Origin: Tubulanus polymorphus | Taxonomy: Eukaryota; Nemertea; Palaeonemertea; Tubulaniformes; Tubulanidae | Assembly (NCBI RefSeq): GCF_964204645.1 | Contig: NC_134034.1 | Coordinates: forward strand, 14,237,024 to 14,301,023 | DNA length: 64,000 nucleotides | Direction of reading: 5' to 3' | Notes under the pieces: model-generated | What the model was told of the DNA's origin: nothing | The model's database searches: none | What the model saw: the letters and a program-made list of their open reading frames with translations, nothing else | Shown: piece after piece, positions 1 to 64,000 of the stretch | How the letters are laid out: each line of letters opens with the position of its first letter | Numbering within the stretch: the first letter of the stretch is position 1 | Made by a program: the position numbers and the translations under genes

Positions 1-496
1 GAAGGCCAACAGCAGCAGCAGCAGCATCAACAGGGCCAGGGTGAGGGGGAGGGGTGAGGTCCAGGAATGATCCGAATCGAATGAAGTGTTAAGAGTTCTC
101 GACCTCTCTCCATCAAGGAGTAAGCGACACCGCATAGAAATAATTCATAATTTATACAATTAGTAAAACAGAAAATACTCACAAGAACAGCAGCAGCAGC
201 AGCGGTTTTTATCACGTGAAAAAAAGCGAATAAGGTAGAATTATTATTCAACCAGGAAGTAAATTGAATTGATTTCCTTATTTCACGGCTGCGGACAATG
301 ATGGATAGCTCCGAGAATATCTAAATCAGGGTATTCATATCGCTGCAGCCGCATCTCATAAGTTGGAGTCATCAAACCCGCGACGCTTGCCAGTGTTTGA
401 TTGCCTAGGCCCAGTGTACTGAGTGTAACTGACACTAAAGACTGACTACATCTACAAATAATTCCTAATGTTATCACTTTATTACGCAAAAAGTTT
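1..496. other. 5' edge, no gene supported
   Basis: Short CAG/CTG runs lie near 12-26 and 188-203. On the minus strand there are open stretches of about 70 codons, and a GTGAGT donor-like site follows the CTG run, so a first exon of a minus-strand gene leaving the window is conceivable. I recognise no domain and no start context, so no gene is called. The left arm of an inverted repeat lies at 307-331. Confidence 0.4.
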
Positions 497-1076
497 TGGC
501 CCTACTAGTGATGGCCTGTGCTGTTTAATAAATGCAGTAACCCTTGTGTTGGCCTGTTTAATAAACGCAGAAACCCTAGTGTTGGCCTGTTTAATAAACG
601 CAGAAACCCTAGTGTTGGCCTGTTAATAAACGCAGAAACCCTAGTGTTGGCCTGACAATAAACGCAGAAACCCTAGTTTTGGCCTGGTGAATAAACGCAG
701 AAACCCTACTGTTGGCCTGATAATAAACGCCGAAACCCTAGTGTTGGCCTGTTAATAAACGCAGAAACCCTAGTGTTGGCCTGTTAATAAACGCAGAAAC
801 CCTAGTGTTGGCCTGACAATAAACGCAGAAACCCTAGTTTTGGCCTGGTGAATAAACGCAGAAACCCTACTGTTGGCCTGTTAATAAACGCAGAAACCCT
901 AGTGTTGGCCTGTTAATAAACGCAGAAACCCTAGTGTTGGCCTGTTAATAAACGCAGAAACCCTAGTGTTGGCCTGATAATAAACGCAGAAACCCTAGTG
1001 TTGGCCTGTTAGTAAACGCAGAAACCCTAGTGTTGGCCTGCAATTTGGATGCCCTGATTTGGATATTCTCGGAGCT
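307..1076. repeat. 25-bp inverted repeat flanking the upstream minisatellite
   Basis: The left arm (307-331) and right arm (1052-1076) are reverse complements at 24 of 25 positions. They bracket the minisatellite at 497-1042 at unequal distances. The arrangement could be the remains of a foldback element carrying internal tandem repeats, or a local inversion. No target-site duplication was identified. Confidence 0.6.
497..1042 (+). repeat. ~32-bp minisatellite with AATAAA in each unit
   Basis: About 17 units of 31-34 bp with the core TTGGCCTG...AATAAACGCAG AAACCCTAG. Units differ by small indels after GGCCTG and by single substitutions. Nearly every unit has the hexamer AATAAA on the plus strand, which is the canonical poly(A) signal. 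The array ends about 200 bp before the SMYD5 start codon. Confidence 0.92.
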
Positions 1077-1249
1077 GCCCGTTTCTCGCTGCGAACAAGG
1101 ATTCGATAATAAGATAAAAAGCCACTATCTACAGATTAAAAGAATTTAAAAACAAGAATTTATTTATTCAATCTAAAATATATATAAGACGTTTCGATCT
1201 CATCCTTAGATATCATCGATATAGGAGCATTCCTTCTTCGGATTTCAAA

Positions 1250-3959
1250 ATGGCTGCGCCCATGGAAAACGCTCGAATTTCTCATATTTCTGGTAAAGTA
1301 AGTATTTTGCGAGTCATTCACCTAATTTCCGGTTGATTCTGATACATCCGATCTGGACTGTGGCTAGAATCGGTTTTATATTAAATGACAACTCGTCATT
1401 AGTCTGTCACAGTAACCTGTCTGTTGTGTGTGTGCGGACTCATATACACAACAACAACAACAGTTTAACCTAAGCCCAACGCGACCCCCCAACGATTAGG
1501 TAACTAACTAACTGGTTGTGTGATCTCACACCCGGGCTAGGGGAATAAACCCACTTGCCAGGGTTCCCCCTGATTGCAGTGTCACGCACACAGTTCTAAA
1601 CTGACAATTGATAGTCTTTTCGTTTTCTATTTTCAGGGACGTTGTCTGATAGCTCAGAGATATCTCACAAATGGAAGCACGATATTTGAAGAGCAACCAC
1701 TTATTAGTAGTCAATATTTGTGGAACGCATTTTATAACTATACAGCATGTGATCATTGTATGAAATCATTAGAAACAGCTGAATCAATGGCGCGAAGATT
1801 AACGGCCAATCACGGCTTAGAATTACCTTATAAACAATGCTGTGAAACGAACCCTAATAATCACGTTTCATGCCCGGCCTGCAGGGTAAGTAACTATCCT
1901 TCGATATAGAATGCTTGTTCATAATTTTGTCCTAAACGTTTTCTAATAAAAACTGTCTATTGTAGGTAGTTTATTGCAGTGAAGAATGTCGACTTCAAGC
2001 TTTGAAAAGTTATCACGAAAGTTTATGTCTCAAAGATAGAATAAATGATCCAGAACATCCTATTAATAAATTACAGGAAACTTGGAGGTATGCGGTATTC
2101 ATCTATAAATCTGAACACGATTAGTGTATTTATCCTAATAATTTCACTCAAATGTATTGCAGATCGATGCATTATCCTCCAGAAACGGCCAGTATTATGA
2201 TTATAGTCAGATTACTAGCTTCAATAAAACAGGTAATTTTGAGTACAGCCAAACTCTCATCACATAAGTCGTTGGTTACATGACTTAATGGCTTCTCTAT
2301 TTTTGAATCCAAATTTGTATTTCTAGTAAACAGTAGACTTTGCTCAAGTCTGATCTTTTGGGAGCCAAATTCAGTGATATCCCAGTTGGATTTTATGTAT
2401 TTCCTATTATACTGTCACAAAAAATACTTCTAAAAATATCTGAGTTGAATTGATCCGACTTTGACTGAGTCTGCTGTACATAATAAATGTAAGTCATCAT
2501 TTGGATTAAGTCATTGTGATCATCCTTACAACATTTAACTGTATTTAACTACGTTAAGATCATAGAACTTTTCGTTTGTAATCGGAGCTGTTTAATTTTT
2601 CAGTCGGCAAATAAACCTGAATTATTGGAAAAACTGGGAACATTTTGTCATACGGCGGTTAATGACCAAGAGCAAATAGTGCACAAGTTGTTAGGGGAAA
2701 AATTTCAGGTAATTTACGATAAGAAAAATAGAATTTATTTCATTCACTGTGATGAGTTTCATAAACAGATTTTATCGGTTGTTGTTATCAGGAACAAATT
2801 GAAATTCTACGATTGATGATCAGTGAATTGTTTTACACTGATGACGTTAAAGATGTAAGTATCAAACTCCTAGATTCCTTGAAAACTTCCGTAATTAAAA
2901 TAATTGAAACTAAAAATTATTATCAGAGGACTTCAAGTCTTATCATATTTTGAGAAATAACTCTGGAACCCCTTAAATATTTGGAGTCTACTCCTTGTTT
3001 TTCATAATTCATTGTACATCTGTGTACAACAATGGTTCTTATCGGACACTATCAGCCTGGTACAAATAGACTATAACTGTATTACAAATGACACATTGTG
3101 TCAGCAAGATACCATTTCTCAACAATTGATAAAAAAGGCCTTCAGATTCTGAAATGAGATAATAGTATAAACAATAGTTGAGACTAATATTCTAGTTATT
3201 TACGCCGAGCGGTTTCCGGTCAGTAATTGCGTTACTAGGCACAAACGGACAAGGAATCGGAACAAGTGCTTTAAGCGTTTGGGAGAAAAACGTCGATAAA
3301 CTTCCAGTGACTGACGCTGAAAAACAACAAATAGAATCTTATCTAGATAAACTGTACGAAGATATGGATAAAGGTGAAATGCTGTGGAATTTCTACTATT
3401 TTATTTATTCACTGAATAACGGTCAGTTTTTTTAATAACTGGGTTTTTCTATTGTAACAGAATCAGGATGTTTTTTGGCTTGCGAAGGAACTGGTTTATT
3501 TACGATGCAAGCCGCGTGTAATCACAGTTGTAATCCTAATGCGGAATGTACTTTTCCTTACAATACTAACACCCTGGTTGTCGTAGCTACTGATGATATT
3601 AAAGCCGGACAGGTACGAACAAGGATTTATTGTTTGTTGACCCTTTTTTATAGAAGTAGATTGGACTGTCAATTTCAACCGGGATATTTTTCATCTATTG
3701 CAGGAGATTTGTACGTGTTATTTAGATGAATGTATGAGACAGAGAAGTCGACACACTAGACAGAAATTCTTAAAGTAAGTTCAACTCTCCTAGTTTCCTG
3801 TTCGTCCTGTTTAAATATAGACAGATGTTGTTTAAAATGTTGTTTTATTTCAGGGAGAATTATTTATTCACGTGTCACTGTGTAAAATGTGAGGCAGAGA
3901 AAGATGAACCAGATATTACATCAGAGGAAGAGTCAGAAGATGAAGATATGGATTCCTGA
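1250..3959 (+). CDS. SMYD5: SMYD5, SET and MYND domain protein 5 (9 coding exons)
   Basis: SMYD5 is a split SET-domain lysine methyltransferase with an inserted MYND-type zinc finger. The vertebrate protein is reported to modify histones and a ribosomal protein. Exons read as 1250-1297, 1637-1885, 1966-2087, 2163-2232, 2604-2708, 2792-2854, 3196-3373, 3461-3612, 3704-3774 and 3854-3959 (ten segments, counting the short 16-codon first exon). All are bounded by GT/AG and every junction keeps phase, giving about 387 residues; human is 418. Visible signatures are the MYND cysteines (CDHC, CPAC, YCSEEC) in residues ~50-115, [27 protein letters not shown], the SET motif [10 protein letters not shown] near residue 299, the post-SET cysteines ([14 protein letters not shown]), and an acidic C-terminal tail. 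The start ATG sits in CAAAATGG. Introns are short. The identity is firm; substrates are inferred from the family. Confidence 0.96.
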
Positions 3960-3994
3960 TTATATCTGCATTTAAATGGTGTTTGAGGTGCTGT

Positions 3995-4000
3995 AATAAA
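3995..4000 (+). terminator. SMYD5 poly(A) signal
   Basis: AATAAA lies 36 bases after the SMYD5 stop codon. It implies a very short 3' UTR that ends before the 48-bp repeat array. Usage is inferred. Confidence 0.55.
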
Positions 4001-4085
4001 TTCCATTCCATAAATACAAACGCCATATCTTTCTTCAGGCCTTAAGAATCTCTATTGTCGTGTTATCATTGGTTGTAAGAACGCG

Positions 4086-6956
4086 ATGATCAGCGATGGT
4101 GCGCAACTAGTTTCTCTGTTAACAATCTGTCATCCTATTAATGATGGCCTTCAAATAGTCTCTCTGCAGACAGTCTGTCATCCTATTAATGATGGCCTTC
4201 AAATAGTCTCTCTGCAGACTGTCTGTCATCCTATTAATGATGGCCTTCAAATAGTCTCTCTGCAGACAGTCTGTCATCCTATTAATGATGGCCTTCAAAT
4301 AGTCTCTCTGCAGACAGTCTGTCATCCTATCAATGATGGCCTTCAAATAGTCTCTCTGCAGACAGTCTGTCATCCTATTAATGATGGCCTTCAAATAGTC
4401 TCTCTGCAGACAGTCTGTCATCCTATTAATGATGGCCTTCAAATAGTCTCTCTGCAGACAGTCTGTCATCCTATTAATGATGGCCTTCAAATAGTCTCTC
4501 TGCAGACAGTCTGTCATCCTATCAATGATGGCCTTCAAATAGTCTCTCTGCAGACAGTCTGTCATCCTATCAATGATGGCCTTCAAATAGTCTCTCTGCA
4601 GACAGTCTGTCATCCTATTAATGATGGCCTTCAAATAGTCTCTCTGCAGACAGTCTGTCATCCTATTAATGATGGCCTCCAAATAGTCTCTCTGCAGACA
4701 GTCTGTCATCCTATTAATGATGGCCTTCAAATAGTCTCTCTGCAGACAGTCTGTCATCCTATTAATGATGGCCTTCAAATAGTCTCTCTGCAGACAGTCT
4801 GTCATCCTATTAATGATGGCCTTCAAATAGTCTCTCTGCAGACAGTCTGTCATCCTATCAATGATGGCCTTCAAATAGTCTCTCTGCAGACTGTCTGTCA
4901 TCCTATTAATGATGGCCTTCAAATAGTCTCTCTGCAGACTGTCTGTCATCCTATTAATGATGGCCTTCAAATAGTCTCTCTGCAGACTGTCTGTCATCCT
5001 ATTAATGATGGCCTTCAAATAGTCTCTCTGCAGACTGTCTGTCATCCTATTAATGATGGCCTTCAATTAGTCTCTCTGCAGACTGTCTGTCATCCTATTA
5101 ATGATGGCCTTCAAATAGTCTCTCTGCAGACTGTCTGTCATCCTATTAATGATGGCCTTCAAATAGTCTCTCTGCAGACAGTCTGTCATCCTATTAATGA
5201 TGGCCTTCAAATAGTCTCTCTGCAGACAGTCTGTCATCCTATTAATGATGGCCTTCAAATAGTCTCTCTGCAGACAGTCTGTCATCCTATTAATGATGGC
5301 CTTCAAATAGTCTCTCTGCAGACAGTCTGTCATCCTATCAATGATGGCCTTCAAATAGTCTCTCTGCAGACAGTCTGTCATCCTATTAATGATGGCCTTC
5401 AAATAGTCTCTCTGCAGACTGTCTGTCATCCTATTAATGATGGCCTTCAAATAGTCTCTCTGCAGACTGTCTGTCATCCTATTAATGATGGCCTTCAAAT
5501 AGTCTCTCTGCAGACTGTCTGTCATCCTATTAATGATGGCCTTCAAATAGTCTCTCTGCAGACTGTCTGTCATCCTATTAATGATGGCCTTCAATTAGTC
5601 TCTCTGCAGACTGTCAGTCATCCTATTAATGATGGCCTTCAAATAGTCTCTCTGCAGACTGTCTGTCATCCTATTAATGATGGCCTTCAATTAGTCTCTC
5701 TGCAGACTGTCTGTCATCCTATCAATGATGGCCTTCAAATAGTCTCTCTGCAGACAGTCTGTCATCCTATTAATGATGGCCTTCAAATAGTCTCTCTGCA
5801 GACAGTCTGTCATCCTATTAATGATGGCCTCCAAATAGTCTCTCTGCAGACAGTCTGTCATCCTATTAATGATGGCCTTCAAATAGTCTCTCTGCAGACA
5901 GTCTGTCATCCTATTAATGATGGCCTTCAAATAGTCTCTCTGCAGACAGTCTGTCATCCTATTAATGATGGCCTTCAAATAGTCTCTCTGCAGACAGTCT
6001 GTCATCCTATCAATGATGGCCTTCAAATAGTCTCTCTGCAGACTGTCTGTCATCCTATTAATGATGGCCTTCAAATAGTCTCTCTGCAGACTGTCTGTCA
6101 TCCTATTAATGATGGCCTTCAAATAGTCTCTCTGCAGACTGTCTGTCATCCTATTAATGATGGCCTTCAAATAGTCTCTCTGCAGACAGTCTGTCATCCT
6201 ATTAATGATGGCCTTCAAATAGTCTCTCTGCAGACTGTCTGTCATCCTATTAATGATGGCCTTCAATTAGTCTCTCTGCAGACTGTCTGTCATCCTATTA
6301 ATGATGGCCTTCAAATAGTCTCTCTGCAGACTGTCTGTCATCCTATTAATGATGGCCTTCAAATAGTCTCTCTGCAGACAGTCTGTCATCCTATTAATGA
6401 TGGCCTTCAAATAGTCTCTCTGCAGACAGTCTGTCATCCTATTAATGATGGCCTTCAAATAGTCTCTCTGCAGACAGTCTGTCATCCTATTAATGATGGC
6501 CTTCAAATAGTCTCTCTGCAGACAGTCTGTCATCCTATCAATGATGGCCTTCAAATAGTCTCTCTGCAGACAGTCTGTCATCCTATTAATGATGGCCTTC
6601 AAATAGTCTCTCTGCAGACTGTCTGTCATCCTATTAATGATGGCCTTCAAATAGTCTCTCTGCAGACTGTCTGTCATCCTATTAATGATGGCCTTCAAAT
6701 AGTCTCTCTGCAGACTGTCTGTCATCCTATTAATGATGGCCTTCAAATAGTCTCTCTGCAGACTGTCTGTCATCCTATTAATGATGGCCTTCAATTAGTC
6801 TCTCTGCAGACTGTCAGTCATCCTATTAATGATGGCCTTCAAATAGTCTCTCTGCAGACTGTCTGTCATCCTATTAATGATGGCCTTCAATTAGTCTCTC
6901 TGCAGACTGTCTGTCATCCTATCAATGATGGCCTTCAAATAGTCTCTCTGCAGACA
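4086..6956 (+). repeat. 48-bp minisatellite, ~60 units
   Basis: Near-perfect 48-bp units containing CATCCTATTAATGATGGCC and TCTCTCTGCAGAC. Variants are few and recurrent: ATTAATG/ATCAATG, CAGACA/CAGACT, CAAATAG/CAATTAG, and CTTC/CTCC. The unit is divisible by three and lacks stops in one plus frame and, in segments, one minus frame, so it yields long artefactual reading frames. The variant pattern at 5067-5594 recurs at 6267-6794, an offset of 1,200 bp or 25 units, showing block duplication. The first unit is degenerate and the last is truncated near 6956. Confidence 0.97.
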
Positions 6957-8259
6957 TCATATTAATGTAATGGAACTGTGAGATGGATGTAACCGGCTCC
7001 ACGACGTCATCCATTGTATGAACAAAATGAACCAACTATAACAAATCGACGTAGAAAATTAACATATATATATATTTTTTTGAATGGCATTATAATCCCA
7101 TTAACAAGATTGTTATTTTAATATTTACATCCAGGCAGTTATTACAATAATGTTTAAGATGCAGAGTTGTTTTTTTCTCTTACCCTTTTAAACACAACTA
7201 GAACACATTATTATTATTTATTATATCTAATTCATAGTTAACGCTAAAATGAAACGATGCACAATTTAACAAATTCACTAAACACAGGCCACAATATTCT
7301 CCATCATACATGTAACATATATATACAGTAAATCTCACAACTCTTGAGGACGAACTCCGACCAACAAAACTAGTGCGAGTTAATGAACAGAAATATTAGA
7401 TAGGAAATCAGAAAACACAGCAGACTCTGCTTAAATCGGATCTGATCAACTAAGAAATACCAGTAACAGCGTTATCGGTCATTTCCATAGTCGTGGCTTA
7501 GTCTGACCAGTTATCTCTTAGTCCTTAAGTCGATCTAACAACTTAAGATCAGTCTTCTGATTTAAGACCACTATTGAACTAAGGAACTATCTCCAGATGT
7601 TTATGGAACTGTTTAATGACTGCTACGTGTGAATAATAGAACACCTTACCCCAATAAGTCGGACTGATTTTCATGGTCCCAACAAGTCCTACTTAAGCGG
7701 AGTCTACTGTACACTCTTTGTTGATTTAGGCTGCGAGGCTTACTGTAAATCCATTTTACTTTCTACGTAGTTGCTGTAACACTAACGGTGATTAAGCACT
7801 ACTCATTACAGTATAAAACAAATAGAGATTTCATTTTAACGGAACATTCATTCAATCATTAAGTATGTACGTATAAAATAGAGCACATTGAGACGGTCGT
7901 AGATTGTATCATGGCAAAACTTGCTGCTTAATTCCGGCGAAAAAATAAATAGCTTGTTTCTCATATCAGTCTCGTATCTGGCTGGCCACCTATCTACCCG
8001 GTGTATAATTCTTTTTTTTAAAACCATGATCGAGTTCACTTCAACACACCGGGTTGTTGTAGAAATGAACTGCTTACAATTTGTATCGCAGTTCACAAAA
8101 TAACTGATAAGGAGAAACAAGGTGTCATCTTTTAGTTGTGACGATCATTTTGTTGATGACTTAGACTTAGTAAATAGAATTGTAGATAGAAATTGAGTGG
8201 TAGCTACACAGATCGCACACAACATCATTCTCAATGAGAGAGAATATCATACACAATTA
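6957..8259. other. Intergenic; convergent 3' region of SMYD5 and NELFA
   Basis: AT-rich sequence with no supported coding region. It probably includes the NELFA 3' UTR, since the minus-strand stop is at 8260. Two dispersed fragments, at 7420-7446 (inverted) and 7687-7713, resemble the 60-bp repeat unit at 57.9-58.7 kb. Confidence 0.5.
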
Positions 8260-11200
8260 TCAACTATCTTTCTCTCGATATTTACGAACTCGTTGCCATT
8301 CTCCTGTTTCATAGTTCATTTGGAAGTAAGTATCGACGATCATTTCTTTAAAAGCTCTCGGATCGTCCTCCATCGCTATTTTCTGCACGTCTTCGCTCAG
8401 ACGGATGTTTACGATATCTCCGTGTTGACTGCACGGGTTCACTGAGAATAAACAAATAATACAATATTTCATTCTATCATAATTCACTCTTCAACATTTC
8501 ATGTAAGATTCTATTAAATATTAATCAGAGCTAGGAATTACCCGATCAATCCCACCCATCACTCGGCCTAGTAATCAGTTGAAACTATAGAATATCATCA
8601 GTTGGTTTATATGCCCCCCTTCTGCTCCCTAAATCCGAGGGTTTCGAGGTATAGAAAGATCTTACCTCTAGATCCGGCCATAAAACCGAGAATAAGAGCT
8701 TTCTCCGGGCGAGTGACTTTGTTTGACGTTCGAAAAATCTCTTGAGCATCGACCATTTGCTCCCTCTGTTGAGTAAAGTATGAATTAGTAGATTTTTGCA
8801 AAAGAAGCTGAAAAGTTGATTTCTGAAACTGATTGTAAACTTACCGTTAAACATAGACCTTTCTTCGGTTGTGGATTATTAGTAGTAGTTGAAGTGTTTA
8901 TAACCGGTGGTGTAGGGGGCGCTGTTATTTGTTGCGGTACGGGTATAACCTCGGGTGGTGGTACCGTAGGTACGACAACAGGTGGCGTTGTTGTTGTTGT
9001 TGTTTGTTGAGATTGACCGAGTTGTTGTCGTAATTGTTGTTGCAGATTTTCTCTGGCATTCTGCGTACTCTGTGAGACTGAACCGGTCGCAACTGATAAA
9101 ATATAAAACAAACAAACTTTCATCCAGCGAGTTACTCGGGTTATCTTACATCTAGTGAGTTACTCGGGTTATCTTACAACCAGCGAGTTACTCGGGTTAT
9201 CTTACAACCAGCGAGTTACTCGGTTATCTTACAACCAGCGAGTTACTCGGGTTATCTTACATCTAGTGAGTTACTCGGGTTATCTTACAACCAGCGAGTT
9301 ACTCGGGTTATCTTACAACCAGCGAGTTACTCGGGTTATCTTACAACCAGCGAGTTACTCGGGTTATCTTACAGCCAGCGAGTTACTCGGTTATCTTACA
9401 ACCAGCGAGTTACTCGGGTTATCTTACATCTAGTGAGTTACTCCGGTTATCTTACAACCAGCGAGTTACTCGGGTTATCTTACAACCAGAGTGAGTAAAT
9501 GCTCGTAATGTACTTACTGTTAACAGGAAGAGGTCCCGATACATTAGCTGTGATTGGTAAACGACTAGAACTCGGTGGAACGTAACTAGGAGTTGAAGAT
9601 GATGATACAGTAGAAACTGCCTGTAAATAAACAATCAATAGAAAAACATTTGAACACATTTCAAACGGTTTGTAATTGGATCGAGGAGATATCGCCACCG
9701 GTTACTTACAGAGGGGGCAGGAGACATGAGACCTGCAGCGTAATCAGGAGTTGTATTTACAGTTCCTTGTTCAACTTTATCTTTCTTCGCTATTTCCATA
9801 GCTTCAACTTCTACATTATTAATACAATCATCCAGTTTAATAAGAGTTAAGAGGAAATTATTACAATTGTGGATGAAATTCTAGGTGTATATTAATGTTA
9901 AATCGTTATATCTGAAGTTTAAAATCTAGTCTCATCAGACATGTTTGGGGAATGGGTTTTATGTTGTGACTTTGATATAAACTACAAACCAGCTAATCTT
10001 CTTCTTCTCTTTGCCTCTTTAACACCAACGGGTTGTTCAGTTATATCCAATAACTGTGGGAAAAATGAAACTAATACATTCTAACATGTGACATGTAGAT
10101 GAGCCCGGAATTAAGGTTAACAACTGATTAGAAATAACAAGCTTTAGCCAAATAGTGCATCTTATAGCTTCATCGAGTAGAAAAACTCTTTTACAAAAAT
10201 AATGTTGTAGAGTTTAAGTGACCAATGAAAAACAGACCTTGATTCCTCCTTCCTTTTTGATGTTACTATGAGGAGTACGTTGTCCGAATGGTCCGGCTGG
10301 ATGTAGTCCGGGTCGACTAGTCGGGGTCGAGGGAGACCGGAACATCGCGGACCGCGCTGATAATCCTCGCATCGGTGCTGTCAATATAACATTATATACT
10401 AATCACTCAAACAGACAGTTTAACACAGACCAGCTGCACAGTCCATGAGGTGGTCTTTAAGACTGGTCTCTTGTTCTTAGAGAACTGTGCAACTGGCCCC
10501 CACTGGTATCAACTGTGAAACTGGCTCCCACTGGTATCAACTGTGCAACTAGCCCCCACTGGTATCAACTGTGCAACTAGCTCCAACTGGTATCAACTGT
10601 GAAACTGGCTCCCACTGGTATCAACTTTGCAACTGGCCCCCACTGGTATCAACTGTGCAACTGGCCCCCACTGGTATCAACTGTGCAACTGGCCCCCACT
10701 GGTATCAACTGTGCAACTAGCTCCAACTGGTATCAACTGTGCAACTAGCTCCAACTGGTATCAACTGTGCAACTGGCCCCCACTGGTATCAACTGTGAAA
10801 CTGGCTCCCACTGGTATCAACTGTGCAACTAGCCCCCACTGGTATCAACTGTGCAACTAGCTCCAACTGGTATCAACTGTGAAACTGGCTCCCACTGGTA
10901 TCAACTGTGCAACTGGCCCCCACTGGTATCAACTGTGCAACTGGCCCCCACTGGTATCAACTGTGCAACTAGCTCCAACTGGTATCAACTGTGCAACTAG
11001 CTCCAACTGGTATCAACTGTGCAACTGGCCCCCACTGGTATCAACTGTGAAACTGGCTCCCACTGGTATCAACTGTGCAACTAGCCCCCACTGGTATCAA
11101 CTGTGCAACTAGCTCCAACTGGTATCAACTGTGAAACTGGCTCCCACTGGTATCAACTGTGCAACTGGCCCCCACTGGTATCAACTGTGCAACTGGCCCC

Positions 11201-13302
11201 CACTGGTATCAACTGTGCAACTGGCCCCCACTGGTATCAACTGTGCAACTGGCCCCCACTGGTATCAACTGTGCAACTGGCCCCCACTGGTATCAACTGT
11301 GCAACTGGCCCCCACTGGTATCAACTGTGCAACTGGCCCCCACTGGTATCAACTGTGCAACTGGCCCCCACTGGTATCAACTGTGCAACTGGCCCCCACT
11401 GGTATCAACTGTGCAACTGGCCCCCACTGGTATCAACTGTGCAACTGGCCCCCACTGGTATCTATTCGGTTTAATCTTACTTGTATTGTCCATTCGTTTA
11501 GCAAAACTACGACTTTTAATAGGAACAGAATTCGATGATTTTTTGCTCGTATTATTCGCTGCTTCTAAAGCTGAAAATACAATTTACCAATATATATAAA
11601 CTTGTTATGGTTTGATGGACCTGGAGTAGAGAACACGAGATGAGACCAAGAACAAACAGGTAAAAACTAGGAAATGGACAACTTAAAAAGAGGACATTAG
11701 TTAAATACAATATCTCTTCACGCAAAAAAAACTCAATTCATTATCGAAAACTTACATTTTTGCAGAATTTCCGCCCGTAAAGCTGCTGATTTTGGTTTTC
11801 GTTTGAGAGCGAAATGTTTAGGAGGAATCGGTTGTTGTCCGATTAAAGCGTTATGAGCTGAACGGTTTATATACTGACATTCTAATGGTAAAGTGTTCGT
11901 TGACATTTCAGGAACCTTTTTCACTGAAACACAAACAATTATAATTCATCTCAACAGTATGAAATCAGATCAGTGTTGTGTGAACGATCAGTTTTTGAAA
12001 GTGCGCTGATAAAATGTCGTATGTCTTCTGTTTGTAATTCATTTTCAATTAGAAATGTTTTAGATGAAGTTCAATAGTTCAATGCGAAGGAGCGGTAAAA
12101 CGTCTCGAGAACATGCTTCAGGCTTAGAGATGCAATAGCACTAATTCTCAGCCACTAAAAGTTGGATGTCTTCAATTCCTTGTAGAGAATTAATCAATTT
12201 AATATTCAAACTCACCAACTTTCTTTAAATCGACTAAAACTTCATGAAATGCGGTGTTATTTTCATTGATTTCGTTGTTGATATTTCCACAGCTTGCGTA
12301 TGATTTCAGTATATCGGCTACAGTCGATACCCATTGATCACCGTCATTTATAGCTAAATCAATGATTTCTTCTACATCAGCTTTCCACTACAAAATACAT
12401 CCAAAAACTATAGCATCCTTCAAGCTCCAGGAACCCCAGGTCATCCTTTCAATGGCTTTTCTGACAGGCCTAGGTCTGAATAGTGGTCTGAACTGCTTTT
12501 TCAACAGCAGAAAATGAGGGTCTAGAGAGTTCAGAAGGTTTAGGGAACAGTTTATTAAGGGTTAGGGTAAAGGATATGCTGCATTAGGGAATCAGGCTCG
12601 AAGATGAGATGACCAGAAGTAAAGCAGTTGATTCTTACTCGTTTTAATTAGAAATTAATGATTAAGTGTTGTATGTGACAACCAATTACAGTAGTCCTCA
12701 GCGGAATAAACTGTTCCATGATTTAGTCTAAAACCTGCTTGTCTGAGTCTGAGTCTGCAGACAAGCAGGATCTAGTCCTGCTTGTCTGAGTCTGCAGACG
12801 AGCAGGTTCTAGTCCTGCTTGTCTGAGTCTGCAGACAAGCAGGATCTAGTCCTGCCTGTCTGAGTATGCAGACAAACAGCTTTGAGTCCTTGTCAGACTC
12901 AGAGTCTGAGTCTGCAGACAAGCAGGTTCGAGTCCTGCTGCTGGCTGCTAGCGGGCAACATTTCAAAGGTTGTGGTTCCGTCGTGAAGTTAAATGAATAG
13001 TCCAATAGGGTTAGTCTTATGAGACACGATCCGAACGACGTCAAGCGAGATAAACTAACAATAAATTGACTGATAGGTTTATAAGACAGACTAACCTCTT
13101 CGATGTTTCTCCTTGGAAGATGCATAAACGACAGCAAAAGCTTCACTTTAACATGGGGTTGTAGATTCGGGAAACATTCGTGAATATGTAACAATCTCTC
13201 CTGCGACAGTTGACTACAGATAGATTTCCCCGACCATAGATCATCGGTAGAACCTAATTTGTTATGCAGCCACAGAGCTACATCGTTTTCTCTTCCGGCC
13301 AT
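8260..13302 (-). CDS. NELFA: NELF-A, negative elongation factor subunit A (11 coding exons)
   Basis: NELF-A is a subunit of the nuclear NELF complex, which with DSIF holds RNA polymerase II in promoter-proximal pause. Exons from the 5' end are 13302-13096, 12387-12216, 11923-11756, 11570-11481, 10377-10238, 10053-9990, 9810-9710, 9620-9518, 9092-8845, 8765-8666 and 8441-8260. Every junction holds phase and the total is about 524 residues (human about 528). Diagnostic stretches are ALWLHNKLGSTDDLW at the N-terminus, HLPRRNIEE, LPLECQYINRSAH, KHFALKRKPKSAALRAE, LLDITE with KEAKRRRR, TPDYAAGL, a Q/T/P-rich linker, and the C-terminal TREQ-type block running through SNKVTRPEKALILGFMAGSR to FQMNYETGEW. 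Three introns are filled by minisatellites at 9124-9489, 10483-11461 and 12729-12950. One donor (after 10238) is GTCTGT and one (after 9990) is GTTTGT, both weaker than consensus. Confidence 0.96.
9124..9489 (-). repeat. 28-bp minisatellite filling a NELFA intron
   Basis: About 13 units of 27-28 bp with the core GCGAGTTACTCGGGTTATC on the plus strand. They occupy nearly the whole intron between the exons at 9518-9620 and 8845-9092. On the transcribed strand each unit reads TTGTAAGATAAC, which resembles a 5' splice site. The array stops about 30 bases from both splice sites. Confidence 0.93.
10483..11461 (-). repeat. 28-bp minisatellite in a NELFA intron
   Basis: About 35 units of 28 bp (CACTGGTATCAACTGTGCAA plus a variable CTGGCCCC/CTAGCTCC part). 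Variant order repeats with a 252-bp (nine-unit) period between 10627 and 11112, while 11159-11461 is homogeneous. The array starts about 20 bases inside the intron from the donor of the 11481-11570 exon. Confidence 0.95.
12729..12950. repeat. Hairpin-forming tandem repeat in NELFA intron 1
   Basis: Four to five ~38-58-bp units built on the arms CCTGCTTGTCTG and CAGACAAGCAGG, which are exact reverse complements separated by six bases (AGTCTG). Each unit can form a 12-bp stem. The last units carry substitutions or a tandem TGAGTC gain. Confidence 0.9.
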
Positions 13303-13401
13303 CTTATTTTTGCGGTGGAAAATCGCCGTAAACTAACGCCATCTACCGGGTTAAAATGAGTTAGCTATAAATAGTAGTTTAGTACCAAATCCTCCGTAGC
13401 G

Positions 13402-13422
13402 GCCTCCGTGGCGCAATTGGTC

Positions 13423-13472
<50 letters not shown>

Positions 13473-13475
13473 GCG
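13402..13475 (+). tRNA. trnN-GUU: tRNA-Asn (GTT)
   Basis: A complete cloverleaf. The acceptor stem GCCTCCG/CGGGGGC has one T-G wobble, followed by a D arm with GGCGCAATTGGTCAGCGC, anticodon stem CGGCT/AACCG with anticodon GTT at 13436-13438, variable loop, and T arm GGTGGTTCAAGCCCACC. Box A and box B are present; the T loop reads TTCAAGC instead of TTCGAGC. No intron and no encoded CCA, as expected of a eukaryotic nuclear tRNA gene. Confidence 0.96.
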
Positions 13476-13488
13476 GTCAAATATTTTG

Positions 13489-13496
13489 TTTTTTTT
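13489..13496 (+). terminator. Pol III T-run terminator of tRNA-Asn
   Basis: A run of eight T's begins 14 bases past the tRNA 3' end, the usual Pol III stop signal. Confidence 0.8.
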
Positions 13497-14856
13497 CAAA
13501 TATTTTCAATTTTTATCTATCTTACACTATCTACTACAGTTTACATTGATTTTAATCCGAACTGACCGGTTATCTTTTAAGCCGGGACCCTCAAAGACTC
13601 GGAGTTCCAAGATAATGCCCGCATTGGGCCGCCTTAAACCTTTATAATTTAAAACTCCAAAAATGTATATCTTAGGGGGCTATCTCTCTCTTTATAATGG
13701 ACCATGATTTAAATGACTCCACAAAAGGCCGATAGCAAAAGCCGGCGATAGGGCGGGTTACCGGCCTGATCCGGTCTTATGCCCAGTTCAACCTTCTTCG
13801 ACTTCAGTTTCTTGGATCATAAGTTTGAGCCTACAAATCAAAATAAGTTCATCTCCAATAATCAAATGAGTCAATCTTTAACTGAGAAATGGTCTATAGA
13901 ACTCCCCGCAGCATCGGTCCTGACATTGCTTTCGATGTACAATAAAACACAATTTCAAATTATTTTAAATGTCGACTTATTTTTCAGCATATATTGTCAT
14001 TCCGAGTTTCCGCTAGTTTCTAATATCCGTATATTTCAATGGATGATACTATTTCATTTTCTTGTCTCTGCGGAATGGTTACATGTTGCATATTGTTGCT
14101 GATTTAAGAAATTTGAGTTGAAAAGTTGAAACAAGAGATTCACGCAGTTAGAATGCTGCCAAAACTGTCAACATCTATCTATGGACGACCAGAGTGGAAT
14201 ATGATAAAACTCGCATCACAAATAGGTTTTTAAAAAGGGAAAAAACTGACTCAAACAATGCAGGATAAAATAGCGTCTAGCAACTAAAATGGTTTATTGT
14301 GATTCAATTTAAACCATGATTCTAATGTGATATAGAAAATATTATATCCTCTTATTGTTAATACGACGGCTTCTACGAATACTGCGAACAATTTCACTGT
14401 TTCATTAGTTCTAATATCTATTCCTCATCGGACCAACCATGGACGTATAAACTAGATTAGTTTAGATAAGTTTATACGTCCATGGACCAACTTATGCCAC
14501 CTAATACTTATAGCTCCAGATAGATTTCTTGAAATTAATCATATCTGTTTAAATGTGAATTAGACCACATTCTGCCTATTAGCGGCAACATTGTAAGATT
14601 GCCAGTTATAACTGCGTGGTTTATCTGAATGTAAATATAACGCCAACGATCACGAGTCTGAAATCCAACAAAGAAGACTTTGACTTCTACCTATCAGCAC
14701 CAGTAATATATCGGAGAAAATGGATACATATTTGTTTTTTAGTCTGTAAAATATTCATATTAAAAGAAGCTACAACGCATTTTTCAAAGATCAAATTGAC
14801 TGGCAACACAACTGAATAGGCACGGGCAGCAGGTGTCGCAGATTGACTCTATACCA
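13497..14856. other. Intergenic, tRNA-Asn to Mondo-like gene
   Basis: No coding region is supported. The longest open stretch (13779-14102) has no recognisable domain and AT-rich composition. The only strong structure is the 17-bp-arm hairpin at 14437-14485. Confidence 0.5.
14437..14485. repeat. Perfect 17-bp inverted repeat
   Basis: The arms CCATGGACGTATAAACT (14437-14453) and its exact reverse complement (14469-14485) are separated by 15 bases. It lies about 380 bp upstream of the Mondo-like start codon. It could be a foldback relict, a cruciform or a small-RNA precursor; nothing decides between these. Confidence 0.85.
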
Positions 14857-14868
14857 ATGGCGACATGA
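14857..14868 (+). promoter_or_regulatory. Minimal uORF overlapping the Mondo-like start codon
   Basis: ATGGCGACATGA encodes three residues and then a stop whose TGA overlaps the main start in the sequence ATGA. It is directly seen. If included in the 5' UTR, it would favour termination-reinitiation or leaky scanning onto the main frame. Confidence 0.6.
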
Positions 14869-17800
14869 AATCTTCACTTATCCAAAACGACGATTCGTTA
14901 GAATTAGACTCTTTTTTCATCGAAGATTTGCGTAAAACAACAACCACTAATGAAGACCCTGCGCCCAAGAACAGCATGAAACCGGTAAGTCGACATATTT
15001 TACATTAAATCGCCAAAACACGGCGTCAGAAATTCGAAATGAAGCCGCATCATAAATTTATTTCAATCTTCACCCGCGCAATGTTTTGCACCAAAAAACA
15101 CATTTCGCGTTAACTTTTCGCATATATTTTTACATCAGCATCTGGCTGTCGACGTAATTGATTTCTATTTGATATTAATGTCCATAAATTAGCTTAGTTT
15201 TCGTTAAAAACCGTGGTTATTGTCGGAGATGAATATTTTTCATGCGTCTCCTATGGCGGCTATGATATAAAAGCCTGAATGTCGTTATTGAAATGACGTT
15301 GTCGCTAACATTGATCACGAGTGACGCACTCACTGTTCACGTGTAAATATAGAACGTCGTGTGACACGTGTCACCTCACTTGCCAGCGGGCGGATACGAC
15401 TGCGACCGAACCTGCTTTTATTGGAATACTGAATTTTAATTAATCAAGTCGCTTGGGAATTTAACACAACTTCCCGTTTCATTTGAGCCGATAACAAATC
15501 TTTTCCTGCGGCAAAAAGTGCAGAAAGGTCGCGTGGATTGGAATTTTACCGCTTTAGCATAAAATCGGAAATTACGAGGAGTGTCTCATAATAGCGAAAA
15601 CCTATTCAAAGAACAAAAAATCTCTGATAACTAGATTTGTTGGACCTGAGTTCTTAAAAATCCTTAAAGCAAATTTGTTTTTCATATTTAGGATACGAAT
15701 AATGGCGGTGGTAATAACGCAGGACTCGACCCTGACTGGGACATCTCACAGAGTAGCATCGACTATATAGATCTATCAGAATTACTCTTATTGGACGTCC
15801 CTATGCAACAAGATGATTATTATACACCCGAACATCATATAAATAACAACATTTCTACTACTGCCATGTCAGTATGTCAGAATTGGGATTACGTTTCATT
15901 CCAACCGGATCAAACCATCTGCCCCCAAACAACTTCTTATCAAACGGCTTCTAATATCGACACTTTATCCCCCTATACCGCGACAACGACCCCTAGCGGT
16001 AGTTATAGATCAGGCCAGTCGACCCCCGGTAATTCTAGTTACATATCCGATTATTCTACGCCCGGTTCACCGGGAATACCTAGCGTTTACTCGAGGTCTG
16101 GACATTCATCCCCGGGGTCGGGTTATTCGAGAACGATATTAACCCCACCCAGTTACCATTCGGGTCAATCAACACCTGGCTCTAAGCCAACTTATGAACT
16201 CTGCGACCTGGATAAACATGTGGCCGCGGCTTTAGGCAGTGGACCCAACAAGGGGTCTCGAGATAGTGACATGTCCCCTAGTTACCCAATGTCTCCCGAC
16301 GATACAGCTCAATGTCAGGACAGACCTAAATCTCGAAGTAAACCGGATAAAGATGAATTACGTCATCACCGGAAACTTGGTTATTTGACATATATAGAAC
16401 AGCATTATGACGATGATATGATGACGTCACCTGATATGACGATTAATGAAGAAACTGAGGTCGATCTTCAGATTGATGAGACTCACAATAATTCACACTG
16501 CCTGAAACGACGTAAATCCACTCATAATAAATCCAATCATAATCCGAATTCATATCCAACAAGTCCGGCTACTGGATCTCCGAGAAATCCGCAATTACAG
16601 GATTCAAAATCCACCATCAGTCACCAGCAACAACAACATGCCGGTCCAGTTTTATACAGCCCACGTAGAAGATATAGGTTTCAAACAAGACCGCAATCAG
16701 CAATCAGTAACCCGCTGTCTCCGACCAGCGACGCTCCAATCATTCCGCAACCACGCGCTAAAGATCCCAACAGATTCGATATCAAAATGCCGAAAGATTT
16801 GAAAGTTCCCAGGCATCAAAGACCGTGTCATAAACATGCTGAAGTTCGTCGGCGAAAGAAAATCGAGGTAAGTATCCGATGATACAGGTGGTTGAATCAC
16901 GTGTGTGAGGAGTGATGAAAAATCGTAGTCTGGTTATCAGCGGTTCAAATTACGGCAAGATATTTTGGAGATTTTCGGAATTAGAAAACAAACTACCCGG
17001 ATAATGGGATCATGTTCAATTTGATGGTGATAGCTTTTATAATCGGAAGGGCTTATACCGCTGTATAAAATGACAAGGGTCAAAACGCGGGCGAACAAAT
17101 GATTCGTGAAAATATGTTATCGCGAAAATACTGACCGGTTACTGACCACCCAGGCAACCGACTCTGCATAAATTAAATCGGAGAAGTCTATATACGATAA
17201 CCAGGCTGCGATTATGTAAAAGTATAGTTCTGAGCGCTTCTGACGTGTGAAAAGAAACGGTTCAGAAATGAATGAAGTGAGGCGATTGACAACCCACCCA
17301 TAATTAGTTAGTTACCTAATTGTTGGTGGTAGCTTTTTATAATCGAAAGGGCTTAAACTGTGAATTTATCCGATCGTGAAATTAAACCACAGACAGATAC
17401 TACTGACTATCACAAAATATATGAACGAAATTCACGCACCAAAATTATGCGAAATACTGTATACTATTGACTAACGGCCATCATTTATTAAAATTCGACC
17501 AACTATATTCGATCAATCTCAAAATAAATTCATTACTCCCAAATTCTTTCTGTTTATTTCTGAACCGTTCAGTTATAAAAAGTAAGTAGTATTTTTTTCG
17601 CAGCGGTTTGAATGAGGGCTTTGAATGGACGTTACTCTGTCTGTTTCGGGCAGCGCGGGTCGAGGGGTGCGAGAGGGCGGATTCAAGATTCCACTGTATT
17701 CCAGAATATAGTCAGAAAAAAATGTCACCAACAACATATTTTTTTGAATTACCAAGAAATCTGACCCGATCCAGAATACATTTTTCAAAATATTCTTCGG

Positions 17801-20289
17801 GAAGGATATTCGAAATCAGCAATGCTCGCTAATCCGTCAGTAGATCATTGAGCGATAATTCCTAGGAATATAGTGAAATTAACCGGTTAGATCCGCCCCT
17901 CCCCCCGGGCCCCTCCCCTCTCTCGGGGAGATGGTACGTATTGAGTAACGGTAGAATGAGTGAGTGACAGGTAGTATGTTTTATGTGTTTTCCTATTTGC
18001 AGAATTACATTTATGATGTTAAACAATTGGTGCCTAGTCTGGGCGCTCAGGGAGGCCATCACAGTCAGGCTTCGGTAATGATTAAAAGTAAGTAAGTCCG
18101 GTATGGCCCTGCAGAGAATTAGAGTCACCGATCCTGTTCTCGCTGTCTGTCAGAACTTGTTGGATGTGTGTATTAAATGGTAGGCGATGCATTGTTTACG
18201 TCATATCGTGTTTTGAGAATTTTTGGAACTCTCAGAATCCAGTACCACATTTACAACATGTCAGTAACATCTGATTCAAGAGTCAATTTGATCATTTTTT
18301 GGATGATTTAACTCGGAATCAGATTAGGGAACTGTAGGTTTCAGCATCGAAGGGTGATACTTTTACTCTGGGGCTGAGACATTTCATTTACCGAGTCCAG
18401 ATCCACAGTAAAAGCTTCAATCGGCCTCAAATTCATGGTTTCGTAACTTTTTTTAACCGATTTTACTGGGACCTGATCAGCTCATGAGTTCGTCCGGGAC
18501 CCCCTGGACCATCCATCCCGACTGACCCCGTTTGTTCTGTGCTGAATAGTTCACGATTCTAAACAAGTCTAAATCTTCTACTTGTAGCTGCTGATTACAT
18601 AAAACAGTTGAAGAAATCTGACGGTGAATTACGTAAAGAGATTGAAGTATTGAGGTCAGAGGTTGCTGGGCATACTAGAGAACTAAGGTAAACCGCGTCG
18701 AGTCTCTTGTATATACAGTGGTGAATATGGTTATTGGCTTGTCAATCCAACAACCATCATGAGATATATCTATTTAAAACGTTTATGGCATTGAATGTCA
18801 TTTCTCAGTTTAGAAATGTCAATATGCGCGTATCGTCGTTTTGTAGAGAATACTGATTCATTCTCAGACGTGTTGAAATCTGGAGCCATTTCGACTGTTG
18901 TTATTCTAGATGTGTTAGACCTAAACCCGCGCTTACAGAATGATAAAACCGAAGCTCCTTTTAAACTTTTTCACTTCATATATTTGCTGTACGCTGAGTA
19001 GTAGGCCTACAATTAGGCCCCATATATCAGTTTTCAGTACAAACGTCTTCAGATATTCTAAATGTGTGCTGATATCTTTTAAGTCGTCACGTTACGTGGT
19101 TAAACCGTTATCTAATATACAATATACAATACACCTAATTCAGAAATAACAATTGATCATAAATGATAAAAATTATGCAAATTCGACAAACATTTACGAC
19201 TCCATAAAAACCCAATTTATCGATCTAATATCAAATATATCCGTCATAATTCATTACACGATGATATATACGTTTTATTTCATGTATTTTCGAAACGTTT
19301 TAATGTGTTCATTTTTTCTCATCTATTTCTTTCTATTTCTGCAGAGAATATCAGCGAAATCTTCCCGAATCAGGCGCAGTCGCGGTCACGTGTGACAACG
19401 TAGAGACACGTCCTAAAAAATCCCTCGATCAATTATTCGATGATTACGTCACGGAAAGATGTCAAATTAACTGGAGATTCTGGATCGTATCCTTATCAGT
19501 AAAAATTACCGTGATTAGTTTAGATTAATTACCAGTGTTTTCAATACAGTGACTGGTCCACCAGCTCGTCGTCTCATTGGAACATAACTGATAATTCTGA
19601 CTGATTAAACAACCGCAAACTGTAAATTCCTTCACCCGTCGACCGCTGATCATAGTTCAGTATAATCGCTCGTCAACTTTTTGAAAGTTTTTCGAATAAC
19701 GTCGTGAATGGAAACAATTGGGAAGAGTTTTCGCATTCAGTTTCTGACTGGGTTTCAACTAGATGCACTTTATCGGCGTTAAGACCAGGTACCGTACTTC
19801 AACACCAGGCGGCAGCACAGTATCTACTGCACCTCAAATATCACAAAATACCCACATTAATTACGAAGAAAAACTAAGAGAGATGTGTCGACTTAATTCT
19901 ACCAGTAACAAAACTTATTTAGTGATGACATCGTTGTTTTATCGTTGAACACGCCATTCCACTAACAGTCCACTACTCAGTCCACTACCCAGTCCACTAC
20001 TCGGTCCACTTCTCAGTCCACTACTCGGTCCATTACTTACATCGGTCTTTCTCCATAGTTTGTGGGGTTTTCTTCACTCACTTGTCAATGAAAACCAACA
20101 CATTTTTATGATATTTTTCTCTTTGGCTTTTTGTTCTATTCAGTGTTTGCGACATCGATGAGACACATCGGTTTGAAGACGAACGTGTTAGCCGAACCGA
20201 ACAAGTTTAAAGATGATGTACAACAGAAATTATGTCAGGACCTGGCATCAACTCATCTGGATCCGGAATCCAGATATGACAGTCTCTGA
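14865..20289 (+). CDS. MLXIP: Mondo-family (MLXIP/MLXIPL-like) bHLHZip transcription factor lacking the conserved N-terminus
   Basis: Mondo proteins pair with MLX, bind carbohydrate/E-box-like elements and respond to glucose-6-phosphate. Coding exons are 14865-14984, 15692-16867, 18003-18087, 18588-18687, 19345-19486, 19656-19788 and 20144-20289, in phase, giving about 633 residues. The basic region HKHAEVRRRKKI (H-x3-E-x3-R) closes exon 2 near residue 430. The HLH follows (NYIYDVKQLVPSL, MIKTADYIKQL), then a leucine zipper. The C-terminal dimerisation/cytoplasmic-localisation region includes LFDDYVTERCQINWRFWI, FSIIARQLFESF and CTLSALRP, which match Mondo rather than MLX. Residues ~41-430 are low-complexity, with SGxSTPGS-type repeats and acidic IDYIDLSELL. 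The Mondo conserved regions that sense glucose are absent. An in-frame TGA at 14844 with no AG between it and the ATG supports this N-terminus. The donor after 19486 is GTATCC, weak. Confidence 0.85.
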
Positions 20290-20439
20290 TGTAACGATTT
20301 AATCAGTTTAGGAGCTGTTTACAATCTGTGTGAATATATATATATATATATACTTGGGATACGGAGTCATACATAACATGGCTTTTTACACCAAACATAT
20401 CGTTATTTAAACTGTTGTATTTATGTTCATTCTTTATCG

Positions 20440-20445
20440 AATAAA
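20440..20445 (+). terminator. Mondo-like gene poly(A) signal
   Basis: AATAAA lies about 150 bases after the stop codon in AT-rich 3' sequence. A TA dinucleotide run precedes it at ~20333-20352. Confidence 0.6.
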
Positions 20446-20918
20446 GGATTTGGTTTTTTATTAAATTCTGGCACTTGTTTGTGTGGTTTTATTTTTTCCA
20501 TGTTTTGATTTAAATCAAGTAATAGAATACGATATTTAGTCACGAAGAATTGAATGGTGGTGCCATCTATTTCTGTTAGATAGGGCTCGACTTTATATAG
20601 TTACTCGTTTTGACGCTAGGTGGCAGCGATTGTAGTTACTGAAAATTTGAATTTAAACCGTCATCAGGAGCCAGATACTTCAATGAATTCATTCATTCTA
20701 TCGCGGATGATTCTGACAGTTTTCCTCACCGAGTATGACACATCCGGTTAACGTGTAGACTGAAGTGTACTACTTTACTATGAACATCACGATTGTCATC
20801 TGCAGCGTGAGTTTTCACAGTTAGTTATTACCAGTCCCTACAACTTGAAACTAGACACATTTCACAGTTTGACTGGTTGATGTTGTTGTTTATATTTTGT
20901 TGGTGAATTTTAATATAG

Positions 20919-22362
20919 ATGTAGTGAACCTGGTTGTGATTACAGCTGTCTTCAAAAACATTCATTACACACTCATCTCATGAAACATACAGGTACTTAA
21001 TTACTACTAGATCAATCTGCAGCCTAGATACTGTACCCCTCTCCTGGATACTGTACCCCTCTCCTGGATACTGTACCCCTCAGCCTGGACCGTGTACCCC
21101 TCAGCCTTCCCTCACCCTAGACCGTGTACCCCTCAGCCTGGATACATTCCCCCTCAGCCTCCACTCAGCCTGGACCCTTCAGCCCAGACCCTGTACCCCT
21201 CAGCCTGGACCGTGTTCCCCTCAGCCTGGACCCTGTACCCCTCAGCCTGGACCCTTCAGCCTAGACCCTGTACCCCTCAGCCTGGATACTGTACCCCTCA
21301 GCCTAGACCCTGTACCCCTCAGCCTGGACCCTGCACCCCTCAGCCTGGTCCCTGCATCCCTCAGCCTCCACTCAGCCTGGATCCTGCACCCCTCAGCCTC
21401 CACTCAGCCTGGACCCTGTACCCCTCAGCCTCCACTCAGCCTGGTCCCTGCACCCCTCAGCCTCCACTCAGCCTGGATCCTGCACCCCTCAGCCTCCACT
21501 CAGCCTGGACCGTGTACCCCTCAGCCTCCACTCAGCCTGGATCCTGCACCCCTCAGCTCAGCCTCCACTCAGCCTGGATCCTGCACCCCTCAGCCTCCAC
21601 TCAGACTGGACCGTGTACCCCTCAGCCTCCACTCAGCCTGGTCCCTGCACCCCTCAGCCTCCACTCAGCCTGGATCCTGCACCCCTCAGCCTCCACTCAG
21701 CCTGGACCGTGTACCCCTCAGTCTAGATACTGTACCCGTTCCCCCTCATCCTCCTGAGGGTAACAGCTGCTGATTTTTACCCAATTTATCCGAAATGAAG
21801 TGAATTTCATTGAAATATTGAATGTATGTATTTTCAGGTGAAGCGATGAAATGTCCGGAATCGAGTTGTTCGTTTACAACTCGTCATAAATCGAGTTTAA
21901 AATTACATATAAAACGCAAACACACGACGGAGACACGAGATAAAGTGAAACTGTTTAACTGCGCGATGTGTCAATATTCAACCGATCTAAAATCATATTA
22001 CAATCGACACATGAAAAAACATCTGGGATTTAAAGATTTTAAATGTTCTCAATGTTCGTATACGGCTTCGAGTAAAGACGCGATTCGAGTTCACACGAGA
22101 ATTCACTCGAATTTACAGATTTATCAGTGCGAGTTCTGCGGTTATAGAACGAACTAGTTCGGCTTTACGCGTTCATTTAATGGTTCATCGCGATATTAAA
22201 CCGTGGATGTGTTCGATCTGCGATTATAAATCAGTCACGCGACAGAAAGTCAATCGCCACATCCGACAGCGTCATAAAAACATGGACGACGCGACTGCCG
22301 TTTTTGTAAAATCGGAATCGATTCATATTTCGGCGTCAAGACGAGTAACGAGAAGATCGTGA
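20919..22362 (+). pseudogene. C2H2 zinc-finger gene, frameshifted in finger 5
   Basis: An exon at 20919-20992 encodes finger 1 (CSEPGC, C-x4-C-x12-H-x3-H). It joins in phase, through an HTGE linker, to an exon at 21838-22362 carrying fingers 2-6: CPESSC, CAMCQYS, CSQCSYT, CEFCGYR and CSICDYK, all with proper HxxxH or HxxxxH ends. Finger 5 is interrupted at ~22155: the frame hits TAG after GYRTN, while SSALRVHLMVH continues two bases out of frame. This fits a 2-nt deletion within AACTAGT. The 5' coding exon was not found; the ATG at 20780 with a GTGAGT donor would be out of phase. The frame after the shift ends at 22362. This may be a nuclear zinc-finger DNA-binding protein with an assembly or allelic indel, or a decaying gene; the LINE fragment downstream favours decay. 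Confidence 0.65.
21019..21745 (+). repeat. C-rich minisatellite in a zinc-finger intron
   Basis: About 30 irregular units of 18-33 bp based on CCTGGACCCTGTACCCCTCAG with interspersed CCTCCACTCAG segments. It lies wholly inside the intron between 20992 and 21838. One plus frame is open and proline-rich, but this reflects the repeat. Confidence 0.93.
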
Positions 22363-22423
22363 AACTCGGGATTAGATACGAACAATCTGGAAACGCTACG
22401 GAATCTATAGATCAGTGTAAAAC

Positions 22424-22434
22424 TATTATTATTA

Positions 22435-22471
<37 letters not shown>

Positions 22472-22512
22472 CATTATTATTATCATTATTATTATTATTA
22501 TTATTATTATAT
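22424..22512. repeat. (TTA/ATT)n microsatellite
   Basis: An almost pure TTA tract with three C interruptions. Read on the minus strand it is TAA-rich and sits at the 3' side of the LINE fragment, so it may be that element's 3' tail. Confidence 0.9.
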
Positions 22513-22569
22513 TGTATTTTGTGTCAGAATCCACTTAAGTGATCAATGACACTTCATTACTGAATAAAT

Positions 22570-22930
22570 CTAATGTGGTGAAAACAAATGTGTTTTGAGG
22601 CTTCTCTTGAAGACAGAGATACTGGAAGCCGCTCTTACATGGCGAGGAAGGTTGTTCCACAAACGTGGAGCAGCGACTGAGAAGGCTCTGTCTCCAAGAG
22701 AAGCTAATCTTGAACGGGGTTGAGTAAGCAAAAGATCATCTGCTGAACGTAACATTCTAGTCGGGGAGTAAGGTGATAAAAGGTCTTGAAGGTATTTTGG
22801 AGCCAGTCCATAGAAACATTTGTAAGCAGACAATAGGATCTTGAAGTTAATACGCTCTTTGACTGGGAGCCAGTGCAGCTGTTTGAGAATAGGAGAAATT
22901 TGTTCGTATTTTAGAGTATGGGGCGCTATT
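22570..22930 (-). mobile_element. Non-LTR retrotransposon (LINE) reverse-transcriptase C-terminal fragment
   Basis: The minus-strand frame has the C-terminal block common to many animal LINE ORF2 proteins: ISPILKQLHWLPVKERI, FKILLSAYKCFYGLAPKYL, PRSRLASLGDRAFSVAAP, RLWNNLP and FKRSLKTHLF. Only about the last 110-120 codons remain, so it is 5'-truncated. The stop is at 22570 and a short 3' segment runs into the TAA-rich tract. It lies inside the zinc-finger locus in the opposite orientation. Confidence 0.85.
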
Positions 22931-23093
22931 AGAGTATGATGTACGCGAAGATGAAGAGATTTGTACTTTACAATGTTCACTGTGTAATTTCACTTGTCAC
23001 TCTGATTCATCTTTAACTTTACATCAATTGAATTTTTATTCTAACGGTCACATACAAATAGTCGACAATAATGAACATTTTACTCAGTTCTAG
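22923..23093 (+). pseudogene. Residual zinc finger beyond the LINE fragment
   Basis: The plus frame reads an acidic stretch (VREDEE) followed by CSLCNFTCHSDSSLTLHQL and ends at TAG 23091-23093. C-x2-C-x12-H fits a C2H2 finger, but the second histidine is displaced (H-x8-H). Its position suggests it was the last finger of the gene at 20919-22362, separated by the LINE insertion. A chance match cannot be excluded. Confidence 0.45.
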
Positions 23094-23700
23094 TAAATAG
23101 TAATACCGGTAGTCAAATGTGTGTGTTTAAGGGTTTTGTTGCTCAAGTAACTGTTCATCGATCTTTCATTTTGTAAAAATTAGAATAAACATGTTTTCCT
23201 GAAGTTATGAGTCATTGATCTTTGTAGCTGTAATCAGTATCAGTGATTTTTAGCTCGAACCTGGGACGCCCCTGTTCATCCATCCTCTATTCAGCATCAG
23301 GACCACTCTGAATCAGTATCAGTAATTACTGGGTTTGAATCCTGGACATCCTCTATTCAGCATCAGGACCACTCTGAATCACAGCAATTGATGGGTTTGA
23401 ACCCGGGACATCCTCTATTCAGCATCAGGACCACTCTGAATCACAGCGATTGATGGGTTTGAACCCGGGATACCCCTGTACATCCTCTATTCAGCATCAG
23501 GACCACTCTAAATCAGTATCAGTAATTACTGGGTTTGAACCCGAGACACCCCTGTACATCTTCTATTCAGCATCAGGACCACTCTGAATCATAGCAATTG
23601 ATGTGTTTGAACACGGGACACCCCCGTACATCCTCTATTCAGCATCAGGACCAATCTGAATCAGTTATCAGTAATTACTTTTGTTAAGATATCAACATTT

Positions 23701-26700
23701 TACCGTATGGTGCTGCCTCTAGGCTCATCGTTAGCGGAATTTTTATACACTAACGTTAGTCAACCCTGGCAAGCTAAGGTCACGGAGTATAACTGGCCAG
23801 CACGTCGATTGCCAGAGTTGACTTAAGTTAGTGTATGAAAATTTCGATAACGTTGAGCATAGCGGCAGCACTGTACGGTCGGTACACCCCTATTCATCCT
23901 TTATCCATCAGGACCACTCTGAATCACAGCAATTGATGGGTTTGAACCCAGGACACCCCTGTACATCCTCTATTCAGCATCAGGACCACTCTGAATCACA
24001 GCAATTGATGGGTTTGAACCCGGGACACCCCCGTTCATCCTTTATCCATCAGGACCATTAATCACAGCAATTGATGGGTTTGAACACGGGACACCCCCGT
24101 ACATCCTCTATTCAGCATCAGGACCACTCTGAATCACAGCAATTGATGGGTTTGAACCAGAGACATCCCGTACATCCTCTTTTCAGCATCAGGACCACTC
24201 TGAATCACAGCAATTGATGGGTTTGAACACGGGATACCCCTTTACATCCTCTATTCAGCATCAGTACCGCTCTGAATCAGTTATCAACATTTTACCGTAC
24301 GGTGCTGCCTCTATGCTCATCGTTAGAGGAATTTTTATACACTAACGTTAGTCAACTCTGGCAAGCTAAGGTCACGGAGTACAACTGGACAGCACGTCGA
24401 TTGCCAGAGTTGACTTTAGTTAGTGTATGGAAATCCCGCTAACGATGAGCATAGCGGCAGCACTGTACGGTCGGTACACCCCTGTTCATCCTTTATCCAT
24501 CAGGACCACTCTGAATCACAGCAATTGATGGGTTTGAACCCGGGATACCCCTGTTCATCCTCTATTCAGCATCAGGACCACTCTGAATCACAGCAATTGA
24601 TGGGTTTGAACCTGGGATACCCCTGTTAATCCTTTATCCATCAGGACCACTCTGAATCACAGCAATTGATGGGTTTGAACCCGGGATACCCCTGTACATC
24701 CTCTATTCAGCATCAGGACCACTCTGAATCAGTATCAGTAATTACTGGGTTTAAACCCGAGACACCCCTGTACATCCTCTATTCAGCATCAGGACCACTC
24801 TGAATCATAGCAATTGATGGGTTTGAACACGGGACACCCCCGTACATCCTCTATTCATCAGGACCACTCTGAATCACAGCAATTGATGGGTTTGAACACG
24901 GGACACCCCTGTACATCCTCTATTCAGCATCAGGACCACGCTGAATCAGTGATCAACATTTTACCGTATGGTGCTGACTCTATACTCATCGTTAGCGGAA
25001 TTTTTATACACTAACGTTAGTCAACCCCGGCAAGCTAAGGTCACGGAGTACAACTCGGCAGCACGTCGATTGCCAGAGTTGACTTAAGTTAGTGTATGAA
25101 AATCCCGCTAACGATGAGCATAGCGGCAGCACTTACGGTCGGTACACCCCTGTACATCCTTTATCCATCAGGACAACTCTGAATCACAGCAATTGATGGG
25201 TTTGAACACGGGATACCCCTGCACATCCGTTATCAACCAGGACCACTCTGAATCATAGCAATTGATGGGTTTGAACCCGGGATACCCCTGTTCATCCTCT
25301 ATCCAGCATCAGGACCACTCTGAATCAGTATCAGTAATTACTGGGTTTGAACCCGAGACACCCCCGTACATCCTCTATTCAGCATCAGGACCACTCTGAA
25401 TCAGTTATCAGTAATTACTTTTGTTAAGATATCAACATTTTACCGTATGGTGCTGCCTCTAGGCTCATCGTTAGCGGAATTTTTATACACTAACGTTAGT
25501 CAACCCTGGCAAGCTAAGGTCACGGAGTATAACTGGCCAGCACGTCGATTGCCAGAGTTGACTTAAGTTAGTGTATGAAAATTTCGCTAACGTTGAGCAT
25601 AGCGGCAGCACTGTACGGTCGGTACACCCCTATTCATCCTTTATCCATCAGAGGACCACTCTGAATCACAGCAATTGATGGGTTTGAACCCAGGACACCC
25701 CTGTACATCCTCTATTCAGCATCAGGACCACTCTGAATCACAGCAATTGATAGGTTTGAACCCGGGACACCCCCGTTCATCCTTTATCCATCAGGACCAT
25801 TCTGAATCACAGCAATTGATGGGTTTGAACACGGGACACCCCCGTACATCCTCTATTCAGCATCAGGAGTACTCTGAATCACAGCAATTGATGGGTTTGA
25901 ACCCGGGATACCCCTGTTCATCCTTTATCCATCAGGACCACTCTGAATCAGAGCAATTGATGGGTTTGAACCAGAGACATCCCGTACATCCTCTATTCAG
26001 CATCAGGACCACTCTGAATCACAGCAATTGATGGGTTTGAACCCGGGATACCCCTGTACATCCTCTATTCAGCATCAGGACCACTCTGAATCACAGCAAT
26101 TGATGGGTTTGAACCAGAGACATCCCGTACATCCTCTATTCAGCATCAGGACCACTCTGAATCACAGCAATTGATGGGTTTGAACACGGGATACCCCTTT
26201 ACATCCTCTTCAGCATCAGTACCGCTCTGAATCAGTTATCAACATTTTACCGTACGGTGCTGCCTCTATGCTCATCGTTAGAGGAATTTTTATACACTAA
26301 CGTTAGTCAACCCTGGCAAGCTAAGGTCACGGAGTACAACTGGACAGCACGTCGATTGCCAGAGTTGACTTTAGTTAGTGTATGGAAATCCCGCTAACGA
26401 TGAGCATAGCGGCAGCACTGTACGGTCGGTACACCCCTGTTCATCCTTTATCCATCAGGACCACTCTGAATCACAGCAATTGATGGGTTTGAACCCGGGA
26501 TACCCCTGTTCATCCTCTATTCAGCATCAGGACCACTCTGAATCACAGCAATTGATGGGTTTGAACACGGGATACCCCTGTTAATCCTTTATCCATCAGG
26601 ACCACTCTGAATCACAGCAATTGATGGGTTTGAACCCGGGATACCCCCGTACATCCTCTATTCAGCATCAGGACCACTCTGAATCACAGCAATTGATGGG

Positions 26701-29700
26701 TTTGAACCTGGGATACCCCTGTTAATCCTTTATCCATCAGGACCACTCTGAATCACAGCAATTGATGGGTTTGAACCCGGGATACCCCTGTACATCCTCT
26801 ATTCAGCATCAGGACCACTCTGAATCAGTATCAGTAATTACTGGGTTCAAACCCGAGACACCCCTGTACATCCTCTATTCAGCATCAGGACCACTCTGAA
26901 TCAGTATCAGTAATTACTGGGTTCAAACCCGAGACACCCCTGTACATCCTCTATTCAGCATCAGGACCACTCTGAATCAGTATCAGTAATTACTGGGGTT
27001 TAAACCCGAGACACCCCTGTACATCCTCTATTCAGCATCAGGACCACTCTGAATCATAGCAATTGATGGGTTTGAACACGGGACACCCCCGTACATCCTC
27101 TATCCATCAGGACCACTCTGAATCACAGCAATTGATGGGTTTGAACACGGGACACCCCTGTACATCCTCTATTCAGCATCAGGACCACTCTGAATCAGTG
27201 ATCAACATTTTACCGTATGGTGCTGCCTCTATACTCATCGTTAGCGGAATTTTTATACACTAACGTTAGTCATCCCCGGCAAGCTAAGGTCACGGAGTAC
27301 AACTCGGCAGCACGTCGATTGCCAGAGTTGACTTTAGTTAGTGTATGAAAATCCCGCTAACGATGAGCATAGCGGCAGCACTGTACGGTCGGTACATCCC
27401 TATTCATCCTTTATCCATCAGGACCACTCTGAATCACAGCAATTGATGGGTTTGAACCCGGGATACCCCTGTTCATCCTCTATTCAGCATCAGGACCACT
27501 CTGAATCACAGCAATTGATGGGTTTGAACCCGGGATACCCCTGTACATCCTCTATTCAGCATCAGGACCACTCTGAATCACAGCAATTGATGGGTTTGAA
27601 CCCGGGATACCCCTGTACATCCGTTATCCACCAGGACCACTCTGAATCACAGCAATTGATGGGTTAGAAATCGAGACGCCCCTGTACATCCTCTATTCAG
27701 CATCAGGACCGCTCTGAATCAGTTATCAACATTTTACCGTACGGTGCTGCCTCAATGCTCATCGTTAGCGGAATTTTTATACACTAACGTTAGTCAACTC
27801 TGGCAAGCTAAGGTCACGGAGTACAACTGGACAGCACGTCGATTGCCAAAGTTGACTTTAGTTAGTGTATGAAAATCCCGCTAACGATCAGCATAGCGGC
27901 AGCACTGTACGGTCGGTACACCCCTGTTCATCCTTTATTCATCAGGACCACTCTGAACCAGTATCAGTAATTACTGGGTTTGAACACGGGATACCCCCGT
28001 ACATCCTCTATTCAGCATCAGGACCACTCTGAATCACAGCAATTGATGGGTTTGAACCCGGGATACCCCTGTACATCCTCTATTCAGCCTCAGGACCACT
28101 CTGAATCACAGCAATTGATGGGTTTGAACCCGGGATACCCCTGTACATCCTCTATTCAGCATCAGGACCACTCTGAATCAGTTATCAGTAATTACTTTTG
28201 TTAAGATATCAACATTTTACCGTACGGTGCTGCCTCTATGCTCATCGTTAGCGGAATTTTTATACACTAACGTTAGTCAACTCTGGCAAGCTAAGGTCAC
28301 GGAGTACAACTGGACAGCACGTCGATTGCCAGAGTTGACTTTAGTTAGTGTATGAAAATCCCGCTAACGATGAGCATAGCGGCAGCACTTACGGTCGGTA
28401 CACCCCTATTCATCCTTTATCCATCAGGACCACTCTGAATCACAGCAATTGATGGGTTTGAACCCGGGATACCCCTGTACATCCTTTATCCATCAGGACA
28501 ACTCTGAATCACAGCAATTGATGGGTTTGAACCCGGGATACCCCTGTACATCCTCTATTCAGCATCAGGACCAATCTGAATCAGTTATCAGTAATTACTT
28601 TTGTTAAGATATCAACATTTTACCGTATGGTGCTGCCTCTAGGCTCATCGTTAGCGGAATTTTTATACACTAACGTTAGTCAACCCTGGCAAGCTAAGGT
28701 CACGGAGTATAACTGGCCAGCACGTCGATTGCCAGAGTTGACTTAAGTTAGTGTATGAAAATTTCGCTAACGTTGAGCATAGCGGCAGCACTGTACGGTC
28801 GGTACACCCCTATTCATCCTTTATCCATCAGGACCACTCTGAATCACAGCAATTGATGGGTTTGAACCCAGGACACCCCTGTACATCCTCTATTCAGCAT
28901 CAGGAGTACTCTGAATCACAGCAATTGATGGGTTTGAACCCGGGATACCCCTGTTCATCCTTTATCCATCAGGACCACTCTGAATCACAGCAATTGATGG
29001 GTTTGAACACGGGATACCCCTTTACATCCTCTATTCAGCATCAGTACCGCTCTGAATCAGTTATCAACATTTTACCGTACGGTGCTGCCTCTATGCTCAT
29101 CGTTAGAGGAATTTTTATACACTAACGTTAGTCAACTTCTGCAAGCTAAGGTCACGGAGTACAACTGGACAGCACGTCGATTGCCAGAGTTGACTTTAGT
29201 TAGTGTATGGAAATCCCGCTAACGATGAGCATAGCGGCAGCACTGTACGGTCGGTACACCCCTGTTCATCCTTTATCCATCAGGACCACTCTGAATCACA
29301 GCAATTGATGGGTTTGAACCCGGGATACCCCTGTTCATCCTCTATTCAGCATCAGGACCACTCTGAATCACAGCAATTGATGGGTTTGAACCTGGGATAC
29401 CCCTGTTAATCCTTTATCCATCAGGACGACTCTGAATCACAGCAATTGATGGGTTTGAACCCGGGATACCCCCGTACATACTCTATTCAGCATCAGGACC
29501 ACTCTGAATCACAGCAATTGATGGGTTTGAACCTGGGATACCCCTGTTAATCCTTTATCCATCAGGACCACTCTGAATCACAGCAATTGATGGGTTTGAA
29601 CCCGAGACACCCCCGTACATCCTCTATTCAGCATCAGGACCACTCTGAATCACAGCAATTGATGGGTTTGAACCCGGGACACCCCTGTAAATCTTTTATC

Positions 29701-32700
29701 CACCAGGACCACTGTGAATCACAGCAATTGATGGGTTTGAACACGGGATACCCCTGTTCATCCTCTATTCAGCATCAGGACCACTCTGAATCACAGCAAT
29801 TGATGGGTTTGAACCCGGGATACCCCTGTACATCCTCTATTCAGCATCAGGACCACTCTGAATCACAGCAATTGATGGGTTTGAACCCGGGATACCCCTG
29901 TACATCCGTTATCCACCAGGACCACTCTGAATCACAGCAATTGATGGGTTAGAAATCGAGACGCCCCTGTACATCCTCTATTCAGCATCAGGACCGCTCT
30001 GAATCAGTTATCAACATTTTACCGTACGGTGCTGCCTCAATGCTCATCGTTAGCGGAATTTTTATACACTAACGTTAGTCAACTCTGGCAAGCTAAGGTC
30101 ACGGAGTACAACTGGACAGCACGTCGATTGCCAAAGTTGACTTTAGTTAGTGTATGAAAATCCCGCTAACGATCAGCATAGCGGCAGCACTGTACGGTCG
30201 GTACACCCCTGTTCATCCTTTATTCATCAGGACCACTCTGAACCAGTATCAGTAATTACTGGGTTTGAACACGGGATACCCCCGTACATCCTCTATTCAG
30301 CATCAGGACCACTCTGAATCACAGCAATTGATGGGTTTGAACCCGGGATACCCCTGTACATCCTCTATTCAGCCTCAGGACCACTCTGAATCACAGCAAT
30401 TGATGGGTTTGAACCCGGGATACCCCTGTACATCCTCTATTCAGCATCAGGACCACTCTGAATCAGTTATCAGTAATTACTTTTGTTAAGATATCAACAT
30501 TTTACCGTACGGTGCTGCCTCTATGCTCATCGTTAGCGGAATTTTTATACACTAACGTTAGTCAACTCTGGCAAGCTAAGGTCACGGAGTACAACTGGAC
30601 AGCACGTCGATTGCCAGAGTTGACTTTAGTTAGTGTATGAAAATCCCGCTAACGATGAGCATAGCGGCAGCACTTACGGTCGGTACACCCCTATTCATCC
30701 TTTATCCATCAGGACCACTCTGAATCACAGCAATTGATGGGTTTGAACCCGGGATACCCCTGTACATCCTTTATCCATCAGGACAACTCTGAATCACAGC
30801 AATTGATGGGTTTGAACCCGGGATACCCCTGTACATCCTCTATTCAGCATCAGGACCAATCTGAATCAGTTATCAGTAATTACTTTTGTTAAGATATCAA
30901 CATTTTACCGTATGGTGCTGCCTCTAGGCTCATCGTTAGCGGAATTTTTATACACTAACGTTAGTCAACCCTGGCAAGCTAAGGTCACGGAGTATAACTG
31001 GCCAGCACGTCGATTGCCAGAGTTGACTTAAGTTAGTGTATGAAAATTTCGCTAACGTTGAGCATAGCGGCAGCACTGTACGGTCGGTACACCCCTATTC
31101 ATCCTTTATCCATCAGGACCACTCTGAATCACAGCAATTGATGGGTTTGAACCCAGGACACCCCTGTACATCCTCTATTCAGCATCAGGACCACTCTGAA
31201 TCACAGCAATTGATAGGTTTGAACCCGGGACACCCCCGTTCATCCTTTATCCATCAGGACCATTCTGAATCACAGCAATTGATGGGTTTGAACACGGGAC
31301 ACCCCCGTACATCCTCTATTCAGCATCAGGAGTACTCTGAATCACAGCAATTGATGGGTTTGAACCCGGGATACCCCTGTTCATCCTTTATCCATCAGGA
31401 CCACTCTGAATCAGAGCAATTGATGGGTTTGAACCAGAGACATCCCGTACATCCTCTATTCAGCATCAGGACCACTCTGAATCACAGCAATTGATGGGTT
31501 TGAACACGGGATACCCCTTTACATCCTCTATTCAGCATCAGTACCGCTCTGAATCAGTTATCAACATTTTACCGTACGGTGCTGCCTCTATGCTCATCGT
31601 TAGAGGAATTTTTATACACTAACGTTAGTCAACTTCTGCAAGCTAAGGTCACGGAGTACAACTGGACAGCACGTCGATTGCCAGAGTTGACTTTAGTTAG
31701 TGTATGGAAATCCCGCTAACGATGAGCATAGCGGCAGCACTGTACGGTCGGTACACCCCTGTTCATCCTTTATCCATCAGGACCACTCTGAATCACAGCA
31801 ATTGATGGGTTTGAACCCGGGATACCCCTGTTCATCCTCTATTCAGCATCAGGACCACTCTGAATCACAGCAATTGATGGGTTTGAACCTGGGATACCCC
31901 TGTTAATCCTTTATCCATCAGGACGACTCTGAATCACAGCAATTGATGGGTTTGAACCCGGGATACCCCCGTACATACTCTATTCAGCATCAGGACCACT
32001 CTGAATCACAGCAATTGATGGGTTTGAACCTGGGATACCCCTGTTAATCCTTTATCCATCAGGACCACTCTGAATCACAGCAATTGATGGGTTTGAACCC
32101 GAGACACCCCCGTACATCCTCTATTCAGCATCAGGACCACTCTGAATCACAGCAATTGATGGGTTTGAACCCGGGACACCCCTGTAAATCTTTTATCCAC
32201 CAGGACCACTGTGAATCACAGCAATTGATGGGTTTGAACACGGGATACCCCTGTTCATCCTCTATTCAGCATCAGGACCACTCTGAATCACAGCAATTGA
32301 TGGGTTTGAACCCGGGATACCCCTGTACATCCTCTATTCAGCATCAGGACCACTCTGAATCACAGCAATTGATGGGTTTGAACCCGGGATACCCCTGTAC
32401 ATCCGTTATCCACCAGGACCACTCTGAATCACAGCAATTGATGGGTTAGAAATCGAGACGCCCCTGTACATCCTCTATTCAGCATCAGGACCGCTCTGAA
32501 TCAGTTATCAACATTTTACCGTACGGTGCTGCCTCAATGCTCATCGTTAGCGGAATTTTTATACACTAACGTTAGTCAACTCTGGCAAGCTAAGGTCACG
32601 GAGTACAACTGGACAGCACGTCGATTGCCAAAGTTGACTTTAGTTAGTGTATGAAAATCCCGCTAACGATCAGCATAGCGGCAGCACTGTACGGTCGGTA

Positions 32701-35700
32701 CACCCCTGTTCATCCTTTATTCATCAGGACCACTCTGAACCAGTATCAGTAATTACTGGGTTTGAACACGGGATACCCCCGTACATCCTCTATTCAGCAT
32801 CAGGACCACTCTGAATCACAGCAATTGATGGGTTTGAACCCGGGATACCCCTGTACATCCTCTATTCAGCCTCAGGACCACTCTGAATCACAGCAATTGA
32901 TGGGTTTGAACCCGGGATACCCCTGTACATCCTCTATTCAGCATCAGGACCACTCTGAATCAGTTATCAGTAATTACTTTTGTTAAGATATCAACATTTT
33001 ACCGTACGGTGCTGCCTCTATGCTCATCGTTAGCGGAATTTTTATACACTAACGTTAGTCAACTCTGGCAAGCTAAGGTCACGGAGTACAACTGGACAGC
33101 ACGTCGATTGCCAGAGTTGACTTTAGTTAGTGTATGAAAATCCCGCTAACGATGAGCATAGCGGCAGCACTTACGGTCGGTACACCCCTATTCATCCTTT
33201 ATCCATCAGGACCACTCTGAATCACAGCAATTGATGGGTTTGAACCCGGGATACCCCTGTACATCCTTTATCCATCAGGACAACTCTGAATCACAGCAAT
33301 TGATGGGTTTGAACCCGGGATACCCCTGTACATCCTCTATTCAGCATCAGGACCAATCTGAATCAGTTATCAGTAATTACTTTTGTTAAGATATCAACAT
33401 TTTACCGTATGGTGCTGCCTCTAGGCTCATCGTTAGCGGAATTTTTATACACTAACGTTAGTCAACCCTGGCAAGCTAAGGTCACGGAGTATAACTGGCC
33501 AGCACGTCGATTGCCAGAGTTGACTTAAGTTAGTGTATGAAAATTTCGCTAACGTTGAGCATAGCGGCAGCACTGTACGGTCGGTACACCCCTATTCATC
33601 CTTTATCCATCAGGACCACTCTGAATCACAGCAATTGATGGGTTTGAACCCAGGACACCCCTGTACATCCTCTATTCAGCATCAGGACCACTCTGAATCA
33701 CAGCAATTGATAGGTTTGAACCCGGGACACCCCCGTTCATCCTTTATCCATCAGGACCATTCTGAATCACAGCAATTGATGGGTTTGAACACGGGACACC
33801 CCCGTACATCCTCTATTCAGCATCAGGAGTACTCTGAATCACAGCAATTGATGGGTTTGAACCCGGGATACCCCTGTTCATCCTTTATCCATCAGGACCA
33901 CTCTGAATCAGAGCAATTGATGGGTTTGAACCAGAGACATCCCGTACATCCTCTATTCAGCATCAGGACCACTCTGAATCACAGCAATTGATGGGTTTGA
34001 ACACGGGATACCCCTTTACATCCTCTATTCAGCATCAGTACCGCTCTGAATCAGTTATCAACATTTTACCGTACGGTGCTGCCTCTATGCTCATCGTTAG
34101 AGGAATTTTTATACACTAACGTTAGTCAACTTCTGCAAGCTAAGGTCACGGAGTACAACTGGACAGCACGTCGATTGCCAGAGTTGACTTTAGTTAGTGT
34201 ATGGAAATCCCGCTAACGATGAGCATAGCGGCAGCACTGTACGGTCGGTACACCCCTGTTCATCCTTTATCCATCAGGACCACTCTGAATCACAGCAATT
34301 GATGGGTTTGAACCCGGGATACCCCTGTTCATCCTCTATTCAGCATCAGGACCACTCTGAATCACAGCAATTGATGGGTTTGAACCTGGGATACCCCTGT
34401 TAATCCTTTATCCATCAGGACGACTCTGAATCACAGCAATTGATGGGTTTGAACCCGGGATACCCCCGTACATACTCTATTCAGCATCAGGACCACTCTG
34501 AATCACAGCAATTGATGGGTTTGAACCTGGGATACCCCTGTTAATCCTTTATCCATCAGGACCACTCTGAATCACAGCAATTGATGGGTTTGAACCCGAG
34601 ACACCCCCGTACATCCTCTATTCAGCATCAGGACCACTCTGAATCACAGCAATTGATGGGTTTGAACCCGGGACACCCCTGTAAATCTTTTATCCACCAG
34701 GACCACTGTGAATCACAGCAATTGATGGGTTTGAACACGGGATACCCCTGTTCATCCTCTATTCAGCATCAGGACCACTCTGAATCACAGCAATTGATGG
34801 GTTTGAACCCGGGATACCCCTGTACATCCTCTATTCAGCATCAGGACCACTCTGAATCACAGCAATTGATGGGTTTGAACCCGGGATACCCCTGTACATC
34901 CGTTATCCACCAGGACCACTCTGAATCACAGCAATTGATGGGTTAGAAATCGAGACGCCCCTGTACATCCTCTATTCAGCATCAGGACCGCTCTGAATCA
35001 GTTATCAACATTTTACCGTACGGTGCTGCCTCAATGCTCATCGTTAGCGGAATTTTTATACACTAACGTTAGTCAACTCTGGCAAGCTAAGGTCACGGAG
35101 TACAACTGGACAGCACGTCGATTGCCAAAGTTGACTTTAGTTAGTGTATGAAAATCCCGCTAACGATCAGCATAGCGGCAGCACTGTACGGTCGGTACAC
35201 CCCTGTTCATCCTTTATTCATCAGGACCACTCTGAACCAGTATCAGTAATTACTGGGTTTGAACACGGGATACCCCCGTACATCCTCTATTCAGCATCAG
35301 GACCACTCTGAATCACAGCAATTGATGGGTTTGAACCCGGGATACCCCTGTACATCCTCTATTCAGCCTCAGGACCACTCTGAATCACAGCAATTGATAG
35401 GTTTGAACCCGGGACACCCCCGTTCATCCTTTATCCATCAGGACCATTCTGAATCACAGCAATTGATGGGTTTGAACACGGGACACCCCCGTACATCCTC
35501 TATTCAGCATCAGGAGTACTCTGAATCACAGCAATTGATGGGTTTGAACCCGGGATACCCCTGTTCATCCTTTATCCATCAGGACCACTCTGAATCAGAG
35601 CAATTGATGGGTTTGAACCAGAGACATCCCGTACATCCTCTATTCAGCATCAGGACCACTCTGAATCACAGCAATTGATGGGTTTGAACCCGGGATACCC

Positions 35701-38700
35701 CTGTACATCCTCTATTCAGCATCAGGACCACTCTGAATCACAGCAATTGATGGGTTTGAACCAGAGACATCCCGTACATCCTCTATTCAGCATCAGGACC
35801 ACTCTGAATCACAGCAATTGATGGGTTTGAACACGGGATACCCCTTTACATCCTCTATTCAGCATCAGTACCGCTCTGAATCAGTTATCAACATTTTACC
35901 GTACGGTGCTGCCTCTATGCTCATCGTTAGAGGAATTTTTATACACTAACGTTAGTCAACCCTGGCAAGCTAAGGTCACGGAGTACAACTGGACAGCACG
36001 TCGATTGCCAGAGTTGACTTTAGTTAGTGTATGGAAATCCCGCTAACGATGAGCATAGCGGCAGCACTGTACGGTCGGTACACCCCTGTTCATCCTTTAT
36101 CCATCAGGACCACTCTGAATCACAGCAATTGATGGGTTTGAACCCGGGATACCCCTGTTCATCCTCTATTCAGCATCAGGACCACTCTGAATCACAGCAA
36201 TTGATGGGTTTGAACACGGGATACCCCTGTTAATCCTTTATCCATCAGGACCACTCTGAATCACAGCAATTGATGGGTTTGAACCCGGGATACCCCCGTA
36301 CATCCTCTATTCAGCATCAGGACCACTCTGAATCACAGCAATTGATGGGTTTGAACCTGGGATACCCCTGTTAATCCTTTATCCATCAGGACCACTCTGA
36401 ATCACAGCAATTGATGGGTTTGAACCCGGGATACCCCTGTACATCCTCTATTCAGCATCAGGACCACTCTGAATCAGTATCAGTAATTACTGGGTTCAAA
36501 CCCGAGACACCCCTGTACATCCTCTATTCAGCATCAGGACCACTCTGAATCAGTATCAGTAATTACTGGGGTTTAAACCCGAGACACCCCTGTACATCCT
36601 CTATTCAGCATCAGGACCACTCTGAATCATAGCAATTGATGGGTTTGAACACGGGACACCCCCGTACATCCTCTATCCATCAGGACCACTCTGAATCACA
36701 GCAATTGATGGGTTTGAACACGGGACACCCCTGTACATCCTCTATTCAGCATCAGGACCACTCTGAATCAGTGATCAACATTTTACCGTATGGTGCTGCC
36801 TCTATACTCATCGTTAGCGGAATTTTTATACACTAACGTTAGTCAACCCCGGCAAGCTAAGGTCACGGAGTACAACTCGGCAGCACGTCGATTGCCAGAG
36901 TTGACTTTAGTTAGTGTATGAAAATCCCGCTAACGATGAGCATAGCGGCAGCACTGTACGGTCGGTACATCCCTATTCATCCTTTATCCATCAGGACCAC
37001 TCTGAATCACAGCAATTGATGGGTTTGAACCCGGGATACCCCTGTACATCCTTTATCCATCAGGACAACTCTGAATCACAGCAATTGATGGGTTTGAACA
37101 CGGGATACCCCTGCACATCCGTTATCAACCAGGACCACTCTGAATCATAGCAATTGATGGGTTTGAACCCGGGATACCCCTGTTCATCCTCTATCCAGCA
37201 TCAGGACCACTCTGAATCAGTATCAGTAATTACTGGGTTTGAACCCGAGACACCCCCGTACATCCTCTATTCAGCATCAGGACCACTCTGAATCACAGCA
37301 ATTGATGGGTTTGAACCCGGGACACCCCTGTACATCCTCTATTCAGCATCAGGACCACTCTGAATCACAGCAATTGATGGGTTTGAACCCGGGACACCCC
37401 TGTAAATCTTTTATCCACCAGGACCACTGTGAATCACAGCAATTGATGGGTTTGAACACGGGATACCCCTGTTCATCCTCTATTCAGCATCAGGACCACT
37501 CTGAATCACAGCAATTGATGGGTTTGAACCCGGGATACCCCTGTACATCCTCTATTCAGCATCAGGACCACTCTGAATCACAGCAATTGATGGGTTTGAA
37601 CCCGGGATACCCCTGTACATCCGTTATCCACCAGGACCACTCTGAATCACAGCTATTGATGGGTTAGAAATCGAGACGCCCCTGTACATCCTCTATTCAG
37701 CATCAGGACCGCTCTGAATCAGTTATCAACATTTTACCGTACGGTGCTGCCTCAATGCTCATCGTTAGCGGAATTTTTATACACTAACGTTAGTCAACTC
37801 TGGCAAGCTAAGGTCACGGAGTACAACTGGACAGCACGTCGATTGCCAAAGTTGACTTTAGTTAGTGTATGAAAATCCCGCTAACGATCAGCATAGCGGC
37901 AGCACTGTACGGTCGGTACACCCCTGTTCATCCTTTATTCATCAGGACCACTCTGAACCAGTATCAGTAATTACTGGGTTTGAACACGGGATACCCCCGT
38001 ACATCCTCTATTCAGCATCAGGACCACTCTGAATCACAGCAATTGATGGGTTTGAACCCGGGATACCCCTGTACATCCTCTATTCAGCCTCAGGACCACT
38101 CTGAATCACAGCAATTGATGGGTTTGAACCCGGGATACCACTGTACATCCTCTATTCAGCATCAGGACCACTCTGAATCAGTTATCAGTAATTACTTTTG
38201 TTAAGATATCAACATTTTACCGTACGGTGCTGCCTCTATGCTCATCGTTAGCGGAATTTTTATACACTAACGTTAGTCAACTCTGGCAAGCTAAGGTCAC
38301 GGAGTACAACTGGACAGCACGTCGATTGCCAGAGTTGACTTTAGTTAGTGTATGAAAATCCCGCTAACGATGAGCATAGCGGCAGCACTTACGGTCGGTA
38401 CACCCCTATTCATCCTTTATCCATCAGGACCACTCTGAATCACAGCAATTGATGGGTTTGAACCCGGGATACCCCTGTACATCCTTTATCCATCAGGACA
38501 ACTCTGAATCACAGCAATTGATGGGTTTGAACCCGGGATACCCCTGTACATCCTCTATTCAGCATCAGGACCAATCTGAATCAGTTATCAGTAATTACTT
38601 TTGTTAAGATATCAACATTTTACCGTATGGTGCTGCCTCTAGGCTCATCGTTAGCGGAATTTTTATAAACTAACGTTAGTCAACCCTGGCAAGCTAAGGT

Positions 38701-39468
38701 CACGGAGTATAACTGGCCAGCACGTCGATTGCCAGAGTTGACTTAAGTTAGTGTATGAAAATTTCGCTAACGTTGAGCATAGCGGCAGCACTGTACGGTC
38801 GGTACACCCCTATTCATCCTTTATCCATCAGGACCACTCTGAATCACAGCAATTGATGGGTTTGAACCCAGGACACCCCTGTACATCCTCTATTCAGCAT
38901 CAGGACCACTCTGAATCACAGCAATTGATAGGTTTGAACCCGGGACACCCCCGTTCATCCTTTATCCATCAGGACCATTCTGAATCACAGCAATTGATGG
39001 GTTTGAACACGGGACACCCCCGTACATCCTCTATTCAGCATCAGGAGTACTCTGAATCACAGCAATTGATGGGTTTGAACCCGGGATACCCCTGTTCATC
39101 CTTTATCCATCAGGACCACTCTGAATCAGAGCAATTGATGGGTTTGAACCAGAGACATCCCGTACATCCTCTATTCAGCATCAGGACCACTCTGAATCAC
39201 AGCAATTGATGGGTTTGAACACGGGATACCCCTTTACATCCTCTATTCAGCATCAGTACCGCTCTGAATCAGTTATCAACATTTTACCGTACGGTGCTGC
39301 CTCTATGCTCATCGTTAGAGGAATTTTTATACACTAACGTTAGTCAACTTTGGCAAGCTAAGGTCACGGAGTACAACTGGACAGCACGTCGATTGCCAGA
39401 GTTGACTTTAGTTAGTGTATGGAAATCCCGCTAACGATGAGCATAGCGGCAGCACTGTACGGTCGGTA
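23701..39468 (+). mobile_element. 25 foldback (MITE-like) modules within the satellite
   Basis: Each module is ~183-185 bp, starting TACCGTA(C/T)GGTGCTGCCTC and ending GGCAGCACTGTACGGTCGGTA. The ~70-bp terminal inverted arms are roughly 80-90% complementary around a ~40-bp centre containing AGCTAAGGTCACGGAGT. Starts: 23701, 24293, 24962, 25441, 26248, 27211, 27735, 28218, 28621, 29073, 30020, 30503, 30906, 31570, 32517, 33000, 33403, 34067, 35014, 35897, 36784, 37735, 38218, 38621, 39285. All have one orientation and replace the same ~30-bp part of a monomer, so they were amplified with the array rather than inserted separately. Subtypes (TCTAGG, TCTATG, TCAATG, TCTATA after GCTGCC) recur in order. 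There is no coding capacity. Confidence 0.9.
29203..35390 (+). repeat. 2,497-bp higher-order repeat
   Basis: The same succession of monomers and foldback subtypes recurs with an offset of exactly 2,497 bp. Landmarks fall at 29203/31700/34197, at 29587/32084/34581 and at 30265/32762/35259. A shorter 2,285-bp spacing links 27980 to 30265 and 28751 to 31036. The third copy breaks at about 35390, where it switches to sequence equivalent to ~31205, a junction expected of unequal crossover. Confidence 0.9.
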
Positions 39469-40067
39469 CACCCCTGTTCATCCTTTATCCATCAGGACCA
39501 CTCTGAATCACAGCAATTGATGGGTTTGAACCCGGGATACCCCTGTTCATCCTCTATTCAGCATCAGGACCACTCTGAATCACAGCAATTGATGGGTTTG
39601 AACACGGGATACCCCTGTTAATCCTTTATCCATCAGGACCACTCTGAATCACAGCAATTGATGGGTTTGAACCCGGGATACCCCCGTACATCCTCTATTC
39701 AGCATCAGGACCACTCTGAATCACAGCAATTGATGGGTTTGAACCTGGGATACCCCTGTTAATCCTTTATCCATCAGGACGACTCTGAATCACAGCAATT
39801 GATGGGTTCGAACCCGGGATACCCCCGTACATACTCTATTCAGCATCAGGACCACTCTGAATCACAGCAATTGATGGGTTTGAACCTGGGATACCCCTGT
39901 TAATCCTTTATCCATCAGGACCACTCTGAATCACAGCAATTGATGGGTTCGAACCCGGGATACCCCTGTACATCCTCTATTCAGCATCAGGACCACTCTG
40001 AATCAGTATCAGTTATTACTGGGTTCAAACCCGAGACACCCCTGTACATCCTCTATTCAGCATCAGG

Positions 40068-40135
40068 ACCACTGGTCTAGTGGTTAGAATTCCCGCCTGG
40101 TAAACCGGAGACCATAGTTTCGAGTCCTGCCATAG
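40068..40135 (+). mobile_element. tRNA-derived (SINE-head-like) sequence
   Basis: GGTCTAGTGGTTAGAATTC resembles a tRNA D arm/box A, and TAGTTTCGAGTCCTGCC, about 30 bases later, resembles box B and the T arm. The anticodon stem (CCGCCTGGTAAACCGG) is imperfect and the acceptor stem does not pair well, so it is not a functional tRNA. It begins directly in a satellite monomer (after CATCAGGACCACT). The tRNA of origin is unclear. Confidence 0.5.
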
Positions 40136-40794
40136 CGAACATACGCTTTTGGTAATTTGCCCCAAGTCTGTTTCTTTTTTTAATATTTCAGATTGTGATG
40201 AGGGGTGGCCTACTCGGTGATATTGATTTGAAGATGAAATAATTTTAGTGGATCATGAATTTAGGAAAAAGATTACAGCACCACTGACCCATGTTTAAAA
40301 CCTACAGAAATATTTCGGATGATGGATGTAATTTCAGAGGGTATAATTTGAAACGCCAATAAGAGCAGCCCCAAAATGTGATCAGTTGTCCATACTATCG
40401 AGGACTCCAAAGAATTCCCTAGGTCCGAGAGAAACGACTACGAACGACGAGACTTCCTTATCGTTGAAAGATCTATAACAGCACTGATTTATTCTGCCCA
40501 TACGTTCATATAAATGATATTGAGATTACATTGTGTCAAATCTGTACAACTATTGGATAGAATCTAGTAAACAACCTGTACAGTACTGAAAAGGGATTAT
40601 CACATGAATTATATGGATTGATATGATACAACAACCATGAATGAAAACTACAACATAAATACAACCATATACGCCGAATGATATATTCGCGACACTCCGG
40701 CCACAACAAAATAACTATGTACTATTACTTTCTCTATCTGAAATTATAAAGTTGTTCACAAATTAACTATTTACAGAAATACCGATAAGTACCA
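40136..40794. other. Gene-free spacer
   Basis: AT-rich, with no recognised coding, RNA or tandem-repeat feature. It lies downstream (3') of the BEL/Pao fragment and could hold decayed retrotransposon sequence. Confidence 0.4.
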
Positions 40795-41715
40795 TTAACA
40801 GACGTCATCGGCAACGTCTTTATATACATTTCTGATTCTTTGCCGGGCTAAATCTGCTGCTTGACGAGTACTCAGATTACGAGGAATACTTGCCCTTCCA
40901 GTTTCAGAAGGAGGGGCATCTTCGTCATTTTCAGTTGTCTGTAATTCTAAAGGATAAAGTTTTGACAAAGGGCGGTTTGTTACTCCGCTAGCAGTCCTCA
41001 ACGAGCAGGACCGGACACGACCATCCTGCCCCCTGAACAATTCAACAATTACACCTAAACGCCAGCTGGTACGAGGACCCTCATCGTGTATCAAAACTAC
41101 CGATCCCGTTTTAACTATTTCTCTGTTATCACCGACATTCCTATGAAATTCCCTAAGACCAGTTAGATATTCTGTACGCCAACGTTCCCAAAACTGACGT
41201 ACTAACGACACAATAAAATTGTATCTGTTACTTAGTGAACGGCTATTGACAACAAATTCCGGGTCATTAATATCAGCATCACCTATCGGTAGAGAGGTGA
41301 TGCGCCTCCCGCACATTAAATGAGATGGAGTCAAAGGACCCAAATCGTTTATATCGCTCGATATATACATCAGTGGACGATCATTCAAGATCGCCTCTAT
41401 TTCTGTAACCACAGTTACGAATTCAACATAGGTCAAAAAAGAACTATCTCATTTTTGAAAATCTGCCGTAAATGTGTATTGGCACCAACGAACGTAGTGG
41501 CGTTGTCGCTCAACATCAACTTTGGCAGGGAGCGTCTGGAAACAAACCTCCTGAAAGCAGAAAGAAAGGTTTCACTTTTGTTATCCGAAACAACTTCAAG
41601 GTGAATTGCGCGACTAACCGCGCACGTAAATAGGGCTATACACACTTTCCCGCCACCTTTCAAAATCATAGGCCCTAAATAATCGACCCCAGTATAATAA
41701 AAGGATGGCAGTGTG
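40795..41715 (-). mobile_element. BEL/Pao LTR retrotransposon integrase fragment, frameshifted
   Basis: The minus-strand frame 41715-41433 carries the start of an integrase core (YYTGVDYLGP with the first catalytic Asp; AVSRAIHLEVV; LSDNATTFVGA with the second Asp). A second frame, 41436-40795, continues with EIEAILNDRPL, SHLMCGRR, FWERWRTEYL, LREFH and a C-terminal domain ending near YPLEL, typical of BEL/Pao polyproteins. The frames differ at ~41435, and the stretch normally lying between them, including the third catalytic acidic residue, is missing. No LTRs, gag, protease or reverse transcriptase were seen. It is a dead fragment. Confidence 0.85.
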
Positions 41716-41776
41716 AGTGAGTGAAACCTGTGATGGCTCTCACTCTTAATTACGAATCTATTCGATTCTTATTCAG

Positions 41777-41937
41777 TACATACAGTCGGTCATTTACTGT
41801 TGGGTGCTGCCCCTATGTGTATAATAAACGGTAAATTTGTGAATTAACTGATTCCTACTGCGGCGCGCGAGTAATAAGTTAGTTCATATATTCACCGTCA
41901 ACGATATGTATAGGGGCAGCACTTGACGGTTAAAATA
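41777..41937. mobile_element. Second foldback (MITE-like) module
   Basis: An inverted repeat with outer arms GGGTGCTGCCCCTATGTGTA and the complement of TATGTATAGGGGCAGCACTT, extending inward ~50 bp with mismatches to a GC-rich centre (GCGGCGCGCGAG). The outer GTGCTGCC/GGCAGCAC core is shared with the modules of the main array, but the rest differs. Relict satellite monomers follow immediately. Confidence 0.7.
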
Positions 41938-41939
41938 TG

Positions 41940-42235
41940 TATGGTTTCGAACCAGTATTTACACGGTTCGAACCCGGGACACCCCAGAGTACATCCTCTA
42001 TTCAGCATCAGGACCATTCGTGAACCACTTTCAGTAATTATTGGGTTCGTACCCGGGACACCCCTGTACATCCTCTATTTAGCATCAGTACCACTCTCGG
42101 ACAGTACCCGGCCGAGACACCCCTGTTCCAGCATCTCAGGACCACTCTGAACCAGTATCAGTAATTACTGGATTCGAACCCGGGACACCCCTGTACATCC
42201 TCTATTCAGCATCAGGACCACTCTCTCAGACGCGG
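41940..42235 (+). repeat. Relict satellite monomers
   Basis: Four diverged copies of the 69/72-bp monomer (CATCCTCTATTCAGCATCAG, CGAACCCGGGACACCCC). Here the T-arm-like motif is GGTTCGAACCC, GGTTCGTACCC or GATTCGAACCC, closer to a box B consensus than most units of the main array. The last unit stops at ACTCTCTCAGACG. Confidence 0.85.
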
Positions 42236-45200
42236 ACTCTATTCAATCCGGACGCGTCCGGGTCTCCAATTACACTCGTTCATCGATCACGCGCCGGATC
42301 ATCCGGATGTCATCCGGATACAAGTTCATCATAGCATCAACAGGCAACCAGTCTAGGCGCTCAGTCTATTACATCCTCGCTTGCCAGGGGTCCGGTATCA
42401 CTCCCGAACTAGCTTCCACCAGGTTAGCCGAATCCCTTGACGGGTGAAGATGGACAACCGTGTACGTTACCGCCGAGTCCGGTTCCGTGTCCGTACAGTA
42501 ACAACTACAAATGAATTTGATGAGATAAGTTGTATATTCATAATTTTATTTCAACGTAAAATATCTTTTTATTCAATAACAGTGCAAAAAATACACATTA
42601 AAAACCTCTAAAAAATTTATAATAAATTTGAATCGAGTGATGAAATAAATTTGAATCGAGTGATACCGCTACCGAATCCACAGTGCTTACTTCACGACGG
42701 TGGCTGGTTCAGTTCAGTATGTCACTGTCAGTAGAGATCGGATTTTCCTTCGAGCAGGGTAGATTTTGACGCTGACAGCGAATGCAGGTGGCGCAGAATT
42801 GGACAGGCGACCAGTCTATAGCCGGGTTCGACTATTTCACACGACTCAGGATGACCTTTAAAAATGGAGGCTTTTTCGATCGGATTTACGTAGGGTCTAG
42901 AGGTGCCCTGACAGCGAATGCAGGTGGCGCAGAATTGGACAAACGACCAGTCTACAGTTTTACAAGCCTAAATTAGGAATGAGAATGAAACGATTTTTCT
43001 TTCATTTCGTCGAGTTTCAAATCAAAAACGAAACAAGCGCTGAAAAATTTGCAATCACTGAGATTTTTATTCATCTATAATGAAATTTACATGTAATAAT
43101 GTGAAGATACAAGTAGCGAATAATGAAACTAGTCCTGGACTTAAAACCCTTAAATTCCCGACGACCTATAAATAGGTCGCGTTTACACAATATTCCAAAA
43201 ACCAGACCAGGAGATGAAACGACGAATCGTACCAGAAACAAAATCGAAAAAATTTCATTCGGCAATCAAATCATAATTCTACATTTTTCATAATAATCGC
43301 GAGTACGGTATAAACAATGAATATTTGTTTTTTTTGTTTGCTTTGGACAATATTCGATCATTTAACATTCAATAATAATAATAAAACATACAGTATTTAT
43401 TACTGGCTATGTTTCTTTTCGCGATTATTAATTTTGTTCATGGAACAAAAAGGAAAACGAACAAACAGAAAGAAACATTAAACGACAAGCACAAAAAACT
43501 GACATCAAAACTAATAGAATCACCTCTTCTATTCATAACATGACCCCCTAATGCCTACAGTACCATTTACCCCCCTTAGATAAATAGACGATCCCTGAAA
43601 GCGATGAAGTGTTTAAAAGTCTCTCAACCATCTGAGTAAAACTAAAATTTCATACTTGCGAAATATTGTAGTTTTAGTTGAGCGCGTTTTTTCATGATGA
43701 GTATTTGCGATAATTCCGAAACTCAAAATAACTCGCAAACTTTTTGCATTCGAAAAAAGTACCGACAAAGCACGCATTATTTGAACCCACGGGGGATCAC
43801 TTGTACTCGTAAACGAGACCAGAAGTTTTCAGTACGTTTGAAGTAGATGTTTATGAAGTGTTCTGATACAGGTTCATCCCCTCCGGCCCCCGAGAACAAC
43901 TTCTAACAAAACTCGAGATGTTTACATTCTTCGAAAGTTGTTGAAAAGTATAGAATCTACCGATGAATCGGTGAATCGGTGAATCGGTAGAGCGATACTT
44001 TCCTTCTGGTTATAATTGTATTTAATTGCAGCAAAAAGTAAGCAGATTTTGAGTCCGATTTGAGTAATAGCGACAAAGCAAAGAATACCGGGAAAAAATC
44101 GATCTTTTTTTGTCGTTAAAGATCGGATTGAGTTGTTGTTTGTTTTTGGCATGTATTCACCCTAAAACAGAACAGTTAAATGTATATAAAACGTACGAGA
44201 GATTTATATCTCGTATTTGAGAGAGAGAATGAAGGAATCGAATTGATGCATCGTTATTATACAAAACTGGCTGTGACTAATGGTACCCAGTCGTCCACAG
44301 CAGATGTCTCTTTACTTACAGTGAAAATAATCGAACAGATGGACGCGTGTTAGAAAGCAGGCTGTCCACAAACTTATAAAACACATCATCCACAGAAAGA
44401 AACTGTTTTTAACGAAGGCACAGCAACTAATTTGTGCTATAGATAACAATTTTAACAAGTTTCTGGCATAGATAGTGCGATATTGGCCTAAGAAGCAGTA
44501 TATCTGTTATTCTTTAAAGGGCACCTTCGCCCGAATGGACATTTTAGTATTACAACAAATGGCTGGATATAGTAGAGTAGTATTTTAATAAATATAGTTT
44601 GTCGTGTAGTAGCACAAAGATTCATTCTCTGTATATGGCACTTCATTATTTTTATAGCAATGACACAATAGCACACGAACAGTTTTTTTTCTATATACAA
44701 TAAATTCACACGTAAGTTTCCAAAAAAAAAATGAAGTTATAATAATAATAAGCTACAAGCGAAACGAAAGGAAACGCAAAGTTTCGAGTGGTTTCAATCT
44801 ACGGGGAATGAAAGAACTACCACAAAAAACTGACTGCTGAAGTTTTTGGCAAGTTTTCGAGGCAAGTCTCGGCTTAATATACCATAGAAGAAACAGGAAA
44901 ACAAACACAGCGAAAAAAGAGAGAGAGAGAGAGATAGAGGTGGTCTTCGCATTTTTATTTCTAATCTTCGGCAAGAACTCGTCATTTATTATCACGACGA
45001 AAGTGTTCTATAGTTCAGAGATAGAAAAGAGTATATTAGTAGATATGTGTGAGGTGGTACCATCTTTAGTCTAATCACAGAACTAAAATCAAAACTAAAT
45101 ACTGACCAGAAATACATATCCCAGAAACGTAGCGAGGGACTTCATTCAGAGTGTGTCGAATATAGGAAAACTAATCAATTGCTACAGAGGTTTTTTGCAT

Positions 45201-46287
45201 GATTAAAAAAAAACCTACGAGTTAAAAGAGATTTATTTATGATCAACGCCATTTTTGACTATAACGTTAATCATTGAATGTTTTCGCAGTCTTTATTATA
45301 AACCTGAGCTCAGATTGAAATTAGATTTGAAATTTTAATAGTTTTCATTCGTTTGACCGCTTTCAACATTCTTCTTCTTGCAGGTAACAATCTGTTGTCT
45401 GCACGTACCTCACTCGGACAGGTCAACATAAAGGATTCCTGCGCTTAATTATCAAACTACCAAACTTCACGACTTTCCAGATTTCTAGGGAATTTCAGCA
45501 TGTGCGAGAAGATCATCTTCAGAGCTAAGAAAAAACATACTCAACATAGATCGGAAAACATGAAAATTATCATTACACCAAATTATTTTCACTGATCTGA
45601 AATTTCCTGAGTATTTTTAATTCCCTGAAGATTTCGCCGACCGCAGGAACCTAGAAACAGCTATTCATTTTCGATTAATACCGGTATGCCTTGGCGGAAG
45701 AAGATATCTGGTGAAGCCTTGACGATCAGTTTTTGTAAGAATGGTAAAAGTCTAGGAATAGGGGGTACAGTACAGACAGCAGATTGATAGCTGCATTAAT
45801 AATAATACAATACGTTAGATTACAGGGAACCATCGGGAAGCGAAGATAGAATGGAGGAGATTAGTTTACATTGCCTTCTCCATGAAGAGAACAATATCGA
45901 ATACAAGTCATTTACCAGAGTTATACCTTAGCTTCGCGATGATATAATTCATATAAAACAGTTCAGTTTATATTCATCGCGTTAGAACTGATATTGATAT
46001 CGATCAGATTCAGACGCGGTGAATACAAACTAAACTTTGCACTCGTACAAATTTCCGCACAGTTAAATAAATCTAACTGTATTTTAAATATACAATATGT
46101 TACTTTCTATTTCATGATGATTCAGAAACCGGTTCCACAGTTCACCGTTTAGAGTTTGACTCATTAAATTAGAATTAGTTGTTTTCTGATGTTCTAACCT
46201 GAGAGAGACAAATCTGAATTGACAACTGCGATAACCGGGTCCAGAAAATTACTAATTACTTCTAATTAGTTCAGATATATTCATAAC

Positions 46288-46337
<50 letters not shown>

Positions 46338-46580
46338 TATGCGGTTACACTTTTAGTGCAAACCATAGGGTATATATATATATATAGAAACAAACACCCT
46401 CGGCTGCCCGCTATTGTAACTATGGCTGGTCACGCTTAGCACCACAATAATGGTTCTCTCACCGGCTAGTAACTCCCCCTAGTGACAGACAGGAGTATTA
46501 ATTACAGAGTACACTGACCATTTTACCCATAGTGCTGCACGAAGGTCATTCATATAATAACAACACTCGTATAAGTCTCA
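42236..46580. other. Gene-free region 3' of the nuclear receptor gene
   Basis: No coding region is supported. It contains a 14-bp palindrome CCGGACGCGTCCGG (42248-42261), a duplicated ~48-bp segment at 42771-42957, a short GA tract near 44920, and TA runs near 46285-46335 and 46370-46385. Part may be a long 3' UTR of the receptor gene ending at 47240 on the minus strand. Confidence 0.5.
42771..42957. repeat. Duplicated ~48-bp segment
   Basis: CTGACAGCGAATGCAGGTGG and the following bases to GACCAGTCTA occur at 42771-42819 and again at 42909-42957, 138 bp apart, with only a few differences. Confidence 0.85.
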
Positions 46581-46584
46581 CCCA

Positions 46585-46925
46585 GAGTCGGGCTGTCGGG
46601 CCTAGAATTCACGGGCTGTCGGGCCTAGAATTCACGGGCTGGCGGGCCTAGAATTCACGGGCTGGCGGGCCTAGAATTCACGGGCTGTCGGGCCTAGAAT
46701 TCAAGGGCTGGCGGGCCTAGAATTCACGAGCTGTCGGGCCTAGAATTCACGAGCTGTCGGGCCTAGAATTCACGGACTGGCGGGCCTAGAATTCACGAGC
46801 TGTCGGGCCTAGAATTCACGGGCTGTCGGGCCTAGAATTCACGGGCTGGCGGGCCTAGAATTCACGAGCTGTCGGGCCTAGAATTCACGGGCTGTCGGGC
46901 CTAGAATTCACGGGCCTTTGGGCCG
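46585..46925. repeat. 23-bp minisatellite
   Basis: About 14-15 units of 23 bp containing TCGGGCCTAGAATTCAC. The variable positions (GGGCT/GAGCT, GTCGG/GGCGG) shuffle along the array. It lies about 300 bp beyond the 3' end of the receptor coding region and may fall within its 3' UTR. Confidence 0.95.
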
Positions 46926-47239
46926 AATATTCACGGGCTCGCCTTTAATGTAATGACAAGCCTGAGTTCTCTCTAAGGGTCTTCGTTGATTTCACCAATG
47001 GCAGGAAATCTGTTGTCCTGAACATTTCCCAGAAATTGCTGCCGGAAACTTTTTAAGTTTCCAAATAAAATTTTGGCTCCAGATTTGACAAACACACTTT
47101 GTGCATTTTCAGCAGTATTTAACGCATCAATAATTCAAAACGCTCATCATTTCAGTAAATACTAGTAACACATAAAACGCGATATTCCTTTTTTTTTTGT
47201 AAAGATGAACCTAGATCGAGAAATTCGGGCTCGTTTTTT

Positions 47240-50200
47240 TCAGGTACGTAAATCTAATAATTCGATCATTAACGGCTGGATGCCTTCCGGATTGACTTTC
47301 ACCAACACCGCAGAATGATCCTCATTCAAATTACGTATATCGACCAGTTTCATTAAGTATTTCGGATACATAGCCTTCGCCTGGTGATATGGATATTTCG
47401 ATTCTAAATAACTCTGCAACAATAGCGAATAACGTTCCTGTTCCTGGCAAACTTTCGGTTTATCCAACAAATTTGGACGATCGGGCGAAAACAACGAAAC
47501 AACTAGCAACAAAATGAGCGTCAATTCGTCTGCTCGTAAATCAACGGCTAACGAACGCACGAACTTCATGTGATCCTCGAAAAGTCCTCCTTCCGCCTGT
47601 TTCAGCTGATCGGTCGTCATCGCGTTATAATCGGGATCGTTTTCATCTAAAAACTGCTGTTTATCCTTATCGTAGGTAAGCACAGAGCGCAGGATAAGCA
47701 GTTCTATCGAACCGCCCTTCAACAGGCTGATCTGATCGGCTTGCGACAACGCTTTAAACGATTTAATTTTTTTCGACATGTCGATGACGCGACGCACGCT
47801 CAACTCGGCGATATTCACCAGATCGGCCATACACGAACTCTGATCACGCGGAGGTCCCTCTACGGATACTTCCAGCGATGTTTTATACGCCTGAACTACC
47901 TCATCTATCAACTCTAATTCCTCGGATGTTAATGTTTTCAGCGGTTGAGTGCTCGTTACGATCTCCGGAGTACTGCTCTGACACGGAGCCGGTTTAACAG
48001 GTGGCGACACCATACTGCGCTTCTCCAGGTCGCGATTCATTCTACAAAAACATACAACAGAAATTTATGAAAAAATTAAATCTTTCGATGATAAATAAAG
48101 TTGAACTGACTAAACAACATTGTGAGTTCAGTTTGGAAATGATTTACACACATTCTTAGTCGTAGTAGCTGTACCGAGTAAACCCTTATCTAGACTGAAA
48201 AGATTGAACTGACCGGTGTACAGGTTTGACTGACCGGTGTACAGGTTTGACTGACCGGTGTACTGGTTTGACTGACCGGTATACAGGTTTGACTGACCGG
48301 TGTACAGGTTCGACTGACCGGTGTACAGGTTCGACTGACCGGTGTACAGGTTTGACTGACCGGTGTACAGGTTTGACTGACCGGTGTACAGGTTTGACTG
48401 ACCGGTGTACAGGTTTGACTGACCGGTGTACAGGTTTGACTGACCGGTGTACAGGTTTGACTGACCGGTGTACTGGTTTGACTGACCGGTGTACAGGTTC
48501 GACTGACCGGTGTACAGGTTCGACTGACCGGTGTACAGGTTCGACTGACCGGTGTACAGGTTTGACTGACCGGTGTACAGGTTTGACTGACCGGTGTACT
48601 GGTTTAACTGACCGGTGTACAGGTTTGACTGACCGGTGTACAAGTTTGACTGACCGGTGTACAGGTTTGACTGACCGGTGTACAGGTTCGACTGACCGGT
48701 GTACAGGTTCGACTGACCGGTGTACAGGTTTGACTGACCGGTGTACAGGAATACAAATAGGAACCGATGTTTCTGAGATAATGATGATGGTGGTATTTTA
48801 ATTTCAATGTGTGTTGTTGATTAGACAGAATACCTAAAGCTCATTAAGAGATATCAGGATATCATGTTCTATGATCATCAACCTTTCAGAGGAGATACTT
48901 TCATCATCAGTATATAATACGCATATCAACTCATCAAATACTAAACGTATTAATAACTATTTACTGAAATAGTTATGTTAGATATATAAATCTCATTATC
49001 AGCTAATGTTGAATATAGTTTCCGTAATGTGGGATAATTCAAAACAACTGTAAACAACTGTTGGTAAAGATTGAGTTCAAGAAATATCTAAGAAGGGGGT
49101 TGCAATTGTTCAAAAATTGGATTGAGTAAACTAGTGGTGTGAAATGTGACAATTTCAATCGTGTTTGTCCACCAGTTTTCAGTAACAAACCCCCAAGCTT
49201 CCTGACTATTCAGTCAGATTGAATTTGTGTGATGCGAACGCAGCAGATTTGAGAATCATCTGATGCGGCTTTAACTTTATCCAAATGACGTAATAAACAT
49301 GAAATAACACCGGAGAGGATATTAGCGGGTCACAATGAAGGGATTGGCAATTCTTTTAATAATCAGATCCTGAGGCTAAAAGATCAGACATGAATGAATT
49401 ATCAATTCCCAAATTGGTTTACAACGTAATACTCGGGTTTCAGAGATATTTCACGGAAACATCGTTCTGAGAATTAGATAAATATAAAACTACATTTCGC
49501 TCTAATCTCGTAGTGATAAATTCAATCTAACATCGCGTACGCATGAAAATCAACGTAAGAATTTTCCGAGAAAATTCATCGACAAGATTTTAAGATTTCC
49601 AAAGAAAAGTTTGCAAAATGATGAATTGTGTAGTTGTATCATCAATTTCTAAATGTTGTTGTCCGTATCCGTGATTTAGTGAAAACTGACCGGGTTATCA
49701 CGATTTATCAACTATTTATGGAGCTAAATCAGTTAGTCCGAACAGAATATAGCGAACCCACGCGATTCAGCGCAGTTGCTTCAGTTCCAAGATGGCCGAC
49801 ACTAAATGAAAGCCCATGCTATTAGTAAAAGACTTCTCTCACTCAATGAAATCAGTTTCTAATCTAATCGGTAATTTAGATATGGCGATCTTACGCACAT
49901 TAAACAACAACAATAAACGGATTATAAAAACATGTTGATTAAAGATATAAATGAGAGGTTTCTGCTTACATCGGCGCAACATGTGTTGTATAGTTTTGCT
50001 GACCATTAGAACGAGGGAGATGAGGAGTTGTAGTCATCAACTGCCTATAGGATGAAAAAATATATATAGTTATACAATGGGTTAAATATTGACTACAGTT
50101 CTAAATGATTAGTGTCGACAGAAGAGTGTACGACTAGTTTACTGGTATCGCACTCAGGTTCTATATACCCGAGTCAAACCATCTGGTTGAATTATTAGTT

Positions 50201-53200
50201 ACAGGAGACTCAGTATTTGGGAACTGATTCATTGTTGTTGAGAAGGTATTGAAAAAATTTAAGCGGATTTTCAGAAATGTTTTAAGGGAATGAGATGTAT
50301 GCAGCCACGTAGAGTTGATTCCAGTGGTATCCTTCACTTTCCTCACAGACTGAATAATCTTTAAAACAGATTTGATTGAGTGAGAATTCTGTTAATTCTT
50401 AAATCATCTGTAATAAACGAGGATTCAATAGTTGTCACTAGGGCATTTAAACTGTTCAATAGGTGTCGCTAGTGTGCGTTAGGGCATTTAAACTATAGAT
50501 TTATTCATTAAAATTTATCCATCATTTTCTAGAATTCAATGAATGTTAAATAAACAAAACCTAGATTATTTTGTGAAATGATTTTTGGGAGGCTAAAAAT
50601 CTAGATGAAAATGAACTGAATTTGATATTTTAGAGGCGGGCGCCATCTAGTGGGATTACTGGTACGTGCCTGTGTTCAGTTCCCTGTGTGTAAGGATAGA
50701 CCTAATGTACCGATTAATAAATACACTTCACAAACATGTGAACTATTTTTTCTTTATATTCTGTGCTTTATCTAAAGCGAGTTTGTAATGATATTGTAGA
50801 GTATTGATGTAGTTTTATAAGAGTGGTCTCCCATCTCCCCTCGCCCCACTCCCCTCTCTTTTGACATAAGAGTCCTTTATCAATCATTTATTCTTTGATG
50901 AAAAATAAATTCGATATTCTTGTAAAACTCTGTTTTCAGCCGCTTTTAAACATGTCTGGATATAATGATAGCAGGGACATAGCCACGATGGGCAGACTAC
51001 ACAAGTTATCATTCTGAAAACTGTTAAAATTCAAATTCACAACTTGAGTTAATTAATTCAATGAACTAACTCTTGTGTCTAAAAGTGATATCAAAATATA
51101 TATGTAGTGACCTACATCTTTGTGCCATATCTAATAACATCCTAGCTACACGAGAATTCAGATCTAATAATCTTCTACGGAATCTTACCCCAAATTTCAG
51201 AAAACTCTATCGCTGAAATTCCGTGAAAATGAGTTTTAAATCAGAACCCTGTTCCAGAGTTATGAGTTAAGAAAGTTAGACGAGTTGATTTTGAAATATT
51301 TGACTCAGCATCAAATAGTAACCGAGAGACCTGTAGTCTGTTAGACCCCGAGGGCCCATCTGCACTCATCAGCGTCAGTGTGTCTGAGTATTGTCAGCCC
51401 CCCTCCTCTCCCCCCCGTGTCTATAGTTTAGAGGTAAGTCTATAGTTTACAATGATTGCTGTTTTGTGTATATTAATAATATAATGCTGATAGATCGTCT
51501 ATTACTGAACCTAAATACCACACTTCATTACATTATTACAATGTCAATATATCAACTTATAAGGACCTACATCGAATGCAGCAGTTTCTGTCAGTGATAT
51601 AACTGTATTCAACTCCGTCGTCATTTCAGTGTTTCACAAATAAAAACAAACGTTCACCTACAGTTTAAGACTCTTAACGATTAATTAACTTTCATGTAAT
51701 TATGTTTTTTTCACCGAATGAATGAATGAACAGCAGACAATGAGCCACCACAGATTGTGTATAAAAAAACATCAAAAACACAAAACGATCGTATCATTAT
51801 TTCATGTTTTCGATAATAACACAGAATAGTCTCTTCTAAAACCATCAATTACTGTTCATGTATATTTAATACTTCAATCATATACCAGAGTATGTGAACA
51901 GATACGGCTGATAATAACAACCTGTAGTCGGTAGATTGTTTCAATTAGATTATTATATTATGTAAAAACTGTGATATGAATAGAATTATTGAGAAATAAA
52001 TCTGAAAGATTAGGTCCCAGTTCATTAGTTTTTTGTTCGGTGTTTAACGCTCCCATTTCTAATGTTTTTACTCCAGAGGGTGGACCCCCGGACCACGGCG
52101 TTTACTGATATCTGATGTATGGGTGGAACCCCGGACCACGGTGTTTACTGATATCTGATGTACGGGTGGAACCCCGGACCACTCTGTTGTTACTTGCACA
52201 GGATGAAATCAATGATTTCTATGTATGATATATTTAGACAGACCGTGTCTGTCTGTAATTACATACTATATACTCTTACACACTTATTCACTACATATTT
52301 CAAAGTGTTGAAGTATCACCAGCATTGAACAGAATAAATAGAATAGTCCATAAAAATGTTCCCAATACAATGAAATTGATTTCATGAATTCTATAGAATA
52401 TTGTACACAGTGGTGATATCAGATATAGAGGTGATTGATTTCAACTGAAGCAGTTACTGCTAGGCAAGGCACTTTATTCAAATTCTATGTGAAATGGCCG
52501 TTTCAAATGCAAGTCGTTAGTGAGTTGTGAGTTGTTGGTAATGAGTTATAAAATGAGTTGTAAGTAGTGAGTTGTAAGTTGTGAGTTGTAGGTAGTGAGT
52601 TGTAAGTAGTGAGTTGTAAGTAGTGAGTAGTGAGTTGTAAGTAGTGAGTTGTAAGTTGTGAATTGTAAGTTGTGAGTTGTAAGTAGTGAGTTGTAAGTAG
52701 TGAGTTGTTGTTGTTTGTGTTATTTTCAGCCTATGTTGCGGATACATTTTGCTCACCTTTTTTGTTGCTCTGAAACCCACCTGTTCTCTTCAATCTTCTG
52801 ACGTTTACGTTGTTTTTCCTCGTCAGTAAGGATGTATTCTTTACGCATTCCGATTTCAAAACATTTTTTTAATCGACAGCGTTTACAAAAGCGTCTATTC
52901 GAAATGTCCATTTTACATTTTTCATCGTACGGGCATTTGAAGTATTCCTAAAATTAAGTGAAAACAGGAATGAATTGAAGCGGTATTTATAACGAGATCG
53001 ATGGAATTCACGCAAACGTAAAACAGTTCCGTCTGAGAGTTTCAACAATTGTAGTCATTTAACTTTTGACTCGTTGAAATCCTCTCAAAATACCATTAAA
53101 CTAACTGTTACAGTTTATCGATGAATCTTCACCAAAACGGGAAACAGTTTGAGCATTCTTTACTGAGCTGAATTAATGTTGTTGAGTGGAGGAAAGAGAA

Positions 53201-56200
53201 ACTGTCAGCAACTTGAATCGTGGAAATAAATCATATCGATATCCAAATTCTAACTGAACTTCTAGTCATTGACTAGTCAGTTATTGGTAGATTAAACTAG
53301 ATGAATAGTCACGGTTAGAGGAGAGGGTATGAGGAGAGGGTGAGAGGGTGAGAGAGGAGAGAGGGTGAGAGGAGAGGAGAGAGGGTGAGGAGAGAGGGTG
53401 AGAGGAGAGAGTGAGAGGAGTGAGAGAGGAGAGGAGAGAGAGGAGAGAGTGAGAGGAGTGAGAGAGGGTGAGAGAATGAGAGAGGGTGAGAGAGAGTGAG
53501 AGGAGTGAGTGAGAGAAGAGAGAGGGGAGAGAGAGGGGTTGTTTTTTACTTACTAGTCCCTTCAAAGCGTTGCGTCTAAAGAAAGCTTTACACGATTCGC
53601 ATGAAATAGCATCGAAATTATAACCTAGCGCCCGGTCTCCGCAAACACCGCAATATTTATCTTCTTTTAATTTACGAGCTCGTCCACCTTTACCGGTCTG
53701 ATTGGAATCATCGCTCTGATTGCCCGGCGCTCCGATATAACTATCCGATCCAGAACTACCCATAGAACCGGGCGAACTGACTAACGGTGGGTACCCGCCG
53801 GGCGTCGCTCGGATATGAGTACCGTTTGTAGTGATACCCAATCCTAACGGCGACATCTGACCTGCCATCATATTCACATCCATAGCTTCAGTTTTAATAT
53901 TGAGTGGAAATTGTAAATGACTCCTGATCGGTCGAATATCCTGAAAATAGAAATAGTTTATACTGAAGATTTGGCTGATCTCAACATTGATAAATGACTC
54001 CTGATCGGTCGAATATCCTGAAAATAGAAATAGTTTATACTGAAGATTTGGCTGATCTCAACATTGATATTAGCAATTCTAATCCATAACATCTACAGAG
54101 GGTTAGAATAGTGGCCCCAGTCCCAAATATGTATCATTCTTATCAGTCCTTCCCTACAGTACATGAGTAGAAGTGATCTGTTTATGACCCCCTCTACTCC
54201 CTCACCCCCTACACCCCCCTCCCCGATAGATACCATACATACTTTATAAATGGCCCCCGCAATATGATAGTTGTGGAAGGGATCATGAAGTCTTTATTCA
54301 GGAGGAGGAATTCAGCTGATATTGATGAGTATGAATGACACTAGTTTCAACTACAATGAATTCCACAGTTACAAGAGAGGAGAGAGAGGGAGAGAAGGGA
54401 GGAGAGGAGAGAGAGGAGAGAGAGAGGAGGGAGAGGAGAGAGAGGAGAGAGGGAAATGAAGAGTTATCCCAAAGTTTAAATTCCAGGTGAGAAGTTCAGC
54501 GACTGCCTGAATATTGTTATTATTATTAATAAATGGCCTTGACATTGTGTGGAGGAGTTAGATATAATACGGGGCTCGATACCAGTCACAATTTTTATTC
54601 AATCGCAGAAAAAACTCCATCAATAAATATTATTGTAGGCTATAATTGAAAGATGGAGGTATTTTCTGATGTGTGTGGTGGAGGGTTAGGGGTTTATACA
54701 TAGCCCACACACACAGACAGACTGACTCACTACTTCATGGTTCTAACCATCTGATACTGTGTGATAATACTCACAACCAGTAAAACTGACAACTGAATAC
54801 TCGAAATTCATATCTACAGTTTCAATTGATAATTGAAGAGTTGTTAATTGTGAAACTGGATATGTCATCGAAAATGACAATTAATTAAGTCAATTTTTCA
54901 GCGTTTTACAACATAGCCTTGAATTACCACATTCAGACATTCACTATTTGTGGTATGAACAGTAGATAAATAGCTGATAAAATGTTTTATTTTCAATTAA
55001 AAGTTTCTTAAGGTGAAGTTCTGAAAACAGGGTCCAGGATTTAGGCTGCAGGGGGTACAGGGTCCAGGATTTAGGTTGCACGGACACAGGGTCCAGAATC
55101 TAGGCTGCAGGGGGTACAGGGTCCAGAATCTTGGCTGCAGGGGGTACAGGGTCCAGGCAACAGATTGTCATGTAAATGTTGAATCGGGATCCAATGATTT
55201 AATTGGTGATAAAAAAATGAGCTCAGACACAATGTTTTTAATCTAAGTAACATCGACTGAGGTTTTTTTGCACAATTCTTACCTCTGCCTCGGCGGGACG
55301 TCCAAATTTCTGGCGATAACAATCAGACATATCAGCGCATGTTCCATTCATCATATCGGCGTGTTTATTAGTTAAAACAGGCGGACAATTCTCCAGTGAT
55401 AACGCAGCCAGTTGCATAAACTGTAAAATAAAATTAACACTTTATCACGCACAGAATTAATTAATTATCGGTAACAAAATCAACCAAACAAACACATGAT
55501 AAACTCTATGTAATTTGTAACATCAAAATTGCTCAATATCTTTGACACCCAGTTTCAGAAAGCTTGATTCTATTAATTAGCTTCTTTCATTCTTCCTGAA
55601 TGGGGGGGGGGGGGCGAGGGGGAGGAGGCAATAGTTAACAAACCGCTCATGGGGGGCAATAGTAAATAGTATATATCATTTCTGATATAAATTGAGAGTG
55701 ATTCAAAATTGAAGATCAACAAAAAAGATTCAGTTTCACTGAGATTTCCGCTGGAATGTTTAGTGGAGTTTTGCATACACTGATGACTGTGATGAGTTCT
55801 ATAATAGCACGAGATCCCTCGTAATGTTTTACAGTTTTTGATCGAGTAAATTATGTCAAGTTTAGTATTTCATCGATTCTGAGAAGGATTTTACATGCAG
55901 ATCGAAGTTTGTTCTTTCTTTTTTAAAACTAAATTTTTCATCAGTTTTTGTCGTCATATTTCAACCGCGATCTAATTCAGCCAATCAGAGACCAGCACTC
56001 CGGTGACCTATTTGTTTTTATCAGTCTGGTGAAGTTTTGTTGGGATTTTTGAAAATGTCAAATCTAACGACACTTTGTTGAACCTCGTCATAATTTTGCC
56101 GTGGGTTTGGTTGAAATTGTTCTTTTTATCAATAAATTGGTTTTGTCTAAATAGACAGCTACTGCTGTCTCTGAACAGACAGTTATTGCTGTCTCTAAAC

Positions 56201-57599
56201 AGACAGTTACTGCTGTCTCTGAACAGACAGTTACTGCTGTCTCTAAATAGACAATTACTGCTGTCTCTGAACAGACAGTTATTGTGAGCAAGGATTGTGG
56301 AACTTAATCCGGTTTGACAGTTTAGTGAGGATCCAGTTATAAACACTGCTCACATTATAAGTGAAACATTTCAGGATTCAGTTCCACAGTTCAGGTGGCA
56401 CCACTTTCCCCCATTCCATGTTTAAACACATAATTCGGTGAGTGAATCTGCATCGGGTGAATGGACAAATTTCAATCATGAATCAGGTATTGACGCGGTC
56501 AATAGCATTATCCAAACTGCCCGAGATTTCAGGGAGATTCTGGGTTTTCAGCCACCTTCCTCCTAAACACTAGATCAGGACTCACTCCTACAGTTCTTGG
56601 TTATGTTTGACTAGAGTTCATTTGAAATGTTTTTACTTTAAGAGTCCAATTTGATCGTGAAGCAAACTGAATTATACACGACATGTATTCGCTATATCGC
56701 GTTGTCAACACCTCATATAACAACGACTCAATGTAACTGGAAGTGATTTTGTTAATGTTTAGGAAGCTGGAAAGCTGGTTTATCTATCTCTGTATCGCTC
56801 ACGTACACCAGTAAGTCATTATCAGATAAGTACACTTAGCAGTATAACTGTTCTGTCACATCATACTCTGTGAGTATGTCTCATATATTCACTGTAATAC
56901 ACCGCGCCACATGGTGAAGGTTTTTACTAAAACTTTTGAGACTTTATTTTTTAACAAGAGGCAACATATACAAGTACAGCTGAACTATTATTCGGTTTGA
57001 AGTACGTAATACTTTTAAATGACATTGAATATTCATTCTACAAGTACATTTCAACCATGAGTTTTTTTAAACCATGACCTAATTCAACGATGCAAGGCTA
57101 TATCACGAGGGAGTGAGGAACTTGAGTAAGAAAAAAAGTTTCTTCGATCATAGCTCTAATATTGGTTTAGTGACCAAGTAGCAAAGATAGATACCAGATT
57201 CAGAGATAGAGTGAGGAGTGATGATGCAAGGGAGAGAGAGAGAATGTGAGGGGATAGAGTGAGGAGCGAGGGGAGAGTGAGAGTGAGAGGAGAGCGGAGA
57301 GGTGTGAGGAGAGAGGGCAGAGGGAAAGGAATGAGAGTGAGAGAGGAGAGTGAGAGGAAGGGAAGTAATAGTGGGATGAAAAGGTAAAGTGGGAGAATGA
57401 TGAGAGGAAAGAGAAGAGAGCAGATAGGGTAAGGGGAGGAGATGAGAGAAGAGGAGAGAGAGGAGAAGATACGTACTGGACTTACACCGTTCATCATTTT
57501 GAGTATTTGTTTGTTGGTTTCGGTGCCGTTGAAAATAAAAATCCAGACAAATATCAGTAGAGTTTATTGCAGCGAGTCTCGAGTTGAATTAAATAATAC
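47240..57599 (-). CDS. Hr96: HR96/NR1J-like nuclear receptor (6 coding exons)
   Basis: This is a ligand-regulated nuclear transcription factor. NR1J members (insect HR96, nematode DAF-12/NHR-8) act in sterol, lipid and xenobiotic responses. Coding exons from the 5' end are 57497-57486 (MMNG), 55420-55283, 53940-53554, 52947-52757, 50044-49970 and 48041-47240. All junctions hold phase, giving about 534 residues. The first exon extends 5' as UTR to an acceptor at 57600-57601, implying an upstream noncoding exon I could not place. The DNA-binding domain spans residues ~147-213: [18 protein letters not shown], the P-box ESCKA typical of NR1J, and [14 protein letters not shown]; it is split between two exons after ALKGL. 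The ligand-binding domain spans ~300-534, with [20 protein letters not shown] and a terminal AF-2-like helix PLMIELLDL. The ligand is not predictable. Confidence 0.93.
48205..48752. repeat. 21-bp minisatellite in a receptor intron
   Basis: About 26 units of 21 bp (TTTGACTGACCGGTGTACAGG), with TTTGAC/TTCGAC and TACAGG/TACTGG variants. It is within the last intron (48042-49969). Because 21 is divisible by three, both strands show stop-free frames. Confidence 0.96.
50045..52756 (-). other. Long receptor intron with two short tandem repeats
   Basis: Between the 52757-52947 and 49970-50044 exons. At about 52075-52190 there are three ~46-bp units with GGAACCCCGGACCAC and GTTTACTGATATCTGATGTA. At 52515-52708 an irregular GTGAGTTGTAAGTA repeat fills ~190 bp and ends 49 bases from the donor. 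No gene is seen on the other strand. Confidence 0.75.
53310..53540. repeat. Polypurine (GA/GGTGA) tract beside a receptor donor site
   Basis: An almost uninterrupted purine run on the plus strand (GAGAGGGTGAGAGAGG-like). It is pyrimidine-only in the pre-mRNA, beginning about 14 bases after the splice donor of the 53554-53940 exon. Similar tracts lie at 54375-54452 and 57190-57470. Confidence 0.93.
53914..54068 (-). repeat. 77-bp tandem duplication spanning a splice acceptor
   Basis: Two apparently identical 77-bp copies with an exact 77-bp offset. Each includes the acceptor TATTTTCAG and the first 27 bases of the DNA-binding-domain exon. The copy nearer the exon is the one that keeps the reading frame. 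Confidence 0.93.
54375..54460. repeat. GA-rich tract
   Basis: A purine-only stretch of GAGAGG/GGAGAG units in the intron upstream of the DNA-binding-domain exon. It lies about 430 bases before the acceptor in transcript order. Confidence 0.85.
55022..55160. repeat. ~29-bp tandem repeat, five units
   Basis: Units contain ACAGGGTCCAGGATTTAGG and CTGCAGGGGGT, with GAATCTAGG/GAATCTTGG variants. It is in the intron just downstream of the receptor exon at 55283-55420. Confidence 0.88.
55602..55614. repeat. G13 homopolymer with adjacent G clusters
   Basis: Thirteen consecutive G's followed by GAGGGGGAGGAGG lie within the receptor intron 55421-57485. It is a potential G-quadruplex on the plus (non-template for this gene) strand. 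Confidence 0.85.
56146..56290. repeat. 24-bp hairpin-containing minisatellite
   Basis: Six units of 24 bp (AGACAGTTACTGCTGTCTCT). The GACAG and CTGTC halves can pair within each unit. It is in the same receptor intron. Confidence 0.93.
57190..57470. repeat. Polypurine tract next to the first receptor exon
   Basis: About 280 bases of mostly GAGAG/GGAGAG purine sequence on the plus strand, beginning roughly 15 bases into the intron after the first coding exon (57486-57497). It is interrupted by a few T's. Confidence 0.9.
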
Positions 57600-57937
57600 C
57601 TGAAAATAGAAACAAAAACATCGTCATCATCATTATCATCATCGCCAGTGAATTAAATAGAAATGAATGTGAGAGATTGTGACACAGTTTGCGTGGGAAA
57701 TAAAACAGCTGAATTCAACTATCATTAACCGTATTTCAGTTAAAATAACTTGTTTTTATCCGACGACAAGATTTCAGTATCAATTCATGTAAAATCCACA
57801 AGTGGTATTTAATCACTGATAGCAGATCATTTGTCATAGTTCACAGTTATCTACCACTCAACCCGCGATCAGTTAGACATGTTCACTTTATCTATACATG
57901 ACTCCCGTTTATCAGGATTCACAAAAACTGCAATTCA

Positions 57938-58747
57938 GATCTGACTTGAGCGGAGTCTACTGTACCATCCAACTCAGATATCACTCTTCAAGTCAAAAGA
58001 TCTGACTTGAGCGGAGTCTACTGTACCATCCAACTCAGATATCACTCTCAAGTCAAAAGATCAGACTTGAGCGGAGTCTACTGTATCATCCAACTCAGAT
58101 ATCACTCTCGAGTCAAAAGATCAGACTTGAGCGGAGTCTACTGTATCATCCAACTCAGATATCACTCTCGAGTCAAAAGATCACACTTGAGCGGAGTCTA
58201 CTGTACCATCCAACTCAGATATCACTCTCAAGTCAAAAGATCAGACTTGAGCGGAGTCTACTGTACCATCCAACTCAGATATCACTCTTCAAGTCAAAAG
58301 ATCAGACTTGAGCGGAGTCTACTGTATCATCCAACTCAGATATCACTCTCAAGTCAAAAGATCAGACTTGAGCGGAGTCTACTGTACCATCCAACTCAGA
58401 TATCACTCTCAAGTCAAAAGATCAGACTTGAGCGGAGTCTACTGTATCATCCAACTCAGATATCACTCTCAAGTCAAAAGATCAGACTTGAGCAGAGTCT
58501 ACTGTACCATCCAACTCAGATATCACTCTTCAAGTCAAAAGATCCGACTTGAGCGGAGTCTACTGTACCATCCAACTCAGATATCACTCTCGAGTCAAAA
58601 GATCAGACTTGAGCAGAGTCTACTGTATCATCCAACTCAGATATCACTCTCCAGTCAAAAGATCAGACTTGAGCGTAGTCTGCTGTACCATCCAACTCAG
58701 ATATCGCTCTCAAGTCAAGAGATCAGACTTGATACGGAGTCTACTGT
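57938..58747. repeat. 60/61-bp tandem repeat, 13 units
   Basis: Units read GACTTGAGCGGAGTCTACTG then CATCCAACTCAGATATCACT and end in AAGTCAAAAGATC. The 61-bp form has an extra T in CTCTTCAAG, which shifts spurious frames. It lies 340 bp upstream of the receptor's 5' UTR exon. Single diverged copies of its first half occur at 7420-7446 and 7687-7713. Confidence 0.96.
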
Positions 58748-59086
58748 CATTGTAACCTAATCAAACTGGTGTTGGCCTCGTAAAAAGACAAATCTAATCA
58801 CTGTGGGCTTCAGTTCCTGCGATTAGGACAGAAACAACAATAACCAATTAATACCATTTGAAAAACATCTGTGTGCAGTAATGTATATGCATGTATCACA
58901 GTTTGAAAGTAGATCAGTCAATATTGTGTATGTATTATTTGATATGAGATGCTTAGAAATGTCATTCACCATTTATGTAATAAGTTCAATATATTGATTT
59001 TCAATGGATGTAGAAAAAAAACGATAATACTGCGAATATGTGATGAATATCATTTATTACAACGATATCATTTCACACACGTACGC

Positions 59087-59262
59087 GGAGTCACGGTGAT
59101 CTACACGTACGCGGAGTCACGGTGATCTACACGTACGCGGAGTCACAGTGATCTACACGTACGCGGAGTCACAGTGATCTACACGTACGCGGAGTCACAG
59201 TGATCTACACGTACGCGGAGTCACGGTGATCTACAAGTACGCGGAGTCACAGTGATCTAAAC
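59087..59262. repeat. 26-bp minisatellite, seven units
   Basis: ACACGTACGCGGAGTCAC followed by (G/A)GTGATCT. Near-identical units with a single G/A polymorphism; the last unit carries AAGTACG. Confidence 0.94.
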
Positions 59263-60143
59263 CTCGTTTCTGGAAAACAGGACACAGTTCTATTTACTGT
59301 TCAGAGTTAACATTGAAATAATTGAGAACGAATTAATCTTATACAATTATTACGAGAGGAATAGACTTATTTCAAAATATTCACAGGTCTGTGTCTATTT
59401 AACTGAGCACACCTTCAAACTACATCACGTGGACCAAGTGTAAACATTAGTGAAAAGTCCATTCTAAATCGGTCCATTCCATTTGCTACCAGTTCAGACT
59501 GCTCAAACAGACCGATACTGATCCCATTTCTCTGCGAGTGAATAGAAACTTTAATGTAATCAATTACCTTTCAATCAGTGTTGTGTCTAGCTGGACCAAT
59601 GATAACAGCATAGATTTGGTCCATTTTTAATCGGTCCGTTCCAGGTACGGGCCAAATTAAAAAGAACCAACTTGTGATAGAGCGACATAGAGTGAACACA
59701 ACTCTAGTTCTAGTTGTAAGTGGATTTTAACTGTTTATAGTCAACTAATTGAACGACTATTGAGGGAAGAAACTTAACCAATAACTAGGCTCCCGATAAT
59801 AAGGCTCCCGAGTGCCTAGAATTTATAAACTGATCATAAAGTACATGGCGAAAAAAAAATTCAGTCGTGAAAGCTGCGTGTCCTTTAATTCTAAACGAGT
59901 CAGCGATAATTTGAATATCTAGTTTAAAAAAAAAAACTCAGTTCATAAAATTCAAACAGCAGCACGATATATATGAGTTGATGAACACGAGTATATATAT
60001 ATATATATATATATATGTTCATGAATAATGAATAACTATTGAATGGTATAATGCAACTTGATCTAATACTGCAATAAAGTATGAGCTCCAGTAGAGCAGT
60101 AGTATTCAACCAGACAGACAGACAGATATTTCACTACTGACTA

Positions 60144-60144
<1 letters not shown>

Positions 60145-60174
<30 letters not shown>
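60145..60174. repeat. (CTG)10 trinucleotide run
   Basis: Ten uninterrupted CTG triplets. A (CAG)7 run lies at 60642-60662. Neither is inside a supported coding exon. Confidence 0.95.
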
Positions 60175-60175
<1 letters not shown>

Positions 60176-60934
60176 ATGAATGAGTGACTGATGAGTAAAG
60201 GGCGTGGTACCTCTCTTCCTCCCTCTCTCTTCTTCGCTACTCTTCACAAAGACCTACTAACTAACGTATAAAAAAATACTAATCGATGAAACATCAATAA
60301 TCAATGAATCAATACGTGATGGGAGGCAGACAAACTCGTCATAGATATATAATATATATATATACATCAAACACTAAATCATCACGATTATCTCCTTTTA
60401 CAAGATCTAAAAATTCAAACTAGAATAAATCTGGGTCCTGCATCCATTAGGTCTCGTAGCCCCGAAAAAAATACCGGGCCTCGGTATTAAAATCACAAGA
60501 AAGAATTATCCAGAACACAAAAGAATCGCTTTTCAAAGCCTTGAAAATATAATTAATAATTTCTAAAACTTCTCCGGGACTAGTATGAGCCTTCGGAGTT
60601 CTCATGAGGGTCGGATAATTCTTTACCCTCGTGGTCAGATACAGCAGCAGCAGCAGCAGCAGCCGGAGCCGGAGTTGCGGAGAGAGAGAGATGGAGAAAA
60701 GCTCGGTGAGTTTGTGACATGTGTAAATGATTGTGAAGTGTATCTCAGACGTCACAGTTTGTCCTGACTTTATATGACAGCATAAATTACATGGTTGTAG
60801 TGAAGTGTTCTTCACTGCCACATAACCACTTCACTACCAACATTTATAGCTATTACATATTATTCCACCATCAGTCGCGCTTATATTAATTTCTTCTCAA
60901 GACGTGTACTAGCCTGTTTTATTATTCATGATAC

Positions 60935-61303
60935 TCCGTCAGTCCGTACCAGTCCGTACCGCTGACACTACTCCGTCAGTCCGTACCGCTGACACTACTC
61001 CGTCAGTCCGTACCGCTGACACTACTCCGTCAGTCCGTACCGCTGACACTACTCCGCCAGTCCGTACCGCTGACACTACTCCGTCAGTCCGTACCGCTGA
61101 CACTACTCCGTCAGTCCGTACCGCTGACACTACTCCGTCAGTCCGTACCGCTGACACTACTCCGTCAGTCCGTACCGCTGACACTACTCCGCCAGTCCGT
61201 ACCGCTGACACTACTCCGTCAGTCCGTACCGCTGACACTACTCCGTCAGTCCGTACCGCTGACACTACTCCGTCAGTCTGTACCGCTGACACTACTCCGT
61301 CAA
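60935..61303. repeat. 27-bp minisatellite, ~13 units
   Basis: GTCCGTACCGCTGACACTAC followed by TCCGTCA. The only recurrent variant is TCCGCCA. It is stop-free on both strands because 27 is divisible by three; not taken as coding. Confidence 0.95.
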
Positions 61304-62514
61304 GCCACATTCAAATGACGTTATTATAAGATAGTTTTAATGTAGTCAGTTCCAATATAAAACAGACCAAGCATTCACACCTATGGTCCATTCCGTTCCA
61401 GGTACTGATATTATTATTGTCACTTTAACTATAGAATTTATTCCAAAATTCCTCCCAAAACGAGATAAGAAACTTCAACAATGGGAAACCGGCAACACCA
61501 GCTACCCCACCAGATGGCGTGATGAGCATTCTATTGGGTTTTCATTAATAGTTGATCCGTTTAATAAAAATTTCATTCGATTTTAATTGAAATGTAGAAG
61601 AATTTGAACGCGGAAAACCGAGTTACAACTAGCGACACCTGGTGGATCCTCACCTGCCACAGTAGCGCTGCGGATTCCCCCATTGCAGGATTTAGATTTC
61701 TGGTAAAAAACAGTTCTACTTACTGTATATATACATATATATATATATATATACTTCTACTAAACGTCTACATGTTGACAGTCAGTCTTCTGAAACCTAT
61801 AAATATAAATATGATTATTAGAGATATGTACGAAATTCCCGAATTTATTTCCCTGATGACTCTCCCTGATTAAACTATAAGATATCCTCGTCGAGGGCTG
61901 TATCTTAACGAGAGGTTCCTCGGGTCACTCGTCACCAGCGAGAAAAAACAAGACACCAAAAATACAAATTCTCTGATTTTCAAGAAAATTGTCAAAATTC
62001 CCTGATTTTTGTTGCTGGAGAAATAAATAAAGAATTCGCCGATTTGCCAGAGATCAGATTTGCCAGAGATCAGTACGGAACCCGTTAAAACAAAAGTGTA
62101 TTGCGTTGATTTGGCTTCTGAAGGAAAAAAACAAAATGTGTGTCGTATTATGTGAAACCTGAAGGCTTCAACTGATAAAAACAACAAGAATCACCGGCAA
62201 ACATTACCATATCAAACAAACTTTTTATCTGCTGCAGATTAAAAATCATTGCTCTATTATTCAATTGTGAATTATCTTTGAGAAAGCCTGAAGCCGAGTA
62301 CAGATTGAAACACTCCCCAGACTCCAACCCCCCCAAACGCCTCCGGAGCCAGATTAACAGTTCTTATCAAGCACGACCTGTAGTCTCACTCTAGTTCACT
62401 GTTTTAACCAGTAAACATTTTAAAAATGGTTGCTATGAATATGATTTACGGAACGCTATATTTACTGATACAATTTCAACTCAAATGTCACGATTCCTTA
62501 AATACACCAGCTAG

Positions 62515-62757
62515 TCTCTTCCTCAGGTCAGTGGCGCCATCCTGAGGGCAGCACCTGAGTTATCCAGGTCAGTGGTGCCATCCTGGTAGCTAGAGGGCAG
62601 CACCTGAGTTATCCAGGTCAGTGGCGCCATCCTGGTATCTAGAGGGCAGCACCTGAGTTATCCAGGTCAGTGGCGCCATCCTGGTATCTAGAGGGCAGCA
62701 CCTGAGTTATCCAGGTCAGTGGCGCCATCCTGGTATCTAGAGGGCAGCACCTGAGTC
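62515..62757. repeat. ~49-bp tandem repeat, five units
   Basis: Units contain GGTCAGTGGCGCCATCCTGG and TATCTAGAGGGCAGCACCTG followed by AGTTATCCA. The first unit has an internal deletion of about 12 bases. GGCAGCACCT resembles the outer core of the foldback modules (GGCAGCACT), but no inverted arm was found. Confidence 0.93.
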
Positions 62758-64000
62758 GGGATAATGGTTCAATAACATATGAATAAAGTTTTATAGATCT
62801 CGTATCTAGACCCCCACCCCCCTCCTGGTGTATAGAAAAAAAAGAATTTGCGTCATCTGGAGAACTAGACCCAAAACAGCTGCCTCAGTTTGTAAAATAC
62901 TTCACCAGAGACTGAAATTATTGATTATGAATTAAAAAGTCTGCATTTATCATAACCTGAAACTACGACACATTGAAAGTCAACATCTCCTTATGATAAT
63001 TCATTATTCAAGGGAGGGTTGGATGTAAAAATGTAGGCTGATAAGATTTTTCATTGGAAACAACCACAGTTCAGGACCCTGTTCCAGAGTTCAGGACTCA
63101 GTTCCACAGTTCAGGACCCAGTTCCACAGTTCAGGTCCTTGTCCGACAATTGTAAATATTTGACTCAGCTGTTAGAATATTTACGTCGGTTTAAATCAAA
63201 CTTCATTTTCAACTTGGTGTTGATTATTTTATCAGAAATAAAGAATTAAAGTGTTGCGCAATTTCACCCTCAGTTATCTGTATATCTGTACACATACGCC
63301 TCGGTTCGTAATGAAGAAAAAAAGACCATTCAAAATATCGTCGATCCGAAATAACTGAGAGAACAAACATTTGCATATCTATTTGATACAAGCATTATGA
63401 AGTAGTAATACTTGAGCCGATATACTGACGAATCAGAGTCAACTCTTACAGAGACGTAGAGACAGAGAGAGGAGAGAGAGGAGAGAGAGGAGAGGACAGC
63501 GCAATATTAGTCGTTTTACAAGTGCCCATACATTACCATCAAGTATTCCATCTCTTGGAATATATACATCCATATAAAATATCAGACCAAGTTTTCATTT
63601 CCTGAAACTGGATTCTTTCAAACGATATCCCTGGCTTTACGAACTTACGAGCAGCAATTATTCCTCGAGTTGAATTAACTCAAACAGTTATAAACGGTGT
63701 AAGTGACTGGTCTTCAGTTAGTGACCGAGATGATCTTAGACCTGGTCTAAGTTGTTGAATCGGTAATGCAACCAAAATAAGCTCAGACCGGTATTGAATG
63801 TAAGTCTTTAAACTGTGTATATAAACTATAAAACTGTAAGATGCGTTCATACACGATACATTACACTAACTATATTACACCTTTTATAACTACATCAACA
63901 GAATTCTTAACAATTCTTGAACCAGTTTATACATTCATACCATAAATCTCATTGTCATTCGAGAACCTCTATGGGGTAGGGGGGTATAGGGGGTGGTAGG

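Follow-up and report, generated by a model that had tools for sequence, protein, structure and literature searches.

How does a satellite DNA come to hold a foldback element as a regular part of its higher-order structure? The question is raised by a tandem array of the nemertean Tubulanus polymorphus that lies in the stretch of DNA analyzed here (the window), which is the final 64 kb of its scaffold (G000:C10:14237024-14301023, scaffold end 14301023) in a genome of 268 Mb comprising 77 contigs, 12 of them chromosome-sized. The birth of satellites from mobile elements is an old question, and it is usually visible only at its end points.

Organization of the satellite array

The whole array spans positions 23255-40072 of the window on the + strand and consists of monomers of 69, 72 and 76 bp, such as the 72-bp monomer at 26036-26107 (+; TTTGAACCCGGGATACCCCTGTACATCC...GATGGG), and of foldback modules. 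An initial annotation made from the sequence alone had described 25 modules of about 185 bp, all in the same orientation, within a 69/72-bp monomer array at 23270-40075, and our analysis agrees with this description. At 40072 the array gives way to another element. Pattern scans detected exactly 25 modules between 23692 and 39470, all on the + strand, with the left seed TCAACATTTTACCGTA and the right seed of every module in a single orientation, and the 69/72-bp monomers are accompanied by 76-bp variants. The core of module 1 (ACCGT...ACGGT), our type example of the MITE-like foldback, occupies 23702-23879 (+), and its 178 bp match the annotated length within the latitude left by how the ends are drawn. 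The other 24 modules, likewise on the + strand, start with the left seed TCAACATTTT at positions 24284, 24953, 25432, 26239, 27202, 27726, 28209, 28612, 29064, 30011, 30494, 30897, 31561, 32508, 32991, 33394, 34058, 35005, 35888, 36775, 37726, 38209, 38612 and 39276. The 178-bp core is made of 71-nt arms that are 85% complementary and a 36-nt loop, and its predicted DNA fold reaches −58.2 kcal/mol versus a mean of −20.9 for shuffled sequences (z = −12.6).

The subtypes of the window modules, which differ at up to 15 positions, recur in a fixed order, as had also been annotated: one series of four subtypes is found in modules 7-10, 11-14, 15-18 and 22-25. In modules 11-14 and 15-18 the start-to-start steps are 483, 403, 664 and 947 bp, which add up to a four-module unit of 2,497 bp, and the adjacent units at 30011-32507 and 32508-35004 (both +) are identical over their entire length. 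The array is a satellite with higher-order repeats, in that a multi-monomer unit is repeated at an identity above that of its monomers. The perfect identity of the two units reflects either a very recent duplication or an assembly effect.

The modules replace the same part of the monomer, as first proposed, and do so with uniform junctions. The right junction reads ACGGTCGGTACA(C/T)CCC in 25 of 25 modules, and the left junction exists in a short form (CTGAATCAGTTATCAACATTTT, 15 modules) and a long form (CTGAATCAGTTATCAGTAATTACTTTTGTTAAGATATCAACATTTT, 10 modules), the short one corresponding to the long one minus approximately 26 bp between two TATCA repeats. Relative to the monomer, 22 extra bp are present on the left (TTTGTTAAGATATCAACATTTT) and approximately 11 bp (GGGTTCGAACC) are missing, and no target-site duplication was found at the module-monomer junction.

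The foldback module belongs to a separate MITE-like family

The foldback of the window is a member of an independent MITE-like family with termini of its own. Searching the whole genome for the 18-bp terminus with up to 3 mismatches returned 1,415 + 1,407 matches (2,822), against 72 + 61 (133) for the reversed-pattern control. Family members, mostly 148-178 bp long, run from ACCGT to ACGGT with ends ACCGTACGGTGCTGCC, and we found copies without detected monomers in unrelated flanks at L035, L067, L069, L071, L072, L081, L083, L087, L095 and in the mod2 group described below. The family thus has the attributes of a MITE, being short and non-coding, with terminal inverted repeats and many dispersed copies in independent flanks. 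These standalone copies and the excess of terminus matches confirm the nonautonomous inverted-repeat element recognized in the initial annotation, which had also reasoned that modules never found free of the satellite would speak against a mobile element; monomer-free modules do exist. One further candidate, L043, seemed monomer-free; it retains the composite junctions and was excluded from the independent modules.

TA or TG is found at an equal offset on both sides in 11 standalone copies from approximately 6 independent loci, an offset that was chosen post hoc, and these borders fit a TA duplication and an extended palindromic end equally well. The borders of L067 fit ATAG too; L069, L071 and the mod2 group depart from the pattern. 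As regards a Tc1/mariner-type MITE, TA-like borders are seen in a subset of the modules only.

Monomer-free modules also take part in other tandem structures. At C11:8.912-8.937M a module recurs mostly every ~3.5 kb in a single orientation (L069, L073-L076, L088 and L090), apparently as part of a larger tandem repeat that has no relation to the window satellite, and at C1:2.863-2.865M modules lie approximately 670 bp apart in a different tandem repeat (L072, L089 and L092).

A related subfamily resides in the element that cuts the window array on the right at 40073. This element, of a family that we named Z, extends over 40073-42336 (+) and matches L066 at 97% identity. Its tRNA-like head precedes a related foldback module, mod2 (41793-41933, +), which has 64-nt arms that are 72% complementary; divergent monomers come next, at 41949-42231 (+). 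Including that of the window, the mod2 segment is present in six copies at 98-100% identity. In the window, Z is interrupted at 40390-41709 by 1.3 kb of inserted DNA whose 217-aa ORF matches DUF5641, a domain typical of BEL/Pao-type retrotransposons.

Modules and monomers are joined in a dispersed non-coding carrier

Copies of a larger repeat, here called the carrier, contain one or few modules and are scattered across chromosomes. The order of its parts is monomers(+), monomers(−), a monomer fragment TGAATCAGTTATCAGTAATTACT, 22 bp, the module, a variable number of monomers(+) and a right flank, R1. The single-module copies L009 and L011-L016 are alike in this architecture, L014 being cut on the left, and L010 and L017 keep its left side in part only. 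To the left of the module, the single-module copies have about two monomers on the + strand, then two to three on the − strand. Both inverted arms start at GGACACCCC, and the module is therefore the middle of an inverted repeat made of tandem monomers. The long left junction of the dispersed copies is found again in the 10 window modules that carry this form.

Copies A, B, C and E (C11:12.73M, C2:2.92M, C1:8.11M and C3:2.21M) have flanks in common on both sides over approximately 13 kb, so that the carrier spans at least 13 kb; its mobility is inferred from its dispersal. A TTTGGAG motif, sharp in copies A, C and E, was considered as its terminus and rejected: other copies continue past it in two further versions, and for this reason we do not claim a complete 13-kb element. 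The leftmost 550 bp of the carrier (X) have a sharp 5′ end, CATTATGAG, which is shared by four copies with unrelated flanks beyond. X also exists as a repeat in its own right, with a distinct distribution in the genome, and may be a fused neighbor of the carrier, given that its best copies are mainly mid-chromosome. Some 40 copies of X were scored (L018:2509-3058, CATTATGAGTTTTCC...), with approximately 98% identity and no evident target preference. No target-site duplication was found at the carrier ends tested.

The carrier appears devoid of coding capacity: stop-to-stop ORFs stay below 150 aa in L019 and L020 and do not exceed 115 aa in L022. On this basis a coding carrier was rejected; the large ORFs of copy C belong to an inserted non-LTR retrotransposon (L024/L029, C1:8.126-8.131M) with endonuclease and reverse-transcriptase domains, a TCTAA-like tail and a CCTA duplication. 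A retrozyme or other RNA-based repeat was also rejected: the only Rfam match in the window was a tRNA, and the carrier stretches that were searched had none. Within the carrier there is a second internal tandem repeat of 116 bp in four copies (L023:641-1105), beyond which lies a pair of inverted arms of approximately 219 bp.

Arrays adjoin the carrier flank

R1 adjoins at least seven arrays in the same orientation (C4:24.04M, C10:11.14M, C4:1.449M, C4:24.58M, C5:21.75M, C3:8.095M and C1:0.573M). It begins within approximately 40 bp of the last satellite match in six of them, and approximately 0.4 kb past the last listed module at C1:0.573M. The right-hand segment of the carrier follows after another 10 kb or so at C4:24.03M, C5:21.74M and C2:0.830M, and an array at C2:816k keeps the X junction on its left. 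Module spacing is specific to each array, e.g. 492 bp at C2:445-449k, ~341 bp at C2:548-551k and 342 bp at C4:1.442-1.445M, which points to local amplification. Among the array flanks that were read (six left and four short right), the left ones vary between arrays and two start inside a module (L113 and L115), from which we conclude that loss or rearrangement of the left side is common in arrays.

The left flank of the window array (22204-23302, +) is shared at 84-87% identity with the array at C10:11.13M, which itself runs into R1. The matching parts are 22204-22382 and 23110-23302, separated by a 727-bp interruption (22383-23109). The window array stops short of R1, and its link to the carrier consists of this left flank and of the shared module-monomer junctions.

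The arrays hug scaffold ends: 16 of 22 lie within 2 Mb of an end versus 4 expected, a figure that is indicative, the list of arrays having been compiled by eye from best matches. The same bias is seen for copies of the carrier and of mod2, and repeat X favors the middle of chromosomes.

Origin of the window array

Together, these observations make it probable that the window array arose by expansion of the tandem repeats inside a carrier that is dispersed, non-coding and of mobile type. The process would have begun with the fusion of one copy of the MITE-like module with 69-76-bp monomers inside the carrier. Unequal exchange or a similar slippage could then have paired the monomer fragment that precedes the module with its homologous counterpart in a downstream monomer, and so have duplicated the module with k monomers. 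Such an exchange would place all modules at one monomer position and in one orientation, with no need for repeated insertion. Repeated local rounds would have given rise to the array-specific higher-order periods, and a deletion of approximately 26 bp between the two TATCA repeats to the short module type. The window array would be one such expanded carrier copy, cut on the right by element Z.

This scenario retains part of the initial proposal that an inverted-repeat element entered one monomer and then spread by amplification of the array, namely that a member of a dispersed inverted-repeat family was carried along by array amplification. A clean insertion into a monomer is at odds with the 22 extra bp, the ~11 missing bp and the lack of a target-site duplication at the junction. 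Neither does array amplification alone suffice, since the composite is fixed in the carrier and the arrays next to R1 look like in-place expansions. A simple insertion model does not account for the inverted arms, the altered junction or the R1 flank.

The initial proposal taken as a whole, in which a pre-existing monomer satellite was hit by one transposed inverted-repeat element, the hit monomer was amplified and the dispersed composites were later broken off or captured from the satellite, is unlikely. It agrees with the MITE-like, independent nature of the modules and with their presence at one monomer position throughout the window, but it predicts neither the unclean junction without duplication nor the inverted monomer arms of the dispersed copies, which a head-to-tail array would not acquire by simple insertion, and the carrier right flank stays in place next to arrays. 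We also find it quite unlikely that segmental exchange between subtelomeric regions spread the composite and the arrays between chromosome ends without transposition of the carrier. The bias of arrays and carrier copies to chromosome ends, and the several left flanks that are unrelated or start inside a module (L113, L115), are compatible with such exchange; however, carrier copies also occur far from the ends (C1:8.1M, C3:7.6M and C2:23.6M), and the single sharp left end of four copies with unrelated flanks beyond argues against it. Lastly, the view that the foldback is no mobile element but a palindromic variant intrinsic to the satellite is highly improbable, for although the module is always at one monomer position within the window, this reading is contradicted by the standalone modules in unrelated flanks and by the related subfamilies (mod2, L067, L083, L087 and L095).

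Beyond the expansion of a carrier, a broader and rather doubtful interpretation would have the foldback and monomer pair act as a cassette, linked to several mobile carriers that are unrelated to one another and expanded again and again toward chromosome ends, as though amplification of the neighboring monomers were promoted by the hairpin itself. Its carriers would be the R1 carrier with the module of the window array (mod1), element Z with mod2, and possibly L057.

Comparison with known satellite-seeding elements

The window array probably arose mainly by a route already described in fruit flies and oysters, and its parts are combined in an unusual way. In Drosophila virilis, the arm repeats of the foldback element Tetris have expanded within the element into the TIR-220 satellite; Tetris is non-autonomous, has no ORFs, generates 8-10 bp target-site duplications and shares sequence with the MITE-like DAIBAM (PMC4079207). 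The carrier resembles Tetris in being non-autonomous and without ORFs, in its inverted arms of tandem repeats, in its probable in-place expansion to kilobase arrays and in its related MITE-like element, and by analogy it appears to work like Tetris in seeding satellites. Unlike in Tetris, the repeats are of 69-76 bp, the center is a small foldback MITE that is kept regularly in the higher-order unit, 8-10 bp target-site duplications were not found at the carrier ends tested, and the arrays lie toward chromosome ends rather than in β-heterochromatin. As in FB/Tetris-type elements, arms of tandem subrepeats surround a middle, with monomers(−) on the left and monomers(+) on the right (L009, L011-L016). 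However, these arms are internal, between X and R1, and not terminal, and no 8-10 bp duplication was found, which is why we do not classify the carrier as an FB element.

The Cg_HINE non-autonomous Helentrons of the Pacific oyster are dispersed and non-coding and have central satellite-like tandem repeats (PMC7492417), features that the carrier shares. The landmarks of Cg_HINE are paired 11-12 bp subTIRs, a left microsatellite, a 3′ palindrome and no target-site duplication. In the carrier, one hairpin was seen near the right segment, not terminal in most copies, and no duplication was seen at the ends tested. MITE-derived satellites of Xenopus (Xmix/Xstir and miDNA4) and a mariner element inside a satellite of Messor ants (reviewed in PMC9659126) are comparable in that their tandem arrays consist of, or contain, a MITE or transposon, but monomer and MITE are here two different sequences joined in a larger carrier. 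Our survey of the literature on satellites with a MITE inside the higher-order unit found nothing closer than Tetris.

In this genome the stages are seen together: the free MITE, its fusion with monomers in single-module carriers, multi-module carriers, and large higher-order arrays on the carrier flank. Their succession could be traced with a tree of modules and junctions from the whole genome, which would also help to tell whether the expansion is driven by chromosome ends or by the hairpin.

Other features of the window

Besides the array, the window (1-64000) contains many different minisatellites, such as a 48-bp unit repeated 59 times at 4104-6956. ARAGORN identified a tRNA-Asn gene at 13402-13475 (+), and Rfam agrees on a tRNA. 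Nuclear-receptor exons are present at 47243-48064 (−) and 53281-54057 (−), the ligand-binding domain being recognized by Pfam and the DNA-binding domain by eye in an ORF further along.
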